From positions 124,001 through 188,000 of the forward strand of contig NZ_JAGSYI010000003.1 of the NCBI RefSeq assembly GCF_025685625.1: a DNA stretch of 64,000 nt. Direction: 5' to 3'. A program made the translations under genes and the position numbers. Each line of letters starts with the position of its first letter. Within the stretch, counting starts at the first letter, position 1. This document shows, piece after piece, positions 1 to 64,000 of the stretch. The notes beneath the pieces were generated by a model, which was not told where the DNA came from, did no database searches, and saw only the letters and a program-made list of their open reading frames with translations. The DNA is from Acidicapsa acidisoli. Its GTDB lineage: Bacteria; Acidobacteriota; Terriglobia; Terriglobales; Acidobacteriaceae.

Positions 1-125
1 CATATTGGACCCACGCTTAATCAGCAACGATCAAAACCCGGCATGACCGACAAAATCGACATTCCTCCGGCCTTCACACTCGTTGCATTTTCGTCAACCG
101 ATACCCTTCGGCTAACAGAGCAATA

Positions 126-221
126 AACAACTTAGTATCAACGACTTACGCGAATCGGCTGGCAGCCTAAAGTATTGAAAAGAAACGATAGGTAGTTCTT
201 GTTGAGGAGACATTGTGGGGT
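126..221 (+). repeat. Imperfect direct repeat, copy A
   Basis: This segment aligns by eye over about 95 bases with 629-724, at roughly 70 percent identity. Shared blocks include TATCAAC, ACTTACG, CCTAAA, TTGAAAAG and ATTGTGGGGT. The two copies flank and partly overlap a degenerate integrase fragment, so they may be an attachment-site or integrase-end duplication left by a lost element. That reading is inference. Confidence 0.5.
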
Positions 222-597
222 GAAAAAGAGCGAGTTCCCTGCCCTTCTTTGCACCGAAGAATTCCCGAATGGTCGCTGTCTACTGATTGAAGCGGTGCTT
301 GGGCATTCGAGGACTCGGATGGCAGGCGCTTCAGCATACCTACGCACGCTGCTGTACGAGACCGGAGTTCCCGTAGGAGTGCGGCAAAAGCTGATGCGCG
401 ACGTAAACATGAGGACGACGATGAACGTCTACGGCTCGTCCAGTCTCAGAGCAAGGACAGAGGCAAATAGCCGCGTTGTGCATATGCTGGTGGCAAAAGA
501 AAAGCTCACCGATTTTGCAGAATTCAAGGGCTTGGAGCAGACAGAACGCTTATTGTGGGGTCGTGATTTCCTAAGTGGTTGCGGGGATAGGGTTTGA
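199..597 (+). pseudogene. Tyrosine recombinase (integrase) C-terminal remnant
   Basis: The reading frame (TTG start, 132 codons) keeps the last part of a tyrosine recombinase catalytic domain. Residues 51-60 and 70-79 read like the family's LLYETGVPVG and MRTTMNVYG blocks, and the candidate nucleophile Tyr78 is present. The upstream HxxR box is degraded: SAYLRT sits where HAFRHT is usual. The core-binding domain and first catalytic Arg are missing. A full integrase is 350-420 residues, so this is a dead fragment. It sits between two imperfect repeats (126-221 and 629-724), which fits the decayed edge of an integrated element. Confidence 0.7.
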
Positions 598-628
598 ATC
601 AGCGACATATGGGTTATGAGAGCAACTA

Positions 629-724
629 ACAACGTAATATCAACAACTTACGGGGAGCGGTCGGCAACCTAAACCCTTGAAAAGTAATGGTAGGGAATCC
701 TTATTGTGGGGCTATTGTGGGGTT
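629..724 (+). repeat. Imperfect direct repeat, copy B
   Basis: This is the partner of 126-221, lying just after the integrase remnant. It ends in a doubled ATTGTGGGG block. The rest of 598-875 contains no gene I can support. Confidence 0.5.
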
Positions 725-875
725 GTATTTTCGTTTCCGGGGGCAGCATGATGGCCTTCCGAATCCCTGTGGTCATGCACGCTTTTCACTCGATATGCTG
801 TTTTCAACATTTGCTGAAAGCATCACATTCGGTGAAAAACCTCAAATAGGCCTGGTCATTCCTGCGCAATAATAA

Positions 876-904
876 TTGTTCCCACGATTGGGAATGATTA
901 TAAT
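876..904 (+). promoter_or_regulatory. Promoter of the toxin-antitoxin operon with overlapping palindrome
   Basis: A -35 box TTGTTC (876-881) and a perfect -10 box TATAAT (899-904) are separated by exactly 17 bases. A palindrome with 6-base arms and a 4-base centre, TTCCCA-CGAT-TGGGAA (879-894), covers the end of the -35 box and most of the spacer. Toxin-antitoxin operons are usually autorepressed, so this is a good candidate operator for the downstream antitoxin. The motif is seen directly; its role is inferred. Confidence 0.6.
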
Positions 905-924
905 GGAAGGCGAGGTGAAATGCC

Positions 925-1587
925 ATGGTGATGACTCTCGAAACGCTCACAACGAACGAAGCGGCTGTGGTCGCGGGGGTCTCCGTCGATGACGTGAACC
1001 GGGCGATTGATCGCAAAATCTTACCCAAGAATCTCTACCGGACAACGGCGGTTCGCACACTCAAGAGAGACGCTTGTCTTTGGATTGCATTCTGGTTCGA
1101 GACCTCCGAGTCCCTTACGCCCACCGCCCGCCAACGGGTCATCGCGGCAGGTTCGCAACGCTGCCCATCTTGGGCAGCATTACGAAACTGCAAGCTGCAG
1201 GAAACGCGAAACATTGAGGTGGGAATTCAAGACATTTGGGAAGAAGTGAACAACCGGTTAGAGGAACTAGAGAGAGCGCAGCAAATGGTGATTGAAGATC
1301 CCGAAATTCTTTCTGGAACACCAGTCATACAAGGAAGCAGAATCCCGGTCTATGACGTTGCCAGTCTCGTAGAAGAAAGGACTCCGATGGACGAACTCAA
1401 AGAGCTCTACCCCAGGTTGTCCGAGGAGCAGTTTCGTCTTGCTTCTGTGTACGCAAAGGCTCGGCCTCTCCGAGGTCGGCCAAAGCGGAAATCGCTGCCT
1501 GACTCGAGTAGGATTTCCGTCTCGAAGAAGAATCTTCGAGAGGCCTCCATAGGAGGACCTAAACGTGCAAAAGTTGCTTCTCGATGA
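925..1587 (+). CDS. DUF433-domain antitoxin
   Basis: This is a 220-residue protein with a DUF433 domain (about residues 120-180: IEDPEILSGTPVIQGSRIPV, then a helix-turn-helix-like stretch). DUF433 proteins are VapB-type antitoxins paired with DUF5615 toxins, and that pair is present here. The N-terminal 60 residues look like a small DNA-binding helical domain (TTNEAAVVAGVSVDDVNRAI). A basic tail (residues 185-220) may contact nucleic acid. The ATG follows a GGCGAGGTG ribosome site. The 3' end overlaps the toxin start by 23 bases, implying coupled translation. It probably neutralises the toxin and represses the operon through the palindrome at 879-894. Confidence 0.8.
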   Translation: MVMTLETLTTNEAAVVAGVSVDDVNRAIDRKILPKNLYRTTAVRTLKRDACLWIAFWFETSESLTPTARQRVIAAGSQRCPSWAALRNCKLQETRNIEVGIQDIWEEVNNRLEELERAQQMVIEDPEILSGTPVIQGSRIPVYDVASLVEERTPMDELKELYPRLSEEQFRLASVYAKARPLRGRPKRKSLPDSSRISVSKKNLREASIGGPKRAKVASR

Positions 1588-1978
1588 AAACCTTAGTCCA
1601 ACGCTGGTTGATGTTGCCCACGCGATGGGATTCGTGTGCTCGCACATCAACTTTCTTGGTCTGAATTGCGCCAAAGATTGGGAGTTAAAATCTACGATCC
1701 TCGATGGTGATTACACGTTCGTCACGAATAACAGCGTCGACTTCCGTGGCCCCGCGAAAACCCCAGGAAGCCAGGGTGTTTATTCAAGCATCTCCCTCCA
1801 TGCCGGCCTCGTCTGCATCGACGCTACGGGGGGTCTCAATCTGGATAGACAGAAGCGTCTGTTTGTACTCATTCTTTCCGACATCGAAAAGCATGGTGAT
1901 CTGACAAATCAGGTGTTGCAGGTGACGCTTACACCCGATGGAGCAGTGGAACTCAGCCGTTATTCGATGCCGCGCTAG
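1565..1978 (+). CDS. DUF5615 PIN-like toxin
   Basis: The 137-residue protein begins MQKLLLDENLSPTLV. The acidic D7-E8-N9 cluster typical of DUF5615/Mut7-C PIN-like nucleases is near the N-terminus, and further acidic residues fall around 47-60 (DGDYTFVTNNSVDFRG). These proteins are the predicted ribonuclease toxins of DUF433/DUF5615 modules. The start is GTG, chosen because AGGAGG sits 5 bases upstream and because it preserves the conserved N-terminus. It lies inside the 3' end of the antitoxin gene, so expression is coupled. No lesion is visible, so the module looks intact despite lying among element remnants. Confidence 0.8.
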   Translation: MQKLLLDENLSPTLVDVAHAMGFVCSHINFLGLNCAKDWELKSTILDGDYTFVTNNSVDFRGPAKTPGSQGVYSSISLHAGLVCIDATGGLNLDRQKRLFVLILSDIEKHGDLTNQVLQVTLTPDGAVELSRYSMPR

Positions 1979-2011
1979 GGCACGATGGATCCAACGATGA
2001 ATCCCTGTTCG

Positions 2012-2128
2012 TTAAGGACCCAAAAACAACGGTCGATTAAGATTAGCTAGATGGTGCACACGGCCAGCCGCGTCCTTCACGCAATAGCTGATCGTCTTCT
2101 TGTGAACATCCAGTCCAATGAAGTACAT
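2012..2128 (-). pseudogene. IS110-family transposase N-terminal remnant
   Basis: The minus strand encodes MYFIGLDVHKKTISYCVKDA followed by about 18 residues. This is the signature N-terminus of IS110/IS1111 transposases, carrying the first RuvC-like Asp. The frame stops after about 38 residues, whereas the full protein is 300-400, so only the first tenth survives. No terminal repeat or partner fragment was found nearby. Confidence 0.75.
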
Positions 2129-2253
2129 AGTCTGAGGAGCCTCCAAGGTCGTTCTCTGAATCAGCTTGGTGATGAGTTCAGCATCTTGCAACACCTCGTG
2201 CTCCTCCTCGACTTATCATTCAAACATTACAGCCAAGTGACTCGCTTTCCATT

Positions 2254-2289
2254 ATCGATGAGCGCATTGGCGATAAATCACTCATCGAT
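2254..2289. promoter_or_regulatory. Perfect 9-base inverted repeat upstream of PadR
   Basis: ATCGATGAG (2254-2262) and CTCATCGAT (2281-2289) form a perfect inverted repeat with 18 bases between. It lies about 150 bases upstream of the PadR start. PadR proteins bind dyads in their own promoters, so this is a plausible operator; that is inference. The rest of 1979-2435 holds only the IS110 remnant. Confidence 0.4.
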
Positions 2290-2435
2290 TGTGCGCTAGT
2301 CGAGAAAACAGGCGGCTCGACAAGACCGCTTACTCGCGAGTGCGATGCCGTCCTGCTTCACCTCCACTTGCTTTCCCAATGAAGCTGTGCCATACTCCGT
2401 TGGGCAACCAAATGGAACGCGTGGAGCGTAGCCTA

Positions 2436-2783
2436 ATGAAGCAGAAGAGGGATGTACAGCAGGGGACATTAGCGTTGATGGTGCTGAAGACGCTTCAAGT
2501 TCTGGGCCCGCTGCACGGATACGCAATTGCACGACGCATCGCGCAGATCAGCAATGAACTTCTCTCAGTTAACCAGGGAACGCTCTATCCGGTCCTGCTG
2601 AGACTTGAGCAAGAGCGCGCGGTCGCATCGGAGTGGGGACCTTCAGAGAACAACCGGCGTGCCCGTTTCTACCGGCTCACTCGCGCCGGTGAAAAACTGC
2701 TCCAAACGGAGAAGCGCGATTGGGAACAGACAGCGGCGATCATTGCGCGTTTTTTTGAAGTGAAGGCAGAGGATTTGGCATGA
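2436..2783 (+). CDS. PadR-family transcriptional repressor
   Basis: This small winged-helix protein (115 residues from this start) has the PadR core: DVQQGTLALMVLKTLQVLG, then LHGYAIARRI, then the wing LSVNQGTLYPVLLRLEQERA and a C-terminal dimerisation helix. PadR proteins repress neighbouring transporter or detoxification genes and lose DNA binding on contact with small ligands. An in-frame ATG at 2412 is an alternative start. I prefer 2436 because GGAG lies 9 bases upstream and the family normally begins a few residues before this core. The stop overlaps the permease start by 4 bases (ATGA), the standard acidobacterial PadR-ADOP arrangement. Confidence 0.88.
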   Translation: MKQKRDVQQGTLALMVLKTLQVLGPLHGYAIARRIAQISNELLSVNQGTLYPVLLRLEQERAVASEWGPSENNRRARFYRLTRAGEKLLQTEKRDWEQTAAIIARFFEVKAEDLA

Positions 2784-5593
2784 GAATCCTGAACCGGCTC
2801 TTCGTGCGTCTGTGGAATTTCTGCCTAGGCATCCGTGATGATGAGCGCCTGCGTGAGGAGATGGGGACGCACGTCGCGATGCAGGCAGAGGAGAACGTCC
2901 GAGGTGGGATGACTCCGATCGAAGCTCACCGTCATGCGGTGCTCACACTGGGAGCTGTCGAAGCGATTCGAGAGCAATACCATGAGGAAGAAGGACTGCC
3001 GCTACTCGAAAGTCTGCTGTATGACTTCCGCTATGCACTGCGTCAGTTGCGCAGATCACCTGCCTTTACGCTGACGGCGGTGCTCACACTGGCGCTGGGC
3101 ATCGGCGCAACCACGGCGATCTTCACGCTGGTCGAGCAGGTGATGTTGCAATCGCTGCCGGTCACGCGACCGGATCAGCTTTGGCGCATCGGCTTCCGGC
3201 CCCATTGCTGCGAATGGGCTGGATACAGCGAGGACCAAGACGACGACGCGCCGGGCAATTGGAATCTGTTTCCGTATGAGGCATACAAGCTATTCCGGGC
3301 AAACACGACAGGATTCCAGGATCTGGCAGCGCTGCAGGCGGGTAACCAGCCGGTGGCAGTGCGACGCGCCGGCTCAGCGGGACTGCCGGAGACGGCGAAT
3401 GGCGAGTTTGTTTCCGGAAACTTTTTCCAGACGCTGGGTGTATCGGCGTGGCGCGGAAGACTGCTTGTCGACGTCGATGACCGAGAGGGCGCGCCTCCGG
3501 TGGCGGTGATGAGCTTTCACGCGTGGCAGGAGAAGTACGGCTCCGATCCTTCGGTGGTGGGAGCGACATACCAGATCAACGACCGTGCATTCACGATCGT
3601 CGGCGTGGCTCCGGCTGGTTTCATTGGAGCGAACATGACGAGCTGGGGCGTGCCGGATCTGTGGATGACGGTCGCGACGGAGCCGTTGATGCTCGGTAAA
3701 ACGGCGCGAATGAAAAATCCGCGGGTCGACTGGCTGGACTTGATCGGACGTGCGCGTCCCGGAACCAATCCGAGAGCGCTTCAGGCAGAGCTGCAGGGCG
3801 AATTGCACGGCTGGCTGGCCAGCCACGTGGCGGATATGAGTCCGCAGGAAAGAGCTGTGTGGCAGAAGCAGACGCTTCGCGTGTCGCCTGGCGGTGCAGG
3901 TTTCTCCAGTTTGCGGAGGTATTACAGCGAGAGCCTCCTGCTGCTGATGGTCACGGCTTGCTGCGTTTTGCTGGTGGCTTGCGCTAACATCGCCAATCTG
4001 CTGCTGGCGCGCGGTCTGAGAAACCGGCAACAGACGGCGGTGCGCGTGGCGCTAGGAGCATCGCGCGGACGCCTGGTGAGGAATGCGCTGCTGGAAAGCG
4101 TTACGTTATCCCTGATCGGCGGCGTGGCCGGCTTGGCTGTGGCCTGGGCGGGGGCGCGCCTGATACTTTATCTCGCCTTCCACATGCTGGAGCGAAGCAC
4201 CTGGATTCCAGTGCATGCTTCGCCCTCTGTTCTGGTCGTGCTCTTCGCGCTCGGAGTCTCTGTGCTGACCGGAGTGATCTTTGGCGTCGCGCCGGCGTGG
4301 ATGACTTCGCACGCGGAGCCGGTGGAGGCGATGCGTGGCGCCAATCGCGAGGTGGGAGGCGGCCGTCATTGGGCACAGAAGGCGCTGGTGATTGCGCAGG
4401 TGGCGGTATCGCTGGTGTTGCTGAGCGCCGCTGCGATGCTGGGCGGCAGCCTGCGCAATCTGGAGCACCAGAACTTCGGGTTCGATCCGGAGGGGCGTTA
4501 TCTGGTTTCCATCAATAGCCCCATACTGTCGGGCCATAAGCAGGAACAACTGGTCCCGTTCTATCGTGAGATTCAGGACCGGCTCAGCTCCATCCCCGGG
4601 GTGCGCGGCGTCAGCGCCACCACCTATGCGCCGATGGCCGGTGGTCAATGGGGTCACGACATTCGGATTCAGGGCAAACCAGAGCCCGGTCCGAAGGACG
4701 ATGTATCCGCAGACTGGACCCGCATCACTCCGGGGTTCTTCGATTCGATCGGCGTCCGAATGCTGGCAGGGCGCACCATCAACGAAGACGACAACGGGAA
4801 TGGGCGGCACGTGGCTGTTGTCAACGAAGCCTTCGCGAAGAAATTCTTCGGTAATCAGAATCCCATCGGCCAACACTTCGGACCGGGTCCTATAAAGAAT
4901 TCGGGGACCTACGAGATTGTCGGCGTCGTCCAGGACATCCATTACGTAACTTGGAGTTTCGCAGATCCAGACCGGCCCATGTATTACGTCCCCGAGGCGC
5001 AGACCGTTGCCTTCGATCAGCGAGATCTCCAGAGTGACGAGCTTTTGTCGCAGAACCTCTTTAACATCGTCGTCTGGGCACCGGGGCAGCCGACCAACAT
5101 TCCCATGCAGGTGAAGAAGGCCCTGGCTGCGGTCGATCCGAACCTGATGATCCGTGACATTCAGCCGTATATGAGAGTGATTCAGGGAACTTTCGACCAG
5201 CAGAACATGATCGCCAGCCTTACTTGGCTGTTTGGCGCGGTTGGCCTGGTGCTGGCTGCGATTGGCCTTTATGGCGTGACCGCATATGGCGTGGAGCAAC
5301 GCAGGAGCGAGATTGGAGTGCGCATGGCGCTTGGGGCGGATCGCGGCTCGGTCGTTGCGATGGTGTTGCGCGGAGCGTTCTGGCAGGTTGGCATCGGATT
5401 GGGGATCGGGATTCCGGCGGCTATTGGAGCGGGATATCTAATGGCGAGCCAGCTTTTCGGAGTCACGCCGTGGAATCCATTATTGTTGGCGGTGGCGACG
5501 GTACTTCTCGGATTGGCGGCGCTGTTTGCTGCAATGATTCCCGCGCGGAGAGCTGCCAGCATTGATCCGATGCAGGCGCTGCGCAGCGAATGA
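2780..5593 (+). CDS. ADOP-family ABC transporter permease (MacB/FtsX type)
   Basis: This is a 937-residue permease of the acidobacterial duplicated orphan permease type. An N-terminal prefix domain (about residues 10-75, with RDDERLREEMGTHVAMQAEE) precedes a first transmembrane helix near residue 95, ending in the LALGIGATTAIFTLV motif. A large MacB-like periplasmic core follows, then an FtsX block near 385-510, a second core, and a C-terminal FtsX block (about 810-930) ending PARRAASIDPMQALRSE. Such proteins are built from two fused permease halves and lack a linked ATPase gene, as here. The substrate is unknown; MacB relatives power efflux across the outer membrane. Translation is coupled to PadR by the ATGA overlap. 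Confidence 0.9.
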   Translation: MRILNRLFVRLWNFCLGIRDDERLREEMGTHVAMQAEENVRGGMTPIEAHRHAVLTLGAVEAIREQYHEEEGLPLLESLLYDFRYALRQLRRSPAFTLTAVLTLALGIGATTAIFTLVEQVMLQSLPVTRPDQLWRIGFRPHCCEWAGYSEDQDDDAPGNWNLFPYEAYKLFRANTTGFQDLAALQAGNQPVAVRRAGSAGLPETANGEFVSGNFFQTLGVSAWRGRLLVDVDDREGAPPVAVMSFHAWQEKYGSDPSVVGATYQINDRAFTIVGVAPAGFIGANMTSWGVPDLWMTVATEPLMLGKTARMKNPRVDWLDLIGRARPGTNPRALQAELQGELHGWLASHVADMSPQERAVWQKQTLRVSPGGAGFSSLRRYYSESLLLLMVTACCVLLVACANIANLLLARGLRNRQQTAVRVALGASRGRLVRNALLESVTLSLIGGVAGLAVAWAGARLILYLAFHMLERSTWIPVHASPSVLVVLFALGVSVLTGVIFGVAPAWMTSHAEPVEAMRGANREVGGGRHWAQKALVIAQVAVSLVLLSAAAMLGGSLRNLEHQNFGFDPEGRYLVSINSPILSGHKQEQLVPFYREIQDRLSSIPGVRGVSATTYAPMAGGQWGHDIRIQGKPEPGPKDDVSADWTRITPGFFDSIGVRMLAGRTINEDDNGNGRHVAVVNEAFAKKFFGNQNPIGQHFGPGPIKNSGTYEIVGVVQDIHYVTWSFADPDRPMYYVPEAQTVAFDQRDLQSDELLSQNLFNIVVWAPGQPTNIPMQVKKALAAVDPNLMIRDIQPYMRVIQGTFDQQNMIASLTWLFGAVGLVLAAIGLYGVTAYGVEQRRSEIGVRMALGADRGSVVAMVLRGAFWQVGIGLGIGIPAAIGAGYLMASQLFGVTPWNPLLLAVATVLLGLAALFAAMIPARRAASIDPMQALRSE

Positions 5594-5780
5594 TCCACAC
5601 ATTTAATAGTCCCGATCATACTCATTGAATGTTGCCGATTCATTCACCCATACCGATCGTAAGAACCAAGTATTCAATAGATGCATTCAGGCTTTAGCGC
5701 TCATTGATCCTATCCAGGTTGGCTCACGTGCTCTCGTCGATGCTCCTGCGCAGACAGGAAAAAATCTGAGGTTAATCGAG

Positions 5781-6617
5781 ATGTACCGTAACCATTCCGC
5801 GCAACGAGAACTATGGTTGGCGGATGAGTTGAGAGACTAGTCCAAGGCAACAACATTGCCGAGCTGTTTTCCATTGAAGGAAAGCTCGATCTCGATGAAG
5901 ATCTATTCAGGCGAGCACTCGAGCATACCTTCCGCGAAGTTGAGTCGTTACGAATAAGGTATCTTCGGCGAAAGGGAGCAGTTCTTCAACGGTTAGATCA
6001 CTCCTTAGTGCTGAATTATGCGGCCATTGATCTTCGGAGCCAGTTCTTCACCTCGGTTGGCAATGATGGAATGGATCTCACAGGATCTTCGCCAGCATGT
6101 GGACTTGACGGTTGGCAGGTTGCATGCGATAGCACTGTTCCGCTTGGCGGACACGAGATACGCTTGGTACGTACGAGCCCACCATATTTGTATAGACGGC
6201 TACAGTGGGATGCTGTGGGCTCACAGGGTTGCGGACGTCTATACAGCGTTCGTTAATGGCGATAATCCTTCTCCATCACCGTTTGCATCGCTTTGCGCTC
6301 TGCTTTCCGAGGAGGAATCCTACCGCAGTTCCGAACAAGTGCGGCGTGACCGTGCCTCCTGGATTGCTGAAATGGAGGGTGCACCGGATGCGGCGACGCT
6401 GGCCTCGCGGAAAGCCGCACCGTCCGTACGATGTATCCGAGTGCAAATAGAACTCTCTCCTAAGACAGAAGCGCACTTGCGCCAGTTAGCGCAGGAGTCC
6501 GGAGTGGAGATATCAAGCCTTCTATTTGCGTTTGTAGCGGTGTACTTGGCGCGGATGGAGGGCATGGGTGAGGTTGTAGTTGGGCTTCCGGTAACAGGGC
6601 GATTGACCGACTGGAGC
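5781..6617 (+). pseudogene. NRPS condensation-domain remnant, frameshifted
   Basis: Pieces of a condensation domain occur in successive frames. SAQRELWLADELR (5790-5830) resembles core motif C1. A block around 5860-6060 reads NIAELFSIEGKLDLDEDLFR in another frame. A third frame from about 6060 carries the catalytic HHICIDG (6180-6200), matching HHxxxDG. The homology stops at [14 protein letters not shown] (6612), a conserved late region, where unrelated transposase sequence takes over. At least two frame changes and the loss of everything downstream make this a dead fragment of a nonribosomal peptide synthetase. 5594-5780 shows nothing recognisable. Confidence 0.72.
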
Positions 6618-6809
6618 GGAGAACAGTTGTGGCGTGCATACATCCAACTGACAGAAGCAGAGGAAGCCTTTCGACTCTACAAGAGCGACCTGGTCATGAG
6701 GCCTGTCTGGCACCAGAAAGAACGCCGCGTGCAAGCCCACATCCTGGTCTGCTTTCTTGCCTATGTGCTCTGGAAAACCCTGAGCCTATGGTGCCAGCGC
6801 GCCCAGCCG
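6618..6809 (+). pseudogene. IS4/IS1634-type transposase C-terminal remnant
   Basis: In frame with the condensation remnant, the protein switches to [20 protein letters not shown] and then [15 protein letters not shown]. This is the conserved C-terminal end of IS4/IS1634-type DDE transposases (E of the triad, then the HQK and FLAYVLW blocks). Only about 64 residues remain. The junction with the peptide-synthetase piece at about 6612-6620 implies insertion followed by deletion. Confidence 0.7.
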
Positions 6810-6825
6810 GGCTGGGCATCGCGAG

Positions 6826-6996
6826 TATGCTGGCGACCGACTTCCGCGCCTCGACAGCGTCGGAATACTGGTCCACCGTCCCGATGACGCGCTTCCGATA
6901 GACACGTCTTCCGTTCCCGCCTGTTTCTGACCATCGAAACTGCCAGACGTCCGGACCATGCTTTCGAATGCTTCTTATAAGGCTTCCATGTTGCAT
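6826..6996 (-). pseudogene. Tyrosine integrase N-terminal remnant
   Basis: The minus strand from an ATG at 6996 reads MQHGSLIRSIRKHGPDVWQF, then [20 protein letters not shown]. This is the arm-binding N-terminus of acidobacterial phage-type integrases. It ends abruptly near 6826 against the transposase piece. A tRNA-like 3' fragment lies about 340 bases away at 7335-7362, which would fit an old integration site. 6997-7504 contains no intact gene. Confidence 0.6.
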
Positions 6997-7334
6997 GTTT
7001 CCCTCCTGGATCGCAGTGGAGATCAAGAGGAATGTTCCGTGCGTCAGTTCTATTGAGTCCAGCATTTGCTGAGGTTCTACCTCATCGTGTCGCTTTGCGT
7101 CGACAGTGATGTAGATTGTTGAGCTGAGTTCGACTCTTGGGCCTTACCCCGTGTCTGGATGAGCACTGATGGCAAGAGTTGAGATTTCACGGCAAGAAGG
7201 ACAAGTGCAAACCCAAACTGTCGTGCGTCTACTGCGACCAGCCACACTGCCCCAGAGCGGGGTTCACGGAAGTGGGGTAAGATGAGTGCGAATTCCACCT
7301 TCGACTCGACCCACGCTCTGTCACGAGGACGGCC

Positions 7335-7362
7335 GCGGGTTCGAGTCTCGTCGCTCCCGCCA
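7335..7362 (+). other. tRNA 3'-end-like fragment (possible attachment site)
   Basis: The segment has the shape of a tRNA T-arm plus acceptor end: a 5-base stem GCGGG/CTCGT closing TTCGAGT, then CGCTCCC, one base and CCA. No matching 5' acceptor strand (GGGAGCG) or anticodon arm is present just upstream, so it is not a complete tRNA. Integrases often leave such duplicated tRNA 3' ends at attachment sites, and an integrase remnant is nearby. Confidence 0.35.
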
Positions 7363-7504
7363 GAACTTCTGAGTCTCGCTCTCTGGTGCCGCCGAATGGC
7401 CGAAGAACCCCCGAGGCCGGCCGCTCTCTTTCAGGCGAATCGCTCGATTCTGCGTGAGAGTTGTGAGTCCGGATCGGCTCAGAGTGGTCGACGCAAAGTT
7501 GAGA

Positions 7505-9592
7505 CTATTGGAAGGGTGGCCCGGCGTCCTCTAAGGCTGTACGGGAGAGGCGAATTCCAAGCCTCCGCATTTTGTGCTGGAGCGTCGAACGCTTGACTCC
7601 GAGGCGATCAGCTGCTCCGTTTGGTCCTGAGACCACACCATTCGTCTCCTCAAGGGCGCGGAGGATTTGATTTCGCTCCGTCCACTCCACCATGTCCTGA
7701 AGGTTTTCCTGCCGGGCGGACCTGGGGCTGACCGGAGATGGACTGGGCACGGAGTTCGGCTCCGGTTTCAGCTCCGCCAGAGATACATTCAGGATGGGAC
7801 TCTTTGAAATGAGCACCGCGCGCTCGATCACGTTTTGAAGTTCTCGAATATTCCCAGGCCAGTGATAGCGGATTAACGCCTGCATGGTTTCAGAAGGGAT
7901 GGTGCCGATCACGCGCTGATTCCGGCGGCTGAATTCCTTGACGAAGTGACGCACCAGCACGGGAATATCGTCCTTTCGCTCGCGCAACGCCGGCAATCTG
8001 ATGGGGAACACATTCAGCCGATAGTACAAATCGGATCGGAACATCCGCTCCTCTACCATCGATTTCAGATCGCGATTGGTTGCCGCAATCAGCCGGGCAT
8101 CCGAGCGGAGAGTTCGTGTACTCCCCAGGCGCTCGAACTCACGCTCCTGCAGAACTCGCAAGAGCTTTGGTTGAAGCTCCAGGGGGATTTCTCCGACTTC
8201 ATCAAGAAAGATGGTTCCACGATTCGCCAGCTCGAAACGGCCCACGCGCTGGTTGATGGCGCCGGTAAACGCACCCTTCTCGTGACCAAACAGCTCGCTC
8301 TCGAGCAACCCCGTCGGAATCGCCGCACAATTCAGTTTCACAAAGGCATTCGATTTACGAGAGCTGAGATTGTGCACGGCCCGAGCGATCAACTCTTTCC
8401 CAGTGCCCGTCTCTCCATAAATAAGCACAGTGGAATCGGCCGGCGCGACCGTCTCAATCTCTTTGAGAACACGGCGCAGTGGCTCGCTATCGCCTACGAT
8501 ATCCTCGAAGTGAAGCTCGTTGCGGATTTCGGATTCGAGATAGACGTTTTCTTGTGCGAGCTTATCCTTAAGTCCGGAAACCTTCTCATACTTGAGGGCA
8601 TTTTCAATAGCGAGAGCGACTTGATTCGCGACTAGGCCAAGGAAGGTAACATCATCCTCGGTGAAAGCGTTCTCGCGCGAACTGGCAAAACCAAATACGC
8701 CGACCACGCGTTCCCGGACGGTCAGAGGGTAAATGCAGAGGGACATGTTCGGATTGGAGCCCTGGGGATCAGCAGCGACTTCCTCCTTGGTCGCGATAAG
8801 TGGCTTGCCCGTCCGGAAGACGGTCTGGGCTCGCCCGGATGCGCGCTCGCCAGAAAACTCCTCATACTCGGCATAATCTCGAGCATAGCGACGCAGTTCG
8901 CCATCTTCCGGATCGGGCAGAGCGACACTTACGTTGTCGTAATTTGTAAAATGACGAATACTCGCGGCAATTTCACGAAGCAGGTCGCACAACTCCAGCT
9001 TGGTCACAATCCGATTGGTGATGTCCAGCAGCAATCGCAATCGGGCCTGCGCACGAGCGTCGTCGATTGCGACGGCGATCTGATCAGCAACTACGGACAA
9101 GAACTGTTGATCTTCGTCGGAGAATGCATCGTCGAGATGGCTGGCAAAAGCGAGACTTCCAAGCCTCCGGTGCGCCGTGCTCAGCGGAAAGGCGCACAGC
9201 GAGCGAAGCCCTAGCCTGGCAAACCGCTCGACCACAGGACGAAAGCCCGTTTCGAGATCGATGTTGGGAATGACCAGAGGTTTTTGATTCTCGTACACCC
9301 ACCATACAACAGTTTCTTCTTTTTTTATGCTGCTAACGGGGAGTGCCTCACGGGCACGGTCATAAGGGTCGCGTAAATGCCAGTGAACCCAATTGGCTGA
9401 CGGATCGAACATGGCTACGCCGTCGAATGCAACCACTCGATGCAGTTCGCTCGCACAGGTCTGGAACAGATCCCTTTCCTCGGAGTGAGATCGGATGAGC
9501 CTCGTGAGACGGGCGAGCGCCTCACAACGGGCGACAGCCCCTCCTGCTTTTTGCGCATTTTCCGTGGATGACTCCGGCATACCTGAGGCCAC
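7505..9592 (-). CDS. Sigma-54-dependent activator with two GAF domains (FhlA-like)
   Basis: This 695-residue enhancer-binding protein has two GAF sensor domains (about residues 35-180 and 200-340) and a linker helix. Its AAA+ domain (about 365-600) carries Walker A GETGTGKE, the sigma-54 contact loop GAFTGA and Walker B-like [12 protein letters not shown] Fis-type helix-turn-helix lies at the C-terminus ([20 protein letters not shown]). It lacks a receiver domain, so it should respond to a ligand or redox cue through the GAF domains. The start is GTG with AGGA 5 bases upstream; an ATG at 9580 is the alternative. It is transcribed away from the efflux operon, and the intergenic region carries a sigma-54 promoter plus paired dyads, so it very likely activates that operon. 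Confidence 0.93.
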
Positions 9593-9666
9593 TGACTTCC
9601 TAGGTTACAGGTCCTCCTAAATAAGATTCCCGCACTTCGCAGTTTGGTTCACGCAAGTGATCATTT

Positions 9667-9702
9667 GCCCATTTCTGGGCTGCATACTGCCCTGTTTTGG
9701 GC
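9667..9702. promoter_or_regulatory. Tandem GCCC-N6-GGGC dyads (probable activator sites)
   Basis: Two identical-arm dyads occur: GCCC-ATTTCT-GGGC (9667-9680) and GCCC-TGTTTT-GGGC (9689-9702). Their centres are 22 bases apart, two helical turns, so dimers would bind the same DNA face. They lie 63-98 bases upstream of the sigma-54 promoter, the usual place for enhancer-binding-protein sites. Assignment to the adjacent activator is inference. Confidence 0.6.
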
Positions 9703-9764
9703 GCGCAATGGGGTGTCCTCGCTTGTAATCTCTGCTGTTCCTGAGGCTTAGCAATCCGCCGAAT

Positions 9765-9780
9765 TTGGCGCGCGCCGTGC
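9765..9780 (+). promoter_or_regulatory. Sigma-54 (-24/-12) promoter of the RND operon
   Basis: TTGGCGCG-CGCC-GTGC matches the sigma-54 consensus TTGGCACG-N4-TTGC at all but two positions. The invariant GG (9767-9768) and GC (9779-9780) are separated by the required 10 bases. Expected transcription start is near 9792, only about 8 bases before the first ATG of the STAS gene, so its leader would be very short. Confidence 0.65.
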
Positions 9781-9799
9781 CTTACACCTTTGTGGCGCT

Positions 9800-10150
9800 A
9801 TGTTACGCATCACGGTTCACGAAGACGACAAGGTGTGCAGGATGGAACTCGCGGGCAGGCTGGACGGCCCATGGGTAGCCGAAACAGAAAAAGCCTGGCG
9901 TGGCTCGCTTGGCACAGACCGAATGATCGAAATGGATTTGAGACAGCTGACCGGGATCGATGATGCCGGACGCGATCTTCTCGCCGCCATCCAGAGGGCG
10001 GGGGCCAGTCTCTTCGTCGAAGGCGTGTGGATGACCGCGCTCCTCGACGAACTTATTTCCCAGCAGCCCTGCGAAGGCGCCAAGCCGCAATCGCTGGCGA
10101 AAAGGGCCCGCCGGAGGCCAGCATCCCGGCAACAGGAGAACAGCAAATGA
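9800..10150 (+). CDS. STAS-like small protein, first gene of RND operon
   Basis: This 116-residue protein has a STAS-like beginning: a first strand LRITVHEDDKVCRMELAG, then LDGPWVAETEKAWRG, and a second strand MIEMDLRQLTGIDDAGRDLL at the position where anti-anti-sigma proteins carry their phosphorylatable Ser. Asp and Gly occupy that spot here, so classical phosphoregulation is doubtful. The C-terminus is short and basic. Its stop overlaps the adaptor start (ATGA), tying it to the efflux operon. Similar small proteins precede some acidobacterial RND operons; their role is unknown. ATG 9839, with AAGGTG upstream, is an alternative start but would remove the first strand. Confidence 0.65.
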   Translation: MLRITVHEDDKVCRMELAGRLDGPWVAETEKAWRGSLGTDRMIEMDLRQLTGIDDAGRDLLAAIQRAGASLFVEGVWMTALLDELISQQPCEGAKPQSLAKRARRRPASRQQENSK

Positions 10151-11379
10151 AGATCAATTCCGTTCTGAAAGTTAAGCACGTGGCATGGGCGTCAGCGGCT
10201 CTGCTGGCGATCATCCTGCTCATCGTGGTGACTCACTCAGCGGCCAAATCATCGACGCCGTCCTCGCCATTGGCGATGGTGGAAATCGCTGTCGCCGAAC
10301 AGCGAGACGTTCCCATTTACGGAGAGTGGATCGGTACCCTCACCGGGCAAGTCAATGCCGATGTAAAAGCGCAAGTTACGGGGTACCTGCTTACGCGGAA
10401 CTATAAGGAAGGATCGTTCGTCCACAAAGGACAAGTTCTCTTTGAGATCGATCCTCGCACATTCCAAGCGGCACTCGACCAGTCAAAGGGCCAGTTAGAT
10501 CAGGCGCAGGCACAGCTGATTCATGCTGAGGCGCAGCTCGCTACTGCGGACGCAAATCAGCTCAAGAGCCAGTTGGATGTGGAGAAGTACGCACCGCTGG
10601 CCAAAGTCGATGCCGTAAGCAAGCAGGATTTCGATAATGCCTCGCAGACGAATCTTGCCAACAAGGCTCAGGTGCGGGCCGCAGAAGCAGCAATCGCTTC
10701 TGCGAATGCTCAAATTAGGACCAACCAGGCCGCGGTCGAAACCGCTGCAATCAATCTCAGTTTTACCCGAGTCGTTTCGCCAATCGACGGCATCGCCGGC
10801 ATCGCACACGCGCAGGTGGGCGACCTGGTCAGCACCACCAGCGACGCACTGACTACAGTCTCCACACTCGATCCGATCCGAGACTATTTCACGGTCAGTG
10901 AACAGGAATATCTCGCGCTGCAAAAGCGGTTTTCAGACTCCGGAGTAGATCACTGGAAGCTGCAGCTCATCCTCGCCGATGGAACCACTTATCCCCAAGA
11001 AGGCCAATTCTATTTCGTCGATCGGCAGGTGAATCAAAACACGGGCGCGATCCAATTGGCAGCACTCTTCCCGAACCCTGACAACGTTTTGCGTCCCGGG
11101 CAGTACGGCAAGGTTCGTGCCGTGACCCGAGTGCAACAGAATGCTTTGTTAATTCCTCAGGCCGCTGTGAACGAGCAACAGGGAAGCTATCTCGTTGCTG
11201 TTGTCGATAAAGACAATCACGTCAATATGCGTCCCGTGCAAGTCGGAGAGCGTACTGGCACAATGTGGGTCATCCAGGGAGGCCTGAAGGCTGGTGACCG
11301 CGTGGTCGTCGAAGGACAGCAGAATCTCAAGCCGGGAATGACGGTACAAACCAAGCCATTCAAAAGCAATGTCGAGTAA
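10147..11379 (+). CDS. RND efflux periplasmic adaptor (membrane fusion protein)
   Basis: The protein is 410 residues. It has an N-terminal membrane anchor (about residues 10-32), a barrel-sandwich half ([20 protein letters not shown]), a long coiled-coil hairpin (about 110-210, heptad-rich with repeated AQA/ANA), the second lipoyl half ([20 protein letters not shown]), then beta-barrel and membrane-proximal domains. It belongs to the AcrA/MexA family, which joins the inner-membrane RND pump to the outer-membrane channel. The start at 10147 is set by the ATGA overlap with the preceding gene and by the membrane helix immediately after. It lacks an obvious lipobox, so it is anchored by the helix. 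Confidence 0.92.
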
Positions 11380-11420
11380 GCGCTGACTCTGATTGCCAAA
11401 ACGCAAAGGAATCGAAAATC

Positions 11421-14400
11421 ATGTCAAAGTTTTTCATTAATCGACCCATTGTGGCGATGGTTATCGCGACCCTTATGGTCATCGTCGGCGCAGTCACCAT
11501 CGCAACCCTGCCGATCGCGCAGTTTCCGAACATCGCACCGCCCGAAATCAGGCTGCAAGCCAATTACCCCGGCGCCGATGCCCAGACCCTGGAGGATGCG
11601 GTCGCGGTTCCCATCGAGCAGCAGGTCAACGGCGTGGACAACATGTCGTATATGTATTCCCTAAACGCCACCGCCAACCAGCAAACCACGTTGCTGGTTG
11701 ATTTTGATCTCAAGACTGATCCCAACACGGACCTGTTGCTCACGCAATCGCGCGAGCAATTGGCAACTGGTCAGCTCCCACCCGAGGTGAACAGCTACGG
11801 GGTCACGCTGAAGAAGTCAGCTACAGCTCCGCTCATGTTGATCGCCTTATACTCGCCGCGCGGGACTCACGACGCGAACTATCTGGCTAACTATGCCTAT
11901 ATCAACCTTAATGATCCAGTCGCGCGTTTGTACGGGGTGGGCCAGACTCAGATTTTGGGTTCGGGCCAGTATGCGATGAGATTGTGGATCAAACCCGATC
12001 AGTTGGCCAAGCTGGGCATCACCGTGACCGACATCACCAACGCGATCCACGCGCAGAACACAGTGAACCCGGCAGGTCAAGTCGGAGGTGAACCGGCCCC
12101 AAGCGATCAGCAATTCACTTATGCCGTACTTGCTCAAGGGCGCCTGAAATCGCCCGAAGAGTTTGGCGACGTGGTCGTCCGCGAATCGCCGAATGGTGGC
12201 ATCGTCCGGGTGAAAGACGTGGCCCGCGTTGAATTGGGCTCACAGGACTACAGCATGCACAGTCGCTTGAATGGCAAGCCCGCTGCAGTCATTGCCATTT
12301 ACCAACTGCCCGGAACCAACGGAGTGCAAACGGTGCAGGGTGTCCGCAAGCTCATGGCCCAGATGAAACAACGCTTCCCCGGGGACATGGACTACGCCAT
12401 ATCACTCGATCAGACAGCATCGGTCACAGCAGGCATGAAAGAGATTCTCATAACACTGCTGATCGCAATTGTGCTGGTGATCCTGGTGGTCTATCTCTTT
12501 TTGCAGGACTGGCGCGCTACATTGATTCCATTGCTGGCCGTACCTGTCTCCCTGGTAGGAACCTTTATCCTCTTTCCGCTGTTCGGCTTCTCCATTAACA
12601 CGCTTTCGTTGTTCGGGCTGGTGCTCGCTATCGGCCTGGTGGTCGACGACGCGATCGTCGTCGTTGAGGGCGTGCAACGTCACATCGAAGAGGGTCTCTC
12701 CCCCAAAGACGCAGCCCGGAAAGCTATGGAGGAACTTAGCGGACCGGTGATCGGCATTGCCTTGGTTCTCTCTTCGGTCTTTGTGCCGACAGCGTTCATA
12801 CCGGGAATCACTGGAAGGCTCTATCAGCAATTCGCCGTAACTATCGCCATCTCGGTTGTGCTGTCCGCATTCAATGCGCTCACGCTCAGCCCAGCGCTGG
12901 CCGGACTCCTGCTGCGGCAAAAGAAAGAGAGCCATGGGCTCTTGCAGCGTTTCTTCAACTGGTTCAATCGCCTGTTCGAACGCGCTACGGGAGGCTATGT
13001 CCACTGGTCCGGTGTGCTACTTCGCAAAGGAGCAATGGTATTGGTGCTGCTGGTGATTTGCGGCGCGGCCGGATTTTTCTTTGCCAGCCGTCTACCGTCC
13101 AGCTTCCTGCCCGATGAGGACCAGGGATATCTCTACATCAATATGCAACTCCCCAATGCGGCCTCGCTTGAGCGAACCAGCGCAGCTGCGAGACAAGTAG
13201 AGCAGATTCTCGCCGACACTCCGGGCGTCCAGTACACCACCAGCGTGATTGGCTTCAGCCTGCTCAGTTATGAACGAATCAGTTACGACGGCTTCTTTTG
13301 GGTCAGTCTAAAGCCCTGGGACGAGCGCAAAAGTCGCGCTGAACAATATCAGACCATTAAGGCACGTTTGAACCAGGAGCTCAAGAACCTTCCGGTCGGA
13401 ACGGTCTTCAGTTTCTCGCCGCCGGCGATCCCGGGCGTAGGCACTGCCGGAGGTGTCTCGTTTGTCCTCGAAGACCGCGCCGGGAGGGACGTCCCATTTC
13501 TTGCAAATAACCTGGCGAAATTCCTGGCAGCCGCTCGCAAGCGTCCTGAGATTGGCTCAATCTTCACCACATTCATACCGAGCGTGCCGCAAAAGTTCAT
13601 CCAGGTGGACAAAGAGAAGGTGCTGAAACAAGGCGTTCCTTTGACGGATGTTTACGACACGATTCAGGCGAACATGGGCGGCTTGTTTGTTAACTATTAC
13701 AACGAATTCGGCAGAACGTGGCAGGTGTACATCGAGTCCGAAGCTCCCTACCGATCGAATACGGATAACCTTGGGCAGTTCTACGCGCGCAATAACCAGG
13801 GCGAGATGGTGCCGTTATCCGCTCTCGCGTCGTTTGAGACGCGGTCGGGTCCTGAATTCACCATGCGCTACAACGAGTACCGGTCAGCGCAGATCAACGC
13901 CAGCGCGGCGCCCGGTTACAGCGCGGATCAGGCGACAGCGGCTCTCGAAGAGGTGTTCAAACAAACCATGCCTCATGAAATGGGCTTTGATTACATGGGC
14001 ATGTCTTACCAGGAGCAAAAAGCAAAAGAGGGTGTTCCGTCATGGGTCATCTTTGGATTCTCGCTGCTCTTCGTCTTCCTGATCCTCGCGGCGCTCTATG
14101 AAAGCTGGAGTCTGCCGTTCAGCGTACTGCTCAGCACGCCAGTGGCGATCCTTGGTGCGTTTGGCGTGCTGTGGCTGCGCCGCGTCCTCCTGCGCCTGTT
14201 CCTGCCGCCTTACATGGTCCAGATGGAGAACGATATCTACGCGCAGATCGGCCTTGTGATGCTGATCGGCCTTGCCGCCAAGAACGCGATTCTGATCGTC
14301 GAGTTTGCCAAGGAGCAATTCGAACAGGGCAAACCGTTGATGGACGCGGCGCTGGAAGGTGCGCGTCTTCGCCTGCGGCCCATCATGATGACGTCTTTCG

Positions 14401-14633
14401 CCTTCATTCTCGGTTGCGTGCCTCTCTGGACAGCCTCCGGCGCGGGCTCGGTGGCGCGCCAGATTATGGGCACCACCGTGATCGGCGGCATGACCGCTGC
14501 AAGTGTGCTCGGCATCTTCACGGTACCGGCGATCTTTTACCTGGTGGAGCGATGGTCCGCTTCAACCCGCGAACGCTCTCTGTCGCCTGCAACTGAGTCC
14601 GGCGCAATTGCGGAGGGGGAACAAAATGCATAA
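11421..14633 (+). CDS. RND efflux pump, HAE1/AcrB family
   Basis: This is a 1070-residue inner-membrane pump. It begins with the family signature [20 protein letters not shown], followed by a porter region with [13 protein letters not shown]. Transmembrane block TM2-6 surrounds residues 340-480, with the proton-relay motif [17 protein letters not shown]. The second porter half follows, then TM8-12 with [17 protein letters not shown] and the C-terminal TM pair. Both relay Asp residues in TM4 and the TM10 Lys are present. Length matches HAE1 pumps (1030-1070). It uses proton import to expel hydrophobic compounds, with the adjacent adaptor and channel. It starts 41 bases after the adaptor stop. 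Confidence 0.95.
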
Positions 14634-16065
14634 CAGTCTGCAAATAAAATTCGTCGCAAAAGTAGCGCCGATCCTGTTGACGGCACTCGCACTTTCGGGC
14701 TGCGCGGTTGGACCCAACTATCATCGGCCGGTTGTACAGACGCCGCCGGCCTTCCACGGCGCTGACGGATCTCCACAGAGTGAACCCCAAACCGCGTCGT
14801 TAGCTGATCTGCCCTGGTGGCAAGTCTTCCACGATCCTCAATTGCAGGAACTCATCGGCACGGCGCTGAAAGAGAACTATGACCTGCGAATGGCCGTGGA
14901 GCGTGTCAATGCCGCCAGGGCGCAGGTTGGTATTACCCGCTCGAATGAGTTTCCGCAGGTTTCACTCAACCCGACTTTCAGCGGTGGAAAGACCGATGAG
15001 AACATCAAGTCCAATGTTTTTCAGCTCGCTGGGGACGTTGTCTTTCAAGTGGACTTGTTCGGGCGATATCGGCGCGAAACAGAAGCGGCCCGGGCCCAGT
15101 TGCTGGGCACAAAGGACGCACAGCAGGCCGTAATCCTCACGCTGGTGAGCGATGTGGCGAGCGATTACTTTCTCCTGCGCGACCTCGACCTTCAGCTTGA
15201 GATCACAAAAGAGACCGTGCGGACACAGGAAGACTCTGTCAAGCTAACCGATGCGCGTCGCCAGCACGGGATCGCCACGACCCTCGACGTACTTCAGGCA
15301 CGGCAAGTGCTCGATGCTGCCAATGCACAGATCCCGGATCTCGAGCGGCAAATCGGCCAGACCGAGGACGCGGTTAATATCCTCCTGGGCAAGTATCCGG
15401 ACAACGTGCCGCGCGGAATGCCTTTGGGCATTGCGGCCCCGGACGGAGTGACGTGGAGCGAGACTCTTCCTCCACAACTGCCCGCCGGGCTGCCTTCGGA
15501 ACTGCTCGAACGCAGGCCCGATATCCTTGAAGCGGAGCAAAACCTGGTTGCCGCGAACGCCAATATCGGCGTGGCCAAGGCGATGTACTTTCCGCAAATC
15601 TCACTGCTGGGCACTGGAGGCGGAGCATGGGGACACAGCGAATCTTCGGGAACGAATATTCCGGCTCCTATCGGAGTAGAAAGCTACGCAGCGAGCGCAT
15701 CGCAGCCGATCTTTAACGGTGGCTACCTGCGCAACAATCTGCGCAACGCCAAGTCGCAGGAGCGGCAAGCACTAATCGACTACCAGCAGACCATACAGCA
15801 CGCATTTGGCGATGTTTCTGACGCCCTGATCGGCTATGACAAATACCATACCGTCCGCGAGTGCCAGGAACAGTCAGTGAAGGATTTGCAGGAATCGGTC
15901 AACGTGTCGCTCATGCGTTATCGCGGCGGCACGTCGGATTACCTCGAAGTGCTTGACAGCCAACGGTCTCTCTTTAGCGCCGAACTAACGTTGGCGCAGG
16001 CACGAAACAACGAATATCAGAGCCTTGTCCAACTTTATAAAGCCCTAGGTGGCGGATGGAAATAA
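14626..16065 (+). CDS. RND outer-membrane channel lipoprotein (OprM/NodT family)
   Basis: The channel is about 479 residues with a lipoprotein signal, LTALALSGC, acylated Cys near residue 26, followed by [11 protein letters not shown] as in OprM/NodT proteins. Two OEP repeats follow, with the characteristic LDLFGRYR-like [19 protein letters not shown] and the helical hairpins. It completes the tripartite pump. The start is set by GGAGGGGG 8 bases upstream and the signal peptide, giving an 8-base overlap with the pump gene. No independent promoter is visible. Confidence 0.94.
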
Positions 16066-16090
16066 CCCGGGCGTTCGAGAGGGAGAACTG

Positions 16091-16573
16091 ATGCTGTTTC
16101 ATCAAGTTGTCGCGGAGTTGCCTCTAATAACTCTAACCCTGTGGTTACAGTCTGCGGGAGTCGCAGCTCTCATAGCCTGGGTGCGACGCGCGTTGCAAAA
16201 CGAGATGCGCACAGTGGGCGCCTTTCGGCTGGCTGTAGTCGTTGTGCGAGTCGCAATGGCCGTTGTCGTTTTGCACGGATTGGAAATTCTGCTGTGGGCC
16301 GGTTTCTATCGCTGGCGTTGTTTGCGGTCGTGGGAGTCCGCGATTTACTTCTCGGCAAGCAGTTATTCAACTCTTGGCTGCAGTGACGTAAGCCTCCCCT
16401 CGAACTGGCGCACATTAGCGCCCCTTGAGAGCGTCATCGGCATGTTGATGTGTGGCATATCGGTGAGTCTTCTGTTTGCGATCGTCACGCGGCTTATGAA
16501 AAGTGAGGAGCAATTGGCATGCCCGATGCTTTGCACCAGTGAGATTGTTAGTGTAGCGCAGCGTTTGGTTTAG
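16091..16573 (+). CDS. Two-helix ion-channel-like membrane protein with altered filter
   Basis: The protein is about 160 residues with three to four hydrophobic segments. A pore-loop region near residues 94-112 reads FSASSYSTLGCSDVSLPSNW, then a helix LESVIGMLMCGISVSLLFAI. This resembles the Ion_trans_2 potassium-channel fold, but the selectivity filter TVGYGD is TLGCSD here (Tyr to Cys, Gly to Ser). Selectivity is therefore uncertain. The start follows GAGGGAGA, 26 bases after the channel lipoprotein, so it may be the last gene of the efflux operon. The last 10 or so codons run into the IS element end at about 16540, so its natural C-terminus may have been replaced. Confidence 0.55.
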   Translation: MLFHQVVAELPLITLTLWLQSAGVAALIAWVRRALQNEMRTVGAFRLAVVVVRVAMAVVVLHGLEILLWAGFYRWRCLRSWESAIYFSASSYSTLGCSDVSLPSNWRTLAPLESVIGMLMCGISVSLLFAIVTRLMKSEEQLACPMLCTSEIVSVAQRLV

Positions 16574-17447
16574 TTATCTCGCCGCAGTCGGGGGTGTGGA
16601 AAAGTGGGAAGCGTTCTTTGCTTTCCACTTTTCCATACCCCTGGGATGTTTCGGTCGGCCATGCTTCTGGTGCTGGCGGTCTGTAGCCCAGCGAGGAGTG
16701 GGGCCTGACGGTGTTGTAGTGGACGCGCCAGCGTTCAGCAAGCACGCGGATTTCCTTCATGGAGTAGAAGATCTCGCCGTTCAGGAACTCGTCTCTTAGT
16801 TTCGAGTTGAAGCTTTCGCAGTAGCCGTTCTCCCATGGTGAGCCGGGTTCGATGTACAGTGTTTTAGCTCCAGTTGCGGCCAGCCATTCGCGCAGATCTC
16901 TGGCCACGAACTCAGGGCCATTGTCTGATCGAAGGTGTTCAGGAACTCCCTTCATGACCATCACATCAGCCAGCGCGGCGATCACTCGGGCGCTTGACCA
17001 ACTCCGCTCACATCGGATCATCAGGCACTCTCGGCTGTGTTCATCGATCAGATTGAGCATCCGTACGGTGCGTCCATCGTGCGTCCTGGCGCTGACGAAA
17101 TCGTAGCTCCATACGTGGCGCACACGCTCCGGCCGGAGGCGTACGCACGACCCATCGTTGAGCCACAACCGTCCTCTTGGCTTCTGCTTCTTCGGTACTT
17201 TCAGCCCTTCGCGACGCCAGATTCTCTCAACCCGATCCTTGCCTACTCGCCAGCCGGTTCGCTGCAGCAGAGCCGTGATTCGCCGATACCCATAGCGGCC
17301 ATATTGGCTGGCCAATACGATGATGGCCTGGGTGAGTCGATCTTCGTCTTCCCGCTGTGTCGGTTGATAGCGTTGCGTGCCCCTTGGCTGGTTTACCAGT
17401 TGGCACGCACGGCGCTCACTCATGCCCTTCTCCTGCGCATGATTCAC
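16548..17447 (-). CDS. IS3-family transposase OrfB (DDE integrase)
   Basis: OrfB is 299 residues, beginning with an HTH_21 segment (MSERRACQLVNQPRG) and followed by an rve integrase core. All DDE residues are visible: D in VWSYDFVSARTHDG, D in LRSDNGPEFVARDL and E in PWENGYCESFNSKLRDE. The C-terminal YNTVRPHSSLGYRPPAPE motif is intact. The frame is open upstream of the GTG start back toward the orfA stop, so OrfAB fusion by frameshifting is possible. No slippery A-run was seen. The element looks potentially active. Confidence 0.93.
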   Translation of the reverse strand: MNHAQEKGMSERRACQLVNQPRGTQRYQPTQREDEDRLTQAIIVLASQYGRYGYRRITALLQRTGWRVGKDRVERIWRREGLKVPKKQKPRGRLWLNDGSCVRLRPERVRHVWSYDFVSARTHDGRTVRMLNLIDEHSRECLMIRCERSWSSARVIAALADVMVMKGVPEHLRSDNGPEFVARDLREWLAATGAKTLYIEPGSPWENGYCESFNSKLRDEFLNGEIFYSMKEIRVLAERWRVHYNTVRPHSSLGYRPPAPEAWPTETSQGYGKVESKERFPLFHTPDCGEITKPNAALH

Positions 17448-17470
17448 CGCACATCGTCGTCGTTCAGGGC

Positions 17471-17752
17471 TTAGAAACTTCCCGAGGCGATGTCCTTCAA
17501 CACCAGCTTATCCAGGCTCAGTTCTGCCACCAGCCGCTTCAGCTTCGCGTTCTCCTGCTCCAACTCTTTCAGACGGCGAGCCTGATCCACCTGCAGCCCG
17601 CCGAACTCCTTGCGCCAGCGGTAGTAGGTCTGCTCCGTGATCAACGCCTCTTTGCTGGCTTGTGAAGTCGTCTTTCCGTTCGCCACCGCTACTTCAATCT
17701 GCCGAAGCAAGCTCACGATCTGCTCCGGACTATGCTTCTTTCCTCGTGCCAT
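17471..17752 (-). CDS. IS3-family transposase OrfA
   Basis: This 93-residue protein has an N-terminal helix-turn-helix (HSPEQIVSLLRQIEVAVANG, ALITEQTYYRWRKEFGG). A leucine-zipper coiled coil follows (LKELEQENAKLKRLVAELSL), which mediates OrfA/OrfAB multimerisation. Length and motifs are typical of IS3 OrfA. It precedes OrfB by 23 bases in a different frame. Confidence 0.93.
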   Translation of the reverse strand: MARGKKHSPEQIVSLLRQIEVAVANGKTTSQASKEALITEQTYYRWRKEFGGLQVDQARRLKELEQENAKLKRLVAELSLDKLVLKDIASGSF

Positions 17753-19303
17753 TCAAGGCTCCTCTCATACCACTTTGTCTCATCGACTCTGGTACAAAAG
17801 CAGCCGGGCATTCCAGCTCGGGGCACACCGAAATCCTGGCGCGAAGTTGTCGTCGCGGCTTCGGTGATCCTTCTCTTGGCGTTGGTGGGCTACATGTCCT
17901 GGCGGCACTATCAGTCCACGTCACTCCCCAAAGCGGGAAAGGTTATGCTCGCGGTCCTGCCGTTTGAGAATCTAACAGGCGACCCCAATAAGGAATATCT
18001 TGCGGATGGTCTGACGGAAGAGATGATCTCCCAATTAGGCCGGCTCAACCCTGAACAATTGGGCGTGATCGCGCGAACCTCAGTCATGCGGTACAAACAC
18101 AGCGACGAACGCCTGGAACAGATTGGCCGTGATCTTTCTGTCCAGTACGTGCTGGAAAACAGCCTCCGCGAAAGCGGGGACCACATACGCCTTACTAGTC
18201 AGCTGATTCAAGTGAAGGACCAAACCCATCTGTGGTCCCACGATTACAACTATGCCGCGACAGACATTCTTAATGTGGAAGACGATGTAGCCAAGGAGGT
18301 TGCACGCGAGATCGAACTCCGTTTGACCTCACAACAACGAGCAGAGTTATCGCGGCCGCACCCAGTAAATCCGGAAGCCTTTGATGCTTACTTGCAGGGA
18401 TACTACTTCTATCAGCGGGATACCGACAAGGATACAGACATGGCTGCAAGGTATTTCGAACGGGCCACTCAACTTGATCCGAGCTATGCGCTGGCTTGGG
18501 TCTGGTTGTCTCGGACTCGCAACTGGCAGGCAGAGGAGGGTCTTATCCCTCGGGAGGAGGGTCGCAGCCTTTCCCGTGAGGCGATCGAGCGGGCCTTGGC
18601 GCTGGACCCGAACCTGGCACAGGCATACTCCCAAATGGGACGAGTTAAGTTTGTTGATTTCGATTGGGTTGGCGCAGATGACTCCATCCGGCGGGCAATT
18701 GCTCTCGAGCCCGGATATCCCGAGTATCTGGATCAGGCGGCCTTTTCCGCAGCAAAATTTGGCCGTTCTGACGAGGCTCTGGCATTAGCTCGCCGAGCCG
18801 TCGAGTTAGATCCGCTCAATGCCTTCAGCTGGGGAACACGTGGAGAAATTGAATATTACGAGGGTCAACTTGCGGGAGCCGAAGCGGATGCCAAGAAGTC
18901 CCTTGAACTAAGTCCCGATGTGTGGCCTGGTCCTTTTCTGTTAAGCGAAATCTATTTGACGCAGGGGCGACCGGAGGATGCTTTGCCTGAAATCAAACTA
19001 GTGCGATCTGATTACCTGCGTACGTATTTATACGCTCTTGCGTACGCCGCGATTGGCAAGGAAAAACAATCGGACGCGGCTTTGAAAGAGCTGATTGCGA
19101 AATATAGTACACGCAAAGCATTTTTTGTCGCCTCGGTTTATGCGTTTCGAAACCAGCCATACGAAGCCTTCGAGTGGCTAGACCGGGCTTATGCTCAACG
19201 TGAAGATGACGTAGCCGACATGAAGTTCTGGCCGATGCTAAAGAACTTGCACGGGGACCCACGCTATAGCGCGTTCCTGAAGAAGATACACCTGCCGACC
19301 TGA
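17732..19303 (+). CDS. TPR regulator of CadC-like type, N-terminus removed by IS
   Basis: From 17783 the frame encodes a linker, a transmembrane helix (REVVVAASVILLLALVGYMS), a FlgO/TolB-N-like domain (VMLAVLPFENLTGDPNKEYL through THLWSHDYNY), and then 6-8 TPR repeats to residue 523. This is the C-terminal architecture of acidobacterial winged-helix/TM/TPR regulators. The expected DNA-binding domain of about 100 residues is missing. The first 17 codons (17732-17782) lie inside the insertion sequence and come from the strand opposite orfA. The protein, if made, would have no DNA-binding domain. It could persist as a membrane TPR protein, but it is best regarded as decapitated. Confidence 0.85.
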   Translation: MLLSSCHSRLLSYHFVSSTLVQKQPGIPARGTPKSWREVVVAASVILLLALVGYMSWRHYQSTSLPKAGKVMLAVLPFENLTGDPNKEYLADGLTEEMISQLGRLNPEQLGVIARTSVMRYKHSDERLEQIGRDLSVQYVLENSLRESGDHIRLTSQLIQVKDQTHLWSHDYNYAATDILNVEDDVAKEVAREIELRLTSQQRAELSRPHPVNPEAFDAYLQGYYFYQRDTDKDTDMAARYFERATQLDPSYALAWVWLSRTRNWQAEEGLIPREEGRSLSREAIERALALDPNLAQAYSQMGRVKFVDFDWVGADDSIRRAIALEPGYPEYLDQAAFSAAKFGRSDEALALARRAVELDPLNAFSWGTRGEIEYYEGQLAGAEADAKKSLELSPDVWPGPFLLSEIYLTQGRPEDALPEIKLVRSDYLRTYLYALAYAAIGKEKQSDAALKELIAKYSTRKAFFVASVYAFRNQPYEAFEWLDRAYAQREDDVADMKFWPMLKNLHGDPRYSAFLKKIHLPT

Positions 19304-19568
19304 TACGCGCAGCTGAGGAACTTGATCTGGGTACAGACTGAATGGATCCACTCCATTAGCGGCCAGGTTCCACAACGTAACACATGTTCCGGTACACTCA
19401 CCCCTTAGCCGCTTTTGCTGTTGCTTTTGCTTTTCAGGAAATCAGGGCCTGTATTGCGGATCGGGATAGCCAATCAGCAGACCGCTCAGTGAGGTGCTGG
19501 CGACAGACGCGATGCGACCGGAGACCAGGGGATCTATTCTCAAAAGGAAGGCGTTTCCTGATGAAGCG

Positions 19569-19593
19569 ATTGTCGCCACGCTGTGGCGACAAT
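19569..19593. terminator. Perfect 11-base stem-loop
   Basis: ATTGTCGCCAC-GCT-GTGGCGACAAT is a perfect inverted repeat with a 3-base loop, about 265 bases after the TPR gene. No T-tract follows, so it may be a factor-dependent terminator or a protein-binding site. The rest of 19304-20046 has no gene I can support. Confidence 0.4.
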
Positions 19594-19998
19594 GAGCTGG
19601 TCCCGTTTCGGGAACTTCTACCGTTAGCCAAGCCTCATCAGCCTGAGTTCGACTCCGAAATGTGTCGTATCGAGGGGTGGAGCGTCCGCACACTCCACGA
19701 ACCGCCTACTTCAATCAGGAGTTTCTAAGAGAGACTCTAGCTCAGGAAAGCAGAGTTATCTCAAGTTCAGAGAGACGGAAGCGCGAGCAGACGCCCAGAG
19801 TTTACTCTTTCTGTCGAGGACACTCGCGCTGGGACACCTTTTACTCATTTGAAATCAAAACCTTGCATCCGTTGCAGGTGTTCACGCATCTTCAGGGAAG
19901 CTTGATTTCGCGCCGAGTTTTGGGACACAATTCCAGAAAGAGTTATCGAAGAGCAATAGCTCTCGCGGCAATTCGATCCTGATTTTCTGATTGTTGGT

Positions 19999-20043
19999 GA
20001 GTTGGCAACTCCTATGCCGAGATTCCGTTGAGGAGACCGTCTC
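19999..20043. promoter_or_regulatory. Two short dyads upstream of the S24-like regulator
   Basis: GAGTT-GGC-AACTC (19999-20011) and GAGAC-C-GTCTC (20033-20043) lie directly upstream of the GTG start at 20047. The second overlaps the ribosome site. Dyads at this position suit autoregulation by the downstream helix-turn-helix protein; this is inference. Confidence 0.35.
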
Positions 20044-20046
20044 ATT

Positions 20047-21606
20047 GTGTACAAACCTGTCCCCCGTGGTGAAATTGCAGACGCACTCATTCATCTCCGC
20101 GAGTTGTTCCGGCAACGCAATCCTTCCAACGAGAGGGAGCACCTAACGCATGAACGGCGGGAGATCGTTACCAAGAACTTGTTGTCAAACCTGTTCCGTA
20201 CCAAAGAACATCCCACGCTTCATGCTGTGCTGGAGTTGGCGGACATCTTCTCGTTAACCGTCGACGGAGCACACCGGCTTTTCGGCTATGACCTCGAAGA
20301 AATTCGCGAATACGACTTCCGGTTAAACGGCGGGCGCACTCACATCGTCGAGTCGTATCCATTTGGGCGCGATCTCTTGATTGACCTCCCCGTGCGTTTA
20401 GGAGGCCGCGAGGTGTTCGGCTGGAATGCGATGCTGCATGACCTGGTCCAGGAATGGCAAACCGATATCCCGATCCGTGCTTTAGAAGAGGAGGGATGGG
20501 ATCGGCCCGGCGCATTTTACGTGCATGTCGGAACCGAAGACAGCCTCGGCTCCAGCCTTCCTCCAGGAGCGGTCGCGCTGGTCGAGTCGATCTCGGAAGA
20601 GGAGCAACAGCGTCCCAACCCAAGGGCAATCTACCTGCTGCAATACGGCAACGGGTACCGTTGCAGCCGTTGCGTGGTAACGCGAGGGAAACTGCTGTTG
20701 CTGGTCTCCGCCAGAAGCTACACGGGCCCACAGGAGTTTTCTTATCCGGGACAAGTACGCATTGCAGGCCGGATACGAGTCTTCGCTCTCAGTCTTCCTC
20801 TTCCGGAGTATCCGCTTTTGCGTTCCTTGCCGTTGTCATCGCAAGGCGCGCCTTTGGTTCTGCCTTGGGAGCATTCTTCGTTGGATAGATTGTTTGCAGC
20901 CAAACACCTGCGTTTCCAAAGATCGAGACAAGACGATCCGCTGGTTCGGAAGATTCTGGAGGACGTATTTCACACCACGTTCAGTCGGCGGACGGAGCGG
21001 CGTTACCGATCCCCCACGCTCTCGCAGCCTCATGTCGATACGCTCATTCAGTTAACAGTGATGAATGTCGCGCGATATACGGACTCTCTACGTGCCAAGC
21101 GCTCGTTGACTTCAGACCTGGGGCGTTTTTCTCTCGAAGCGCTTCTCAACGCGAGGCATCTCGCCGATATGCCAAACAGATCTCCCAGAGCACAGTTCCC
21201 TACGCCGGGAGATATTTGGGAGGATAGGCGCAAGGAGTTCGTAGAATGGCCGACGCTGTTGTCCTCGAAATTTCCGCAGCTGCGGTCGTGGAGCGGGAAG
21301 GTGATCCGCCTGGCACAGGGTAACGCCATCCGAGGCATCGAACCATCGCTCTCGCCTGGATCGCTGATGGTGCTCGACGAACTTTCAGGCATTCCCGATC
21401 TAGAAAAGGAAGCGAAGAAAACAGGTTGGAGTCGGTCTCTTTACGCACTTCGACGCGGCGCGGATTTTCTGTGCGGTCATCTCGACAAGGACGGTAATCA
21501 ATTTGCGCTGCTTTCGAATCCTCCCAGCGGGGGACCGCCTGTCCTGTTCGGAGCTGAAGAATTTATTCAATTGAGCCGGGTTGCCGGTGTCGCGGTTCCT
21601 GTATAA
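20047..21606 (+). CDS. Helix-turn-helix protein with S24-like domains
   Basis: This 519-residue protein begins with a helical, Xre-like region (about residues 10-90, with LELADIFSLTVDGAHRLFGY). Two segments follow that resemble LexA/S24 beta folds: about 165-235 (YVHVGTEDSLGSSLPPGAVA) and about 415-510 (IRLAQGNAIRGIEPSLSPGS, LYALRRGADFLCGHL). I cannot identify a confident Ser-Lys autoprotease dyad, so cleavage activity is unproven. It starts with GTG after GAGGAGACC. It lies 226 bases upstream of the lasso-type PqqD gene on the same strand and could regulate that cluster or be unrelated. The size and duplicated S24-like layout are unusual. Confidence 0.5.
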   Translation: MYKPVPRGEIADALIHLRELFRQRNPSNEREHLTHERREIVTKNLLSNLFRTKEHPTLHAVLELADIFSLTVDGAHRLFGYDLEEIREYDFRLNGGRTHIVESYPFGRDLLIDLPVRLGGREVFGWNAMLHDLVQEWQTDIPIRALEEEGWDRPGAFYVHVGTEDSLGSSLPPGAVALVESISEEEQQRPNPRAIYLLQYGNGYRCSRCVVTRGKLLLLVSARSYTGPQEFSYPGQVRIAGRIRVFALSLPLPEYPLLRSLPLSSQGAPLVLPWEHSSLDRLFAAKHLRFQRSRQDDPLVRKILEDVFHTTFSRRTERRYRSPTLSQPHVDTLIQLTVMNVARYTDSLRAKRSLTSDLGRFSLEALLNARHLADMPNRSPRAQFPTPGDIWEDRRKEFVEWPTLLSSKFPQLRSWSGKVIRLAQGNAIRGIEPSLSPGSLMVLDELSGIPDLEKEAKKTGWSRSLYALRRGADFLCGHLDKDGNQFALLSNPPSGGPPVLFGAEEFIQLSRVAGVAVPV

Positions 21607-21637
21607 ACTCGGCGTGCCAATGCGGTGGAGAAACACT

Positions 21638-21735
21638 GTAAATTTGGCCACCGTCTTTCCCTATCGCCAACCAAATGAGGCGAATGCTGAATCACACAGC
21701 ACTCATGTTTCTCCGCCTAAGAGTAAGTTTGGCCA
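21638..21735 (+). repeat. Two GTAARTTTGGCCA direct repeats before the lasso-type genes
   Basis: GTAAATTTGGCCA (21638-21650) and GTAAGTTTGGCCA (21723-21735) differ at one base and lie 85 bases apart (start to start) in the 226-base gap upstream of the PqqD-like gene. They may be regulator sites. No convincing lasso precursor was found in this gap. Confidence 0.4.
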
Positions 21736-21832
21736 TAATGCCGATTCCTCCGTGCAATTCATGTTTTCGGCGTTAAGCTCACTCTCATTGCTGTGATGGT
21801 GCACCGACGACCGACATCCAGAGGGAGCCACA

Positions 21833-22087
21833 ATGGCCGAGGCAAATCCTAATTTCCATTCGGTAGTTGACCAGGATGGCGCTGCCATCCTAGATATCGA
21901 TCGTGGCCTGATCTCTACACTCAATCCCACTGGAGCCTATGTGTGGCAACGGTTGGAGAATGGCGAATCCCTCGCGACGATCATTGCCAATCTTGTGCGT
22001 GAGACTGGTGAAGAACACCTCGTCGTAGAAAAAGACGTACATGAGTTTGTGCAGGCACTCAGGGAAAACCATTTGGTGGCTCACTGA
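21833..22087 (+). CDS. PqqD-family RiPP recognition protein (lasso B1-like)
   Basis: This 84-residue protein has the PqqD fold signature: AILDIDRGLISTLNPTGAYV followed by WQRLENGESLATIIANLV and a C-terminal helix ending VQALRENHLVAH. In lasso-peptide clusters the split B1 protein is a PqqD-like recognition element that binds the precursor leader and hands it to the B2 protease. The gene sits at the head of a same-strand run with a phosphotransferase, a B2-type protease and a cyclase, which supports that role. Start ATG has GAGGGAGCC upstream. Confidence 0.85.
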   Translation: MAEANPNFHSVVDQDGAAILDIDRGLISTLNPTGAYVWQRLENGESLATIIANLVRETGEEHLVVEKDVHEFVQALRENHLVAH

Positions 22088-22102
22088 TTGCGGAGGTGCC
22101 GA

Positions 22103-23476
22103 ATGACACTCCAGGAAACAATTCTCGAAACAATCGAGTACAGGCTTGTTCTTGTGCAGCCTGAAACCCGCAAGATACTGGCGCTCGATTCAACCGGTGC
22201 TTGCCACCTGCCGACCGTACGCGTTCCGCCATGGACACGGCCAGCGGAGCAACTGTGTAAGGCAGCCAAGAACGCATGGGGTTTGCAAATCTTTGTGCTC
22301 GACCTGCTCATAGATGGGACCTCATCACCGAACTGCGCCGTCGCCGAAGTTCTATTCGCGAACCGCAGGACGGACTTGAAAGCGGTTCGGCTCGATATGA
22401 TTGAAGATTCCAAGTTAAACGAAGAGGAGAGAGTCCAGGTTGCAAAGGTGCTGTCCGATAAGACCGAAAGCCCATTGTCGAGGGTTGGTTGGATCGATCA
22501 AGCGATCCTATGGATTGAAACTGATACCGGGAAAAAGCTTGCGTCGAGAAGCGGCATCGAGCAATACAATGCAGGCTTCGCATTTTCGCTCATCCGCTTT
22601 CGCACCGAAGATGACTGGCACTATTGGTTGAAGGCGACAGGGGAGCCAAATGCTCACGAGTTCGCAATCACTCGTCTCCTGTCAGAGCTGGGAGGAGCCT
22701 ATCTGCCGGAGATGATCTCTTCCCGGTCCGAGTGGAACGCGTGGCTGATGTCGGGCGAAACGAATCCGGTCACGGAACTGCCGAGCAATCCGCTCGAACT
22801 CTTCCGACTGTTGGGGGATGCCGTCGAGTCCATGGCAGAGCTTCAAATGCGGACACACGGGCGCGGCGTTGATCTGCTCAAGGCCGGAGCCTACGATCAA
22901 GGCATCGGAGTCTTTCGCGGGCATTCCGAGGAGCTATTCGAATATATCGGCGAATCGATGGCCTCACAGACTTCGACGAAAGCAGCGCGTCTCGACAAGA
23001 CCCGCCTCCAGGAAATTCGGAGCATCTTTGAAGCCGTCTGCTGCCGTGTGGAGGAACTCGACTTTCCTGAAACGATCGTGCACGGAGACATGAATGGCGG
23101 CAACATCCTGACAGGTTGCGGGCACTGCCAGTTCATCGATTGGTGCGAGGCGTATGTCGGCAATCCCCTCATCACTTTCCAGCATCTGCTGCTGTTCAAC
23201 AGAATCGAGAATCCGGAACTTAAGGATTTCGTGACCGCCGTCCTGAAAGACAGGTACAGAAATGTATGGCTTGCCGCGTGTGATCCGACAGCAATAGACG
23301 AAGGGTTTCTCTATATGCCCATGATCGCCGTTGCCTCGTCACTCTACGGCAGAGGAAATTGGCTAGACAGTTCCACTCGCAATGCTTCTCATCGCCAGAA
23401 ATACGCGAGGAACCTTGCGCGCCATATGGATCAGGCGGCAAGAGATCCGGAGTTACTTGAAGCATTGGGTTTTTGA
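22103..23476 (+). CDS. APH-type phosphotransferase in lasso cluster
   Basis: This 457-residue protein ends with an aminoglycoside-phosphotransferase-like kinase domain. The catalytic loop HGDMNGGNIL and the metal-binding FIDWCEAYVGNP are clearly present (about residues 325-355). The N-terminal 150 residues are a separate module (LVLVQPETRKILALDSTGAC, WGLQIFVLDLL) that I do not recognise with certainty; it has a NUDIX-like feel. The start at 22103 is preferred over the in-frame TTG at 22088 because GCGGAGGTG lies just upstream. Kinases in some lasso clusters phosphorylate the peptide; whether this one acts on the peptide or on a small molecule is unknown. It lies between the B1 and B2 genes. 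Confidence 0.7.
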   Translation: MTLQETILETIEYRLVLVQPETRKILALDSTGACHLPTVRVPPWTRPAEQLCKAAKNAWGLQIFVLDLLIDGTSSPNCAVAEVLFANRRTDLKAVRLDMIEDSKLNEEERVQVAKVLSDKTESPLSRVGWIDQAILWIETDTGKKLASRSGIEQYNAGFAFSLIRFRTEDDWHYWLKATGEPNAHEFAITRLLSELGGAYLPEMISSRSEWNAWLMSGETNPVTELPSNPLELFRLLGDAVESMAELQMRTHGRGVDLLKAGAYDQGIGVFRGHSEELFEYIGESMASQTSTKAARLDKTRLQEIRSIFEAVCCRVEELDFPETIVHGDMNGGNILTGCGHCQFIDWCEAYVGNPLITFQHLLLFNRIENPELKDFVTAVLKDRYRNVWLAACDPTAIDEGFLYMPMIAVASSLYGRGNWLDSSTRNASHRQKYARNLARHMDQAARDPELLEALGF

Positions 23477-23558
23477 AGCAGATGCAATCTGGTATATGAC
23501 TCACACCTGATGGAAAGAGCCACGGGCTTGCGGAGATCTGCGCGGCAAGGAGTGTGCT

Positions 23559-23933
23559 GTGAAAAGAATGGTCCTTGAAAGCTGGCTAATGCTGTTCTAT
23601 TTCGATTGTGTCATGCGGTTCCGTGACTTCAAACGGCTGCACACAGTTGTTCGCGAACAGACCGTTCATGCTGTTGCTAGGACCGAGGTCACCAGCGAGC
23701 AACTCTGTCATGCGGTCGATCTCGCATGTGTCTTCTACTTCAAGCGCGTGCAATGTCTGCAACGGTCGGCTGCAGCGGCTGTGGTATTGCGCCGCCGCGG
23801 GTGGGAGGCAGAGATGGTGATCGGCGCACAGTTGTTGCCATTTCTTTCGCACGCTTGGGTAGAGATCGACGGACGTGTAGTGAACGACAAGCCCTACGTA
23901 ACCGAAATCTTCCATGTGCTGGAACGCTGTTGA
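23559..23933 (+). CDS. Lasso-peptide B2 protease (transglutaminase-like)
   Basis: This 124-residue protein matches lasso B2 (PF13471) leader peptidases. Cys66 lies in RVQCLQRSAAAAVVLRRRG, His98 in LSHAWVEIDG, and candidate Asp104 or Asp110 follows, giving the Cys-His-Asp triad. B2 cleaves the leader from the precursor before ring closure. It uses a GTG start with AAGGAG six bases upstream and lies 13 bases before the cyclase gene, so the two are co-transcribed. The gene itself appears intact. Confidence 0.85.
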   Translation: MKRMVLESWLMLFYFDCVMRFRDFKRLHTVVREQTVHAVARTEVTSEQLCHAVDLACVFYFKRVQCLQRSAAAAVVLRRRGWEAEMVIGAQLLPFLSHAWVEIDGRVVNDKPYVTEIFHVLERC

Positions 23934-23946
23934 GTGAGGGTTTGCC

Positions 23947-25050
23947 ATGAGCATCATCTTCGGGTTGCTGAAAGAACGGAATGAGACGGTCTCCGAATCG
24001 GAATTGCTGCGTGCCTCAGTTGTCACCGAATGCTACGCGACTGGCCCAGGTCACACGTATGTGAAAGGCCGGCTTGGCATGGGCTTGCAGCCCTACTTCA
24101 GCCATCAGCGCTCCGAATTTGAACTTCGGCCTCTTGCAGATAGTCATCGTCGGGTGGTCAGCTTCGATGGTCGCTTGGACAACTACAAAGAATTGATAAC
24201 CGAACTCGCTCTGTCCAATGCCGATCAACTCGATTCGCGGATTGTCCTTGCCGCATTCGACCGCTGGGGCGAAGAGTGCTTCTCCCGCCTCGTCGGTGAC
24301 TGGGCTTTAGCACTGTGGTCTGAAGGGGATCAATCGCTCTATCTTGCCAGGGATCACGCGGGAGCCAGAACGCTCTACGTTCGTCAGGAGCACGGAGCCC
24401 TACATTGGTCCACGCACCTCGATACCTTTGGAGCCTTCGGTACTGAACTGTGCCTCGCGGACGAGTATGTGGCCCGTTATCTCGCTTTCGTACCGATGCG
24501 TGAAGTGACTCCGTACAAGGGCGTATCGTCTGTACTTCCGGGGCACTATGCAACTTTTCGCAATGGAGCGATCTCATGCCGTGCTCATTGGAACGCGATC
24601 GTTCGAACCACGACTCGCCACAAAAGCGACGAGGAGTATGAAGCCCACTTTCTGTCCTTGTTCCAACAATCGGTTGAGCGGCGCACTGGACCTGGCGCAC
24701 CGATTCTCGCGCAACTGAGCGGCGGGATGGACTCAACATCGATCGTGTGCATGTCGTCCTCACGGAGCAAAACGCATGAGTTCAAGATCAATGCGCTTGT
24801 GAAGGCGCTCGCTGAATCCCACAGGCAGTTCAAAGACCCGATCGTCGGCAGTCAGGATGATGATGTTGCGCGTAGAGTCCAGTATCGCCGAGCAAATCTC
24901 ACAGTGGTCAAGGTGCTTTTGCACCGTGACACGTATCTCCTCGGGAAGCGCTCCGTCGATAAAATCAGAGATGTAGTTCCAAACATGCTTGCAGTCTATA
25001 ACCATGGGAGCAACCTCCTCTTCGGCGTTCGATTTACTGTCCTTAGCTGA
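23947..25050 (+). pseudogene. Lasso cyclase (asparagine-synthetase-like), C-terminally truncated
   Basis: The protein begins with an AsnB-like amidotransferase domain (MSIIFGLLKERNE; the catalytic Cys2 of true glutaminases is absent, as in many lasso cyclases). It then enters the ATP-pyrophosphatase domain at LSGGMDSTSIVCMS, the PP-loop. Homology stops there, at about 24755. The remaining frame to 25050 lies antisense to the anti-sigma gene and resembles nothing. A working cyclase is about 600 residues with the full synthetase domain, so ring closure cannot occur with this copy. The break joins the cluster to a convergent sigma/anti-sigma operon, implying a deletion or rearrangement. Confidence 0.85.
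24760..25005 (-). CDS. Zinc-finger anti-sigma factor (zf-HC2)
   Basis: This 81-residue protein has the anti-sigma zinc motif H-x3-C-x2-C (KHLDHCEICSAIL, about residues 30-42) and the upstream MVIDCKHVWNYISDFIDG. There is no transmembrane helix, so it acts in the cytoplasm, probably releasing its sigma partner when zinc thiols are oxidised or bound by metal. Its start overlaps the sigma gene by 10 bases. Its 3' end abuts the breakpoint of the truncated lasso cyclase, so a few C-terminal residues may have been lost. Confidence 0.8.
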   Translation of the reverse strand: MVIDCKHVWNYISDFIDGALPEEIRVTVQKHLDHCEICSAILDSTRNIIILTADDRVFELPVGFSERLHKRIDLELMRFAP

Positions 25051-25628
25051 GGGGCCAGTTGCTTTTGTAGTATCAAATGCGCTCGATGCAATCGGACCTT
25101 GACGCTCGGGATACTGATTTTCAGTGCTTCCGCCGCTTCGTTGATCGAGAGTTCCTCAACATCCCGCAGAAGGAAGACCTCCCGATAGATATCGGGAAGT
25201 CGGTCAACGGCCTGCTGAATCAACTTTCGGACCTCGTCCCGTTCAATGGCCTCGGAGGGTATTTCGTGCCAATCCCGTAACAAGGCGGGTGACAAGCCGT
25301 TGCCCTCGTCCGGCAATTGATCAAGAGACTCCATTCGAACCAAGACCTGCCGGCGCAAACGGGTTCTCGCTTCGTTGAGCGTGATGCTGATGAGCCACGT
25401 ACTGAACTTTGACTCGGCGCGAAATGAAGAAAGTTTCCGGAACGCTCTGACGATGGCTTCCTGCGCGACGTCTTCAGCATCCGTTTCGTTCTTCATATAC
25501 GACAGAGCCATGACGTAGACGCTACGTTCGTAGGGACGGATCAACTCGTGATAGAGCTGAATATCTCCCGCAAGAATAGCGGCTATCATTTCAGGTTCTG
25601 GGCGATTCATCACTTGAGGCACTTTCAC
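24996..25628 (-). CDS. ECF-family RNA polymerase sigma factor
   Basis: This 210-residue ECF sigma factor has region 2 (YHELIRPYERSVYVMALSYM, DAEDVAQEAIVRAFRKL, FSTWLISITLNEARTRLRR) and region 4 (LPDIYREVFLLRDVEELSIN, IPSVKVRLHRAHLILQ). Its gene is translationally coupled to DoxX upstream (4-base overlap) and to the zf-HC2 anti-sigma gene downstream. The start is GTG 25628, with ATG 25610 as alternative. Eight nearby promoter-like motifs TGTAAC-N17-KTCNNAY, including one in front of this operon and none seen elsewhere in the window, are the best candidates for its regulon. Caulobacter SigF, an ECF factor that controls bufferin genes, offers a precedent. Confidence 0.9.
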   Translation of the reverse strand: MKVPQVMNRPEPEMIAAILAGDIQLYHELIRPYERSVYVMALSYMKNETDAEDVAQEAIVRAFRKLSSFRAESKFSTWLISITLNEARTRLRRQVLVRMESLDQLPDEGNGLSPALLRDWHEIPSEAIERDEVRKLIQQAVDRLPDIYREVFLLRDVEELSINEAAEALKISIPSVKVRLHRAHLILQKQLAPQLRTVNRTPKRRLLPWL

Positions 25629-26092
25629 TGCTCAACAGCTTTCAGCCGTCTCGCAATGTATGTGTCGACGGCAAAGTAACCTGCCCCAAAGATCAGAACC
25701 ATCAGAGACGCAAACAGAAAGGTATAGGGATCAGCGACGTAAAATTTCCCCGGGTCTGAGAAGATCGCGGAGAGCGCCTCTCGGTCGGCGGTCCAATACG
25801 CCACGAACATATTGCATGCCAACAGAAGTGCTATCGGGCGCGAGCACAGGCCCAGGATTAAGAGGATACCGCCGACGAACTCCAGCATCGAGACACAAGG
25901 GGCTGCGATACCGGGAAGCGGAATATTAAGACTGGCGAAGAAGCCTGTAATTTTCGCAAGGTTATGTAATTTGCCCCATCCCGTCTGAGCGAACTGAAAT
26001 CCCCAGTAGAGACGAACGAGCAGGAGCATCGGGGATTGAAGGGACGAAAACGCCGATGCAAGACGGCGATACAGGACAAACAGAGGGCTCAT
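25625..26092 (-). CDS. DoxX-family membrane protein
   Basis: The protein is about 155 residues with four transmembrane helices and the DoxX signature: LLVRLYWGFQFAQTGWGKLH, then FVGGILLILGLCSRPIALLL and a C-terminal helix. DoxX proteins are found with thiol and metal stress systems and are frequent partners of bufferin loci. ATG 26092 is chosen because GAGGAA precedes it; an upstream in-frame start at 26131 has no ribosome site. It is the first gene of the DoxX-sigma-anti-sigma operon and overlaps the sigma gene by 4 bases. Confidence 0.88.
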   Translation of the reverse strand: MSPLFVLYRRLASAFSSLQSPMLLLVRLYWGFQFAQTGWGKLHNLAKITGFFASLNIPLPGIAAPCVSMLEFVGGILLILGLCSRPIALLLACNMFVAYWTADREALSAIFSDPGKFYVADPYTFLFASLMVLIFGAGYFAVDTYIARRLKAVEQ

Positions 26093-26144
26093 CGTTTCCT
26101 CGCGCATGGCTCGCTGACTGACTGCGGGCACATTGTTTTGCCTC

Positions 26145-26175
26145 GTTAGAAACGCGGAGGTGCGATTTGGTTACA
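26145..26175 (-). promoter_or_regulatory. ECF-type promoter of the DoxX-sigma operon
   Basis: On the minus strand, TGTAAC (26175-26170) is followed after 18 bases by TTCTAAC (26151-26145). It has the same -35 as seven other sites nearby and a matching -10, but one extra spacer base. It implies autoregulation of the sigma operon. Confidence 0.55.
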
Positions 26176-26196
26176 GGGGTCTTTTCGTGCGAACTG

Positions 26197-26226
26197 TGTA
26201 ACTGTTTCAACGCTCGCACGTCAGAT
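26197..26226 (+). promoter_or_regulatory. ECF-type promoter of the DUF1223 gene
   Basis: TGTAAC (26197-26202), 17 bases, GTCAGAT (26220-26226). It is identical in both boxes and in spacing to the sites at 31938 and 33571. It lies 27 bases before the DUF1223 start and is divergent from the sigma operon promoter. Confidence 0.7.
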
Positions 26227-26253
26227 GTTCACCGTCTGGCTGGAGGTACTCTC

Positions 26254-27033
26254 ATGCAGATCCGTTTCGTTTATGCAGTCTCGATTGCTCTCCTGGCTGC
26301 CCCATTAAAGCCGCATGCCGCTGCTCCTGATAGTTCGGGGAGCACAGCGCCTTCGTCTGTCGCAATCGTTGAGCTCTTTACTTCAGAGGGATGTTCGAGC
26401 TGTCCGCCAGCCGACTCACTGCTGCGGCAGATCAATTTGAAGCAGACAGATGCCGGGCAACTCATCATCGGTATCAGCGAGCATGTAACGTACTGGAACG
26501 ATCTCGGCTGGAAAGATCCGTACTCCTCGCCCACGTTTACGGAAAGGCAGAGCGCTTACGCGTCCCGCCTATCCTCTGAGGGTTCATACACGCCCCAGAT
26601 GGTTCTGAACGGTCGCGACCAGTTTGTCAGGAGCGATGGGTCTGCGCTTGAACGGGCCCTGCGCGACGACACTCGAAGAGAGCATGTGGCGCTCCACATC
26701 GTCTCCTCCACGAATAGTTCCGATGGAGTCGATGTGAGATTCTCAGTGGCCGGAAAGCCCTCAAAGCCATTCGAAATCATCGCCGTACTTGCTGACGATA
26801 CGGACCGCTCTAATGTCCTTCGCGGCGAAAACGGTGGAAGGCAACTCCAGCATGTCTCCGTCGCTCGCTCTCTGACGCGCGTGGCCACGCTTCGGGATGA
26901 CGGAGAGCAATCTGTGCACGTTTCTCTCCCGGGAGGGTTTGCGACGAACGGCTCCGCAGGCCATCACCTGATTCTCTTCGCCCAGGAGCCGCACCAGGGA
27001 GCAATCCTCGGAGCGGCCACCATGCCTCTTTGA
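26254..27033 (+). CDS. DUF1223 secreted thioredoxin-like protein
   Basis: This protein of about 259 residues has a signal peptide (MQIRFVYAVSIALLAAPLKP) and a DUF1223 thioredoxin-like domain with VELFTSEGCSSCPPADSLL, giving a CSSC redox motif near residue 49. GISEHVTYWNDLGWKDPYSS and YTPQMVLNGRDQFVRSD, other family blocks, are intact. It should act in the periplasm on thiols or metal-bound cysteines. The ATG at 26254 follows GGAGGT; the longer frame from 26167 would start inside its own promoter. It stands between the sigma operon and the bufferin operon and has a sigma-type promoter 27 bases upstream. Confidence 0.87.
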   Translation: MQIRFVYAVSIALLAAPLKPHAAAPDSSGSTAPSSVAIVELFTSEGCSSCPPADSLLRQINLKQTDAGQLIIGISEHVTYWNDLGWKDPYSSPTFTERQSAYASRLSSEGSYTPQMVLNGRDQFVRSDGSALERALRDDTRREHVALHIVSSTNSSDGVDVRFSVAGKPSKPFEIIAVLADDTDRSNVLRGENGGRQLQHVSVARSLTRVATLRDDGEQSVHVSLPGGFATNGSAGHHLILFAQEPHQGAILGAATMPL

Positions 27034-27049
27034 GAAAAGAGAGGCGCAA

Positions 27050-27079
27050 TGTAACTATCCTTCTCCTCGTGCTTCAAAC
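27050..27079 (+). promoter_or_regulatory. ECF-type promoter of the bufferin operon
   Basis: TGTAAC (27050-27055), 17 bases, TTCAAAC (27073-27079). Spacing and the -35 box match the other sites exactly and the -10 fits KTCNNAY. The leader to the precursor start would be about 110 bases. Confidence 0.55.
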
Positions 27080-27199
27080 TGGCGGATCGGTAGGGGCACT
27101 CACTGAGGTTCGAATGCACTCATCCGGGCCAATCGCTCCATTTCGTAACCCATTTTCTGTGGCATAGGGTCTATGCCCAACCGAAGAAAGGAACTCTTC

Positions 27200-27499
27200 A
27201 TGAAGAGCACCAACGTTAACAGCCTCGTCCTTGCGGCGGCCTTCGCCGGCCTTCTCGGCGGCACTTCCGCACGTCTCAACGCCCAGCCGGTCTCGGGTCA
27301 ATCCACAACCGCCGCAAGCTCCTCCGCCTTCGCAGGTGTCATGGTCGCAGCTGACCAGAAGGACCTGCCCAAGCACGCCTGCAAGGGCCAGAACGACTGC
27401 AAGGGCCAGGGCGGCGGCGACAAGAAGCATGCCGGCAAGAACGCCTGCAAGGGTCAGGGCGCCTGCGCCACCGACGGTTCCAAACCCCCTAAGAACTAA
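27200..27499 (+). CDS. bufA2: Bufferin-type precursor peptide (BufA2-like)
   Basis: This 99-residue secreted protein has a Sec-type signal (LVLAAAFAGLLGGTSARLNA). Its short mature part contains four cysteines (61, 67, 83, 89) arranged as two copies of ACKGQ-N/G-x-C in a Lys/Gly-rich context. This matches the BufA2 family of bufferins, periplasmic copper-binding RiPPs whose cysteines are converted by an MNIO enzyme. The maturase and its partner follow directly. The start at 27200 has AAAGGAA upstream. The gap to the maturase is 79 bases. It probably chelates copper in the periplasm under control of the nearby ECF factor. Confidence 0.82.
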   Translation: MKSTNVNSLVLAAAFAGLLGGTSARLNAQPVSGQSTTAASSSAFAGVMVAADQKDLPKHACKGQNDCKGQGGGDKKHAGKNACKGQGACATDGSKPPKN

Positions 27500-27578
27500 C
27501 CTCAACCGCGTGTAGGGGGTCCACTTTCTCAGGTGCCTCCTACACGGATTTCATGCTTCACTCAGCATCGGAGTACAT

Positions 27579-28463
27579 ATGCCTGCTAATCGTTTCAATG
27601 GGTACACCGACTACGGTATCGGCATCGGCTTGAGAGTTCCGCATTACGATCACATCCTCTCCAGGAAGCCGGTGGTCGATTGGTTTGAGATTATCTCGGA
27701 AAACTACATGGTGGACGACGGCCGTCCGCTGAGGATTCTCGATCAGATTCTCGACCAGTACCGCGTTGTGCAGCACGGTGTCTCCATGTACTTCGGAAGT
27801 GCGCAACCGCTGAACCGCGACCACCTGAAGCGGATCAAGGAACTGACGAAACGAACCAAGACGCCTTGGCTCTCTGATCACCTTTGCTGGGGCAGCGTTG
27901 ATGGCCGCTATACGCACGACCTGCTGCCTCTGCCGTACACATTCGAAGCCATCCGCATTACCGCCGAGCGCGTGCGTATGGTGCAGGACTATCTTGAAAT
28001 CCCCGTGGCTGTAGAGAATGTCAGCAGTTACGCGGAGTACCACGATTCGGAAATGACGGAGTGGGAGTTTCTGAACGAAGTGGTGCACGCAGCCGACTGT
28101 GGCATCCTGCTCGACGTGAATAACATTTACGTTTCTTCTCAAAATCACAACTTCGATCCGATGGACTACGTGAATAGCATCCCCGTCGAGCGCGTCGCTC
28201 AGATTCACCTTGCCGGCCACTCTAAGTTCGAGAAGTATACGCTCGACACACACGATCATCCTGTCCTTGATCCTGTATGGAGGCTGTACGCTCGTGCGAT
28301 CGAGCGGTGCGGACCCACCGCAACCCTTCTCGAATGGGACGACAATATTCCGTCGTTCGAAGAGGTCCACGGCGAAGCGCTCAAAGCGAACCGATTCCTG
28401 TCGGCCGCGGAGTTCGAGAACGTACCTGCAGAATTGCCCCTACTCGAGGAGGCACACGTATGA
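27579..28463 (+). CDS. bufB: MNIO-family bufferin maturase (DUF692)
   Basis: This 294-residue TIM-barrel protein of the multinuclear non-haem iron oxidase family has conserved blocks GIGLRVPHYDHIL, VDWFEIISENYM, VQHGVSMYFGSA, LSDHLCWG, VAVENVSSYAEY, ILLDVNNIYVSS and IHLAGHSKF. These supply the His/Asp/Glu ligands of the iron cluster. MNIO enzymes oxidise precursor cysteines to metal-binding heterocycles. It acts in the cytoplasm on the preceding peptide. Its stop overlaps the next gene by 4 bases (ATGA), so maturase and partner are made together. Confidence 0.92.
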   Translation: MPANRFNGYTDYGIGIGLRVPHYDHILSRKPVVDWFEIISENYMVDDGRPLRILDQILDQYRVVQHGVSMYFGSAQPLNRDHLKRIKELTKRTKTPWLSDHLCWGSVDGRYTHDLLPLPYTFEAIRITAERVRMVQDYLEIPVAVENVSSYAEYHDSEMTEWEFLNEVVHAADCGILLDVNNIYVSSQNHNFDPMDYVNSIPVERVAQIHLAGHSKFEKYTLDTHDHPVLDPVWRLYARAIERCGPTATLLEWDDNIPSFEEVHGEALKANRFLSAAEFENVPAELPLLEEAHV

Positions 28464-29365
28464 GGCTCCTTGAACTGCAACGCCGGATGGCTGAGGATGT
28501 GCGACGGCCTCTAACGGCCGACTTCCTGATGCAGGAGACCGCGGACGACGGTGCGTCGGTCAGTTCCATCGCCGCAAGCTATATCAGGCCCAATGACCGG
28601 CTGCCCTCATTTGAGCGTCTGGAGATCTACAATCGGCAATACTGGTTCCGCCTCATCAGCGCGGTATCCGAGGATTTCCCTACGCTCAACGCCCTTCTTG
28701 GCTCGCGCCGCTTCGAACAGCTGATCCTCGCCTACATAAATGAGAACCCATCGACATCCTGGACGCTCCGGGACCTGGGCGCGAAGTTGCCGCAATTTCT
28801 GGAGTCGCATCCAGAGTTCGCGGGGCGGCGTCATCGCCTCGCGGTAGAGGTCGCGAGGCTTGAGTGGGCGTACGTCGATGCATTCGACCGAAAACACCGC
28901 ACCCCACTGACGGCGGAAGAGGCGCAAAATATTAGACCGGACTCACGGCTGTCCCTTCAGCCGCATCTGCAGTTGCTTGAGTTGAGCTATCCGGTCGACA
29001 CCTTGGTGTTGGCGGTAAAGAAAGGCGCTCCGGAGGCGGAGATCGTGAGCAGCGCTGCCACTCGGCTCGAAGCGAAGACTAGTCTAAAGCTACCCTCGAT
29101 GAGACAGCAGCGGGTCTGGTTAGCGGTTCACCGTTATGAGGATTCCGTCTACTATCGGCGGCTTCGCCGCGAGGCTTTCCTGCTGCTGAGCTCTTTGCAC
29201 TCCGGTGCGACTGTGTCTGAGGCCGTCGGGCATGCCTTCGAGAAGGCGAAGCTGAATGTCGAGCAACAGGCAGAAGTTTTGCGCGAAAGTTTTGTTCACG
29301 CCTCCGAATTGGGATGGTTTTGCCTTCCTGAGGCAAAGGAAGATTCCAGGCTTCTTGTCATGTGA
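28460..29365 (+). CDS. bufC: BufC/HvfC-type partner protein (DUF2063)
   Basis: This 301-residue protein has the N-terminal DUF2063 putative DNA-binding domain (RLEIYNRQYWFRLISAVSED, FPTLNALLGSRRFEQLILAY) and a C-terminal winged-helix-like half (YRRLRREAFLLLSSLHSGAT). In bufferin and methanobactin-like systems this partner binds the MNIO enzyme and the precursor leader rather than DNA. The start is fixed by the ATGA overlap and GAGGAGG. Length matches the family. Confidence 0.85.
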   Translation: MRLLELQRRMAEDVRRPLTADFLMQETADDGASVSSIAASYIRPNDRLPSFERLEIYNRQYWFRLISAVSEDFPTLNALLGSRRFEQLILAYINENPSTSWTLRDLGAKLPQFLESHPEFAGRRHRLAVEVARLEWAYVDAFDRKHRTPLTAEEAQNIRPDSRLSLQPHLQLLELSYPVDTLVLAVKKGAPEAEIVSSAATRLEAKTSLKLPSMRQQRVWLAVHRYEDSVYYRRLRREAFLLLSSLHSGATVSEAVGHAFEKAKLNVEQQAEVLRESFVHASELGWFCLPEAKEDSRLLVM

Positions 29366-29385
29366 TCCAAGCGAGGGAATGGGTG

Positions 29386-29829
29386 ATGAGTAATGAGCGA
29401 GATCAATGGTTGAAGAGCATAGGAATGTCCTATGCTCTTTTGCGTATCGCGTTGGGTTTGAACATCTGCCTACATGGCTTCGTTCGTTGGACGGTAGGAC
29501 TTAGGAGCTTTGCTGATTCGCTGTTGCCGATGTTTCAGAAGACCCCTCTACCCGGATGGTCCGTCTACACCTTCGGCTATGTGCTGCCGATTGTCGAGAC
29601 TCTGGTGGGCGCCTCGATGCTCTTTGGCTTCCAAACCCGACGCGCTTTGATCTCAGGGTCGGTTCTCATGCTTGTCTTGACGTTCGGTTCGACCCTGCGG
29701 CAAGACTGGCCCGCTGTCGGAATACAACTCACGTATTCCTGGGTTTATTCTTTTTTGCCGGCGGGGATTCGATTTGATTCCTACGGCATAGATCAGATGT
29801 TGGGGTCATCAACCCGAGGAGAGACATAA
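29386..29829 (+). CDS. DoxX-family membrane protein of the bufferin operon
   Basis: This 147-residue protein has four hydrophobic segments: SYALLRIALGLNICLHGFVR, YVLPIVETLVGASMLFG, ALISGSVLMLVLTFGSTL and a last one ending WVYSFLPAG. It fits the DoxX family, which often closes bufferin operons. It begins 20 bases after bufC with GAGGG upstream. A longer GTG start at 29362 would overlap bufC. It is a second DoxX in the locus and is not a close copy of the one at 25625. Confidence 0.8.
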   Translation: MSNERDQWLKSIGMSYALLRIALGLNICLHGFVRWTVGLRSFADSLLPMFQKTPLPGWSVYTFGYVLPIVETLVGASMLFGFQTRRALISGSVLMLVLTFGSTLRQDWPAVGIQLTYSWVYSFLPAGIRFDSYGIDQMLGSSTRGET

Positions 29830-30248
29830 CGATTCCCACGAGGGCAATGGATAAGTACCGAGCTTGACAGGCTGAGCAGTCCAAATAGGGATCAGTGTGC
29901 CTCATGGTCGCGCTTGACCTTGACAAGCATATAACTTGTGCCTTCACTCTTCCAGAACATCAACGGTTCATATTGGGCTGCAGTCGCTAAGTACTGCCTG
30001 CTATCAATGCTCCATTCTATCTTCCGTTATCCATTCGCTTATCAGCGTCACGAGCCAATTCAATTCAATCGTACCGCTCTACGATGGGGGGCAAGTGCAA
30101 CACGAAAAATCAATGTAGCGCCGTGTTGCTGCGCAGACCACTTTGTAGACCAATTGACACGTGAACAGTTATTAACCGAAGTCATATATATCTACTTCAC
30201 CCAGTACTGATCAACAGCAGATTAAATGTAAATATAGTTGCTATGTCA

Positions 30249-30278
30249 TGTAACTAAATGTGGGCCGAATATTCCTAT
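30249..30278 (+). promoter_or_regulatory. ECF-type promoter of the 30352 secreted protein gene
   Basis: TGTAAC (30249-30254), 17 bases, TTCCTAT (30272-30278). It sits about 75 bases before the start at 30352. Apart from this, 29830-30351 has nothing I can support. Confidence 0.5.
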
Positions 30279-30351
30279 GGGCACACGGCCAGGTGTAGAG
30301 GTACTTACTCGACATCTCGCCGTGTATCCCCTAAGAAAAAGGAGTCCGACC

Positions 30352-31761
30352 ATGGTTACTGCATTTCGCGGGTCCTCCCCTTGTGGAAGTGACCTTGATG
30401 TGATCGCTCTGCGCTCACGCATCTATTCCTCGACGAAGCTCTTCATTCTGGCCAGCGCCACGATGATGAGTAGCCTTTTACCTTCAACCCTCTTTGCGCA
30501 GAATGTTGTTGTGACGAGGCCGCCGGTGTCTCCGGAGGCGATGGCCCTGCATGTCCTCGCAAAGCGTCCTGTTGCAAAGTTGCCAAGGACGATAGACCTG
30601 GCTGAGAGTTCGTCCGGGTTCAACTCGGCACAAGGGTTCGGAGCCTTAGCGCGCGATCTGGGGCAGCCCGGGTGCGACCTGTTTCCTGCGCCTGCGAATA
30701 TCGGCACGAATGTAGGCCTTTCGTACTTCGGTCCCCCGCCTTCCACAGTCAACCAGAGCCTAGTCGGTCCCGTGCAGTTGCTCAACACCGGACAAGTCGA
30801 CGCCACTGCCGGCACGATTACCATTCCTCTGTATAAGGGAACGGTCAAGAGCACCGGCAAGACGGCCTGGTACATCCTCACCGATGTTTCTGATCCGGGG
30901 ATTGCCGCGGAGCTAGGCCTGAACTTCTCGGCTAAGATGAATAACATCACCGCCGCCGCCAGGACCGGTAACTTGGGTCCCGATGGAAACATCATATTCG
31001 ACAAGGGCACTGTCAATTTCGCTCCGAATCGGAATATTGTTCCCGGGCCGGAAGGTGACGAGTTTCCCCCCAAGTCTTTTACGCCCGGCGAAGTCGGGGA
31101 TGCGAACTACAGCCCCTACGTCCGAATCGCCAATGGCGGAGGCGTGGTCTACAACGCACCGATGATAGCCTACAATGTCGATGCAAGCCAGATTAACTTC
31201 CCTAACGGCAACGTCGACTATACCAAGGTTCATGACGCGGTCCAGGCGATCGATCCAATCGGCATGACCGTCACCTTGGCACTCGTCAACGGCTTCAGCT
31301 TCGGCCGCCCGGTGTGGTACATCTCGATGGACGCCAGTATCCCCCTTGCGGCCGCGATCGAGCACAACACGTACGCTCCACTGATGGGTAAGCTTCTGCT
31401 GGGCAATGACGACAGCGCCGGCAGCCCGATCGAGCGCATCTTCATCGCCACCAATGGCCAGGAAGGTTGCGATAATCCTCAGCGTCAAGGGCTGTCCGCC
31501 GACCTGAACGACGGACACCGGCCGAACAACACTCTGGGCGGCATTCCCACCCTCGCGCTGGACTACAGCCCCGCATGGGACGCAAACCTGTACACCTGGA
31601 CCGACGACGCCATTAACAAGGGTTATCGCCAGCAGCTTCGCGAAGAGTTCCAGATCCTCACCTACGCGGCAGACGGCCTGATCATGGGAGCGTCGCAAAC
31701 GGCACCGTTCGGCAGTGCTGGTTTCTCCATCAATTGCCCGATCGTCCAAAGACTAGATTGA
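30352..31761 (+). CDS. Secreted protein of unknown function
   Basis: This 469-residue protein has an N-terminal signal region (LFILASATMMSSLLPSTLFA, about residues 23-50). The mature part has two similar halves, each with a GP/NG-x-V-PL-K-type strand followed by WYI(L/S)-D-x-S/A-D-P-x-IA-x-E. The WYILTDVSDPGIAAELGLNF and WYISMDASIPLAAAIEHN segments align with each other. I do not recognise the family. ATG 30352 is chosen for AAGGAG upstream and the signal peptide. It carries one of the shared sigma-type promoters and a strong terminator downstream, so it is a monocistronic member of the presumed regulon. Confidence 0.65.
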   Translation: MVTAFRGSSPCGSDLDVIALRSRIYSSTKLFILASATMMSSLLPSTLFAQNVVVTRPPVSPEAMALHVLAKRPVAKLPRTIDLAESSSGFNSAQGFGALARDLGQPGCDLFPAPANIGTNVGLSYFGPPPSTVNQSLVGPVQLLNTGQVDATAGTITIPLYKGTVKSTGKTAWYILTDVSDPGIAAELGLNFSAKMNNITAAARTGNLGPDGNIIFDKGTVNFAPNRNIVPGPEGDEFPPKSFTPGEVGDANYSPYVRIANGGGVVYNAPMIAYNVDASQINFPNGNVDYTKVHDAVQAIDPIGMTVTLALVNGFSFGRPVWYISMDASIPLAAAIEHNTYAPLMGKLLLGNDDSAGSPIERIFIATNGQEGCDNPQRQGLSADLNDGHRPNNTLGGIPTLALDYSPAWDANLYTWTDDAINKGYRQQLREEFQILTYAADGLIMGASQTAPFGSAGFSINCPIVQRLD

Positions 31762-31775
31762 TCAAAGGACTTCTT

Positions 31776-31830
31776 CAGGGATTGTTCAAGCCTGACTTCG
31801 TGACGCTTGAACAATCCCTGCTTTTCTTTC
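31776..31830 (+). terminator. Intrinsic terminator with perfect 16-base stem
   Basis: CAGGGATTGTTCAAGC (31776-31791) pairs perfectly with GCTTGAACAATCCCTG (31805-31820) across a 13-base loop, followed by CTTTTCTTTC. It is placed 14 bases after the stop of the secreted-protein gene. Confidence 0.8.
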
Positions 31831-31896
31831 AACGGTCCATCTGACACAAGCTCTTTATCCTTTAAGCTCTTCGATTAGCGCCCACACTTTAACCTG

Positions 31897-31934
31897 CCCT
31901 GCTTTTATTCGCCACAAGGCGAATAAAAGCAGGG
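31897..31934. terminator. Perfect 17-base stem-loop before the peroxiredoxin promoter
   Basis: CCCTGCTTTTATTCGCC and its exact complement flank an ACAA loop. It sits directly upstream (4 bases) of the sigma-type promoter at 31938. It may be a second terminator insulating that promoter, or a target-site-like repeat. Confidence 0.5.
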
Positions 31935-31937
31935 CGC

Positions 31938-31967
31938 TGTAACTTTTTCCGAACCGGCTTGTCAGAT
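31938..31967 (+). promoter_or_regulatory. ECF-type promoter of the peroxiredoxin gene
   Basis: TGTAAC (31938-31943), 17 bases, GTCAGAT (31961-31967), 28 bases before the start codon. Both boxes are identical to those at 26197 and 33571. Confidence 0.7.
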
Positions 31968-31995
31968 TGGCATTCTACAAGAGGAGTGCCTCGTC

Positions 31996-32607
31996 ATGTC
32001 CGCTTTCACCCTTTCATCCAGTAGAGCCCAGAAGGCCGCCGGACTTCGCCTGAATCAAGCGTGGAGCGTGCTCCTCGCCATTACCTGTGCGTTGCTTTTG
32101 GGAAGATCCGTGCTTGCCGAGACTCCGGCGGTAGGTGCTAAGGCAGCCGATTTTACTCTGTTGACGCCTACCGGGAAGTCCGTAACGCTTTCCGCCGAGC
32201 GGGGAGGGCACCTTCTTGTGCTTGTCATCTTGCGCGGTTTCCCCGGCTATCAGTGCCCCTACTGCGTTAAGCAGGTTCACGATTTCGTCGAGCGTGCGTC
32301 AGACTTCAAAGCAAAGAACACGCGGGTGCTTCTGGTGTACCCTGGACCGCCGGCCGACCTCGATCAACACGCAAAGGAATTCCTCGAGAAGCAGGCTGAG
32401 TTGCCTTCTAACGTTGTTCTTGTCACTGACCCTGACTATAAGGTCACCAACCTGTACGGGCTGCGCTGGGATGCACCGCACGAGACAGCGTATCCATCTA
32501 CCTTCATTCTCGATGGAAGTGGCACCGTGGTGTTCGAGAAGGTCACTCACAGCCACGGCGATCGCCTGTCAGCACTGGATGCACTCGATCACCTTTCCAC
32601 AAACTAA
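31996..32607 (+). CDS. Exported AhpC/TSA-type peroxiredoxin-like protein
   Basis: This 203-residue protein has a signal or anchor helix (WSVLLAITCALLLGRSVLA) and a thioredoxin-fold AhpC/TSA domain. The active site reads GFPGYQCPYCVKQVHDF, a CPYC motif at about residues 93-96 where peroxiredoxins have a single peroxidatic Cys followed by Thr/Pro. The remaining strands (TRVLLVYPGPPADL, YPSTFILDGSGTVVFEKV) are standard. It probably reduces peroxide or disulfides in the periplasm. It starts 28 bases after a sigma-type promoter and ends just before a GC-rich hairpin at 32616-32640. Confidence 0.83.
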   Translation: MSAFTLSSSRAQKAAGLRLNQAWSVLLAITCALLLGRSVLAETPAVGAKAADFTLLTPTGKSVTLSAERGGHLLVLVILRGFPGYQCPYCVKQVHDFVERASDFKAKNTRVLLVYPGPPADLDQHAKEFLEKQAELPSNVVLVTDPDYKVTNLYGLRWDAPHETAYPSTFILDGSGTVVFEKVTHSHGDRLSALDALDHLSTN

Positions 32608-32615
32608 CGTGGGGG

Positions 32616-32640
32616 CTGCGCCGAGAAGTTTCCGGCGCAG
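32616..32640 (+). terminator. GC-rich stem-loop after the peroxiredoxin gene
   Basis: CTGCGCCG and CGGCGCAG form an 8-base stem with a 9-base loop, 9 bases after the stop codon. No strong T-tract follows. Confidence 0.45.
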
Positions 32641-32667
32641 GCTTTCCTCAACCGTCGCGGGTCGAAC

Positions 32668-33128
32668 ATGCAAAACCTTATCAAACGACTCTTGTTCCTC
32701 CTCCTCCCTGTCTTCATTGCACTTCCTTTCTTTTGCCAGCTCAGTTGCGTGAAGTGGGCACGGGTGCACCGGGCCCCGTCAAAGCCCCGCATCTCACCGC
32801 GGAACTGATCTCCGATTCCGGGACTATCAATCCTGGGGGGCTGGCTCCCTGGAAGACATGTGACTTTCTCGTCAGTCTCTGGAAGGAGTTCGATGCGGGT
32901 GAGTCTTACGAGGCCTGCTTCGCGAAAGCTATCGATCGCAGCATGCCCGTTCTGCTGAATCTCAACAATAACGGTGGAAGCTGGGGCGAGAACGGCGTCA
33001 GCTATGAGCGCGTAGTCAAGCGAGTGCAGCCGGAGATCGAGGGAGGGTGTCCTGAGCTCTGGGAATATCTGACACCTCAGCTGGAAGCGGGACGTCACAA
33101 AGGTTCCTTCGCAGCGTCCGCGTTGTAG
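32668..33128 (+). pseudogene. DsbD-like N-terminal remnant joined to unknown sequence
   Basis: An ATG at 32668 opens a signal peptide (IKRLLFLLLPVFIALPF). After about 25 codons the sensible frame shifts by one, continuing as VKAPHLTAELISDSGTINPG, the start of the DsbD N-terminal domain. After about 20 more residues the sequence changes to an unrecognised stretch (PWKTCDFLVSLWKEFDAG to the stop at 33128). The conserved DsbD core, membrane domain and thioredoxin end are missing. It looks like a frameshifted and internally deleted thiol-disulfide interchange gene. Confidence 0.5.
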
Positions 33129-33161
33129 TAAGGAGGCTTGCCTATGAATGGGTTAAGGCTA

Positions 33162-33467
33162 TTATTCCTTGAACAGATGTGAGGCGTGCGTGATGGCGCC
33201 GCCGGCACGCATCGCGGCAGCAATGATCGCCGCTTCAACGAGCATTGCGTCGGTCGCACCTTCTGTACGAGCAGACTGAACGTGCAACTCGACACAGTAT
33301 GGACACTGCGTCGTCAGAGCCACAGAGACCGCGATGAGTTGCTTATGGATGACGTCGATCGCGCCGGGCGCAAACGTCGCCTTGTCGAACACCCAAAACG
33401 CCTTCATGGCGTCAGGAGCGTTCTCATCAAGGCGCTTCAGTTTCGTGAGATTTGAGCTGTTATACAT
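33162..33467 (-). CDS. AhpD-like carboxymuconolactone decarboxylase protein
   Basis: This 101-residue alpha-helical protein carries the AhpD-type redox motif in LTTQCPYCVELHVQSA: Cys-x-x-Cys with the downstream His. Such proteins reduce peroxiredoxins or act as alkylhydroperoxidases. The start at 33467 follows GGAGAGA; the longer frame to 33524 has no ribosome site. Upstream on the same strand is one of the three identical sigma-type promoters, so it should be induced together with the peroxiredoxin next door. Confidence 0.87.
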   Translation of the reverse strand: MYNSSNLTKLKRLDENAPDAMKAFWVFDKATFAPGAIDVIHKQLIAVSVALTTQCPYCVELHVQSARTEGATDAMLVEAAIIAAAMRAGGAITHASHLFKE

Positions 33468-33541
33468 TGCTCTCTCCGGAAGAATTGGAAGCATTCGAGT
33501 CAGATCGCCAGCTTGCGACAACAAGTGAATCTTCGTTGAAA

Positions 33542-33571
33542 ATCTGACGAGCCAGCTGGCCCGAAGTTACA
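33542..33571 (-). promoter_or_regulatory. ECF-type promoter of the AhpD-like gene
   Basis: On the minus strand TGTAAC (33571-33566), 17 bases, GTCAGAT (33548-33542). Both boxes are identical to those at 26197 and 31938. The leader would be about 70 bases. Confidence 0.7.
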
Positions 33572-33740
33572 GCTAAGGGAAGCCGTTCAGAGACAACCTC
33601 CCTCAGCCTGCGCGAACGTGTGAATTGAGTGGTGCCAGCATCTCAGCCCGGAGAACACCTATTGGAAAATCCGTGTCGCGCGACACGGCTCACAGAAGAC
33701 CGTCCTGGTGCTGGCCTGTGACACTCAGAGTGCTCTGAGG

Positions 33741-34037
33741 TTAGAGCTTTTCGACAACGATATCCACGGTCTTAATCTCGGGGTGAGTAATGAACAGTTC
33801 GTCAGCCTTCGCGAAGAGCGCCTTGGCAATCTCCCCGTTGACGTGCGCATTCCTTCCGGCTTCATCCTGAAACGTATCGAATATCCCGAACGTCGCGGGG
33901 CCGATCCTGAAGGCGAACCACGCTGTCGTCCCTGTTTCCGCCTCGACAAGCGGGCCTGCAGAGCGCAGAAATTCTTCTACCTCAGCTTCCTTACCGGGGC
34001 GAGCCTGCAATGTTGCTAGTATTCCGACTTGGTTCAC
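33741..34037 (-). CDS. YgiN-like antibiotic-biosynthesis monooxygenase-type protein
   Basis: This 98-residue ferredoxin-like ABM-fold protein begins VNQVGILATLQARPGKEAEV, then FLRSAGPLVEAETGTTAWF and FGIFDTFQDEAGRNAHVNGE. The GTG start is chosen because AAGGAGA precedes it at good spacing and the domain begins at once. Family members include quinol monooxygenases and stress proteins; the substrate here is unknown. A sigma-type promoter lies about 120 bases upstream. Confidence 0.85.
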   Translation of the reverse strand: MNQVGILATLQARPGKEAEVEEFLRSAGPLVEAETGTTAWFAFRIGPATFGIFDTFQDEAGRNAHVNGEIAKALFAKADELFITHPEIKTVDIVVEKL

Positions 34038-34157
34038 GCAATTTCTCCTTAATGGGTTGTGCGAATAGACTTTTTGATTCCAGTGGTGCTCGAGTGAATG
34101 GCGACCCGTCTGCCGAGTTGAGCACAGAGAGGCCCTCCCCCACAAACGAGGCTGAAC

Positions 34158-34187
34158 ATTAGAAGCAGACACGGGAAGAAAGTTACG
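34158..34187 (-). promoter_or_regulatory. ECF-type promoter of the YgiN-like gene
   Basis: On the minus strand CGTAAC (34187-34182), 17 bases, TTCTAAT (34164-34158). It has one mismatch in the -35 relative to the other sites. Leader about 115 bases. Confidence 0.45.
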
Positions 34188-34290
34188 CTAACGTCGAGTG
34201 AACAAGTTCGGTTCTGGGGGCGGCCATATTCCCTTCACTGATACGCGGCTGGGAGCGCTGATGTGATCACTTCATCCTCAAGGGAGATCG

Positions 34291-34377
34291 CTAGAAACGG
34301 ATCAGCAATCCTCCGGTGAACGCAACGTTGTTCTGAAGACCGCCGCGAGTGTCTACTCCGTAGTGACCGACCTGCAG
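34291..34377 (-). pseudogene. Outer-membrane beta-barrel C-terminal remnant
   Basis: The minus strand ends in GGLQNNVAFTGGLLIRF followed by a stop. This is the terminal strand of a small acidobacterial outer-membrane porin, with the required final Phe. Upstream homology stops near 34377, where it meets, tail outward, the fragment of another outer-membrane protein on the other strand. Confidence 0.45.
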
Positions 34378-34539
34378 TTCACAGCTCAGTCCTTCAACGT
34401 GAGCAACACGCCCAGCTACATCATTCCTCTGGGCAGTGGAAACGCACAGCTTGGAAACGCCGCCTTCGGAACGGTCACCAACTACGATCCGAATTACAAC
34501 CCTCGTCAGTATCAATTCGCTCTGAAGTTTCAGTTCTGA
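34378..34539 (+). pseudogene. TonB-dependent (Oar-like) receptor C-terminal remnant
   Basis: The plus strand reads FNVSNTPSYIIPLGSGNAQL, then FGTVTNYDPNYNPRQYQFAL and ends KFQF-stop. This is the last-strand region of acidobacterial carboxypeptidase-regulatory TonB receptors. Nothing upstream belongs to the gene, so only 53 codons of about 1000 survive. 34540-34837 shows no gene. Confidence 0.6.
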
Positions 34540-34837
34540 TATCTCAGGCCAGACTGCAACGCAAAGGGTATGCCGCTGCAGCTCTTCCTTTTTGGGGGAG
34601 GAGTTGTAGCGGCATGGATTCGTGTACTGAAGTGCGCGTACACGCGACCGGCGTGCCTGGATTGATTCGTGCTCTGGTCTTCTCCTAGTCGATTGTCGGC
34701 AGGCAAGGCTTTGAATCGCCTCACAAGATCAGTGGCCAAGAGCGGAATTTAATTAGACTCCGCATATATTGCAAATGAAAGCGCCCCACTGCAAAAGAAT
34801 TATTCATTTTTCGCAGTAGAACTTTTTCACCGATCGT

Positions 34838-34867
34838 TGTAACCTTCACCGACTCCGCCATTCATAC
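34838..34867 (+). promoter_or_regulatory. ECF-type promoter of the beta-propeller gene
   Basis: TGTAAC (34838-34843), 17 bases, TTCATAC (34861-34867), about 100 bases before the start at 34968. Confidence 0.55.
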
Positions 34868-34967
34868 AACCGCGCAACCTTAGGGTCATCTTGTGCATTG
34901 CTGATTCATCAATGCATGGAGGCTCCTGCGCAAAAGGGGTCTTACCCCCCAAAGAGGAGTAAGCAGC

Positions 34968-36095
34968 ATGATGAAGTCGATTCCTGGTCTTTTGGCCGTC
35001 ACGCTTTGTATCGGAGCATCCGCATCGCCTGTGCTCGCACAAGCCGGCGGAGGCAACACATCCGTTTTCGTTATGACGAACGATAAGGTCAAAAACGAAG
35101 TCCTGACCTATCAGCGCGGTTACGATGGACAGTTTGTCCTGAGAGAGCGCGCTGCAACCGGCGGCCGTGGCAGCGGCGGCGAAACCGATCCTCTTCAGTC
35201 TCAAGGCTCGCTGACCATCAGTGGAGATCACACTCTCTTGTTTGCTGTGAACTCGGCAAGCGGGTCAGTCTCAAGCTTCCACATTCTCAACGGCATTCCG
35301 GTTCTGGTCGACAAAGAACCTTCCGAGGGCGCCTTTCCCGTCGCAGTGACGGAGCACAACGGCACGGTTTACGTCCTGAACGCAGGCGGAAGTGGTGCGA
35401 TTGTTGCATTCAAGGCAGATGGCTTCGGACGGCTCCACGAAATTCAGAACTCATCTGCTTTCCTCACTGGCACGAACTCCGGCGCTTCATCCATCTCGGT
35501 GAGCCCGAACGGCAAGTGGTTGATCGTGATAGAGAAGGCTTCGAACAGCATCGATGTGTTCCCGATCCTTGTGGATGGCACATTAGGCACTGTTGTTGCC
35601 AACAAGAGCGTCACTGCAGGAGTATTCGCAACGGTGTTTACTCCTGGTGGTCAACTCATCGTTTCCGAGAATCAGCCAAACAGCGGAACTGACACATCCT
35701 CGATTTCCTCGTATACGATCAACGCCAACGGCACGCTCACTGCGATCACCCAAAGCATTCCAACTTTTGGCAACGGCAACTGCTGGAATGCCATTACTCC
35801 CAACGCAAAATGGGTATTTGTCGATAACTCTGCCACATCCTCGGTGGCAGGATTCTCGATTAGCTCGGCTGGCGCGTTGAGCCCCATTGCCAACACTGTC
35901 GTTAGCACCCTTCCTGAAGGCTCGACCAACCTCGACATGGCTATCAGCGCTGATGGAAAGTACCTGTTCAACGTACTGTCCGGCGCCGGCGAAATTGGTG
36001 TGTTTTCCATCAATGCCAACGGCACCGTCAACCAACTCGGCAGCATCGAGGGTCTTCCCAATACTGTCGGTTTCAACGGCATCGCTGCTCTCTAA
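34968..36095 (+). CDS. Secreted beta-propeller (lactonase-like) protein
   Basis: This 375-residue protein has a clear signal peptide (LLAVTLCIGASASPVLA) and a seven-bladed propeller of the YncE/6-phosphogluconolactonase type. Repeated blades include HTLLFAVNSASGSVSSFHIL, GTVYVLNAGGSGAIVAFKAD, KWLIVIEKASNSIDVFPIL and KYLFNVLSGAGEIGVFSINA. Substrate and catalytic residues cannot be assigned. ATG 34968 (or 34971) follows GAGGAG. It carries a sigma-type promoter and is closed by a hairpin, making it the last member of the presumed regulon. Confidence 0.8.
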   Translation: MMKSIPGLLAVTLCIGASASPVLAQAGGGNTSVFVMTNDKVKNEVLTYQRGYDGQFVLRERAATGGRGSGGETDPLQSQGSLTISGDHTLLFAVNSASGSVSSFHILNGIPVLVDKEPSEGAFPVAVTEHNGTVYVLNAGGSGAIVAFKADGFGRLHEIQNSSAFLTGTNSGASSISVSPNGKWLIVIEKASNSIDVFPILVDGTLGTVVANKSVTAGVFATVFTPGGQLIVSENQPNSGTDTSSISSYTINANGTLTAITQSIPTFGNGNCWNAITPNAKWVFVDNSATSSVAGFSISSAGALSPIANTVVSTLPEGSTNLDMAISADGKYLFNVLSGAGEIGVFSINANGTVNQLGSIEGLPNTVGFNGIAAL

Positions 36096-36110
36096 CCCAA
36101 ACAAAACGAT

Positions 36111-36143
36111 CGCCCGCGCCAATGAGTGATCCAGGCGCGGGCG
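36111..36143 (+). terminator. GC-rich hairpin after the beta-propeller gene
   Basis: CGCCCGCGCC and GGCGCGGGCG form a perfect 10-base stem with a 13-base loop, 15 bases after the stop codon. No T-tract follows. It may serve both converging transcripts. Confidence 0.55.
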
Positions 36144-36166
36144 ACACAATCTCTCCAATTGGCAGC

Positions 36167-37080
36167 TCATCGGGATTGTTGGGGCTGCGATGGCCTTGAC
36201 GTGATGGCTCGCCGGAGCTGCGCAAGCGGCGCATCATCATCGAAGTCAATTCCGTTCGGCCTGGGTCGAACGCCCAATTCTTCCCAGAGTTGATCTAAAT
36301 CCACACTCACTGGCATGTCTTTCCATCGCTGGTACAAGTCACTCAGCACGGTGGTCCCAGTGGCTTGGTCTCCTATGTGAAGAATGGGAGGCAGTGCGGA
36401 TTCGGTATTGATCGTAGCCCTTGCCGCAACGATGGCACGAAGGGCATCCTGTAGCCCCTTGCGATTCTCAGTCGCTCGCCGGATCTCCACATCCGCGACC
36501 AAACAGAACATCGCGCCTCCCCAATACGTGCGGCCCCAGGTGTGGATCCGGTCGATTCCTCGATCGGCTCGTTGAGGCTCTCCCTGGGGCATTCCCGAAA
36601 CCATGTCTTTCCATACTTTTTTGCAGGTAGTTGGCCATCCTGGGCTCTTGCGATTGGCTCAACGTAGGTTGCAATACCCTCCTCAAGTCAATGGTGCTCG
36701 TCGGCGAGTGAAGCGATTCCCATGTGCACCAGTTCATGGGTCATGGTCCAATCGGCCTCAAGATCAGTTTCCGATACCGCCGCCCCAAGGGGCATCCTCG
36801 AGACACCTTGAAAACCGTCAATATCGCCCCAGGTGGTCCCATGGATCGACTCATCATCGTCCTCGCTCTGAGTAACACTCACCCGGGTGCGTCGAACCGG
36901 AAATCGTCCATAGTACACGGCGACCGACTCAGCTGCTCGACGCACCCATTGAAGGACATCGTCCGCTTGGAGGGACGACGGCTGAAGCTGGATGTCGACC
37001 TCGATATCAGATTGCCCGATCTTCAGGAAATATCGAGGGCTTTGGAGCTGCTGTCGTCCGGCGGCGATGGGGTGAGACGA
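36167..37080 (-). pseudogene. Gluzincin-type zinc metallopeptidase, inactivated
   Basis: The minus strand encodes SPRYFLKIGQSDIEVDIQ, then VAVYYGRFPVRRTRVSVT and the zinc motif HELVH in WTMTHELVHMGIASLADEHH. A TGA follows where Trp is expected. The same frame goes on with LEEGIATYVEPIAR, which holds the third zinc-ligand Glu. A one-base loss in an A-run then shifts the frame to the C-terminal part (KGLQDALRAIVAA to GTTVLSDLYQRWKD and the stop at 36167). Two independent lesions show it is dead. The N-terminal part before about 37080 was not recognised. Confidence 0.68.
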
Positions 37081-37178
37081 ATCACGCTGGTACCTAGGGG
37101 ATTCGCACCGAAGCTTAAGGCAGCTGTTAACAATAAAGTCGCCAACATCGCTGCCCCTGAGACCACCGATACAGGATT

Positions 37179-37733
37179 ATGGTTACAGGCGGCGCCTGCA
37201 CCTCAGGTATTGAAATTTTGCCTGTATCTTTGCCGGGATTCATGCGTCCAATGCAAGTGGCTATCGAGCGCGCATTGAACACCCGTCCTGAAGGTTCTGA
37301 AAGTAAGGTGCTTCAGCCTTCCAATGACCGCGGAGTTCGCCGTTGGGCCGTCGGTCTAACCAGCTTGGCCTTCATCGTGCTGCAAAGCGCCTGCACCATG
37401 ATTATGGCGCTCAGCGGCTTCAGGCTGGCCATGGGATTAGGAGCCCTCGCCGCAGCTGCGGTGGGAGTGAAGGGTCCCGCAACTGGTTTTCATCAGGATG
37501 CGATCCGCATTCCGATGATGATTCTTGCAGTGGTAGGGTCGATCATCAATCTTTACATGATCTGGAGAATTCGCTCACTCCGGAAAAGGGCATCTTCTCA
37601 GTGGAGACGGCAGCCCGTTTCACCGCGTCGCTCGTGGGGAGAACGAGTGCAACTCACACTCGCGGTCTTGACTTTAGTTCTTGTCCTGGCCGAATTTCTC
37701 TCTCATCACTATGTCTTCCGTCTGGTTGGATAG
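37179..37733 (+). CDS. Small membrane protein of unknown function
   Basis: This protein of up to 184 residues has four hydrophobic segments: WAVGLTSLAFIVLQSACTM, FRLAMGLGALAAAAVG, IPMMILAVVGSIINLYMIW and VQLTLAVLTLVLVLAEFL. The N-terminal 50 residues are hydrophilic. I do not recognise the family. An internal ATG at 37242 may be the true start. It lies between two pseudogenes. Confidence 0.5.
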   Translation: MVTGGACTSGIEILPVSLPGFMRPMQVAIERALNTRPEGSESKVLQPSNDRGVRRWAVGLTSLAFIVLQSACTMIMALSGFRLAMGLGALAAAAVGVKGPATGFHQDAIRIPMMILAVVGSIINLYMIWRIRSLRKRASSQWRRQPVSPRRSWGERVQLTLAVLTLVLVLAEFLSHHYVFRLVG

Positions 37734-37818
37734 TGCGCAGATTTATGTCTCGATCTGTGAGACGGGATGCGATATCGCTTCCAAGAGCTGTTAACAGAAG
37801 TCTGTTTTAATGCCATCC

Positions 37819-38039
37819 ATGTCCACCTCCCGTCGCGCTTTGTGAAGTTTGCTGCTCTGCTTTCGGGCGCAACCGGCATCTCCGGCTTTGTGCCTTCCTC
37901 TATCCAGCGAGTCTTTGCCATTGAACCCACGCCGGGAACAAGCTTCGTGGACGCGGAACACATTGTGATCCTCATGCAGGAAAACCGTTCGTTCGACCAC
38001 GCGCTGGGAAGCCTGAAAGGCGTGCACAGAGCCGATTAG
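37819..38039 (+). pseudogene. Phosphocholine-specific phospholipase C, N-terminal remnant
   Basis: An ATG at 37819 starts MSTSRR. After a one-base loss the next frame continues FVKFAALLSGATGISGFVPS and DAEHIVILMQENRSFDH, the Tat-like signal and first conserved block of acid-phosphatase-type phospholipases C. A stop follows about 11 residues later. The full enzyme is about 700 residues, so about 90 percent is missing. 38040-38575 contains only scraps, including a CGCGGGTTCGA tRNA-like patch near 38380. Confidence 0.7.
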
Positions 38040-38519
38040 TCCGGATAAGACTCGCCCCGATAGAAGGCAAAAGTCGGCCATTTTCACTGTGTGGGATTTT
38101 GTGGGTACACAGTCTCAAGATCCTGAGCAATTGTGGGCAATCTCCACGGTCGTACTGGCGAACCTAGCGACCGCAAACCGCTGAAAATGCGTAATATAGA
38201 GCACTCCTGAGCAATGCTGAAAACTGCAACTTCCTAGCTGTTAACCGAAGCGTCCTAAGCTGGAATTCTGTTCGAAGGAGCGAAGTCTAAAGGCTTCGCC
38301 AACGGCGAGTACTTCAACCGCCGAAGCAATTTCACGACGAGGACGCTGTCACCTGGGCAGAGGTCTGCGGGACAGAGGTCGCGGGTTCGATAAGGGTGCA
38401 ATAAAGGCTTCCAATCGTGCCGCAGGGCGCTAAAAGGAGCCATCTGTTACGCCTGATTTCAATAAGTTACCGGTTTTTGATTTTTTGTCACGGCGGAGGT
38501 CAACAACCACATAAACGTG

Positions 38520-38533
38520 TAGTCGCCATCTCG
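38520..38533 (+). repeat. Dispersed repeat TAGTCGCCATCTCG, copy 1
   Basis: This 14-base string recurs exactly at 54892-54905, in both cases in intergenic DNA and followed by ACA-type sequence. A third, shorter match (TAGTCGCCA) is at 50936. Confidence 0.4.
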
Positions 38534-38575
38534 TACAGCTGATACGTGTGCGTGATTCGATGATTGGGAGACCGT

Positions 38576-39205
38576 CTACTCGGAAAATGGAGCATTCGCG
38601 ACGACATCGGCAAAGTTGGGGGATCTGTACCCCTCGACATATCGAACGCCGAAATCCCGAACTATGTTGTCAAAGGTGGACTCCGGCTTCAGACGAGCGA
38701 TGTTGCAAAGGCACTCTTTGAGACCGTTTTTAAGTGCCAGGCGCGGAAATTCGGCTAGGATCGCGCTTAGTTTGTCCTGCGGAATTCGATCAAGGCCTAC
38801 CCCCAAAATATCCGCCGTTATTCCCGAATGGGTCATAGCCACTTCGGGCTCTTTGTGAAGAGCGATAGATCGTGTGGTATGAAGCGCGATGGCATCCCAA
38901 ACAACTTGCATCTGCTGCGTCGAGATGCCTCGCCCCTTCAGAAACGAGCGCGCCGCATTGGCGCCATCCACCTCGAAACGATTTTCCGCCGTATAGCGGT
39001 CAGTCAAGCCCAGATCATGCAGAATCGTGGCTACTGCCAACAACTCCGCATCCGGAGCACATTCAGCGCTTTCTGAAAGCAATACGCCGAATAGCCAGGA
39101 GCGCATCGCATGGTTGAAGAGAAATGGCTCTGACGCGCTGCGTGACAAATCAGTCGCATCGCGAACCAGAACTGTATCGGGTACTTTGATTCCTGCTAGG
39201 ACCAT
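38576..39205 (-). CDS. HD-domain hydrolase (cyanamide-hydratase-like)
   Basis: This 209-residue all-helical protein has HD-domain metal ligands: His32 in LFNHAMRSWLFG, His63-Asp64 in ATILHDLGLTDRY, and a later His near 112 (ALHTTRSIAL). The layout matches HD proteins related to fungal cyanamide hydratase, which hydrate small nitriles or cyanamides; the substrate here is unknown. Start ATG follows GAGGTAGGG. It stands alone among pseudogenes but shows no lesion. Confidence 0.82.
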   Translation of the reverse strand: MVLAGIKVPDTVLVRDATDLSRSASEPFLFNHAMRSWLFGVLLSESAECAPDAELLAVATILHDLGLTDRYTAENRFEVDGANAARSFLKGRGISTQQMQVVWDAIALHTTRSIALHKEPEVAMTHSGITADILGVGLDRIPQDKLSAILAEFPRLALKNGLKECLCNIARLKPESTFDNIVRDFGVRYVEGYRSPNFADVVANAPFSE

Positions 39206-39352
39206 TCCCTACCTCCCTCGCTTTCATATAGTCCGTGGCCGGCGATTGGCTTAATTCCGCTTGTCTCATCGGTGACAAGTGCGATCCTTCCATCGAGCTT
39301 GCCCGCCCTTTTTCTCGTCGGTCGTCATTCTGTGCCTCTTTCAGCGATGTCA

Positions 39353-39634
39353 TCATCGCCAATCCGTTCGAGCTTTCTCTTCCTGCTGCTCCCTGGACAT
39401 CCACTCCTGGATATAAGGTGAGCAATGCAACACCGAGATACCTTCGTCCTCGCGGGCGTTGAGGAACAGAATTGCTTCGATGTCCACGAGATCGACCTCC
39501 TCCAAATCAAGCGCGATCAGCTCTCCGCGGCTAATCTCTGCCTTTACCTGATCGAGATGGTGAGATCGAAACTCTCCGCTCAGCCGAAGTCGAACTTTAC
39601 GTGAATCCCGAATTCGTTCGATCTTCAGAATCAT
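39353..39634 (-). CDS. STAS-like small protein
   Basis: This 93-residue protein begins MILKIERIRDSRKVRLRLSG. An alternating strand-helix pattern follows, with LIALDLEEVDLVDIEAILFL, the place where STAS proteins bear a phospho-Ser; an Asp is here instead. Such small proteins may act as anti-sigma antagonists or membrane-domain partners, but no partner is adjacent. The C-terminus is charged (REQQEEKARTDWR). Confidence 0.65.
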   Translation of the reverse strand: MILKIERIRDSRKVRLRLSGEFRSHHLDQVKAEISRGELIALDLEEVDLVDIEAILFLNAREDEGISVLHCSPYIQEWMSREQQEEKARTDWR

Positions 39635-39663
39635 GGCTCCTGACTCCTAAGCGCACTCTTCCA

Positions 39664-39860
39664 TCAAGCAGCGAACTGTCTTAGGTGATAGTCCACGTGA
39701 ATCTGCAGCAGTTTCCCCCACTCTTTCGGAGTCATGTTGCCGAACATAGGGTGAGGTTTCCAGGCATCCTCAGTTCTTGCGTTCCAATCAACCTCCAGAA
39801 TTTTCAGCAATTGTGATTTCTCATAAGCAAACTCAAATCTCTGTGAATGGGGGATTTTGA
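39664..39860 (-). pseudogene. DUF1569/DinB-like C-terminal fragment
   Basis: The minus strand reads WKPHPMFGNMTPKEWGKLLQ and ends HVDYHLRQFAA. This is the end of a DUF1569 four-helix-bundle protein, with the metal-ligand HxxxH pattern of the DinB fold. About 65 of 150 residues remain. The missing 5' part was replaced by the start of the divergent NTF2-like frame. Confidence 0.55.
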
Positions 39861-39950
39861 AGCCGGTCGGGAGCCTTAACCCGACCGGCTGTTCTGGATA
39901 CCAATCCACGAGAATCCATTTGAAAAGCGTCCTCGAAATCAGATAAACGA

Positions 39951-40349
39951 TTGATCGACGCCGAGAACTCAAAGGACTTTGAAACCGTCAAGGCAATGGT
40001 ATGGGAGTCCCCGTCAGCTCTGTTCGTCGCCAAGACCGCAACTGCCGCAGAGGGAAATTGGGCGGGCTTCTGGGGGCACGATGTTGTCGTTCAACATCTT
40101 CACGATGTTATCTACGGCGGTCCATTTCGCATCGATCCGGATTACACGAAGGCTAAAGCTGTACTGCTGAAACCGGATGTCGCCGAGACGTATGTGCCGG
40201 TGCAGATCACCGTTGGCTATGCGGGCCAGCAGGCGGTTCCGAAACCATTCCTGCTCCTAATCGATTGGGTAAAGACGTCATCAGGATGGAGAATGGCAAG
40301 CGACATCGCGATTCCCGTTCCGCCTGCTCCTACGCCGGAGCGCAAGTAG
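39951..40349 (+). CDS. NTF2-like protein, probably N-terminally truncated
   Basis: This 132-residue cone-shaped NTF2/SnoaL-type protein includes DFETVKAMVWESPSALFVAK, GHDVVVQHLHDVIYGGPFRI, and a closing strand pair FLLLIDWVKTSSGWRMASDI. The in-frame sequence upstream of the TTG at 39951 continues for a few codons and then stops, with no signal peptide or ribosome site. The first helix and export signal of this family are probably lost at the junction with the DUF1569 fragment. Confidence 0.5.
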   Translation: MIDAENSKDFETVKAMVWESPSALFVAKTATAAEGNWAGFWGHDVVVQHLHDVIYGGPFRIDPDYTKAKAVLLKPDVAETYVPVQITVGYAGQQAVPKPFLLLIDWVKTSSGWRMASDIAIPVPPAPTPERK

Positions 40350-40478
40350 CAACACCGAACGCGCATCCACTCGTGGGTAACGCGCCGCATGGCCATCGCA
40401 TCGCCAACAAGGCGGCCTAATTGCCACGCCGCGGTTCGATAACGAAAGTCGAAGCAACGACTTTAGCAAGAATGAGAA

Positions 40479-41479
40479 ATGAAGGCTATCCAATATTCCG
40501 AGTTTGGCGACCGCGGTGTACTCCAATATCTCGATCTTCCAGAACCGGTGGCGAAGGAAGACGAATTTCTGATCGATGTTACAGCGTCTGGAGTGAACTA
40601 CGTCGATATTCGTGAGCGGCAAGGGGTATATCAGCGTCCTGAGACCCACGTTGGATCCGACAAGATGCTTCCACGTATATCCGGGCTACAGGTGACTGGG
40701 CGGGTGAGGGCAGTTGGGCCGCAAGGGACGAAAGCCTAATAGGGAAGAAAGTTGTCGCGGAGTTGAGCGGAGGCGGATATGCCCAGGTCGTAGCGGCTCC
40801 GGCATACTCGACCGTTGTAGTTCCAGAATTCGTCGACGACGTCAAGCTCGCTGCTCTACCGACGCAGTGGCTGACGGCGTGGCTCATGCTGAACGCATCC
40901 ACGCAGCTACTCCCAGGGGAGAGTGTTCTTGTTCATGGCGCCGCAGGCGGCGTCGGCTCAATTGCCGTACAGATCGCTAAGGTCATGAGCGCTGGACTCG
41001 TCATCGGTTCCGCGAGCACGGAGGAGAAGAGGGAATTCGTTCGCGGGTTGGGCGCCGACGCCGCCATCGACTATAGCGATCCCGCCTGGGTCGGCGAAGT
41101 GCTACGCATCACAGGCGACCTAGGAGTTGATGTCATTCTGGAGTCGATCGGGGGCGAGATATTTCAACAGAACTTCGAATGCCTCGCTAAGTTTGGCCGG
41201 CATATTATCTTTGGATCGACCCGGGGCCCCGGCAATCCTCTGCCGCCGAGACAGCTCATGGCGAAGTCTCAGGCTTTGATTGGTATCTACCTGCCGGTAT
41301 ACTTCGCGCGTCCAAACCTGATCCGCAAGAGCCTTGAGGAAATGGTCGAGAAGTTTATCGGCGGCGCTGTGCAGGCGCATCTAGCTTCTGTCCTGCCCCT
41401 GAGCCAAGTGGGCGAAGCCCATCGCCTGCTCGAGGAACAAAAGGTCTCCGGTGTTATCGTGCTCGATCCCCGCAACTAG
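40479..41479 (+). pseudogene. Quinone oxidoreductase-like MDR, frameshifted
   Basis: The first frame (40479-40739) is the catalytic half of a zinc-independent medium-chain reductase: MKAIQYSEFGDRGVLQYLDL, then VNYVDIRERQGVY. At about 40730 the frame shifts by one. The second frame continues as LIGKKVVAELSGGGYAQVVA and then the nucleotide-binding site VHGAAGGVGSIAVQIAKV, to a normal end at 41479. Together they make one full-length enzyme (about 330 residues) split by a single frameshift, so this is either a recent pseudogene or an assembly error. Confidence 0.75.
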
Positions 41480-41561
41480 ACAAGGAATCTACCATTCTCG
41501 ATGGCGGACCGCCTTGATCACATCATTTGACCAATTCAACAACCCAAGGACAATGCTTCCC

Positions 41562-42134
41562 ATGATTCGAAACTTCTTAGCCTCAGCCATTTCCGTTCTA
41601 TTGTTCACCGATTCCGGTGCTCTTGCACAAACCTCAACCTGGACTATCGATACAAACCAAACACAGGTTGAATTTCAGGTCCGTCGGGTGCCTGTCAGTA
41701 ATGTGCGCGGATTCTTCAGTGGCATCACCGGGACCGTGAGCTGGGACGAAAAAAAACCATCTAAGTCCCACGTTGATGTCACTATCCCAACAACTTCTAT
41801 CTCGACGAACAACGCGACGCGTGATGCGGACCTCAAGTCGCCGAACTTTTTCAATGTCGAGAAGTTCCCGACCATGACCTTCAAATCCACTACCGTCTCC
41901 GGTACACCCGGAAAGCTTCAGATCACTGGGGATCTGACGCTCGCAGGCATCACAAAGAGCGTTACGCTGATGGTCGATGGACCAACTCCTCCGACGAAGA
42001 TGGGCAAGCTAATCATCGGTTTCGCTGCTACGGGCACCCTGAAGCGTAGCGACTTCGCCTTCGCCCCAAAATATCCGACGGTCATTTTGGGCGACGAAAT
42101 CAGATTCACCATTGACCTTGAGGCTGATCAATAG
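41562..42134 (+). CDS. YceI-family periplasmic lipid-binding protein
   Basis: This 190-residue protein has a signal peptide (FLASAISVLLFTDSGALAQ) and a YceI lipocalin-like barrel: WTIDTNQTQVEFQVRRV, GFFSGITGTVSWDEKK, FFNVEKFPTMTFKSTTV, and LTLAGITKSVTLMVDG. YceI proteins bind isoprenoid-type lipids in the periplasm. ATG 41562 is preferred; 41553 is in frame but only two bases from the AAGGA site. No lesion is seen. Confidence 0.9.
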   Translation: MIRNFLASAISVLLFTDSGALAQTSTWTIDTNQTQVEFQVRRVPVSNVRGFFSGITGTVSWDEKKPSKSHVDVTIPTTSISTNNATRDADLKSPNFFNVEKFPTMTFKSTTVSGTPGKLQITGDLTLAGITKSVTLMVDGPTPPTKMGKLIIGFAATGTLKRSDFAFAPKYPTVILGDEIRFTIDLEADQ

Positions 42135-42590
42135 TTGTTAGTCGCAACTGACCATTGAGCTAGAGTTCCTTCGTTAGACAATGCAGCCCTGACCACTTTT
42201 GCTGCCAGGTCTGAAGGAACGCACGAAGCCCGAAAGACTAGTGATTATAGCAGCGCTGCCCCTGTAAGCCCATTTGGTGCGCGGACCGCTCGACCGTCCC
42301 CTGCTGACCGAAGCTCCTGCTTCCTAATGGCCTATCGCTGCGACGTGGCTAACGCTTGTCAGCATCTTGTCGTCTGTGCCACGGAGCAGTTGTTGGGAGA
42401 GATTCGGATCCAGAAGTGGACATCGTTAGCAGGCGCCGCAAAACTGTGTATACGGCAACTGCGAAGAATTATGACCGCAACCCATTAGCTTGTCAGTTGT
42501 CCCGGTATGGAGCCTCATCACTGAGCGCTCTTACCGGTATCGTTGAGAAAGCCGTAACGAGCCAATTGGTAGCCATCACTTGTGCGGATA

Positions 42591-42618
42591 GCCGGTTATA
42601 CAGCAACTTGCCCAAGAC
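42591..42618 (+). repeat. Dispersed 28-base repeat, copy 1
   Basis: GCCGGTTATACAGCAACTTG plus eight more bases matches 50957-50984 at 24 of 28 positions. Both copies are intergenic. The rest of 42135-42807 has no supportable gene. Confidence 0.45.
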
Positions 42619-42807
42619 ACAGAGCGATCTCGATAGGTCAATGAGCGCTAAGGCCTGATTGCGTCAGTTGACACACGATTTCCACGCAGACCGTAACCTC
42701 GGGAGGCTGTCAGTTGTTTTAGGAGCGCCGTTATCAATCTGGCAATGCGGTGAAGGTTGGAAATCTTACTTCCTGGTCCGTTGTAAGAAGCGACGGAAGG
42801 TTCACCC

Positions 42808-43305
42808 TTAAGGCGCAACAATCGTTGCCTGCCGAGCAATCAATACCCAATGACCACCCTCCATCTTCCATACATCGGTAAACCTCCGCCGGACCTCTTT
42901 CCCAGACATTGGAGAATCGCCCTTCGGCACTACCCGCTCGTCTCCCATCAGCAATACCATCTCGCCAAGCATCCCTGCGTACTCGATGGACCGCACATAA
43001 CTGCTGTAACTTATCAGCCCTGAAGTGTTTCTTCGTCCCGTCGCCCCCCGGATCGAGACGGTATTCTGTGGATTGTTGACCACAAGATCCTTCGCCAGCA
43101 AGGCCGCAAATGCGGCATGGTCATCCTTTATCAGCGCCGTATCTATTCCATTGACGGCCTCCAGCACAGAAGCGATCTTCGGTTCTTTCGCGGCGGCGGC
43201 AACCTCTGAATTCGCTGCCTTCCACTCCGCCATCGCAGATGCCGTCAGTGTCAGCACAATCAGCGCCACACGAATTGCGTTCCTTGATAGACGTTCGTAT
43301 GTCAT
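42808..43305 (-). CDS. Exported NTF2-like (DUF4440-type) protein
   Basis: This 165-residue protein has a signal peptide (IRVALIVLTLTASAMA) and an NTF2-like domain: IDTALIKDDHAAFAALLAKD, LVVNNPQNTVSIRG, and the closing FTDVWKMEGGHWVLIARQAT. Such domains bind small molecules or act as chaperone modules; no catalytic residues can be assigned. The gene is single. 43306-43628 to its right shows nothing recognisable. Confidence 0.8.
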   Translation of the reverse strand: MTYERLSRNAIRVALIVLTLTASAMAEWKAANSEVAAAAKEPKIASVLEAVNGIDTALIKDDHAAFAALLAKDLVVNNPQNTVSIRGATGRRNTSGLISYSSYVRSIEYAGMLGEMVLLMGDERVVPKGDSPMSGKEVRRRFTDVWKMEGGHWVLIARQATIVAP

Positions 43306-43628
43306 AGCCAGTTCCCCTCAGGTGCCATCTTATCGCGGAGTAGCCGGCCCCTCTTTGTGCCAATTCTCATGATAGAGACTGCACACCAAAGAACGGAGCG
43401 AGGCCAAAGGGAAAAGCACAATCCTGGGCAGACTTTGAGGTTGTTGGGGCAGATCGAGGTCGAACCAGCTTCACTGATGCTGGACTCAACTCGTGAAAAT
43501 CGCCAAGTATCAAATCGAGGTGGTCATCGAACCTGCCGCGCCTTAATGAGCGACTCGCCCTGAAGTCGACTGTTGACCACCACGCAGCCGTATGGTGCCA
43601 AAGAACGGCTTCATTGTACCCAGGAACC

Positions 43629-45212
43629 TCAAAGAGTTTTCAGGAATGCGATGAGCGCTCGGCGGTCCTGTTCGGACAAATCCAATCCAAAGGGATGGCC
43701 CTTGACCGGATAGCTCTTGGCGCCATAAGGTTTGAATCCTGTCGGCTCATAATTGTCATCCAGGCGTTTGGGATCGAACCAATCTTCGAGAGACGCGCAC
43801 CAGCCGCTGTGGCCGAACATGCTGCGGTACCAGACTCCCTTCAGCGACGGCACCTTGTAATAGCCTGTACCTCGTCTCGTCTTTAAGGTCATATTTGGAT
43901 CTGTGCCGACCGAGAAAGGTGCGATGTCGAACTGTTGCCGCGCCTCAGGAGGCACACGGAAGCCTTCAGCCGGAGTGAGCTTGTTGTTGGTGTAAAGAGG
44001 AGGTGTGTGACAGGTACCACACCCTTCGGTCTCAAAGATCTTCTTACCGCGACGGGCGAGTGCATCGAACTTGTTTGGATTGGGTGGCGGTTCGAGAGCG
44101 TACAGGTACATCGCCAAGGCATAAAGCTGCTCGTCACTATATCTGCCGCCAACGGCGATCGGATCGCCGGGTTCCGGACGCTTCGTCGAGTAGTGAAAAT
44201 CGGCGGGCACAAATCCATCGTAGGATGCAAGATCGTCCGCGCCCTGATTTAATGCCGCGTAGCGCATCAGATCCGCGATCGAACCGTGCTGCTGCAGTCC
44301 GGTGTGATCCAGGTAGCGGCGATCTTTCACGCCAATCAGGTCCGGGATCTGGAGGGGGTCGAACAGGCCGCTTTGATGTCGAGCTGTGACCTCCGCAAGC
44401 ATTGCCGCGTGCGCCGCGATCAACTGATCCGTGGTCATGCTGTCTATTTGCGCCGATGGATCAGGCTTTAGCCATGGAGCTGCGAACAAAGAATGGTCCA
44501 GGTGTCGAAGGTCGGCGTCAGCCTTCCGGGCATCATCGGGATTGGCCAACCTACTGCGGAAGAGCCACGCTTTGCTTTTCTCAAACGGGAAGTTCCCCTG
44601 GACACCCTCCAATACGCTTCCCTCCGGCATGACGCGCGTGTGGCAAAAGCCGCAGGCAAAATCGCCGAGTTCGACTTCGCCCTTCTTTCGAATGACATAT
44701 CGGACAAACGGCACGGTCCCATCTTTGGCACCAGGAACTCCGGTCGCTTGATACCATTTTGGATTTCGCACGTCGTCCATGCTGACGATCCGGTGCGTTG
44801 TGTAATAGATCGGCGTATTGAAGACGATTCGTCCGGCCGCGATCCAGTCTTCCCTGGAGCTGAGATTGGGCTTGTAAGCCGATTCGTCCCACAGGACCTC
44901 GGGATCCTGTTGCCTGAGCCACTCCATATAATTCGGTGGTTCATGCCCCGGAGCGTAGACCGGGTAGCTCTTGTAAATAGGGCGAACGGGAATCCGATAG
45001 TAGTAGTCGGAGGATATGTGCCTGGGCGACCCCATGGGGTTCGCCAGCGGCACTTCCAGCGTGGCAATCGCTTCATCATCCCACACCCGCGGAATCGACG
45101 GTTCAAAACGGGAGCGTTTCTCCTGGGCAGGAGCGTGGAGAAAGACCCAGAACGTAGCCACACTCACGATCGAGAGATATGCGAGTTTCGTCTTCAGGAT
45201 TGATCTGCTCAT
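43629..45212 (-). CDS. Dihaem cytochrome c peroxidase-like protein
   Basis: This 527-residue exported protein has a signal-anchor (LAYLSIVSVATFWVFLHAPA). Two class-I haem motifs are present, CGFCHT (about residue 190) and CGTCHT (about 400), as in MauG/cytochrome c peroxidase relatives. The terminal part (FGHSGWCASLEDWFD, FGLDLSEQDRRALIAFLKTL) is typical of this group. It probably transfers electrons in the periplasm, to peroxide or in methylamine-type cofactor chemistry. ATG 45212 follows CGGAGG; the longer frame up to 45380 would overlap the next gene's promoter region and has no ribosome site. Confidence 0.85.
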   Translation of the reverse strand: MSRSILKTKLAYLSIVSVATFWVFLHAPAQEKRSRFEPSIPRVWDDEAIATLEVPLANPMGSPRHISSDYYYRIPVRPIYKSYPVYAPGHEPPNYMEWLRQQDPEVLWDESAYKPNLSSREDWIAAGRIVFNTPIYYTTHRIVSMDDVRNPKWYQATGVPGAKDGTVPFVRYVIRKKGEVELGDFACGFCHTRVMPEGSVLEGVQGNFPFEKSKAWLFRSRLANPDDARKADADLRHLDHSLFAAPWLKPDPSAQIDSMTTDQLIAAHAAMLAEVTARHQSGLFDPLQIPDLIGVKDRRYLDHTGLQQHGSIADLMRYAALNQGADDLASYDGFVPADFHYSTKRPEPGDPIAVGGRYSDEQLYALAMYLYALEPPPNPNKFDALARRGKKIFETEGCGTCHTPPLYTNNKLTPAEGFRVPPEARQQFDIAPFSVGTDPNMTLKTRRGTGYYKVPSLKGVWYRSMFGHSGWCASLEDWFDPKRLDDNYEPTGFKPYGAKSYPVKGHPFGLDLSEQDRRALIAFLKTL

Positions 45213-45391
45213 GAATGCCTCCGGGAAGCCGTCACTCGGATTGAGGGGTCCGCGATGACACATGCAGGCACATCTTCGTATCCCGTTGATTCTTTGGGCA
45301 ATGGAGATTCCCTGTAGAAACCTGTATTTTTCCTTTATCACTTGATTGGGGTACGTTCGAATCCAGACGTGCCGGGTCACCGGAGGGAGCG

Positions 45392-47515
45392 ATGGAAGTT
45401 CAACCGAAATCCGGCGTTCTGCAGTTTGGAGAATTCGAACTCGACGTCCGGAACTACCGGCTGCGCCGGTCGGAGGAAGAGTTGAAGCTCGAGCGTATCC
45501 CCATGGAGCTTCTGATCCTGCTGGCCAGCCGGCCGGGCGACCTGATCAGGCGCGAGGAGATCGTTCAAAAACTTTGGGGAGATGACATCAACGTCGACAC
45601 CGAGAATGCGATCAACACCGCCGTCCGAAAGATCAGGCAGGTGCTGGGAGATGATTCATCGAACCCCCGATTCGTGCAGACTATCAGCAAGCGGGGGTAC
45701 CGGTTTCTTGCGCAGGCAACACAACCAGCATCGCCGGCCCAGCCGCCGGCACCGGCCTTGAAGGCGATCCGAGTGACACGGGCCTGGCAGTTCCTCGCCG
45801 GCACCGCAGCTCTGTTTTGCATCAGCCTTGTCTTTTGGAGTCTTATTCGATCCGGGCAGGTAATGCAGGTTTCCCACTATCAGCCAATCACGCACGACGG
45901 TGAGCCGAAGCAAGGGCCACTGTTGTCGGACGGCGTTCGGATCTATTTCGTCTCCGGGACCATGAATCAGCGCCGGATCTCCGAGATTTCGATAAATGGA
46001 GGGGAACTGTCAACTCTCGCCAGCAGGCTTGAGTCTCCTCGACTCCTGGATCTCTCGCCGAATAAAGGCGAGTTGCTGGTGACCTCCTTCGGGCCTCATC
46101 CCGATCTTTCCATTGGAGAAGGAAAAGGTTTGAAGGAGTCGATGTTGTGGAGCATTTCGTTGCCTTCCGGAACCGCAAGACGCGTTGGTGACGCGATAGC
46201 GGATGCAGCCGCCTTCAGTCCTGACGGCCAGAAGATCGCTATTGGCTGGAACGATGGCCTGTCCCTGGTTAACAGCGACGGCACCAATCAAAGAACACTG
46301 ACGCGACTGCCTGGAGCCATTTCAGCGATCCGGTGGTCGCCGGACGGAAGGCGACTGCGCATGACAGTGATGAGCGCAACGACGCTGCATACGTCGTTGT
46401 GGGAAGTTGCCGCAAACGGGACATCCCCGCATGAAGTCCTGGGCGGATCGAATCCATCTCCCGCTGAATGCTGCGGCCTATGGAGTCCGGATGGCCGGTG
46501 GTACATCTTTCAATCCACGCGCGACGGCAAGACGGACATATGGGTTCTCCCCGAGTCTTCGGGACTGATCGGGCGCAGGACCCACTCGCCGAGTCAGCTT
46601 ACTGCCGGACAGATCAATTCTCTCGCTCCGGAGATGAGCCCCGATGGAAGCAGGCTGTTCATCATTGGCCAGCAACTTCGCGGAGAGCTGGACAGATACG
46701 ATGCCCGATTGAAACAGTTCGTGCCGTATCTAAACGGCATATCGGCCGAATTCCTTGACTTTTCTCGAGACGGAAAGTGGCTTGCCTATGTCAGCTTTCC
46801 GGATCACTTGCTTTGGCGCTGCGACGTTCACGGGGAACAGTGCCTCCAGCTCACACAACCTGCCATGCAACCGGCTGCGCCGCGTTGGTCTCCGGACTCA
46901 ACAAGGCTTGCATTTTTCGATACATCGCCGGGAAAGCCTTTCAAATTATTCGTTGTGCCTGCAAATGGCGGGTCGCCAGCGGCAGTGGTCGACCAGCCTT
47001 GGAACGAAATCGATCCCAACTGGTCCCCGGATGGACACACTCTTGTCTTCAGCCACTTTCACACGTTCGACCGGCAGCCAGAACTGGGTATCTATTCCAT
47101 CGATCTCGACACGCACCGGCTCATCAAGCTCCCCAGATCGGATGGGCTCTGGATGCCACGGTGGTCGCCGGACGGGGCCTTCATCCTGGCGAGATCGGCT
47201 GACTCTCTCTCGCTGCTGATGTTCAACAAGCACACACAAAAATGGAATGTGCTCGCCGATGGCGAAAGCTTCGGCTACGCCAACTGGTCTTCCGACGGCA
47301 AATTCGTCTACGTGCTCAAACGAGGAAACGAACCGGCCATCGAACGCATTCGGATATCCGACGGAAAGACCGAGATAGTAGCTAGCCTCGCTGGTGTAAG
47401 GCAAACTGGGTTCCGAGGGGCCATTTGGACAGGGCTCGCGCCAAATGATGATCCCTTGATCCTGCGCGACACCGGTAGCGAGGAACTCTATTCTCTCGAC
47501 ACGACCGTTCACTGA
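45392..47515 (+). CDS. Winged-helix/TM/TolB-propeller regulator
   Basis: This 707-residue one-component regulator has an OmpR/CadC-type winged helix (residues 8-108: FGEFELDVRNYRLRRSEEEL, then ENAINTAVRKIRQVLGDD and ISKRGYRFLA). A Pro-rich linker and one transmembrane helix follow (about 130-150), then a periplasmic WD40/PD40 propeller (blades such as SPDGQKIAIGWNDG, WSPDGRWYIFQSTRDGKTDI). This fusion is common in Acidobacteriota. The sensor propeller may bind a peptide or cell-wall piece and signal to the DNA-binding domain. Its targets are unknown; the divergent cytochrome peroxidase gene is the nearest candidate. Confidence 0.9.
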   Translation: MEVQPKSGVLQFGEFELDVRNYRLRRSEEELKLERIPMELLILLASRPGDLIRREEIVQKLWGDDINVDTENAINTAVRKIRQVLGDDSSNPRFVQTISKRGYRFLAQATQPASPAQPPAPALKAIRVTRAWQFLAGTAALFCISLVFWSLIRSGQVMQVSHYQPITHDGEPKQGPLLSDGVRIYFVSGTMNQRRISEISINGGELSTLASRLESPRLLDLSPNKGELLVTSFGPHPDLSIGEGKGLKESMLWSISLPSGTARRVGDAIADAAAFSPDGQKIAIGWNDGLSLVNSDGTNQRTLTRLPGAISAIRWSPDGRRLRMTVMSATTLHTSLWEVAANGTSPHEVLGGSNPSPAECCGLWSPDGRWYIFQSTRDGKTDIWVLPESSGLIGRRTHSPSQLTAGQINSLAPEMSPDGSRLFIIGQQLRGELDRYDARLKQFVPYLNGISAEFLDFSRDGKWLAYVSFPDHLLWRCDVHGEQCLQLTQPAMQPAAPRWSPDSTRLAFFDTSPGKPFKLFVVPANGGSPAAVVDQPWNEIDPNWSPDGHTLVFSHFHTFDRQPELGIYSIDLDTHRLIKLPRSDGLWMPRWSPDGAFILARSADSLSLLMFNKHTQKWNVLADGESFGYANWSSDGKFVYVLKRGNEPAIERIRISDGKTEIVASLAGVRQTGFRGAIWTGLAPNDDPLILRDTGSEELYSLDTTVH

Positions 47516-47618
47516 ATTGTGGACGAAATCGAATTAGAGGCAAAACGAAGGTCATCGAGCACGCACTTCCGACTCTGCGGATTATGGAAAAGTGGTAAAT
47601 CTCTAGTGCAAATCGCCG

Positions 47619-47657
47619 ATTCACGTTTCCAGCCGATTCGGGTCTGGAAACGCGAAT
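47619..47657. terminator. Long imperfect hairpin after the propeller regulator
   Basis: A 14-base stem with one mismatch (ATTC-A-CGTTTCCAG against CTGGAAACG-C-GAAT) closes an 11-base loop, about 100 bases after the stop codon. No T-tract follows. Confidence 0.4.
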
Positions 47658-47719
47658 TGCCCTGTTCCCGCCAATCCACGCGCGGAATCGGTGCAGATCC
47701 GTAAAAATCTAGCTGCGGC

Positions 47720-47748
47720 TTGACAATTTCCATTGATACCTGTTTACT
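47720..47748 (+). promoter_or_regulatory. Housekeeping-type promoter of the second PadR/ADOP pair
   Basis: TTGACA (47720-47725) is a perfect -35 box. Seventeen bases later TTTACT (47743-47748) matches the -10 consensus at four of six positions. The start codon at 47766 would leave a leader of about 10 bases. Confidence 0.6.
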
Positions 47749-47765
47749 CTAGGCTTGTAGCAAAC

Positions 47766-48122
47766 ATGCCTATGGCCAACAGCGGTACTCGCGATTTGTT
47801 TCCTGGGGCGCTCGAGATGATGATTCTCGAGTCGCTTCGACGTCAACCGGCGCACGGATATGCGCTGGTACAGCATATTCAACAGCGATCGAAGAACCTG
47901 TTGCAGGTGGAAGAGGGATCGCTATATCCGGCACTTCAAAGGCTTCTGAAAGCAAAGCAAGTCAAAGCCGAATGGGGTGTTTCCTCCACCAACCGACGGG
48001 TGAGAACCTATCAGATCACTGCATCCGGCCTTCGCCATCTGGAGCAGCAGATTTCCACTTTTGAACGCATGTTCGAGGGCATTACGCTTGTCCTCAACCC
48101 GGGTAAATCGCCAGCCTTTTAA
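47766..48122 (+). CDS. PadR-family transcriptional repressor
   Basis: This 118-residue PadR protein reads RDLFPGALEMMILESLRRQP, AHGYALVQHIQQRSKNLLQV, EEGSLYPALQRLLKAKQVKA and a C-terminal helix. It starts just behind a strong -35/-10 pair; a second ATG six bases later is possible. It ends 12 bases before the permease gene. It should repress this two-gene operon. It is not a close copy of the first PadR at 2436. Confidence 0.9.
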   Translation: MPMANSGTRDLFPGALEMMILESLRRQPAHGYALVQHIQQRSKNLLQVEEGSLYPALQRLLKAKQVKAEWGVSSTNRRVRTYQITASGLRHLEQQISTFERMFEGITLVLNPGKSPAF

Positions 48123-48134
48123 CTGGGGGCTCAC

Positions 48135-50819
48135 ATGCAATGGACCTCAAAGTTTCAAGTTTTCGGTAAATCTCGTCGCCACAAAGCTCTTGACGACCTC
48201 TCCGATGAGATGCGGCTCCATATTGAGGAACGTGTGGAACAGTTGCAGCGTGAGGGCTTAACCGTTAAGGAGGCTGAACGACAGGCGCGTATCGCTTTTG
48301 GCAATGTGGCGCTGGTGCAAGAGCGCAGTCGGGACGTATGGCACTGGCCCACGCTGGAGTCGATCTGGAGCGACGCACGGTTAGCGATGCGCCAGTTGCG
48401 GCGATCTCCGGGATTCACCGGTGCAGCGATCTTGACGCTGGCTCTGGCGATCGGCGCAAACGCTGTGGTCTTCAGCATTTTGAATGCATTTTTGCTGCGG
48501 CCTTTGAACGTGGCGCATCCGGAAAGGCTTTACCAGCTTCAGCATGGTGACGAAGCGTCAGCGTACCAGTCCTATCCCGACTATCTCGATTTGCGCGATC
48601 GCAATCGCAGCTTCGATAACTTGATGGCATACACAGTCGATGAAGTGGGGCTGGAGTCCGGCGGAGATCCAACCGAAGTTTGGGTGGAAGAAGCTACCGG
48701 GAATTACTTTGACGGGTTAGGACTGAAGCCCTACCTGGGGCACTTCTTCCATGCAGAGGATGAGCATGGAGCCGGAAGCGCACCGGACATCGTGTTGAGC
48801 TACGAGTATTGGCATACACACTTCCAGGATGATCGAAGCATAGTAGGCCGCGTAGTGCGGCTGAACAGGCATCCGTTCACGATTCTGGGCGTGGCTCCGA
48901 AGGATTTTAACGGTACGTTGCTGTTTTTCAATCCGGCGATGTGGGTGCCCCTGATCGAACATCCGGCACTTGGAGCCGCCGACAATCATGATTTGGAGAC
49001 GCGCGGATCTCGCTGGATCTTCGAAACGATGGGAGAACTGAAACCGGCTGTGACAACGGCGCAGGCGACTGCTGATTTAAATGCGATCGGAGCCCAGCTG
49101 GAAAAGGCTTACCCCAAGGACGAGAGCAAGATGACGTTTAAGCTGGCTTCTCCAACCCTTTACGGCGACTATCTGGGTGGGCCAGTGAAGGCTTTCATGT
49201 CCGGACTGATGCTGCTGACCTCGCTGATTTTACTGGCGGCATGCGCGAACCTGGGCAGTCTGTTTGCCGCTCGGGCCGCGGATCGCTCGCGGGAGGTTGC
49301 CCTGCGGTTAGCGCTGGGCGCCACGCGAAGACGCATCCTGAGGGGCCTGTTTACCGAGGCGATCTTGATTTCGATCGTCGGCGGCTGTGTCGGCGTACTT
49401 GGAAGCGTGGCGCTGCTGAGGATGATGAGCGCCTGGCGGCCGTTCCCAAACTGGCCGATTCATCTGGCGGTAAATCCGGACAGTAAGGTGTACCTGATCG
49501 CGTTGCTGCTGGCGTTGGTGAGCGGGTTGCTCTTCGGTGCGGTTCCCGTGCGCCAGGTGCTGCGGACCAATCCTTACGAGACCGTGAAAGCGAGTTCAAG
49601 CGGCCGTGGGGGCAGGGGCGTGAATCTGCGCGAAGTGCTGCTCGTGGCGCAGATTGCGATTTGTGCGGTGCTGGTTACGTCTTCTCTGGTGGCAGTTCGG
49701 GGGCTGATCTATTCGCTGCACGCGCATCTGGGATTTGACACCGAGAACACCATGCTGGCGGAGACAGACCTGAGCATGGCCGGCTACGGCGAAGATCGAG
49801 CTTCGGCGATGCAGAAGGAAATGATCCACGCGATGGAGAGTATTCCGGGGGTAGAGGCAGTGGGACTGGCCGATACTGTTCCCTTCGAGACGGGTGCGAG
49901 CGATACGACTGTGTTTGCCGACAACACCACAGACCTGCGACCGAAGAACGCAACCGCGCACCCTGTAATCTTTCATGTTGCACCTGGGTACTTTCGCGCT
50001 GCGGGCACCGCCTTGCTGTCGGGTCGCGACTTCACCTGGCAGGATGACAAAAGTGCGCCGCAGGTTGCGGTGGTCAACAGCGAGTTCGCGCGCAGGCTGT
50101 TCGGGTCTGTCTCCGGCGCCCTCGGCCGATTTTACAAGACGAAAGACGGAAAGCGGATGCAGGTGGTGGGCGTCACGGAAGATGGCAAGTATGACCACCT
50201 TTCAGAAGACCCAAGCGCAGCAGTCTTCGTTTCCATCCTGCAGTCTCCGGTCGTAGCGACGACCCTGGTGGTTCGCGCTCGCTCACATCAAGGCAGCGCG
50301 AACAACACTGCGTTTGATGTTGATTCCTTAGCTGACGCGATGCGAAGCAAGCTGCGGCAACTGGATGCAGGGATGCCCGTGATCATTCAGACCCGGACCG
50401 CGTCGATCCAGGTGAGTATGTTCGCCCCTCGCATGGCGACGGTAGCCTTGGGCGTCTTAGGGATCATGGGCGCCATGCTGTCAATCACTGGAATCTTCGG
50501 CATGGCGGCCTACTCAGTGAGCAGGCGACTGAAGGAGTTGGGAATTCGGGTCGCCCTCGGCGCCCAGCACTGGGAAGTGCTGCAGGCTGCACTGGGGCGA
50601 GCGGTGAAACTGCTGGCGATTGGTTCGGTTGCGGGTCTGGTGCTGGGACTCTTCGCGACGCGTGTGCTGGCGTTCATTGTGTTCCAGGCAACGCCGCGCG
50701 ATCCGCTGGTGCTGGCTGGAGTGGTACTGGCGATGGGGCTGGTGGGATTGGTTGCGACATGGATTCCGGCGCAACGTGCGCTGTCGGTGAATCCACTGGT
50801 TCTGCTCCGGGAAGAATAG
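48135..50819 (+). CDS. ADOP-family ABC transporter permease (second copy)
   Basis: This 894-residue ADOP permease has a prefix domain with LDDLSDEMRLHIEERVEQLQ, a first helix ending LALAIGANAVVFSILNAFLL, a MacB-like core, an FtsX block (about 355-475: LMLLTSLILLAACANLGSLF), a second core, and a C-terminal FtsX block ending PAQRALSVNPLVLLREE. It has the same architecture as the protein at 2780, but the sequences have diverged strongly, so this is not a recent duplication. No ATPase gene is adjacent. Confidence 0.9.
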   Translation: MQWTSKFQVFGKSRRHKALDDLSDEMRLHIEERVEQLQREGLTVKEAERQARIAFGNVALVQERSRDVWHWPTLESIWSDARLAMRQLRRSPGFTGAAILTLALAIGANAVVFSILNAFLLRPLNVAHPERLYQLQHGDEASAYQSYPDYLDLRDRNRSFDNLMAYTVDEVGLESGGDPTEVWVEEATGNYFDGLGLKPYLGHFFHAEDEHGAGSAPDIVLSYEYWHTHFQDDRSIVGRVVRLNRHPFTILGVAPKDFNGTLLFFNPAMWVPLIEHPALGAADNHDLETRGSRWIFETMGELKPAVTTAQATADLNAIGAQLEKAYPKDESKMTFKLASPTLYGDYLGGPVKAFMSGLMLLTSLILLAACANLGSLFAARAADRSREVALRLALGATRRRILRGLFTEAILISIVGGCVGVLGSVALLRMMSAWRPFPNWPIHLAVNPDSKVYLIALLLALVSGLLFGAVPVRQVLRTNPYETVKASSSGRGGRGVNLREVLLVAQIAICAVLVTSSLVAVRGLIYSLHAHLGFDTENTMLAETDLSMAGYGEDRASAMQKEMIHAMESIPGVEAVGLADTVPFETGASDTTVFADNTTDLRPKNATAHPVIFHVAPGYFRAAGTALLSGRDFTWQDDKSAPQVAVVNSEFARRLFGSVSGALGRFYKTKDGKRMQVVGVTEDGKYDHLSEDPSAAVFVSILQSPVVATTLVVRARSHQGSANNTAFDVDSLADAMRSKLRQLDAGMPVIIQTRTASIQVSMFAPRMATVALGVLGIMGAMLSITGIFGMAAYSVSRRLKELGIRVALGAQHWEVLQAALGRAVKLLAIGSVAGLVLGLFATRVLAFIVFQATPRDPLVLAGVVLAMGLVGLVATWIPAQRALSVNPLVLLREE

Positions 50820-50935
50820 ACCAATTCATCTCAAATTCGACACTGAGCCTGTTGCATGCCACACTGACACTCCATCAGTTGGTGCATAATCGCCAAGTCA
50901 CTCACCAACGATGGCAGCGAATTCACGTGTCTGTA

Positions 50936-50984
50936 TAGTCGCCAACATGGACACTTGCCGGTTATACGGCGACTTGCTGAAGAC
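50936..50984 (+). repeat. Dispersed repeat unit with AGTCGCC/GGCGACT ends
   Basis: This intergenic stretch combines TAGTCGCCA (shared with 38520 and 54892) and the 28-base string shared with 42591. AGTCGCC and GGCGACT form an inverted pair about 25 bases apart. The rest of 50820-51539 holds no gene I can support. Confidence 0.4.
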
Positions 50985-51539
50985 GCGACGGCACAGAATT
51001 TCTAGCGGAGGATGCGGACTGATACCTGGGAGAAGTGCAACTTTTCAATTCGAGCTGCCGACCATGATTCCCAGTGGCAGCTGATTGCCACCCTGAACAT
51101 GTGATTCGCAAACAATATCGGTTTTCTCATTGGCGGTTCTTTCACATCGTCAGCACAACACGAAACTCCGCGGTGCCGTTCATCATGCGAGCGCTGTTTC
51201 AGCAGCTCTTTCCAGTGGATAGGTTTCGATCATGGCGCTTACCCCGCGCGGTGCCGCAAAGCGAGGGTGTAACCCGAATCCGTCGGCGTACCCCTGCCCA
51301 TCCTTCGATTGTCTTTCCGCCCCTGGACTAAGTGTCAATCGATACCAACGTCTTGGCCGATACCATAGTCCAATTGATTTCATCCCCATGTTTTGGTTTC
51401 ATTTCCTAGTAGCAGCCTTAGCTCGTGCTGGCTCGCATCTGTCACGCGGTGCCGCGGATCAGAATTGCAAGTGAATGTGTGCGAAATCCAATCTAATGAG
51501 CGGTAGAAATCTCTAGAACTGACTGTAGGAGTATCGAAT

Positions 51540-53243
51540 ATGCCCACTTCATCGCAATCCCATACCGAAAATGTAGCACGCATGGTTTCACTCTCAGGCT
51601 TCGATCTGATCAATACTCCGCGGCTCAACAAAGGCACTGCCTTTACCGGTGAGGAGCGCGATGTCTTTTCCTTGCACGGACTATTACCGCCGCATGAGGG
51701 CACGCTTGAAGAACAGCTTGAGCGGCGCATGCAGGCGCTTGACACCGAGGCAACGCCGTTTACCAAATACGCATTCCTGCGTGATCTCCAGGACATCAAC
51801 GAAACGCTTTTCTATGCATTGGTCGTGGGCAACGTGGAAAAGTTGCTGCCGCTCGTCTACACGCCTACGGTTGGCGAGGGCTGCCAACGGTTCAGCGAAA
51901 TCTGGAGAAAGCCGCGCGGCTTGTTCATCAGCTATCCCAACAAAGACCGTATTCCGCAGATTCTGAGCCACTCGCGCTACGATGAGATCCGCTGCATCGT
52001 GGTCAGCGACGGTGAGCGTATTCTCGGGCTCGGCGATCAAGGGGCAGGGGGAATGGGCATTCCCATCGGAAAGATGGCGCTGTATACGGCGCTGGGTGGA
52101 ATTCATCCCGAGCACTGCCTGCCCATCCTTCTCGACGTCGGCACAGATAACGAGGAACGGTTGAAGAGCCCGATCTATATTGGCTGGAGGAGCCACCGCG
52201 TGCGTGGCCAGCAGTATGACGACTTCGTCGATGCCTTCGTGCAGGCCGTCAAGGCGCGTTGGCCTCATGTGCTTCTGCAGTGGGAGGACTTTGCTGGCAA
52301 CAATGCCGCGCGGCTCCTGGCGCGCTATCGCAATCAGCTTTGCACCTTCAACGATGATATCCAGGGAACCGCGGCCATAGCGACGGCGACGCTGATCTCC
52401 GCCATCAACGTCACCGGAGTTCCACTCGAAAAGCAGAAAATTGTGGTCTTCGGCTTCGGTAGCGCAGGCCTCGGCATCACCGAGTTGCTGACGCAGTTCA
52501 TTGAGGACCGTGGCCTCGGAAAAGACCAGGCGCGGGCTTGCTTTTATGGAATCGATCAATACGGTCTCATCACCGGGCGCCGAGCAAACGTGAATGCAGA
52601 GCAGCTGCCTTACGCGCGCAACGAAGAGGAAGTGCAGAGTTGGCGGCAACCCAATGGAGAGATCACATTGATTGACGTGATTCGCCACGTGCAGCCCACC
52701 GTGCTGATCGGCGTCTCAGGACAGGCTGGTGCCTTTACTGAAGAAGCTGTGCGCGAAATGGCCAAGCATGTTGAGCGACCGGTGATCTTTCCACTCTCCA
52801 ACCCTACATCGCGCAGTGAAGCCACTCCACAAAACCTGATGGACTGGACCGAAGGACGGGCGTTGGTCGGTACGGGCAGTCCGTTTGAGCCAGTGAATGT
52901 AGGCGGACGGCGAGTCCCTGTCGCGCAAACCAACAACTCCTACATCTTTCCTGGACTTGCCCTGGGAATCGTCGCCTCCCGGGCGAGGCATGTCACCGAC
53001 ACTATGGTCAAAGCCGCGGCGACGGAACTGGTGCGGCATCTGCCGACGCAGGAGAATAAGTCAGGGAGCCTATTGCCGCCTCTGTCGGACGCGCGAACAC
53101 TCGGCAAGCTCATCGGCGAAGCGGTCGGCAGGCAAGCCATCCTCGACGGCGAGGCGCAGGTAACCAGCGACGAGGAACTTACGCGCGGGATCAAGGCCAA
53201 CATTTGGGAGCCGGTGTACGAACATTACGTGCGCGAATCTTAA
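51540..53243 (+). CDS. maeA: NAD-dependent malic enzyme
   Basis: This 567-residue protein of the large malic-enzyme family oxidatively decarboxylates malate to pyruvate with NAD. Visible motifs include the tyrosine region VYTPTVGEGCQRFSEIWRKP, the metal/NAD segment GERILGLGDQGAGGMGIPIG, the signature FNDDIQGTAAIATATLISAI, and the Rossmann motif VVFGFGSAGLGITELL. Length equals the SfcA type (about 565). The start follows TAGGAG. Fumarase lies 24 bases downstream, so fumarate can be converted via malate to pyruvate by one transcript. Confidence 0.95.
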   Translation: MPTSSQSHTENVARMVSLSGFDLINTPRLNKGTAFTGEERDVFSLHGLLPPHEGTLEEQLERRMQALDTEATPFTKYAFLRDLQDINETLFYALVVGNVEKLLPLVYTPTVGEGCQRFSEIWRKPRGLFISYPNKDRIPQILSHSRYDEIRCIVVSDGERILGLGDQGAGGMGIPIGKMALYTALGGIHPEHCLPILLDVGTDNEERLKSPIYIGWRSHRVRGQQYDDFVDAFVQAVKARWPHVLLQWEDFAGNNAARLLARYRNQLCTFNDDIQGTAAIATATLISAINVTGVPLEKQKIVVFGFGSAGLGITELLTQFIEDRGLGKDQARACFYGIDQYGLITGRRANVNAEQLPYARNEEEVQSWRQPNGEITLIDVIRHVQPTVLIGVSGQAGAFTEEAVREMAKHVERPVIFPLSNPTSRSEATPQNLMDWTEGRALVGTGSPFEPVNVGGRRVPVAQTNNSYIFPGLALGIVASRARHVTDTMVKAAATELVRHLPTQENKSGSLLPPLSDARTLGKLIGEAVGRQAILDGEAQVTSDEELTRGIKANIWEPVYEHYVRES

Positions 53244-53267
53244 ACAGGCAGTAGGAGAACCGGCGAT

Positions 53268-54707
53268 ATGGCGGAAAACGAAACAGCGGCACGTTCTTTT
53301 CGCATCGAAGAAGATGCTCTTGGAGAGGTCGAGGTTCCTGCGGACCATCTCTGGGGCGCTCAGACGCAACGCTCGCATTTGAACTTCACCATTGGCGTGG
53401 AACGATTCCGGTGGGGACGCCTGGTCATCCGCGCGCTCGGCATCTTGAAGAAATCTGCAGCGCTGGCCAACGGTGAACTCGGCCAGTTGCCCGAAGACAA
53501 AGTTGAGTTAATCGTGCGTGCGGCGCAGGAAGTAATCGAAGGAGAGTGGGATGCGGAGTTTCCGCTGGTCGTATTTCAGACCGGATCCGGAACGCAGACC
53601 AACATGAACGCGAACGAAGTGATCGCCAATCGTGCCATCCAGCTTGCGGGAGGCGTTGTGGGTTCTAAGATTCCCATTCATCCAAACGATGATGTGAATC
53701 ACAGTCAATCGTCGAACGACACGTTTCCAACGGCCATGCACATCGCCGTGGTCGAAGCAGTCGAAAATTTGCTGGTACCAGCCGTCAGCGAGCTTCGTGC
53801 CACTCTGCACGCGAAGTCGCAGGCGTATCACGAAGTTGTCATGATTGGCCGGACGCACCTGCAAGACGCAACCCCACTGACTGTGGGGCAGATGATGTCG
53901 GGCTGGGTCGCGCAACTGGACGAGACTCTTGAGGGTATACACGGTTCGCTCGCCTTTATCTATCCACTGGCAATCGGCGGAACTGCGGTAGGCACAGGGC
54001 TGAACGCGCATCCTCGATTTGGTGAAGTGACTGCCCGGCGCGCAGCGGAGGAGACAGGAAAGCCATTTACTTCCGCGTTAAACAAATTCGCTGCTCTTTC
54101 TGCGCACGACGGCCTGGTCGCCGTGAGCGGCGCTTTGAGAACCCTCGCTGGCGCACTGATGAAGCTCGCCAACGACGTGCGCTGGTACGCTTCCGGACCG
54201 CGCGCAGGAATTGGCGAACTGAACATTCCGGAAAACGAGCCCGGCTCGTCGATCATGCCCGGGAAAGTAAATCCAACGCAGTGCGAAGCGATGACTATGG
54301 TCGCGGTTCAGGTATTTGGTAATGACCACGCTGTCGCCTTCGCCGGTTCGCAGGGCAACTTTCAACTGAACGTGTATAAGCCCGTGATCCTGCATAACGT
54401 GCTCACATCGGTCGAACTGCTCGCTGACTGCTGCCGAACTTTCAACGAGCATTGCGCCAAAGGAATCGAACCGAATTCGAAGCGAATTCGGGAGCACGTC
54501 GACAATTCGCTGATGCTGGTTACGGCGCTCAATCCACACATCGGCTACGAAAAGGCAGCCAGGATTTCCCGCACTGCTTACCTGGAAGACATCAGCCTTC
54601 GGGAGGCCGCTTTGAAGCTTGGCTTCCTGACTGCCGACCAATTTGACCACTGGGTACGGCCAGAAGACATGACCCATTCCCTTGACAAGAGCGAGTCCTC
54701 ACACTGA
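53268..54707 (+). CDS. fumC: Class II fumarate hydratase
   Basis: This 479-residue iron-independent fumarase interconverts fumarate and malate. Signatures are [37 protein letters not shown], the substrate loop [15 protein letters not shown], and the superfamily motif [16 protein letters not shown] (about residues 325-340). Ribosome site AGGAGA lies in the 24-base gap after malic enzyme, so they are likely co-transcribed. 54708-55045 contains only repeat sequence. Confidence 0.97.
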
Positions 54708-54891
54708 CGCGATCGGCGCGGATACCTTTCTTGATGGCCCCCGCATGGCGTTCAGATCCCCGCTGCTGACCGCTACTGCGAAAGTCTCCGATGCTTGGGA
54801 AAACTGAGCGTTCGCCCCAGGTTCTTAAGTCTATGGAAAAGCTCAAAGTGCATGACTATCACGGCGTGGGTTAAGATTCCACATCGACGAA

Positions 54892-54905
54892 TAGTCGCCA
54901 TCTCG
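54892..54905 (+). repeat. Dispersed repeat TAGTCGCCATCTCG, copy 2
   Basis: Exact 14-base match to 38520-38533. It lies in the gap between fumarase and the isopeptidase-like gene. Confidence 0.4.
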
Positions 54906-55045
54906 GACATATGACTCCAAAACCTTCCGCCGGCTTGCCGCTAAGCAATGCAGGGGAGCACGTCTCATTCAAGACGATATAGTCCGGTCCAATATCCTCA
55001 GAGTTTCCATGCCTATACGTTATGCCAAACCAATTGTTCCTCACT

Positions 55046-57418
55046 TCATTTGCTGATTTGAATGCCCGAACTATCCGCGTGTGTGTTTTTCAGATGCCGC
55101 CATACCTCATACTGATCGTGCTTGGCTGGATCGGGATCTTCATACCCTTGCAACCAGAATCGAAGCCAGTCAACGTTTCCTTGTTGTGATTCAAGCCTTT
55201 CTAACGGCTTCTGATGTATATGCGTGCCTTCGGGAAAATAGATCAGGTCAACAGACTTGTGTTGGAGTCGGAGTGAAGTATAGAGTTCCCATTCCTGTAG
55301 CACTGACAAGGGATTGATCGCTTCTATTCGTACCGGCGTTTCCACTTTGTCCAGGTTGAATCCGGGTGCTTCCTCCACCCATCGTTTCAAGCCGTTTCCA
55401 AAAGGACTCGTCCCACGAATTGTGTCCATTTGCCGTTGGATATCGCCATCGAACAAGATGTATTGCATATAGCTGTTGTCCAAACCATCCGCGATTGTGG
55501 CCGCCGCGAAAAGCTTTGGATCTTTGATGAGAGCGTTCACCACATACCAGCATGTCCAACTAAAGCCCACCACACCCACACGGCTCGGATCAATGAGTCC
55601 GGCCTTATCCAAGGTCTCGATGGCACTTCGATATCCCTCCAGATGAGTTTGTGGATCAGCCTCGGACAAAGTGCTTGGCTTCTTCTTGATCTGCAGGACG
55701 ACAAAACCTGCACTGGCGAGGTGTCTGGCAGCGAATGCGCTCGGAGCCACACCATCCGTCACGAATTCATCTTCCGTAAAGGAATACATCTGGAGGACCA
55801 TAGGATATCTCTGTCCGGACATGTAACCGACCGGCTTCACGAGTACACCGTTCCACTCTCGCCCAGTGCTGTCTTTCCAGTTGTAAGAGGCGGCTTCGCC
55901 GAAACGAATATGAGTGAATTGGGGGTTGGGGTCCCAAAGTTGACGCAACTTCCCTGTAGTGAGATTGGACGCCCAAAGCATGGGAGGATCGTTGTAGCCT
56001 TGTCGGACAGAGACTTGGAGCTCTTCGTGCTCTAGTTTCTCAGGCGACGCTAACTCATGAAGCCGGTTGGTGATTGCATTGAAGTGGCTACTAGAGAGTA
56101 GATACCAGTGACCGTTTTCCCGACGATATCGCTGAAAGATCTGCTCATTCGGTCCATTTCTCAAAAGGACGAGGGCTTCGTTGTCGTCAGTTCCGAAGGA
56201 CACGTCCAACACATGCTTATCTGAAGGTTGCTGCCCTTTGTCTTCGAAAAAGAGACAACTTGTCTGAAGTGACGGAAGATCTACGCTGGCAACAGCACAT
56301 GGTGTATTGCTTTGGGCGGACACCGTGTCGGCAGACAAGAATGTGTTGGTCAGGAGAACGCGTTTTCCGTCTGCTGCCCACGCCAGCCGATTTCGATCAT
56401 AGTATCCCAATATTCTCGCGTTCGGAGCATCGAAGAGCGCGATGCTCCGGCCGTTCATCAAATTGATCAAGGAATACCTTTCGGGCCGGAGAAGATTATC
56501 CACGCTGGTTCGACCTGGGACGTTGCCGTTCATCCGCAAATTCTCGTAACCGGAGGCGGGATCGTAGCCCTTCCACGCAACGGGGATACTGGAAACCGGG
56601 GTGAGCGCAATGAGTTGGTCCGCTCGCGGAGAAACCGCGAATGGAAATAAGTGAGACATGGTAGGGATCTCTTGGAGCGAGTATTGAGGTAAATGATTCG
56701 TGACCCACCGACCATGGGCGCGGTGCAGAACCGACAGCGTGAAAGTCTCGGGAGCAAGAGAGTTCATTTCTCCGGGGAAGAGCACATCTTCCAAGCTGTA
56801 GCCTGTCAGTCTTTGGGCGTCCGTGTTGATGATGTCGCCATGAGGAGTACGACCGACGCCAGCTCTTGAAGCCGAGTAGACAATCGTTTCCTTTACAACG
56901 TCGAAGCGGTTGACACTGATATTGGCTGGCGTCAGCGTTTGAAAGCCGCTTCCGTCAAGCCTAGCCTCGTATAGCTGATAAGCGCCCGTGGGACTCTCCC
57001 CTTTGAAGTAGACACTTGTCTTGTCTGGGGACCACGAGAGGTCTTGAATCACCGGTGCATATTCTTCGACCGGGGCGCGATGTGGAAATGAAACAATCTT
57101 CGCGATGAGCCGCGGGCTGGGCGCGTGCACAGAGTCGGTTTTAAGAAATGCCGCTACCTGCTCGACATCAAAGACGGAAATATCCGATTCGATTTGGTCG
57201 GACGCCAGCAGCCCTTTGGTAGTGACAACAACAACATATCGTCCATCCGGGGATTTGCGGGCGATCTCACTTCCAGGAATGCCGTGCTCAGGGTGTGGAT
57301 CGCTAAACCGACGCATGGCAATATCGTCTTTGACAGAAAACAAATGCTCCTGCGAAAAGACGTGAGTTGGGGCGAGAACCGCCATGCCGGTGGCGGCCCA
57401 GTACACAAGGGATTTCAT
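55046..57418 (-). CDS. S9-family peptidase resembling AtxE2 lasso-peptide isopeptidase
   Basis: This 790-residue exported protein has a signal peptide (residues 1-22, VYWAATGMAVLAPTHVFS), a beta-propeller (about 60-520) and a C-terminal alpha/beta hydrolase. The nucleophile Ser620 is in VVGFSWTCWYV, unlike the GWSYGG of ordinary S9 enzymes. His733 lies in EGTHIHQKPLERL. Glu699 in TPVRIEAINPLSVL sits where prolyl oligopeptidases have the catalytic Asp. A Glu in the triad and the block PLERLESQQGNVDWLRFWLQ are features I associate with AtxE2-type enzymes, which open the isopeptide ring of threaded lasso peptides. The TonB receptor and sigma/anti-sigma genes directly upstream match the proteobacterial arrangement. 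An ordinary dipeptidyl-peptidase role is the alternative. Confidence 0.72.
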   Translation of the reverse strand: MKSLVYWAATGMAVLAPTHVFSQEHLFSVKDDIAMRRFSDPHPEHGIPGSEIARKSPDGRYVVVVTTKGLLASDQIESDISVFDVEQVAAFLKTDSVHAPSPRLIAKIVSFPHRAPVEEYAPVIQDLSWSPDKTSVYFKGESPTGAYQLYEARLDGSGFQTLTPANISVNRFDVVKETIVYSASRAGVGRTPHGDIINTDAQRLTGYSLEDVLFPGEMNSLAPETFTLSVLHRAHGRWVTNHLPQYSLQEIPTMSHLFPFAVSPRADQLIALTPVSSIPVAWKGYDPASGYENLRMNGNVPGRTSVDNLLRPERYSLINLMNGRSIALFDAPNARILGYYDRNRLAWAADGKRVLLTNTFLSADTVSAQSNTPCAVASVDLPSLQTSCLFFEDKGQQPSDKHVLDVSFGTDDNEALVLLRNGPNEQIFQRYRRENGHWYLLSSSHFNAITNRLHELASPEKLEHEELQVSVRQGYNDPPMLWASNLTTGKLRQLWDPNPQFTHIRFGEAASYNWKDSTGREWNGVLVKPVGYMSGQRYPMVLQMYSFTEDEFVTDGVAPSAFAARHLASAGFVVLQIKKKPSTLSEADPQTHLEGYRSAIETLDKAGLIDPSRVGVVGFSWTCWYVVNALIKDPKLFAAATIADGLDNSYMQYILFDGDIQRQMDTIRGTSPFGNGLKRWVEEAPGFNLDKVETPVRIEAINPLSVLQEWELYTSLRLQHKSVDLIYFPEGTHIHQKPLERLESQQGNVDWLRFWLQGYEDPDPAKHDQYEVWRHLKNTHADSSGIQISK

Positions 57419-57485
57419 GATTTGACTCCGTAAGGTTGCGGGAAACGGCGAAGGACGCTTGTCTTCACTCCGGAATGGACGCTGG

Positions 57486-60400
57486 CTAGAAGGTGAGCCT
57501 CAGCGCAAACTGCATGGATCGAGCTCCACCCTGCTGATACTGGGAGGCCACGGTTCCAAGACTGGAATTCAACATCTTGGTCGCTTGACCGAAGGTGGCG
57601 TCGGTGTAGTCCGGATCGATGTATCCGAAGTTCGGATGATTCAAAAGATTGAATGCTTCGGCACGGAAGTGAAGCACTGCTCCATCATGGATTGGAAAGT
57701 CCCGCCTTGCCGCCAGATTGAGTTGGGTAGCCCCGAAACCCCGCACGAAGTTGCGTGGCGCATCCCCTTGAGAATTGCCCGCGGGCAAACTGAATCCGGC
57801 AGGGTTGATCGCTTTTCCACCTGGGAAGGATGACCCATATAAATACGTCGGCTCGCCTGGAACGAGGTTCAATCCGCCGGCATATATGCCACCGGTCGTA
57901 GGATTGATTTGTTGATTTCCTCCGAGCGTGACCGGAAAGGCGCCGCGGGTGTTGAGGCGTGCATCCAAGCCCCAATCGTTTAATACGAAACCGGTACTTC
58001 GCGGGCGGGAAAGAGAAGGTAACTCCCAGCTGACTCCGGCTTGGCCATTGTTTCTTACGTCAAAGTCTGAATCGCTTCGTTGCAGGGAGAGGGCGGTCGA
58101 GTTCGATCCGAAGTCGATCGAGTGCGACCAGGTATACGATCCGAGGGCTTGGATCCCCTTTGCAACTGAGCGCTGGAATTGAATTTGCAGAGCTTGGTAA
58201 TTGGAAGTGATCCCGGTAGCAAAATACTCAACCGTCCCAAAATTCGGATTGAGGGCGGTCAGAGATTTTTCCTGTAGTTCAAGGAGCCGTCGCCCGGCCG
58301 CAGCCACATAGGAGAGAGTCAGCGACTGGTTTTTGCCGAGTGCCTGCTGCAGGCTGACATTCCATTGCAGCGTATAGGGAAGTTGCAGATGGGACGGGAA
58401 AGCCACAATCACGGAGCTTGTATACGGAGGAGTCACCGAAATCGGAACTGTCAGTTGACTCGTTGTGAAAGGAAGCATAGCCCCGGTTTCGACCGCATAA
58501 GACCCAAAACCCAGGTTGCTGTATCCCAGAGCCGCTACTTCATTGGCGGAATCGAAAAACACACCCCCACCGACTCGAACAACCGTTTCCGCGCCTTTTC
58601 GATCGTGCGCCGTCCATGCCATTCCAAGACGTGGAGCCAGGTTATACCAAGTCGTCCTCCACAAGGATGTTCCGCGTGGGGCTACGGACAGGGATGCCGG
58701 ATCGTCGATGTTGCCTAAAAGCGTGTACGCATCGTCTCCGTGCTGTTCGGTAGGCGGCGGGTTTAGCTCCCAGCGAAGGCCCATAGACAACGTGAGCCGA
58801 GGATGAGCTCGCCATTCGTCCTGGGCGAACAGAGCGGTCTGGTTGAAGAGGGGTGTTGCCGGTAAGTAGTTAAAGACGTAAGGCACGCTCGGTGTATCGT
58901 TGAGGATCTCAGACGGGCTTAAGAAGATGACATACGGTTCCACGGTAGCCGTGGCGATCACGGATTTGATGTGACGGAAATCGATGCCGAACTTCAACGT
59001 GTGGTGCCCTGCAAGGACGCTGAGCGAGTCAACAAGATTCCACTGCCGGTTCAAGTTGCCGCCGGCATAGGTCGAAATCAGAGGCGTTCCGATACCCGCT
59101 ATCGAAAAGACAACTGCTGGCAAGACTTCCCGGAAGGCGCCGGCTCCCATCGCTGCTGCCAGATTGATTGGTGTGGCTCCTCCAAATCTGTCCAGGACGC
59201 CGGTTTGTGCCGAATCGGACCGAGCATATCCCAATCGAAATTCGTTGGTAAGGTGATTCGAGAGCTGACTGGTAGCGCCAAGAGTGTAGCTCTGAGCATT
59301 GCTGCTCGTTGTATCGCGAGCAAAGTAAGGGCGCGATCCAGTAGCACTGGGCGTGTCTCCGAACCGAAAGAATAGGGATAACTTGGAGCCGAGGGTGTGA
59401 TCGATACGCACGCTCGTCGAGTCGATCGAACTGGGGAGAGAGTAAGGGGCGATAAACTGGGCGAGATCGGGACTCTCCGCATTCCCGTAATCCAGTCCAT
59501 TTGGCAACGGGAAAGCATTCAGAATAGGCTGTATTCCCGCCGCGGCCTGTTGCCTCATAAACAGATCGGGAACGTATTGAATGCTTGCTGCGATGGGTTG
59601 CGCTAAACGAAGTCCCTCATAGGAGGTGAAGAAAAATGTTCGGTCTTTTCCGTTGTACAGTTTTGGAATCCATATTGGGCCGCCGAAGGTCCCACCAAAG
59701 TCGTTCTGACGAAGGGCTGGGATGGGAGTACCGTAGTGATCATTGAACCAATCGTTGGCGTCGAAGAAATTGTTGCGAAGATAGTCAAATGCGCTTCCAT
59801 GCGCGAAGTTCGTACCGGAACGAGTCAGAAGAGAAAACTGGCCTCCGGGCGATCGGCCGTATTCAGCGGAATACGTTGAGCTTTGGACTCGAAACTCCTG
59901 TAAGGCGTCCACTGAGAGCAGGGTCTGTGTCGTCCCAAGAGCGGTAGAACCAGGGAGTGTACCGCCTGTGGATGCCTCACCTACTCCCCCACCGTTGCCG
60001 GCGCCAATATTTGCGCTTATCCCGTCGACGGTGTAGTAGTTGGATTCGGTGCGTTGCCCATTCACACTAAAGTCGCCGCCGGTGCCTACAACCTGCAAGG
60101 AGCTCTGAGGACTTTGCGTGACCACTCCTGGAGTCAGAGAAATCAAATCCTGGAAGCTACGACCATTGAGCGGAATGTTTTCGACAAACTTCCGGTCGAT
60201 CACCGTGCTCACCGATGCGTCGCTGGTGTTGATCGAAGACGAAGCCGCGTCGACGGTAATGCTTTCCGACTTTGCTCCCACTGGCAGAGAAAAATTCAAC
60301 CCTACAGCACTCTGCACATTCAAGATGACATCGGGTTCGATGATCGTCTTGAAGCCTACCTTTGAAACCTGCACATGGTAGTGGCCAGGTGGCAGAATAG

Positions 60401-60605
60401 GGACGAAATAGATCCCTGAACTATTGGTTTTGACCGAATAGATGACGCCTGTCGTGTCGTTGGCTATATCGACTTCGGCATCCTCAATGAATTTTCCGGA
60501 GGAATCGGTTACGCCGCCACTGATGGTGGCGTTCGTGGATTGACCGAGCAGGCACGAGGGGACGAGACACAGGCCGAATAGGAGCAGACAGACAAGAGAC
60601 TTCAT
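57486..60605 (-). CDS. Oar-like TonB-dependent receptor
   Basis: This 1039-residue outer-membrane receptor has a signal peptide ending GLCLVPSCLLGQS. A carboxypeptidase-regulatory Ig-like domain (about residues 25-105: TISGGVTDSSGKFIEDAEVD) comes next, then a plug (FVENIPLNGRSFQDLISLTP, GGDFSVNGQRTESNYYTVDG) and a 22-strand barrel ending SMQFALRLTF. Acidobacterial Oar-type receptors usually import sugars or peptides. Its place between the anti-sigma gene and the isopeptidase-like gene suggests the cargo is what that enzyme opens. It ends 67 bases before the peptidase gene. Confidence 0.9.
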   Translation of the reverse strand: MKSLVCLLLFGLCLVPSCLLGQSTNATISGGVTDSSGKFIEDAEVDIANDTTGVIYSVKTNSSGIYFVPILPPGHYHVQVSKVGFKTIIEPDVILNVQSAVGLNFSLPVGAKSESITVDAASSSINTSDASVSTVIDRKFVENIPLNGRSFQDLISLTPGVVTQSPQSSLQVVGTGGDFSVNGQRTESNYYTVDGISANIGAGNGGGVGEASTGGTLPGSTALGTTQTLLSVDALQEFRVQSSTYSAEYGRSPGGQFSLLTRSGTNFAHGSAFDYLRNNFFDANDWFNDHYGTPIPALRQNDFGGTFGGPIWIPKLYNGKDRTFFFTSYEGLRLAQPIAASIQYVPDLFMRQQAAAGIQPILNAFPLPNGLDYGNAESPDLAQFIAPYSLPSSIDSTSVRIDHTLGSKLSLFFRFGDTPSATGSRPYFARDTTSSNAQSYTLGATSQLSNHLTNEFRLGYARSDSAQTGVLDRFGGATPINLAAAMGAGAFREVLPAVVFSIAGIGTPLISTYAGGNLNRQWNLVDSLSVLAGHHTLKFGIDFRHIKSVIATATVEPYVIFLSPSEILNDTPSVPYVFNYLPATPLFNQTALFAQDEWRAHPRLTLSMGLRWELNPPPTEQHGDDAYTLLGNIDDPASLSVAPRGTSLWRTTWYNLAPRLGMAWTAHDRKGAETVVRVGGGVFFDSANEVAALGYSNLGFGSYAVETGAMLPFTTSQLTVPISVTPPYTSSVIVAFPSHLQLPYTLQWNVSLQQALGKNQSLTLSYVAAAGRRLLELQEKSLTALNPNFGTVEYFATGITSNYQALQIQFQRSVAKGIQALGSYTWSHSIDFGSNSTALSLQRSDSDFDVRNNGQAGVSWELPSLSRPRSTGFVLNDWGLDARLNTRGAFPVTLGGNQQINPTTGGIYAGGLNLVPGEPTYLYGSSFPGGKAINPAGFSLPAGNSQGDAPRNFVRGFGATQLNLAARRDFPIHDGAVLHFRAEAFNLLNHPNFGYIDPDYTDATFGQATKMLNSSLGTVASQYQQGGARSMQFALRLTF

Positions 60606-60628
60606 GCAGCGGCACTCCAGGAGAGTGA

Positions 60629-60647
60629 GGATGAATTAGGTTCATCC
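60629..60647. promoter_or_regulatory. Dyad between anti-sigma and receptor genes
   Basis: GGATGAA-TTAGG-TTCATCC is a perfect 7-base inverted repeat in the 87-base gap upstream of the receptor gene. It may bind a regulator or form an attenuating hairpin. Confidence 0.4.
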
Positions 60648-60692
60648 TGTCTACGGATGACTGCCGAAATGTGTACCAACAGATGTGGACGA

Positions 60693-61925
60693 TCACGGAT
60701 GGTTCGGTTGCACCTGCAAGTAAGCCAGCAGGAGCGGCTTGCCTGTCGGCTTCGTGCTGCCGCCTTGTGGTTCGGCGGTCACGAAGACCATGTTCAATCG
60801 TGCGAGGGTCTTGGTGTCATTGAATCGCAACACCCATCGCTTGTGCGTATCGTCTTGATAGAAGAGGCCAAGGCTTACATTCTGTTTATCGTCGCCGCTC
60901 CCCCAAGCCTGGAAGGCGACCGATTGCTTGAGACCAGCTTCCTTGTCCAAATCATAGCCATAGAAGACCAGCGAGCGGTCTTTGGTATAGAAGATGCGGC
61001 CAACCGGAGGCTTGGTCTTTCCGTTCTGCCCCACGTCGTATATATCGACCATGTACAGGTTGCGGGCCGCGATCAGGTCCCGTATCTCTCGATCGTGGGC
61101 AAGAAACTCCTTATCGAGCTCCAGCATCCGGTCCTTCTCGTTAAGAGAGGACGTTAGATCGTGAATTCTTGTTTCGAGGGCGACCGTCCGGGTCATTTGC
61201 TGTTCCGTCTGGCTGCTGGCCTGGTCGGACTTGTCCCGAAGCGATTGCGCCTCGGACTGTGCGACGCTCAGTTGTTGGCTGAGTGCGTCTCTCTGATCGC
61301 TGATCTTCTTTTGCTCAGCCTGCTCTGACTCCAACTGCCGCTCCATGCTGGCCACGGTCGCATTTGACTGGCGGTATCGGCCCTCAGCAACGCTCACTTG
61401 CTGCCGTAGGGTTGCGACTTCCTTCAGGGCAAGTTCCAGCTTGGGTTGCAGGTCGGTTTCTGTTGGGGTCGATGCGGTCGGTTGAGCAGGGTGCTCAGGA
61501 TTCTTGACCGTTTCCTGCCGTGACGCATTCTCCGTCTTGGGATGCATCCAGTAGAAGCCGACAAAGGACGCCAGGCCAACCGCGCAGGCGGCAATCAACC
61601 CCAACAATGGCAGGGTGAAGATCTTGCGCCGAACCGGGGATTGTTCTTTGGCTGGCAGGGAATCCAGTTGGTTCATGAGCTTTTTCTCGGCAGCCGCCAA
61701 AGAAAAAGGCAAAGATTCCGATTTGTCTTCTATTTCCGAGTAGGCGCTGGCTGCCAGGACCGGAACTACATCCGAGCTAAGCTGCTTGTATTGCTCGAAC
61801 ACCACGCGGCAGGAGTCGCAGTAGGCAAGATGTACTTGCAAGAGTGCCCACTCTTCTTCGGTAAGTTCTCCCGAGGGGAAGAGGGCGCATAGGGCAACGA
61901 ACTCGTCATGCCATTGAGGGTTCAC
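60693..61925 (-). CDS. Membrane anti-sigma factor with coiled coil
   Basis: This 410-residue protein has an N-terminal zf-HC2-like zinc motif (VHLAYCDSCRVVFEQY: H-x3-C-x2-C, about residues 32-39), a transmembrane helix (about 102-127, LPLLGLIAACAVGLASFVGF), a long periplasmic coiled coil (about 160-270, Gln/Ser/Glu-rich heptads), and a C-terminal RskA-like beta domain (VDIYDVGQNGKTKPPVGRIF to LLLAYLQVQP). It should hold the next-door sigma factor at the membrane until a periplasmic signal, perhaps from the receptor, releases it. The long coiled coil is unusual for this class. Confidence 0.8.
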   Translation of the reverse strand: MNPQWHDEFVALCALFPSGELTEEEWALLQVHLAYCDSCRVVFEQYKQLSSDVVPVLAASAYSEIEDKSESLPFSLAAAEKKLMNQLDSLPAKEQSPVRRKIFTLPLLGLIAACAVGLASFVGFYWMHPKTENASRQETVKNPEHPAQPTASTPTETDLQPKLELALKEVATLRQQVSVAEGRYRQSNATVASMERQLESEQAEQKKISDQRDALSQQLSVAQSEAQSLRDKSDQASSQTEQQMTRTVALETRIHDLTSSLNEKDRMLELDKEFLAHDREIRDLIAARNLYMVDIYDVGQNGKTKPPVGRIFYTKDRSLVFYGYDLDKEAGLKQSVAFQAWGSGDDKQNVSLGLFYQDDTHKRWVLRFNDTKTLARLNMVFVTAEPQGGSTKPTGKPLLLAYLQVQPNHP

Positions 61926-61965
61926 CGGTCCAGCTCCTGCTGGGAGCTATTGTGTATCAATTCTC

Positions 61966-62664
61966 TCACTTTGGGCGTGTTTTTCCGGGGAAGACAAAGG
62001 AGCGAAGCCGTTCCAGACCCCGATAATAATGATGCCTGACATTGCCGAAACCCTGCCCAGTCCTCTCCGCGATTTCGTGAAAAGTATAGCCCTCAAAGAA
62101 ATGAAGTTCCAGCGTTTGCCGTTGCTCTTCGGAAAGCTCGTCTCTGAGTTTGTTTAGTAAAGTTCTGCCGGCAACGTCATCGATTGAGATATGTCCTTCG
62201 TTGGTATGCTGCCGCTCATCAACCAATTCCTGAGAATTATAGTGTTGGCGAAAAGCTAAATATCTTCGTCGATCGATGGCCCGGTGGTACGTCATTTGAA
62301 TAATCCACGATATGGCAGAGCTCTTCTTTGCATCGAAGGTCCCTGCTTTTTGGAAGAGGAAGAGGAAAACGTCTTGAAGCAGGTCTTCAGCCTCCGCGTC
62401 GTCTCTCAGAATACGTCGAGCGACATGAAAGACTTGGCGGGCATGGCGCTGAAACAGATTTGACAGCGCCTCTTTGCTTCCGCCGCTGACCTGAAGCAAT
62501 AGGTATTCGTTCGAGTGCTCCTCGGAATGTCTGTCGATTGTGCCGATTGCGGTTGATGAGTCCTTCTCAGAACGCGCCGCGGCGACGGATTCAGGCACAG
62601 GTAAGGCGATCTCTGTGGTATCCGGCAGTGCGTTCGAGAAATATGCAGCGGTCTCAGAACTCAT
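61966..62664 (-). CDS. ECF-family sigma factor of the receptor module
   Basis: This protein of about 232 residues has region 2 (ALSNLFQRHARQVFHVARRI, DAEAEDLLQDVFLFLFQKAG, ISWIIQMTYHRAIDRRRYL) and region 4 (LSEEQRQTLELHFFEGYTFH, GFGNVRHHYYRGLERLRSF). ATG 62664 is chosen because GAAGGA precedes it; an N-terminal 60-residue extension before region 2 is unusual and low in complexity. It heads a minus-strand run of sigma, anti-sigma, receptor and peptidase, the layout of surface-signalling systems. Its promoter target is not the TGTAAC motif seen elsewhere. Confidence 0.87.
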   Translation of the reverse strand: MSSETAAYFSNALPDTTEIALPVPESVAAARSEKDSSTAIGTIDRHSEEHSNEYLLLQVSGGSKEALSNLFQRHARQVFHVARRILRDDAEAEDLLQDVFLFLFQKAGTFDAKKSSAISWIIQMTYHRAIDRRRYLAFRQHYNSQELVDERQHTNEGHISIDDVAGRTLLNKLRDELSEEQRQTLELHFFEGYTFHEIAERTGQGFGNVRHHYYRGLERLRSFVFPGKTRPK

Positions 62665-62722
62665 ACAGCATCCTTCAGCGCTGATCAAGCTGGCACAAAT
62701 ACGGCACCATGCATGTCTGATC

Positions 62723-62737
62723 AATCATTGCATGATT
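62723..62737. promoter_or_regulatory. Palindrome between the divergent sigma and Xre genes
   Basis: AATCAT-TGC-ATGATT is a perfect dyad in the 129-base divergent gap. It is a candidate operator for the Xre protein that starts at 62794. Confidence 0.45.
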
Positions 62738-62793
62738 AGTCGATTTTGGACTATTCGAATTTCGGATTTATGGTTGAGCGTCAGTCGACGCCC

Positions 62794-63081
62794 ATGCCTC
62801 GCGAAAAATCAATTTTTACTCGCGAATACGCAATCTTTTTGTCCACCCTTCGTCGTCTCCGAATAGAGGCCGGGGTGACACAATCGGCTGTGGCCAAGGC
62901 GATGGGTCGAACTCAAAGTGTCGTTAGCAAATGTGAGAGAAGTGAACGAAGGCTAGATCAGATTGAAACCATGTTTTATTGCAAAGGGATTGGAATCGAC
63001 TACGAAGCCTTCGTTCAGATTTTGATCGATGATTTGAAAGGAACTCGGATTGGCAGAAGGTCTACGCGACCCAAGAAATAG
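62794..63081 (+). CDS. Xre-family helix-turn-helix protein
   Basis: This 95-residue protein consists of one Cro/C1-type domain: FLSTLRRLRIEAGVTQSAVA, AMGRTQSVVSKCERSERRLD. A short basic tail follows (GTRIGRRSTRPKK). ATG 62794 gives the usual family start; longer starts (62746, 62770) would add an odd hydrophobic leader. It is divergent from the sigma operon, and the palindrome between them may be its site. Confidence 0.85.
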   Translation: MPREKSIFTREYAIFLSTLRRLRIEAGVTQSAVAKAMGRTQSVVSKCERSERRLDQIETMFYCKGIGIDYEAFVQILIDDLKGTRIGRRSTRPKK

Positions 63082-63134
63082 TCACGGAACTAAAGCAGCT
63101 GGAATTCTCAAAAGTGATGTTTACCCACTAAACG

Positions 63135-63356
63135 TTACTTGGCGGCCTTCTTCTGGTTTGCCCACCGCCGTTTTACCGCTTCCGCAATCCGTGCTCGCCC
63201 TTCGGGACTCAGGTTCCGTTTTTTCTTAGCCGTTGACGAGTTAACTGGCGGCCTACCTGGTCCGCGCTTGACGGGAGCGTCCGACAAGAGATTTCTAGCT
63301 TGTTGAAGACGAGAAATCTCCGCGTCCAGTTCAGCGAGAATAGAGGTTAATTCCAT
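63135..63356 (-). CDS. Small basic protein with AT-hook-like motif
   Basis: This 73-residue protein has an N-terminal helix (ILAELDAEISRLQQARNLL), an AT-hook-like KRGPGRPP and a C-terminal ARIAEAVKRRWANQKKAAK segment. Proteins of this design are frequent in Acidobacteriota and probably bind DNA; the function is not known. ATG start; single gene. Confidence 0.65.
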   Translation of the reverse strand: MELTSILAELDAEISRLQQARNLLSDAPVKRGPGRPPVNSSTAKKKRNLSPEGRARIAEAVKRRWANQKKAAK

Positions 63357-63521
63357 AGAAAAAATTCTATCGCATGAATTTCCCGAATCCTTCGGTCTGG
63401 GTACTCGTGTGTAGTCACTCTCACTGTGCTGTGAGCAAAATCTATCGTTTGTATTTGGTTTTTTGCCCTCCCACGAACGGCACCTTGCTTCCCCTTTGTT
63501 TATTTTCTGCCTGCGCGCAAC

Positions 63522-63815
63522 TCATTTCGGGACCTCCTCGTCTCCCGGTGCATACCATGGCACCTCCTTTTCAGGAAACAGTTCGGGGTAGCGGCCCGTG
63601 AGGTGGGACATGACAATCTTCGCAATACGAACACTGTGCTCAACCTCTTTTTCAAGATCGGCGTTCGCCAGGCCATCGCTGTGGGTCGGACTCCATCGCG
63701 CCGTCCTGATAGCCAGAACGAGACTCGACGCTATGAGCAAGGCGGGGCCGAGCTTCTGCTGATCCACTTCGCGACGAACCCCGCCAATTCGCATTCCGCC
63801 GTTAGTGGAAGACAT
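63522..63815 (-). CDS. Small hypothetical protein downstream of DnaE2
   Basis: This protein of up to 97 residues contains a hydrophobic segment (LGPALLIASSLVLAIRTARW) and a charged helix ending MSHLTGRYPELFPEKEVPWY. I do not recognise a family with certainty. The start overlaps the DnaE2-like stop by 14 bases; ATG 63794 is an alternative start. It may be translationally coupled to the polymerase gene. Confidence 0.55.
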   Translation of the reverse strand: MSSTNGGMRIGGVRREVDQQKLGPALLIASSLVLAIRTARWSPTHSDGLANADLEKEVEHSVRIAKIVMSHLTGRYPELFPEKEVPWYAPGDEEVPK

Positions 63816-64000
63816 GGGAACGGACCTCCAGCGTCTGATCGAACATCGAGCGGAGGCGAACAGCTTTCACATGAATTACGCCATCCTGATTCTGTAACAG
63901 GCCCTCAGCAATGATGAATTTGCAATTCTCCACGATAGCTCTCTCACGTTCGTAAAGAGACGGGGTCACGATGACACTTGCTACTCCGTTCTCATCTTCC
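63802..64000 (-). CDS. dnaE2: Error-prone DNA polymerase DnaE2, C-terminal end (partial)
   Basis: The last 65 codons run in from the right edge. They read DENGVASVIVTPSLYERERA, then FIIAEGLLQNQDGVIHVKAV, the OB-fold tail of DnaE2-type error-prone polymerases. The stop is TAA at 63804-63802. DnaE2 works in damage-induced mutagenesis with ImuA/ImuB. The 5' part lies outside the window, so intactness cannot be judged. Confidence 0.75.
   Translation of the reverse strand, partial: EDENGVASVIVTPSLYERERAIVENCKFIIAEGLLQNQDGVIHVKAVRLRSMFDQTLEVRSHVFH

Follow-up and report, generated by a model that had tools for sequence, protein, structure and literature searches.

A two-box motif recurring around an Acidobacteriota bufferin locus as the probable promoter signature of one ECF sigma regulon

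A bufferin (copper-peptide) locus of Acidicapsa acidisoli, lying in a 64,000-nucleotide stretch of one contig (hereafter the window), is surrounded by copies of a two-box motif, and this raises the question of whether they are promoters read by a single sigma factor. As a bufferin cluster, the locus is marked by a BufB-family MNIO maturase that scores above the NF050167 cut-off (Table 1). Our search of the window for TGTAAC-N17/18-KTCNNAY gave seven exact matches, all within 26145-34867 and each oriented toward the gene that opens a presumed transcription unit, against a chance mean of 0.22 and a maximum of 1 per window in 100 shuffles. This bears out the first-pass annotation, made from the sequence alone, in its observation of motif copies around the bufferin locus, in three of them being identical in both boxes (TGTAAC/GTCAGAT), in the spacers (seven of 17 bases and one of 18), and in there being no further copy in the window. 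Its statement that eight promoters share TGTAAC, however, needs amending, as eight sites are present but the eighth reads CGTAAC. A consensus scan of 24700-36200 for sigma-70 promoters gave four sites where shuffled sequence would give 5.5, and none of these overlaps the eight motif sites.

Table 1. Genes and two-box sites of the window, with positions counted from its first nucleotide.
Feature	Position	Strand	Match or sequence	Remark
Anti-sigma factor, predicted zinc binder of CHCC (ZAS) type, 81 aa	24760..25005	-	zf-HC2 PF13490, E 1.1e-9	
ECF-type sigma factor, 210 aa	24996..25628	-	Sigma70_r2 7.6e-17, Sigma70_r4_2 1.7e-15	
DoxX protein	25625..26131	-	PF07681, E 2.6e-20	first gene of sigma operon
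DUF1223 protein	26254..27033	+	PF06764, E 1.1e-55	presumed secreted
Bufferin-type precursor (BufA2-like)	27200..27499	+	NF050166, E 3.5e-4, 20.7 bits	below cut-off 60; position before bufB
BufB MNIO maturase	27579..28463	+	NF050167, 354 bits	cut-off 310
BufC-like DUF2063 partner protein	28460..29365	+	PF09836, E 3.9e-17	
DoxX protein	29386..29829	+	PF07681, E 3.9e-6	behind bufC
DUF7482 protein	30352..31761	+	PF24298, E 1.4e-10	presumed secreted
Peroxiredoxin (AhpC/TSA)	31996..32607	+	PF00578, E 2.1e-20	presumed secreted
AhpD-like carboxymuconolactone decarboxylase (CMD) family protein	33162..33524	-	PF02627, E 9.5e-18	
YgiN-like monooxygenase-fold protein (ABM)	33741..34040	-	PF03992, E 0.0016	below cut-off; scanned from upstream start 34172
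Lactonase-like beta-propeller	34968..36095	+	PF10282, E 1.2e-17	presumed secreted
Putative promoter 1, before doxX-sigma-antisigma operon	26145..26175	-	TGTAAC-N18-TTCTAAC	exact match
Putative promoter 2, before DUF1223 gene	26197..26226	+	TGTAAC-N17-GTCAGAT	exact match
Putative promoter 3, before bufA2-bufB-bufC-doxX	27050..27079	+	TGTAAC-N17-TTCAAAC	exact match
Putative promoter 4, before DUF7482 gene	30249..30278	+	TGTAAC-N17-TTCCTAT	exact match
Putative promoter 5, before peroxiredoxin gene	31938..31967	+	TGTAAC-N17-GTCAGAT	exact match
Putative promoter 6, before AhpD-like gene	33542..33571	-	TGTAAC-N17-GTCAGAT	exact match
Putative promoter 7, before YgiN-like gene	34158..34187	-	CGTAAC-N17-TTCTAAT	one mismatch, box 1
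Putative promoter 8, before beta-propeller gene	34838..34867	+	TGTAAC-N17-TTCATAC	exact match

The first-pass annotation had set a background frequency across the genome against its own reading, and in the 7.11 Mb as a whole the motif does lie at background, with 19 matches versus 24 for the reversed pattern. We do not count this as refutation because the excess is local: seven of the 19 fall within the 8.7 kb cluster, for which the rate of the other 12 predicts about 0.015 sites. A crude gene caller placed 7 of these 12 in coding sequence, compared with 20 of the 24 reversed-pattern sites, a weak control since the caller also scored 2 of the 7 cluster sites as coding. Altogether, 22 extra sites (the 12 and 10 more) were considered outside the cluster, of which nine precede a plausible gene (MsrP, bufA2, DoxX, two propellers, MsrB, an MBL-fold protein and two genes placed by eye, one for a FecR-like and one for a further secreted protein) and 13 are within genes or unplaced. 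The regulon, first placed "around" the bufferin locus, extends beyond it: the same genome carries the motif ahead of MsrP, one further DoxX, two additional propellers, and a second bufferin operon.

Many soil bacteria related to this one carry the motif around the same set of genes. In 80 named loci holding the anti-sigma gene (1.14 Mb), we found 115 motif sites versus 6 reversed, and dropping the eight for which the anti-sigma gene had been known beforehand left 72 with 102 versus 6. At least one site occurs in 50 of the 72, and 24 of the 80 lack an exact one. Moreover, a spacer scan of the 72 loci gave 85 sites at 17 bases and 15 at 18, with any other length from 7 to 30 yielding at most five. 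Of the 115 sites, 94 could be placed by a homologue of a query gene, within a range reaching 350 bases upstream of it and 60 bases into it; the median distance between box 2 and the start codon is 46 nt (same-strand placement being required by the script). The genes thus preceded include doxX-sigma, bufA2, DUF1223, peroxiredoxin, propeller, and YgiN-like. The consensus reads yTGTAACYwTT-N13-cTCtaAY; here, the leading K originally given to the -10 box proved too strict, as the 115 sites begin box 2 with CTC (62), GTC (32), TTC (14), or ATC (7). An unbiased word count upstream of bufA2 likewise ranked TGTAAC first among 6-mers: 23 of 33 regions contain it, and across 50 single-base shuffles no word exceeded 13.

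Gene by gene, an exact site stands within 350 bases upstream of 23/40 bufA2, 24/50 DoxX, and 11/79 sigma homologues in the 80 loci, and of 0/4 MsrP homologues there. The 24 sites preceding a DoxX gene have sigma next on the same strand in 22 cases, and 11 of the 115 stand before sigma itself, a pattern that points to autoregulation in relatives. Upstream sites were also found for 14/18 DUF1223, 6/10 best peroxiredoxin, and 3/5 YgiN-like homologues. For the two secreted proteins that had been predicted to belong to the regulon without any known bufferin link, the prediction is supported by sites before 2/2 DUF7482 and 4/5 beta-propeller homologues. Positions equivalent to putative promoters 2, 3, and 5 are occupied in genome G119, and that of 2 in G039 as well; number 1 has a G119 counterpart (L115 14442) with a spacer of 17, number 8 has one before the propeller homologue (L144 7838), and number 4 has several before DUF7482 homologues (G072 L052, G119 L115, and loci L249 and L253). 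Support in relatives is thinnest for the AhpD-like and YgiN-like sites: the former reads TGTAAC-N18-GTCAGAG (one mismatch) in G119 and precedes 0/1 homologue in the named loci, with none in L083, while the latter is exact in G039 (TGTAAC-N17-TTCTAAC) and has no such site at the equivalent G119 position. Between the window sites and their G119/G039 counterparts, 84 of 91 box positions are identical and 67 of 119 in the spacers, a comparison that favours box identity as the sites were located by their boxes, and from which the first DoxX site is excluded for its differing spacer length. An extra motif faces away from the DUF7482 gene in L115 (17316-17345, minus), L253 (908), and L249 (713), with no exact site at that position in the window; a small RNA or peptide behind it was rejected when alignment and an ORF search found no conserved reading frame.

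The motif also tracks the sigma clade. It stands before bufA2 in 19 of 21 family loci from genomes with the clade and in 3 of 12 from other genomes (Fisher p 2.5e-4), the exceptions being sigma-positive G072 and G034 and sigma-negative G081, G020, and G067. For MsrP the link is weaker (14/18 versus 4/11, p 0.048, one incomplete locus left out), and both p-values treat related genomes as independent. Genome-wide, the motif occurs at 1.76/Mb in the 27 genomes with the sigma clade and at 1.02/Mb in the 22 lacking it, with 1.92 and 2.01/Mb for the reversed control.

Because the oriented boxes recur before the same genes, are specific in their 17/18 spacing, and co-occur with this sigma clade, the sequence evidence supports a single sigma regulon governed by this sigma/anti-sigma family, DUF7482 and beta-propeller proteins included. 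The eight boxes are thus very probably its ECF promoters, working much as follows, and the motif most likely serves as the on-signal for a small stress response controlled by the adjacent sigma and its zinc-type anti-sigma. The sigma, perhaps together with a paralog, would be held by the small CHCC anti-sigma until cysteine oxidation or zinc replacement frees it, much as in RsrA. With RNA polymerase, it would then read TGTAACYwTT as -35 and cTCtaAY as -10, activating, by way of the DoxX promoter, the operon it belongs to, along with a group of proteins that are mostly of the envelope, namely the bufferin with its maturase, DoxX, DUF1223, peroxiredoxin, AhpD- and YgiN-like proteins, DUF7482, beta-propellers and, outside the window, MsrP. 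Its purpose is likely copper buffering and repair of thiol and methionine oxidation in the periplasm. Of the "periplasmic metal/thiol-stress regulon" first proposed, the single regulon is supported, though the type of stress is our inference, and methionine/thiol oxidation is no less likely than metal to be the signal, because of the MsrP/MsrA/MxKDx-type targets here and in relatives.

As a further sigma/anti-sigma pair of this clade is encoded elsewhere in the genome (C2:58042; 52% and 63% identical, respectively), the pair at 24760-25628, initially taken as the obvious controller, need not be the sole one; its clade does co-occur with the motif, but either pair may control a given site. That these are real ECF promoters of which the paralog reads some or all, with two overlapping controllers, strikes us as possible, if on the doubtful side, and it overlaps the preferred reading such that the two likelihoods do not add up to a whole. 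The paralog groups with sigmas near bufA2 in G102, G083, and G002, and the second bufA2 and MsrP of this genome have 18-base spacers, as does bufA2 in G102 and G083. However, the window cluster, with 17-base spacers at 7 of 8 sites, is copied together with a window-type sigma in G119, and spacer length is not cleanly split by sigma type (17 in G002; 18 in G117 and G035). Very improbable, by comparison, is an operator for a DNA-binding repressor or activator: a pair of conserved boxes, 6 and 7 bases long, could conceivably act as half-sites, yet they are dissimilar and not inverted, and we rejected this for the fixed spacing, the orientation of the 94 placed sites toward a gene, and the link to a sigma clade. 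Chance, or local duplication of one upstream region, is scarcely credible even with three sites identical in both boxes, given that spacers and flanks differ among the eight and, strongly against it, that sites precede several different genes across the further loci.

The anti-sigma itself is compatible with the one-regulon reading. It shows by eye no membrane helix or long hydrophobic stretch, zf-HC2 is its only Pfam match, and its N-terminal Cys and His-x3-Cys-x2-Cys (ligand spacing 26/4/3) correspond to C5, H31, C35, and C38, invariant in 24 aligned anti-sigmas (from 30 homologues plus that of the window). Against solved structures, the single sequence gave no relevant RsrA-like match up to E 1, and a profile gave RsiW at E 0.0014. 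Both a soluble single-domain CHCC zinc anti-sigma and equal ligand spacing are shared with Streptomyces SigR/RsrA (PMC4960319). In contrast to RsrA proper, residues 4-72 score only 31 bits with TIGR03988 (E 1.9e-7), below the family cut-off of 62.5. The Streptomyces SigR promoter is GGAAT-GTT, and its targets are other than those found here.

In gene order and motif form, the overall layout resembles neisserial sigma-E/MseR. In these systems (PMC2893595, PMC7907618), sigma is followed by a small zinc-motif anti-sigma, DoxX is within the sigma operon in Neisseria, Haemophilus RpoE2/HrsE controls a separate cluster of DoxX, UPF0276 (MNIO), and DUF2063, and the regulons include a methionine sulfoxide reductase, for which the motif-bearing MsrP is the equivalent here; in relatives, sigma and small anti-sigma likewise adjoin DoxX and MNIO genes. 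The MseR ligands (Cys4, His30, Cys34, Cys37) are equally spaced to ours, but redox sensing should not be assumed from zinc ligands because MseR responded to neither peroxide nor diamide (PMC2893595). The neisserial promoter, GTMAGBWTT-N12-13-CGTCTAAH (PMC2893595), is close in layout to GTAACYWTT, 12 (or 13) bases, and NNTCtaAY, though the -35 here is GTAAC and not GTMAG. Compared with what those sources describe, our system differs in its BufA2-like precursor, its phylum, and its greater number of separate promoters (DUF1223, Prx, YgiN, propeller, DUF7482).

A second likeness is to ECF16-type regulons of Alphaproteobacteria (SigF/NrsF, EcfF/OsrA, BcrS/AbcS), with that of S. meliloti RpoE7 set beside them for comparison, for which PMC3511200, PMC3420878, PMC8315932, and PMC6180224 give GTAACC-N16-CGAA in Caulobacter, tGTAACc-N16-CGAA for the group, and N17 in PMC8315932. 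Shared are the -35 core (t)GTAAC and targets among bufferin operons, DoxX, and YedY/MsrP or other Msr; in contrast, the -10 there is CGAA and here TCnnAY (the search pattern itself, first seen in the window sites), and their anti-sigma is a six-helix membrane DUF1109/NrsF protein. In the S. meliloti pSymB record, we found TGTAAC-N16-GCGAAT before DUF2282-DUF692 genes, and the one sigma compared, beside DUF692, is 26% identical to ours. On the zf-HC2 anti-sigma, the -10 box, and this identity, we rejected ECF16 (SigF/NrsF) membership. Tentatively, and short of an even chance, a non-ECF16 sigma of Acidobacteriota, held by a cytoplasmic thiol-zinc sensor, may have taken over or kept the TGTAAC -35 and an ECF16-like envelope programme (bufferins, DoxX, MsrP/MsrA, methionine-rich MxKDx-like peptide, b-type cytochrome), to which beta-propellers, DUF1223, and DUF7482 would have been added. 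If true, Acidobacteriota bufferins would belong to a response to methionine/thiol damage, perhaps from reactive chlorine, and would do more than buffer copper. That two sigmas of unlike kind share a -35 box and act on similar genes is in itself a testable evolutionary question.

Acidobacteriota are a phylum with few experimental systems, for which the motif offers a candidate promoter code and member list of a stress regulon; functionally uncharacterised secreted families (DUF7482, DUF1223, lactonase-like propellers) are thereby linked to bufferins and methionine sulfoxide repair in one pathway that can be put to the test. Among the matches listed from open-licence PubMed Central, no title or abstract opening describes a sigma-controlled bufferin regulon in this phylum. 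One survey (PMC12452194) reports sigma genes in Buf1 clusters and none in Buf2 clusters, which is to be qualified, as BufA2-like operons adjoin sigma/anti-sigma pairs in many genomes, the window precursor scoring below the BufA2 cut-off. The order BufA2-B-C-DoxX-sigma-anti-sigma is found on one strand in G035, G066, G119 (L065), G034, G047, and G070, while in the window the DoxX-sigma-antisigma operon is separate from, and on the opposite strand to, bufA2-B-C.

Within the window, we found seven exact matches to TGTAAC-N16-18-KTCNNAY, all of which lie within 26145-34867 and each of which is upstream of and oriented toward a gene, with 0.22 sites being the chance expectation from shuffles. The first-pass annotation had described eight copies sharing TGTAAC, three of them identical in both boxes (TGTAAC and GTCAGAT), with a spacer of 17 in seven copies and 18 in one. 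Here, the identities and spacers agree with our reading, as does the shared TGTAAC in the seven exact copies, but the eighth instead carries CGTAAC. The site upstream of the YgiN-like gene is exact in the related genome G039 and missing in another, G119.

Motif copies and other features (C, contig of the A. acidisoli genome; L, extracted locus; otherwise positions in the window)
Feature	Position	Strand	Remark
Exact site before DoxX-sigma-antisigma		minus	
Exact site before DUF1223 gene			
Exact site before bufA2			
Exact site before DUF7482 protein gene			
Exact site before peroxiredoxin gene			
Exact site before AhpD-like gene		minus	
Exact site before beta-propeller gene			
Eighth copy, before YgiN-like gene	34158-34187	minus	CGTAAC in place of TGTAAC
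Outside site before MsrP	C5:83306		NCBIfam MsrP, 458 bits (cut-off 207)
Outside site before bufA2 of second bufferin operon (L050)	C2:429582		
Outside site before DoxX protein gene (L008)	C2:1366428		
Outside sites before two lactonase-like propellers	C1:1987356, C7:55998		
Outside site before MsrB	C1:849762		less sure; frame begins 15 nt past site
Second sigma/anti-sigma pair	C2:58042		
Extra motif facing away from DUF7482 gene, relatives	L115 17316-17345; L253 908; L249 713		
bufB start and later bufC part, G119	L115 15865-16456		
MxKDx-like-repeat peptide, G063	L242 10567-10869		
Frames of lasso-peptide type by eye	21833-25050		
HD domain tail	32733-33128		PF13023 101-165 of 165

An excess of the motif over background genome-wide did not hold for the total, which is at background because the own genome (7.11 Mb) has 19 matches versus 24 for the reversed pattern, but it did hold locally, with seven of the 19 falling in the window cluster, where the density of the other twelve predicts about 0.015. 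A second pattern, TGTAAC-N18,19-TCNNAY, gave 24 matches versus 34 reversed. Combined, the two patterns have 22 distinct matches outside the cluster, 13 intragenic or unplaced and nine before a plausible gene, several of which front the same kinds of gene as in the cluster. The motif-bearing DoxX gene of L008 is divergent from a frame that by eye resembles a chromate transporter.

An anti-sigma profile from 24 sequences identified 128 relatives in GTDB genomes, and the 1.14 Mb around the best 80 of these 128 contain 115 sites versus six reversed. In the 72 loci beyond the eight whose anti-sigma gene was already known, some of which could be closely related to loci analysed before, there are 102 sites versus six reversed, distributed over 50 loci, and a spacer scan gave 85 sites at 17, 15 at 18, and zero to five at every other length from 7 to 30. 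All but one of the best 80 carry titles naming Acidobacteria or genera assigned to them (Edaphobacter, Granulicella, Terriglobus, Acidipila, Bryocella, and others); the remaining one is titled Rhodanobacteraceae MAG, perhaps a binning error.

The genes behind the 115 sites are DoxX (24), bufA2 (23), DUF1223 (14), sigma (11), peroxiredoxin (8), cytochrome b (4), propeller (4), YgiN-like (3), DUF7482 (2), and thioredoxin-like (1), with none scored for 21; the cytochrome b and thioredoxin-like queries were picked from motif-bearing genes of the relatives, and each of these two counts includes its own query once. Counted by gene over the same 80 loci (best homologue per locus, at least 200 bases upstream), a site precedes bufA2 in 23/40, DUF1223 in 14/18, DoxX in 24/50, sigma in 11/79, peroxiredoxin in 6/10, propeller in 4/5, YgiN-like in 3/5, and DUF7482 in 2/2, while an exact site was found upstream of neither the AhpD-like gene (0/1) nor MsrP (0/4). 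As the sigma gene comes next after DoxX at 22 of the 24 DoxX sites, about 33 of the 115 would be autoregulatory. In three relatives, an extra motif points away from the DUF7482 gene, and the DNA behind it shows no conserved reading frame; the window has no exact site there. Four of the best 80 loci of the anti-sigma family (L249, L254, L261, and L315) belong to Edaphobacter aggregans DSM 19364, and paralogous pairs therefore occur. The second pair of the own genome groups with sigmas near bufA2 in G102, G083, and G002.

A BufB match is present in 45 of 120 family genomes, some being merely distant MNIO matches or fragments. Leaving out the distant matches and the fragments in G104 and G089, we used the 33 loci with a close bufB and the own second copy (34 loci), of which all except L083 have a bufA2 homologue. 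With no word preselected, TGTAAC was the top 6-mer in the 300 bases before bufA2 (23/33; at most 13 for any word in single-base shuffles), and TGTAACCT occurs in 15 of the 33 regions (at most four in shuffles). By a fixed rule with a shuffle rate of 1% per region, TGTAAC-N17-19-TC precedes bufA2 in 19 of 21 loci from genomes with a sigma in the clade of the window sigma (31 rows of a 49-row tree, support 98/91) versus 3 of 12 others (p 2.5e-4, which, as in the density and MsrP tests, treats related genomes as independent). Two of these three are from incomplete assemblies (G081, 84%; G020, 76%).

Motif density (TGTAACY-N17,18-TCNNAY) was compared between 28 genomes with a clade sigma and 22 in which no sigma matched at E 1e-45; these 50 come from the family sample, minus genomes whose match fell outside the clade and the other unmatched genomes. 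Excluding the own genome, it was 1.76 per Mb in sigma-positive versus 1.02 in sigma-negative genomes (reversed, 1.92 versus 2.01; Fisher p 2e-4 against the control, Mann-Whitney p 0.002). The sigma-positive count is not above its reversed control (222 versus 242), and the sigma-negative count is about half (91 versus 180). Per genome, the difference comes to a few sites, a size in keeping with a small regulon.

The consensus of 94 distinct spacer-17 sites is yTGTAACYwTT, 13 free bases, and cTCtaAY, in which the letters set by the search pattern cannot vary. Among the free positions, information is carried by C/T just before TGTAAC and Y-w-T-T just after it, by the base preceding TC (C, 0.57; G, 0.26), and by A (0.65) ahead of the fixed A. 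The 94 placed sites have a median of 46 nt between box 2 and the start codon. A near copy of this cluster is present in G119 (L115, L144), where motifs precede doxX, DUF1223, bufA2, DUF7482, peroxiredoxin, and propeller; the AhpD-like gene there has a site with one mismatch, and the YgiN-like gene has no site. Seven equal-length comparisons of the window with G119 or G039 gave identities of 84/91 in boxes, 67/119 in spacers, and 190/350 in ungapped flanks, a contrast between boxes and spacers that is biased toward the boxes because they located the sites. In this G119 copy, bufB is largely gone and the promoters are kept; in another operon of G119 (L065), the genes are in place.

MsrP was found in 30 of 34 genomes searched, and TGTAAC-N17-19-TC precedes it in 14 of 18 sigma-positive versus 4 of 11 sigma-negative genomes (p 0.048; 29 loci, one incomplete locus dropped). 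Three relatives without a bufB match carry the motif before further genes: in G063, those for an MsrP-like oxidoreductase scoring 79 bits (MsrP cut-off 207) and for a MxKDx-like peptide rich in Met (TIGR02953, E 1.4e-7, 31.3 bits, cut-off 41); in G115, those for MsrA (171 bits, cut-off 108) and for what by eye is an MsrP-like protein; and in G101, those for a b-type cytochrome and for what by eye is a propeller. Encoded close to the MsrP-like gene and the sigma, the G063 peptide is similar to a methionine-rich one reported in ECF16 systems. ECF16 factors are reported to control such kinds of gene against hypochlorite, metals or peroxide (PMC3511200, PMC3420878, PMC8315932), and from its targets the regulon looks like envelope copper buffering together with thiol/methionine repair.

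The nearest solved proteins to the window sigma are SigW, an unnamed sigma (8z6g), a sigma-H factor (6in7), and sigma-E, and its identity to the S. meliloti pSymB sigma encoded next to DUF692 is 26%. The -35 core and kinds of targets are shared with ECF16, but membership was rejected on anti-sigma type, the -10 box, and sigma kinship (26% in one pair). In its features, the system is like neisserial sigma-E/MseR, with an anti-sigma that is small and has a zinc motif, a DoxX gene within the sigma operon, and Msr; the neisserial promoter is given as GTMAGBWTT-N12-13-CGTCTAAH (PMC2893595). The anti-sigma (81 aa, zf-HC2 match) has C5, H31, C35, and C38 invariant in 24/24 aligned sequences, with the ligand spacing reported for MseR (4, 30, 34, 37; PMC2893595) and RsrA (11, 37, 41, 44). 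Oxidation would be a plausible candidate signal, since oxidative release of RsrA is described as requiring its N-terminal zinc-bound Cys (PMC4960319), yet MseR, with the same ligands, is reportedly unresponsive to peroxide, diamide, and singlet oxygen (PMC2893595). A survey of MNIO clusters places sigma genes in Buf1, not Buf2, clusters, and its main text has no word beginning 'acidobacter' (PMC12452194). With the caution that the window precursor scores below the BufA2 cut-off, the loci here differ from that Buf2 picture.

Next to the sigma pair lies a run of PqqD-like, kinase-like, transglutaminase-like, and asparagine-synthase-like frames that by eye resembles a lasso-peptide type of cluster. 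Of these, the asparagine-synthase-like frame was scanned and looks cut short, because it matches just the domain start (2-52 of 354) and runs into the 3' end of the anti-sigma gene. Between the peroxiredoxin and AhpD-like genes, an HD domain tail alone is probably a gene remnant.
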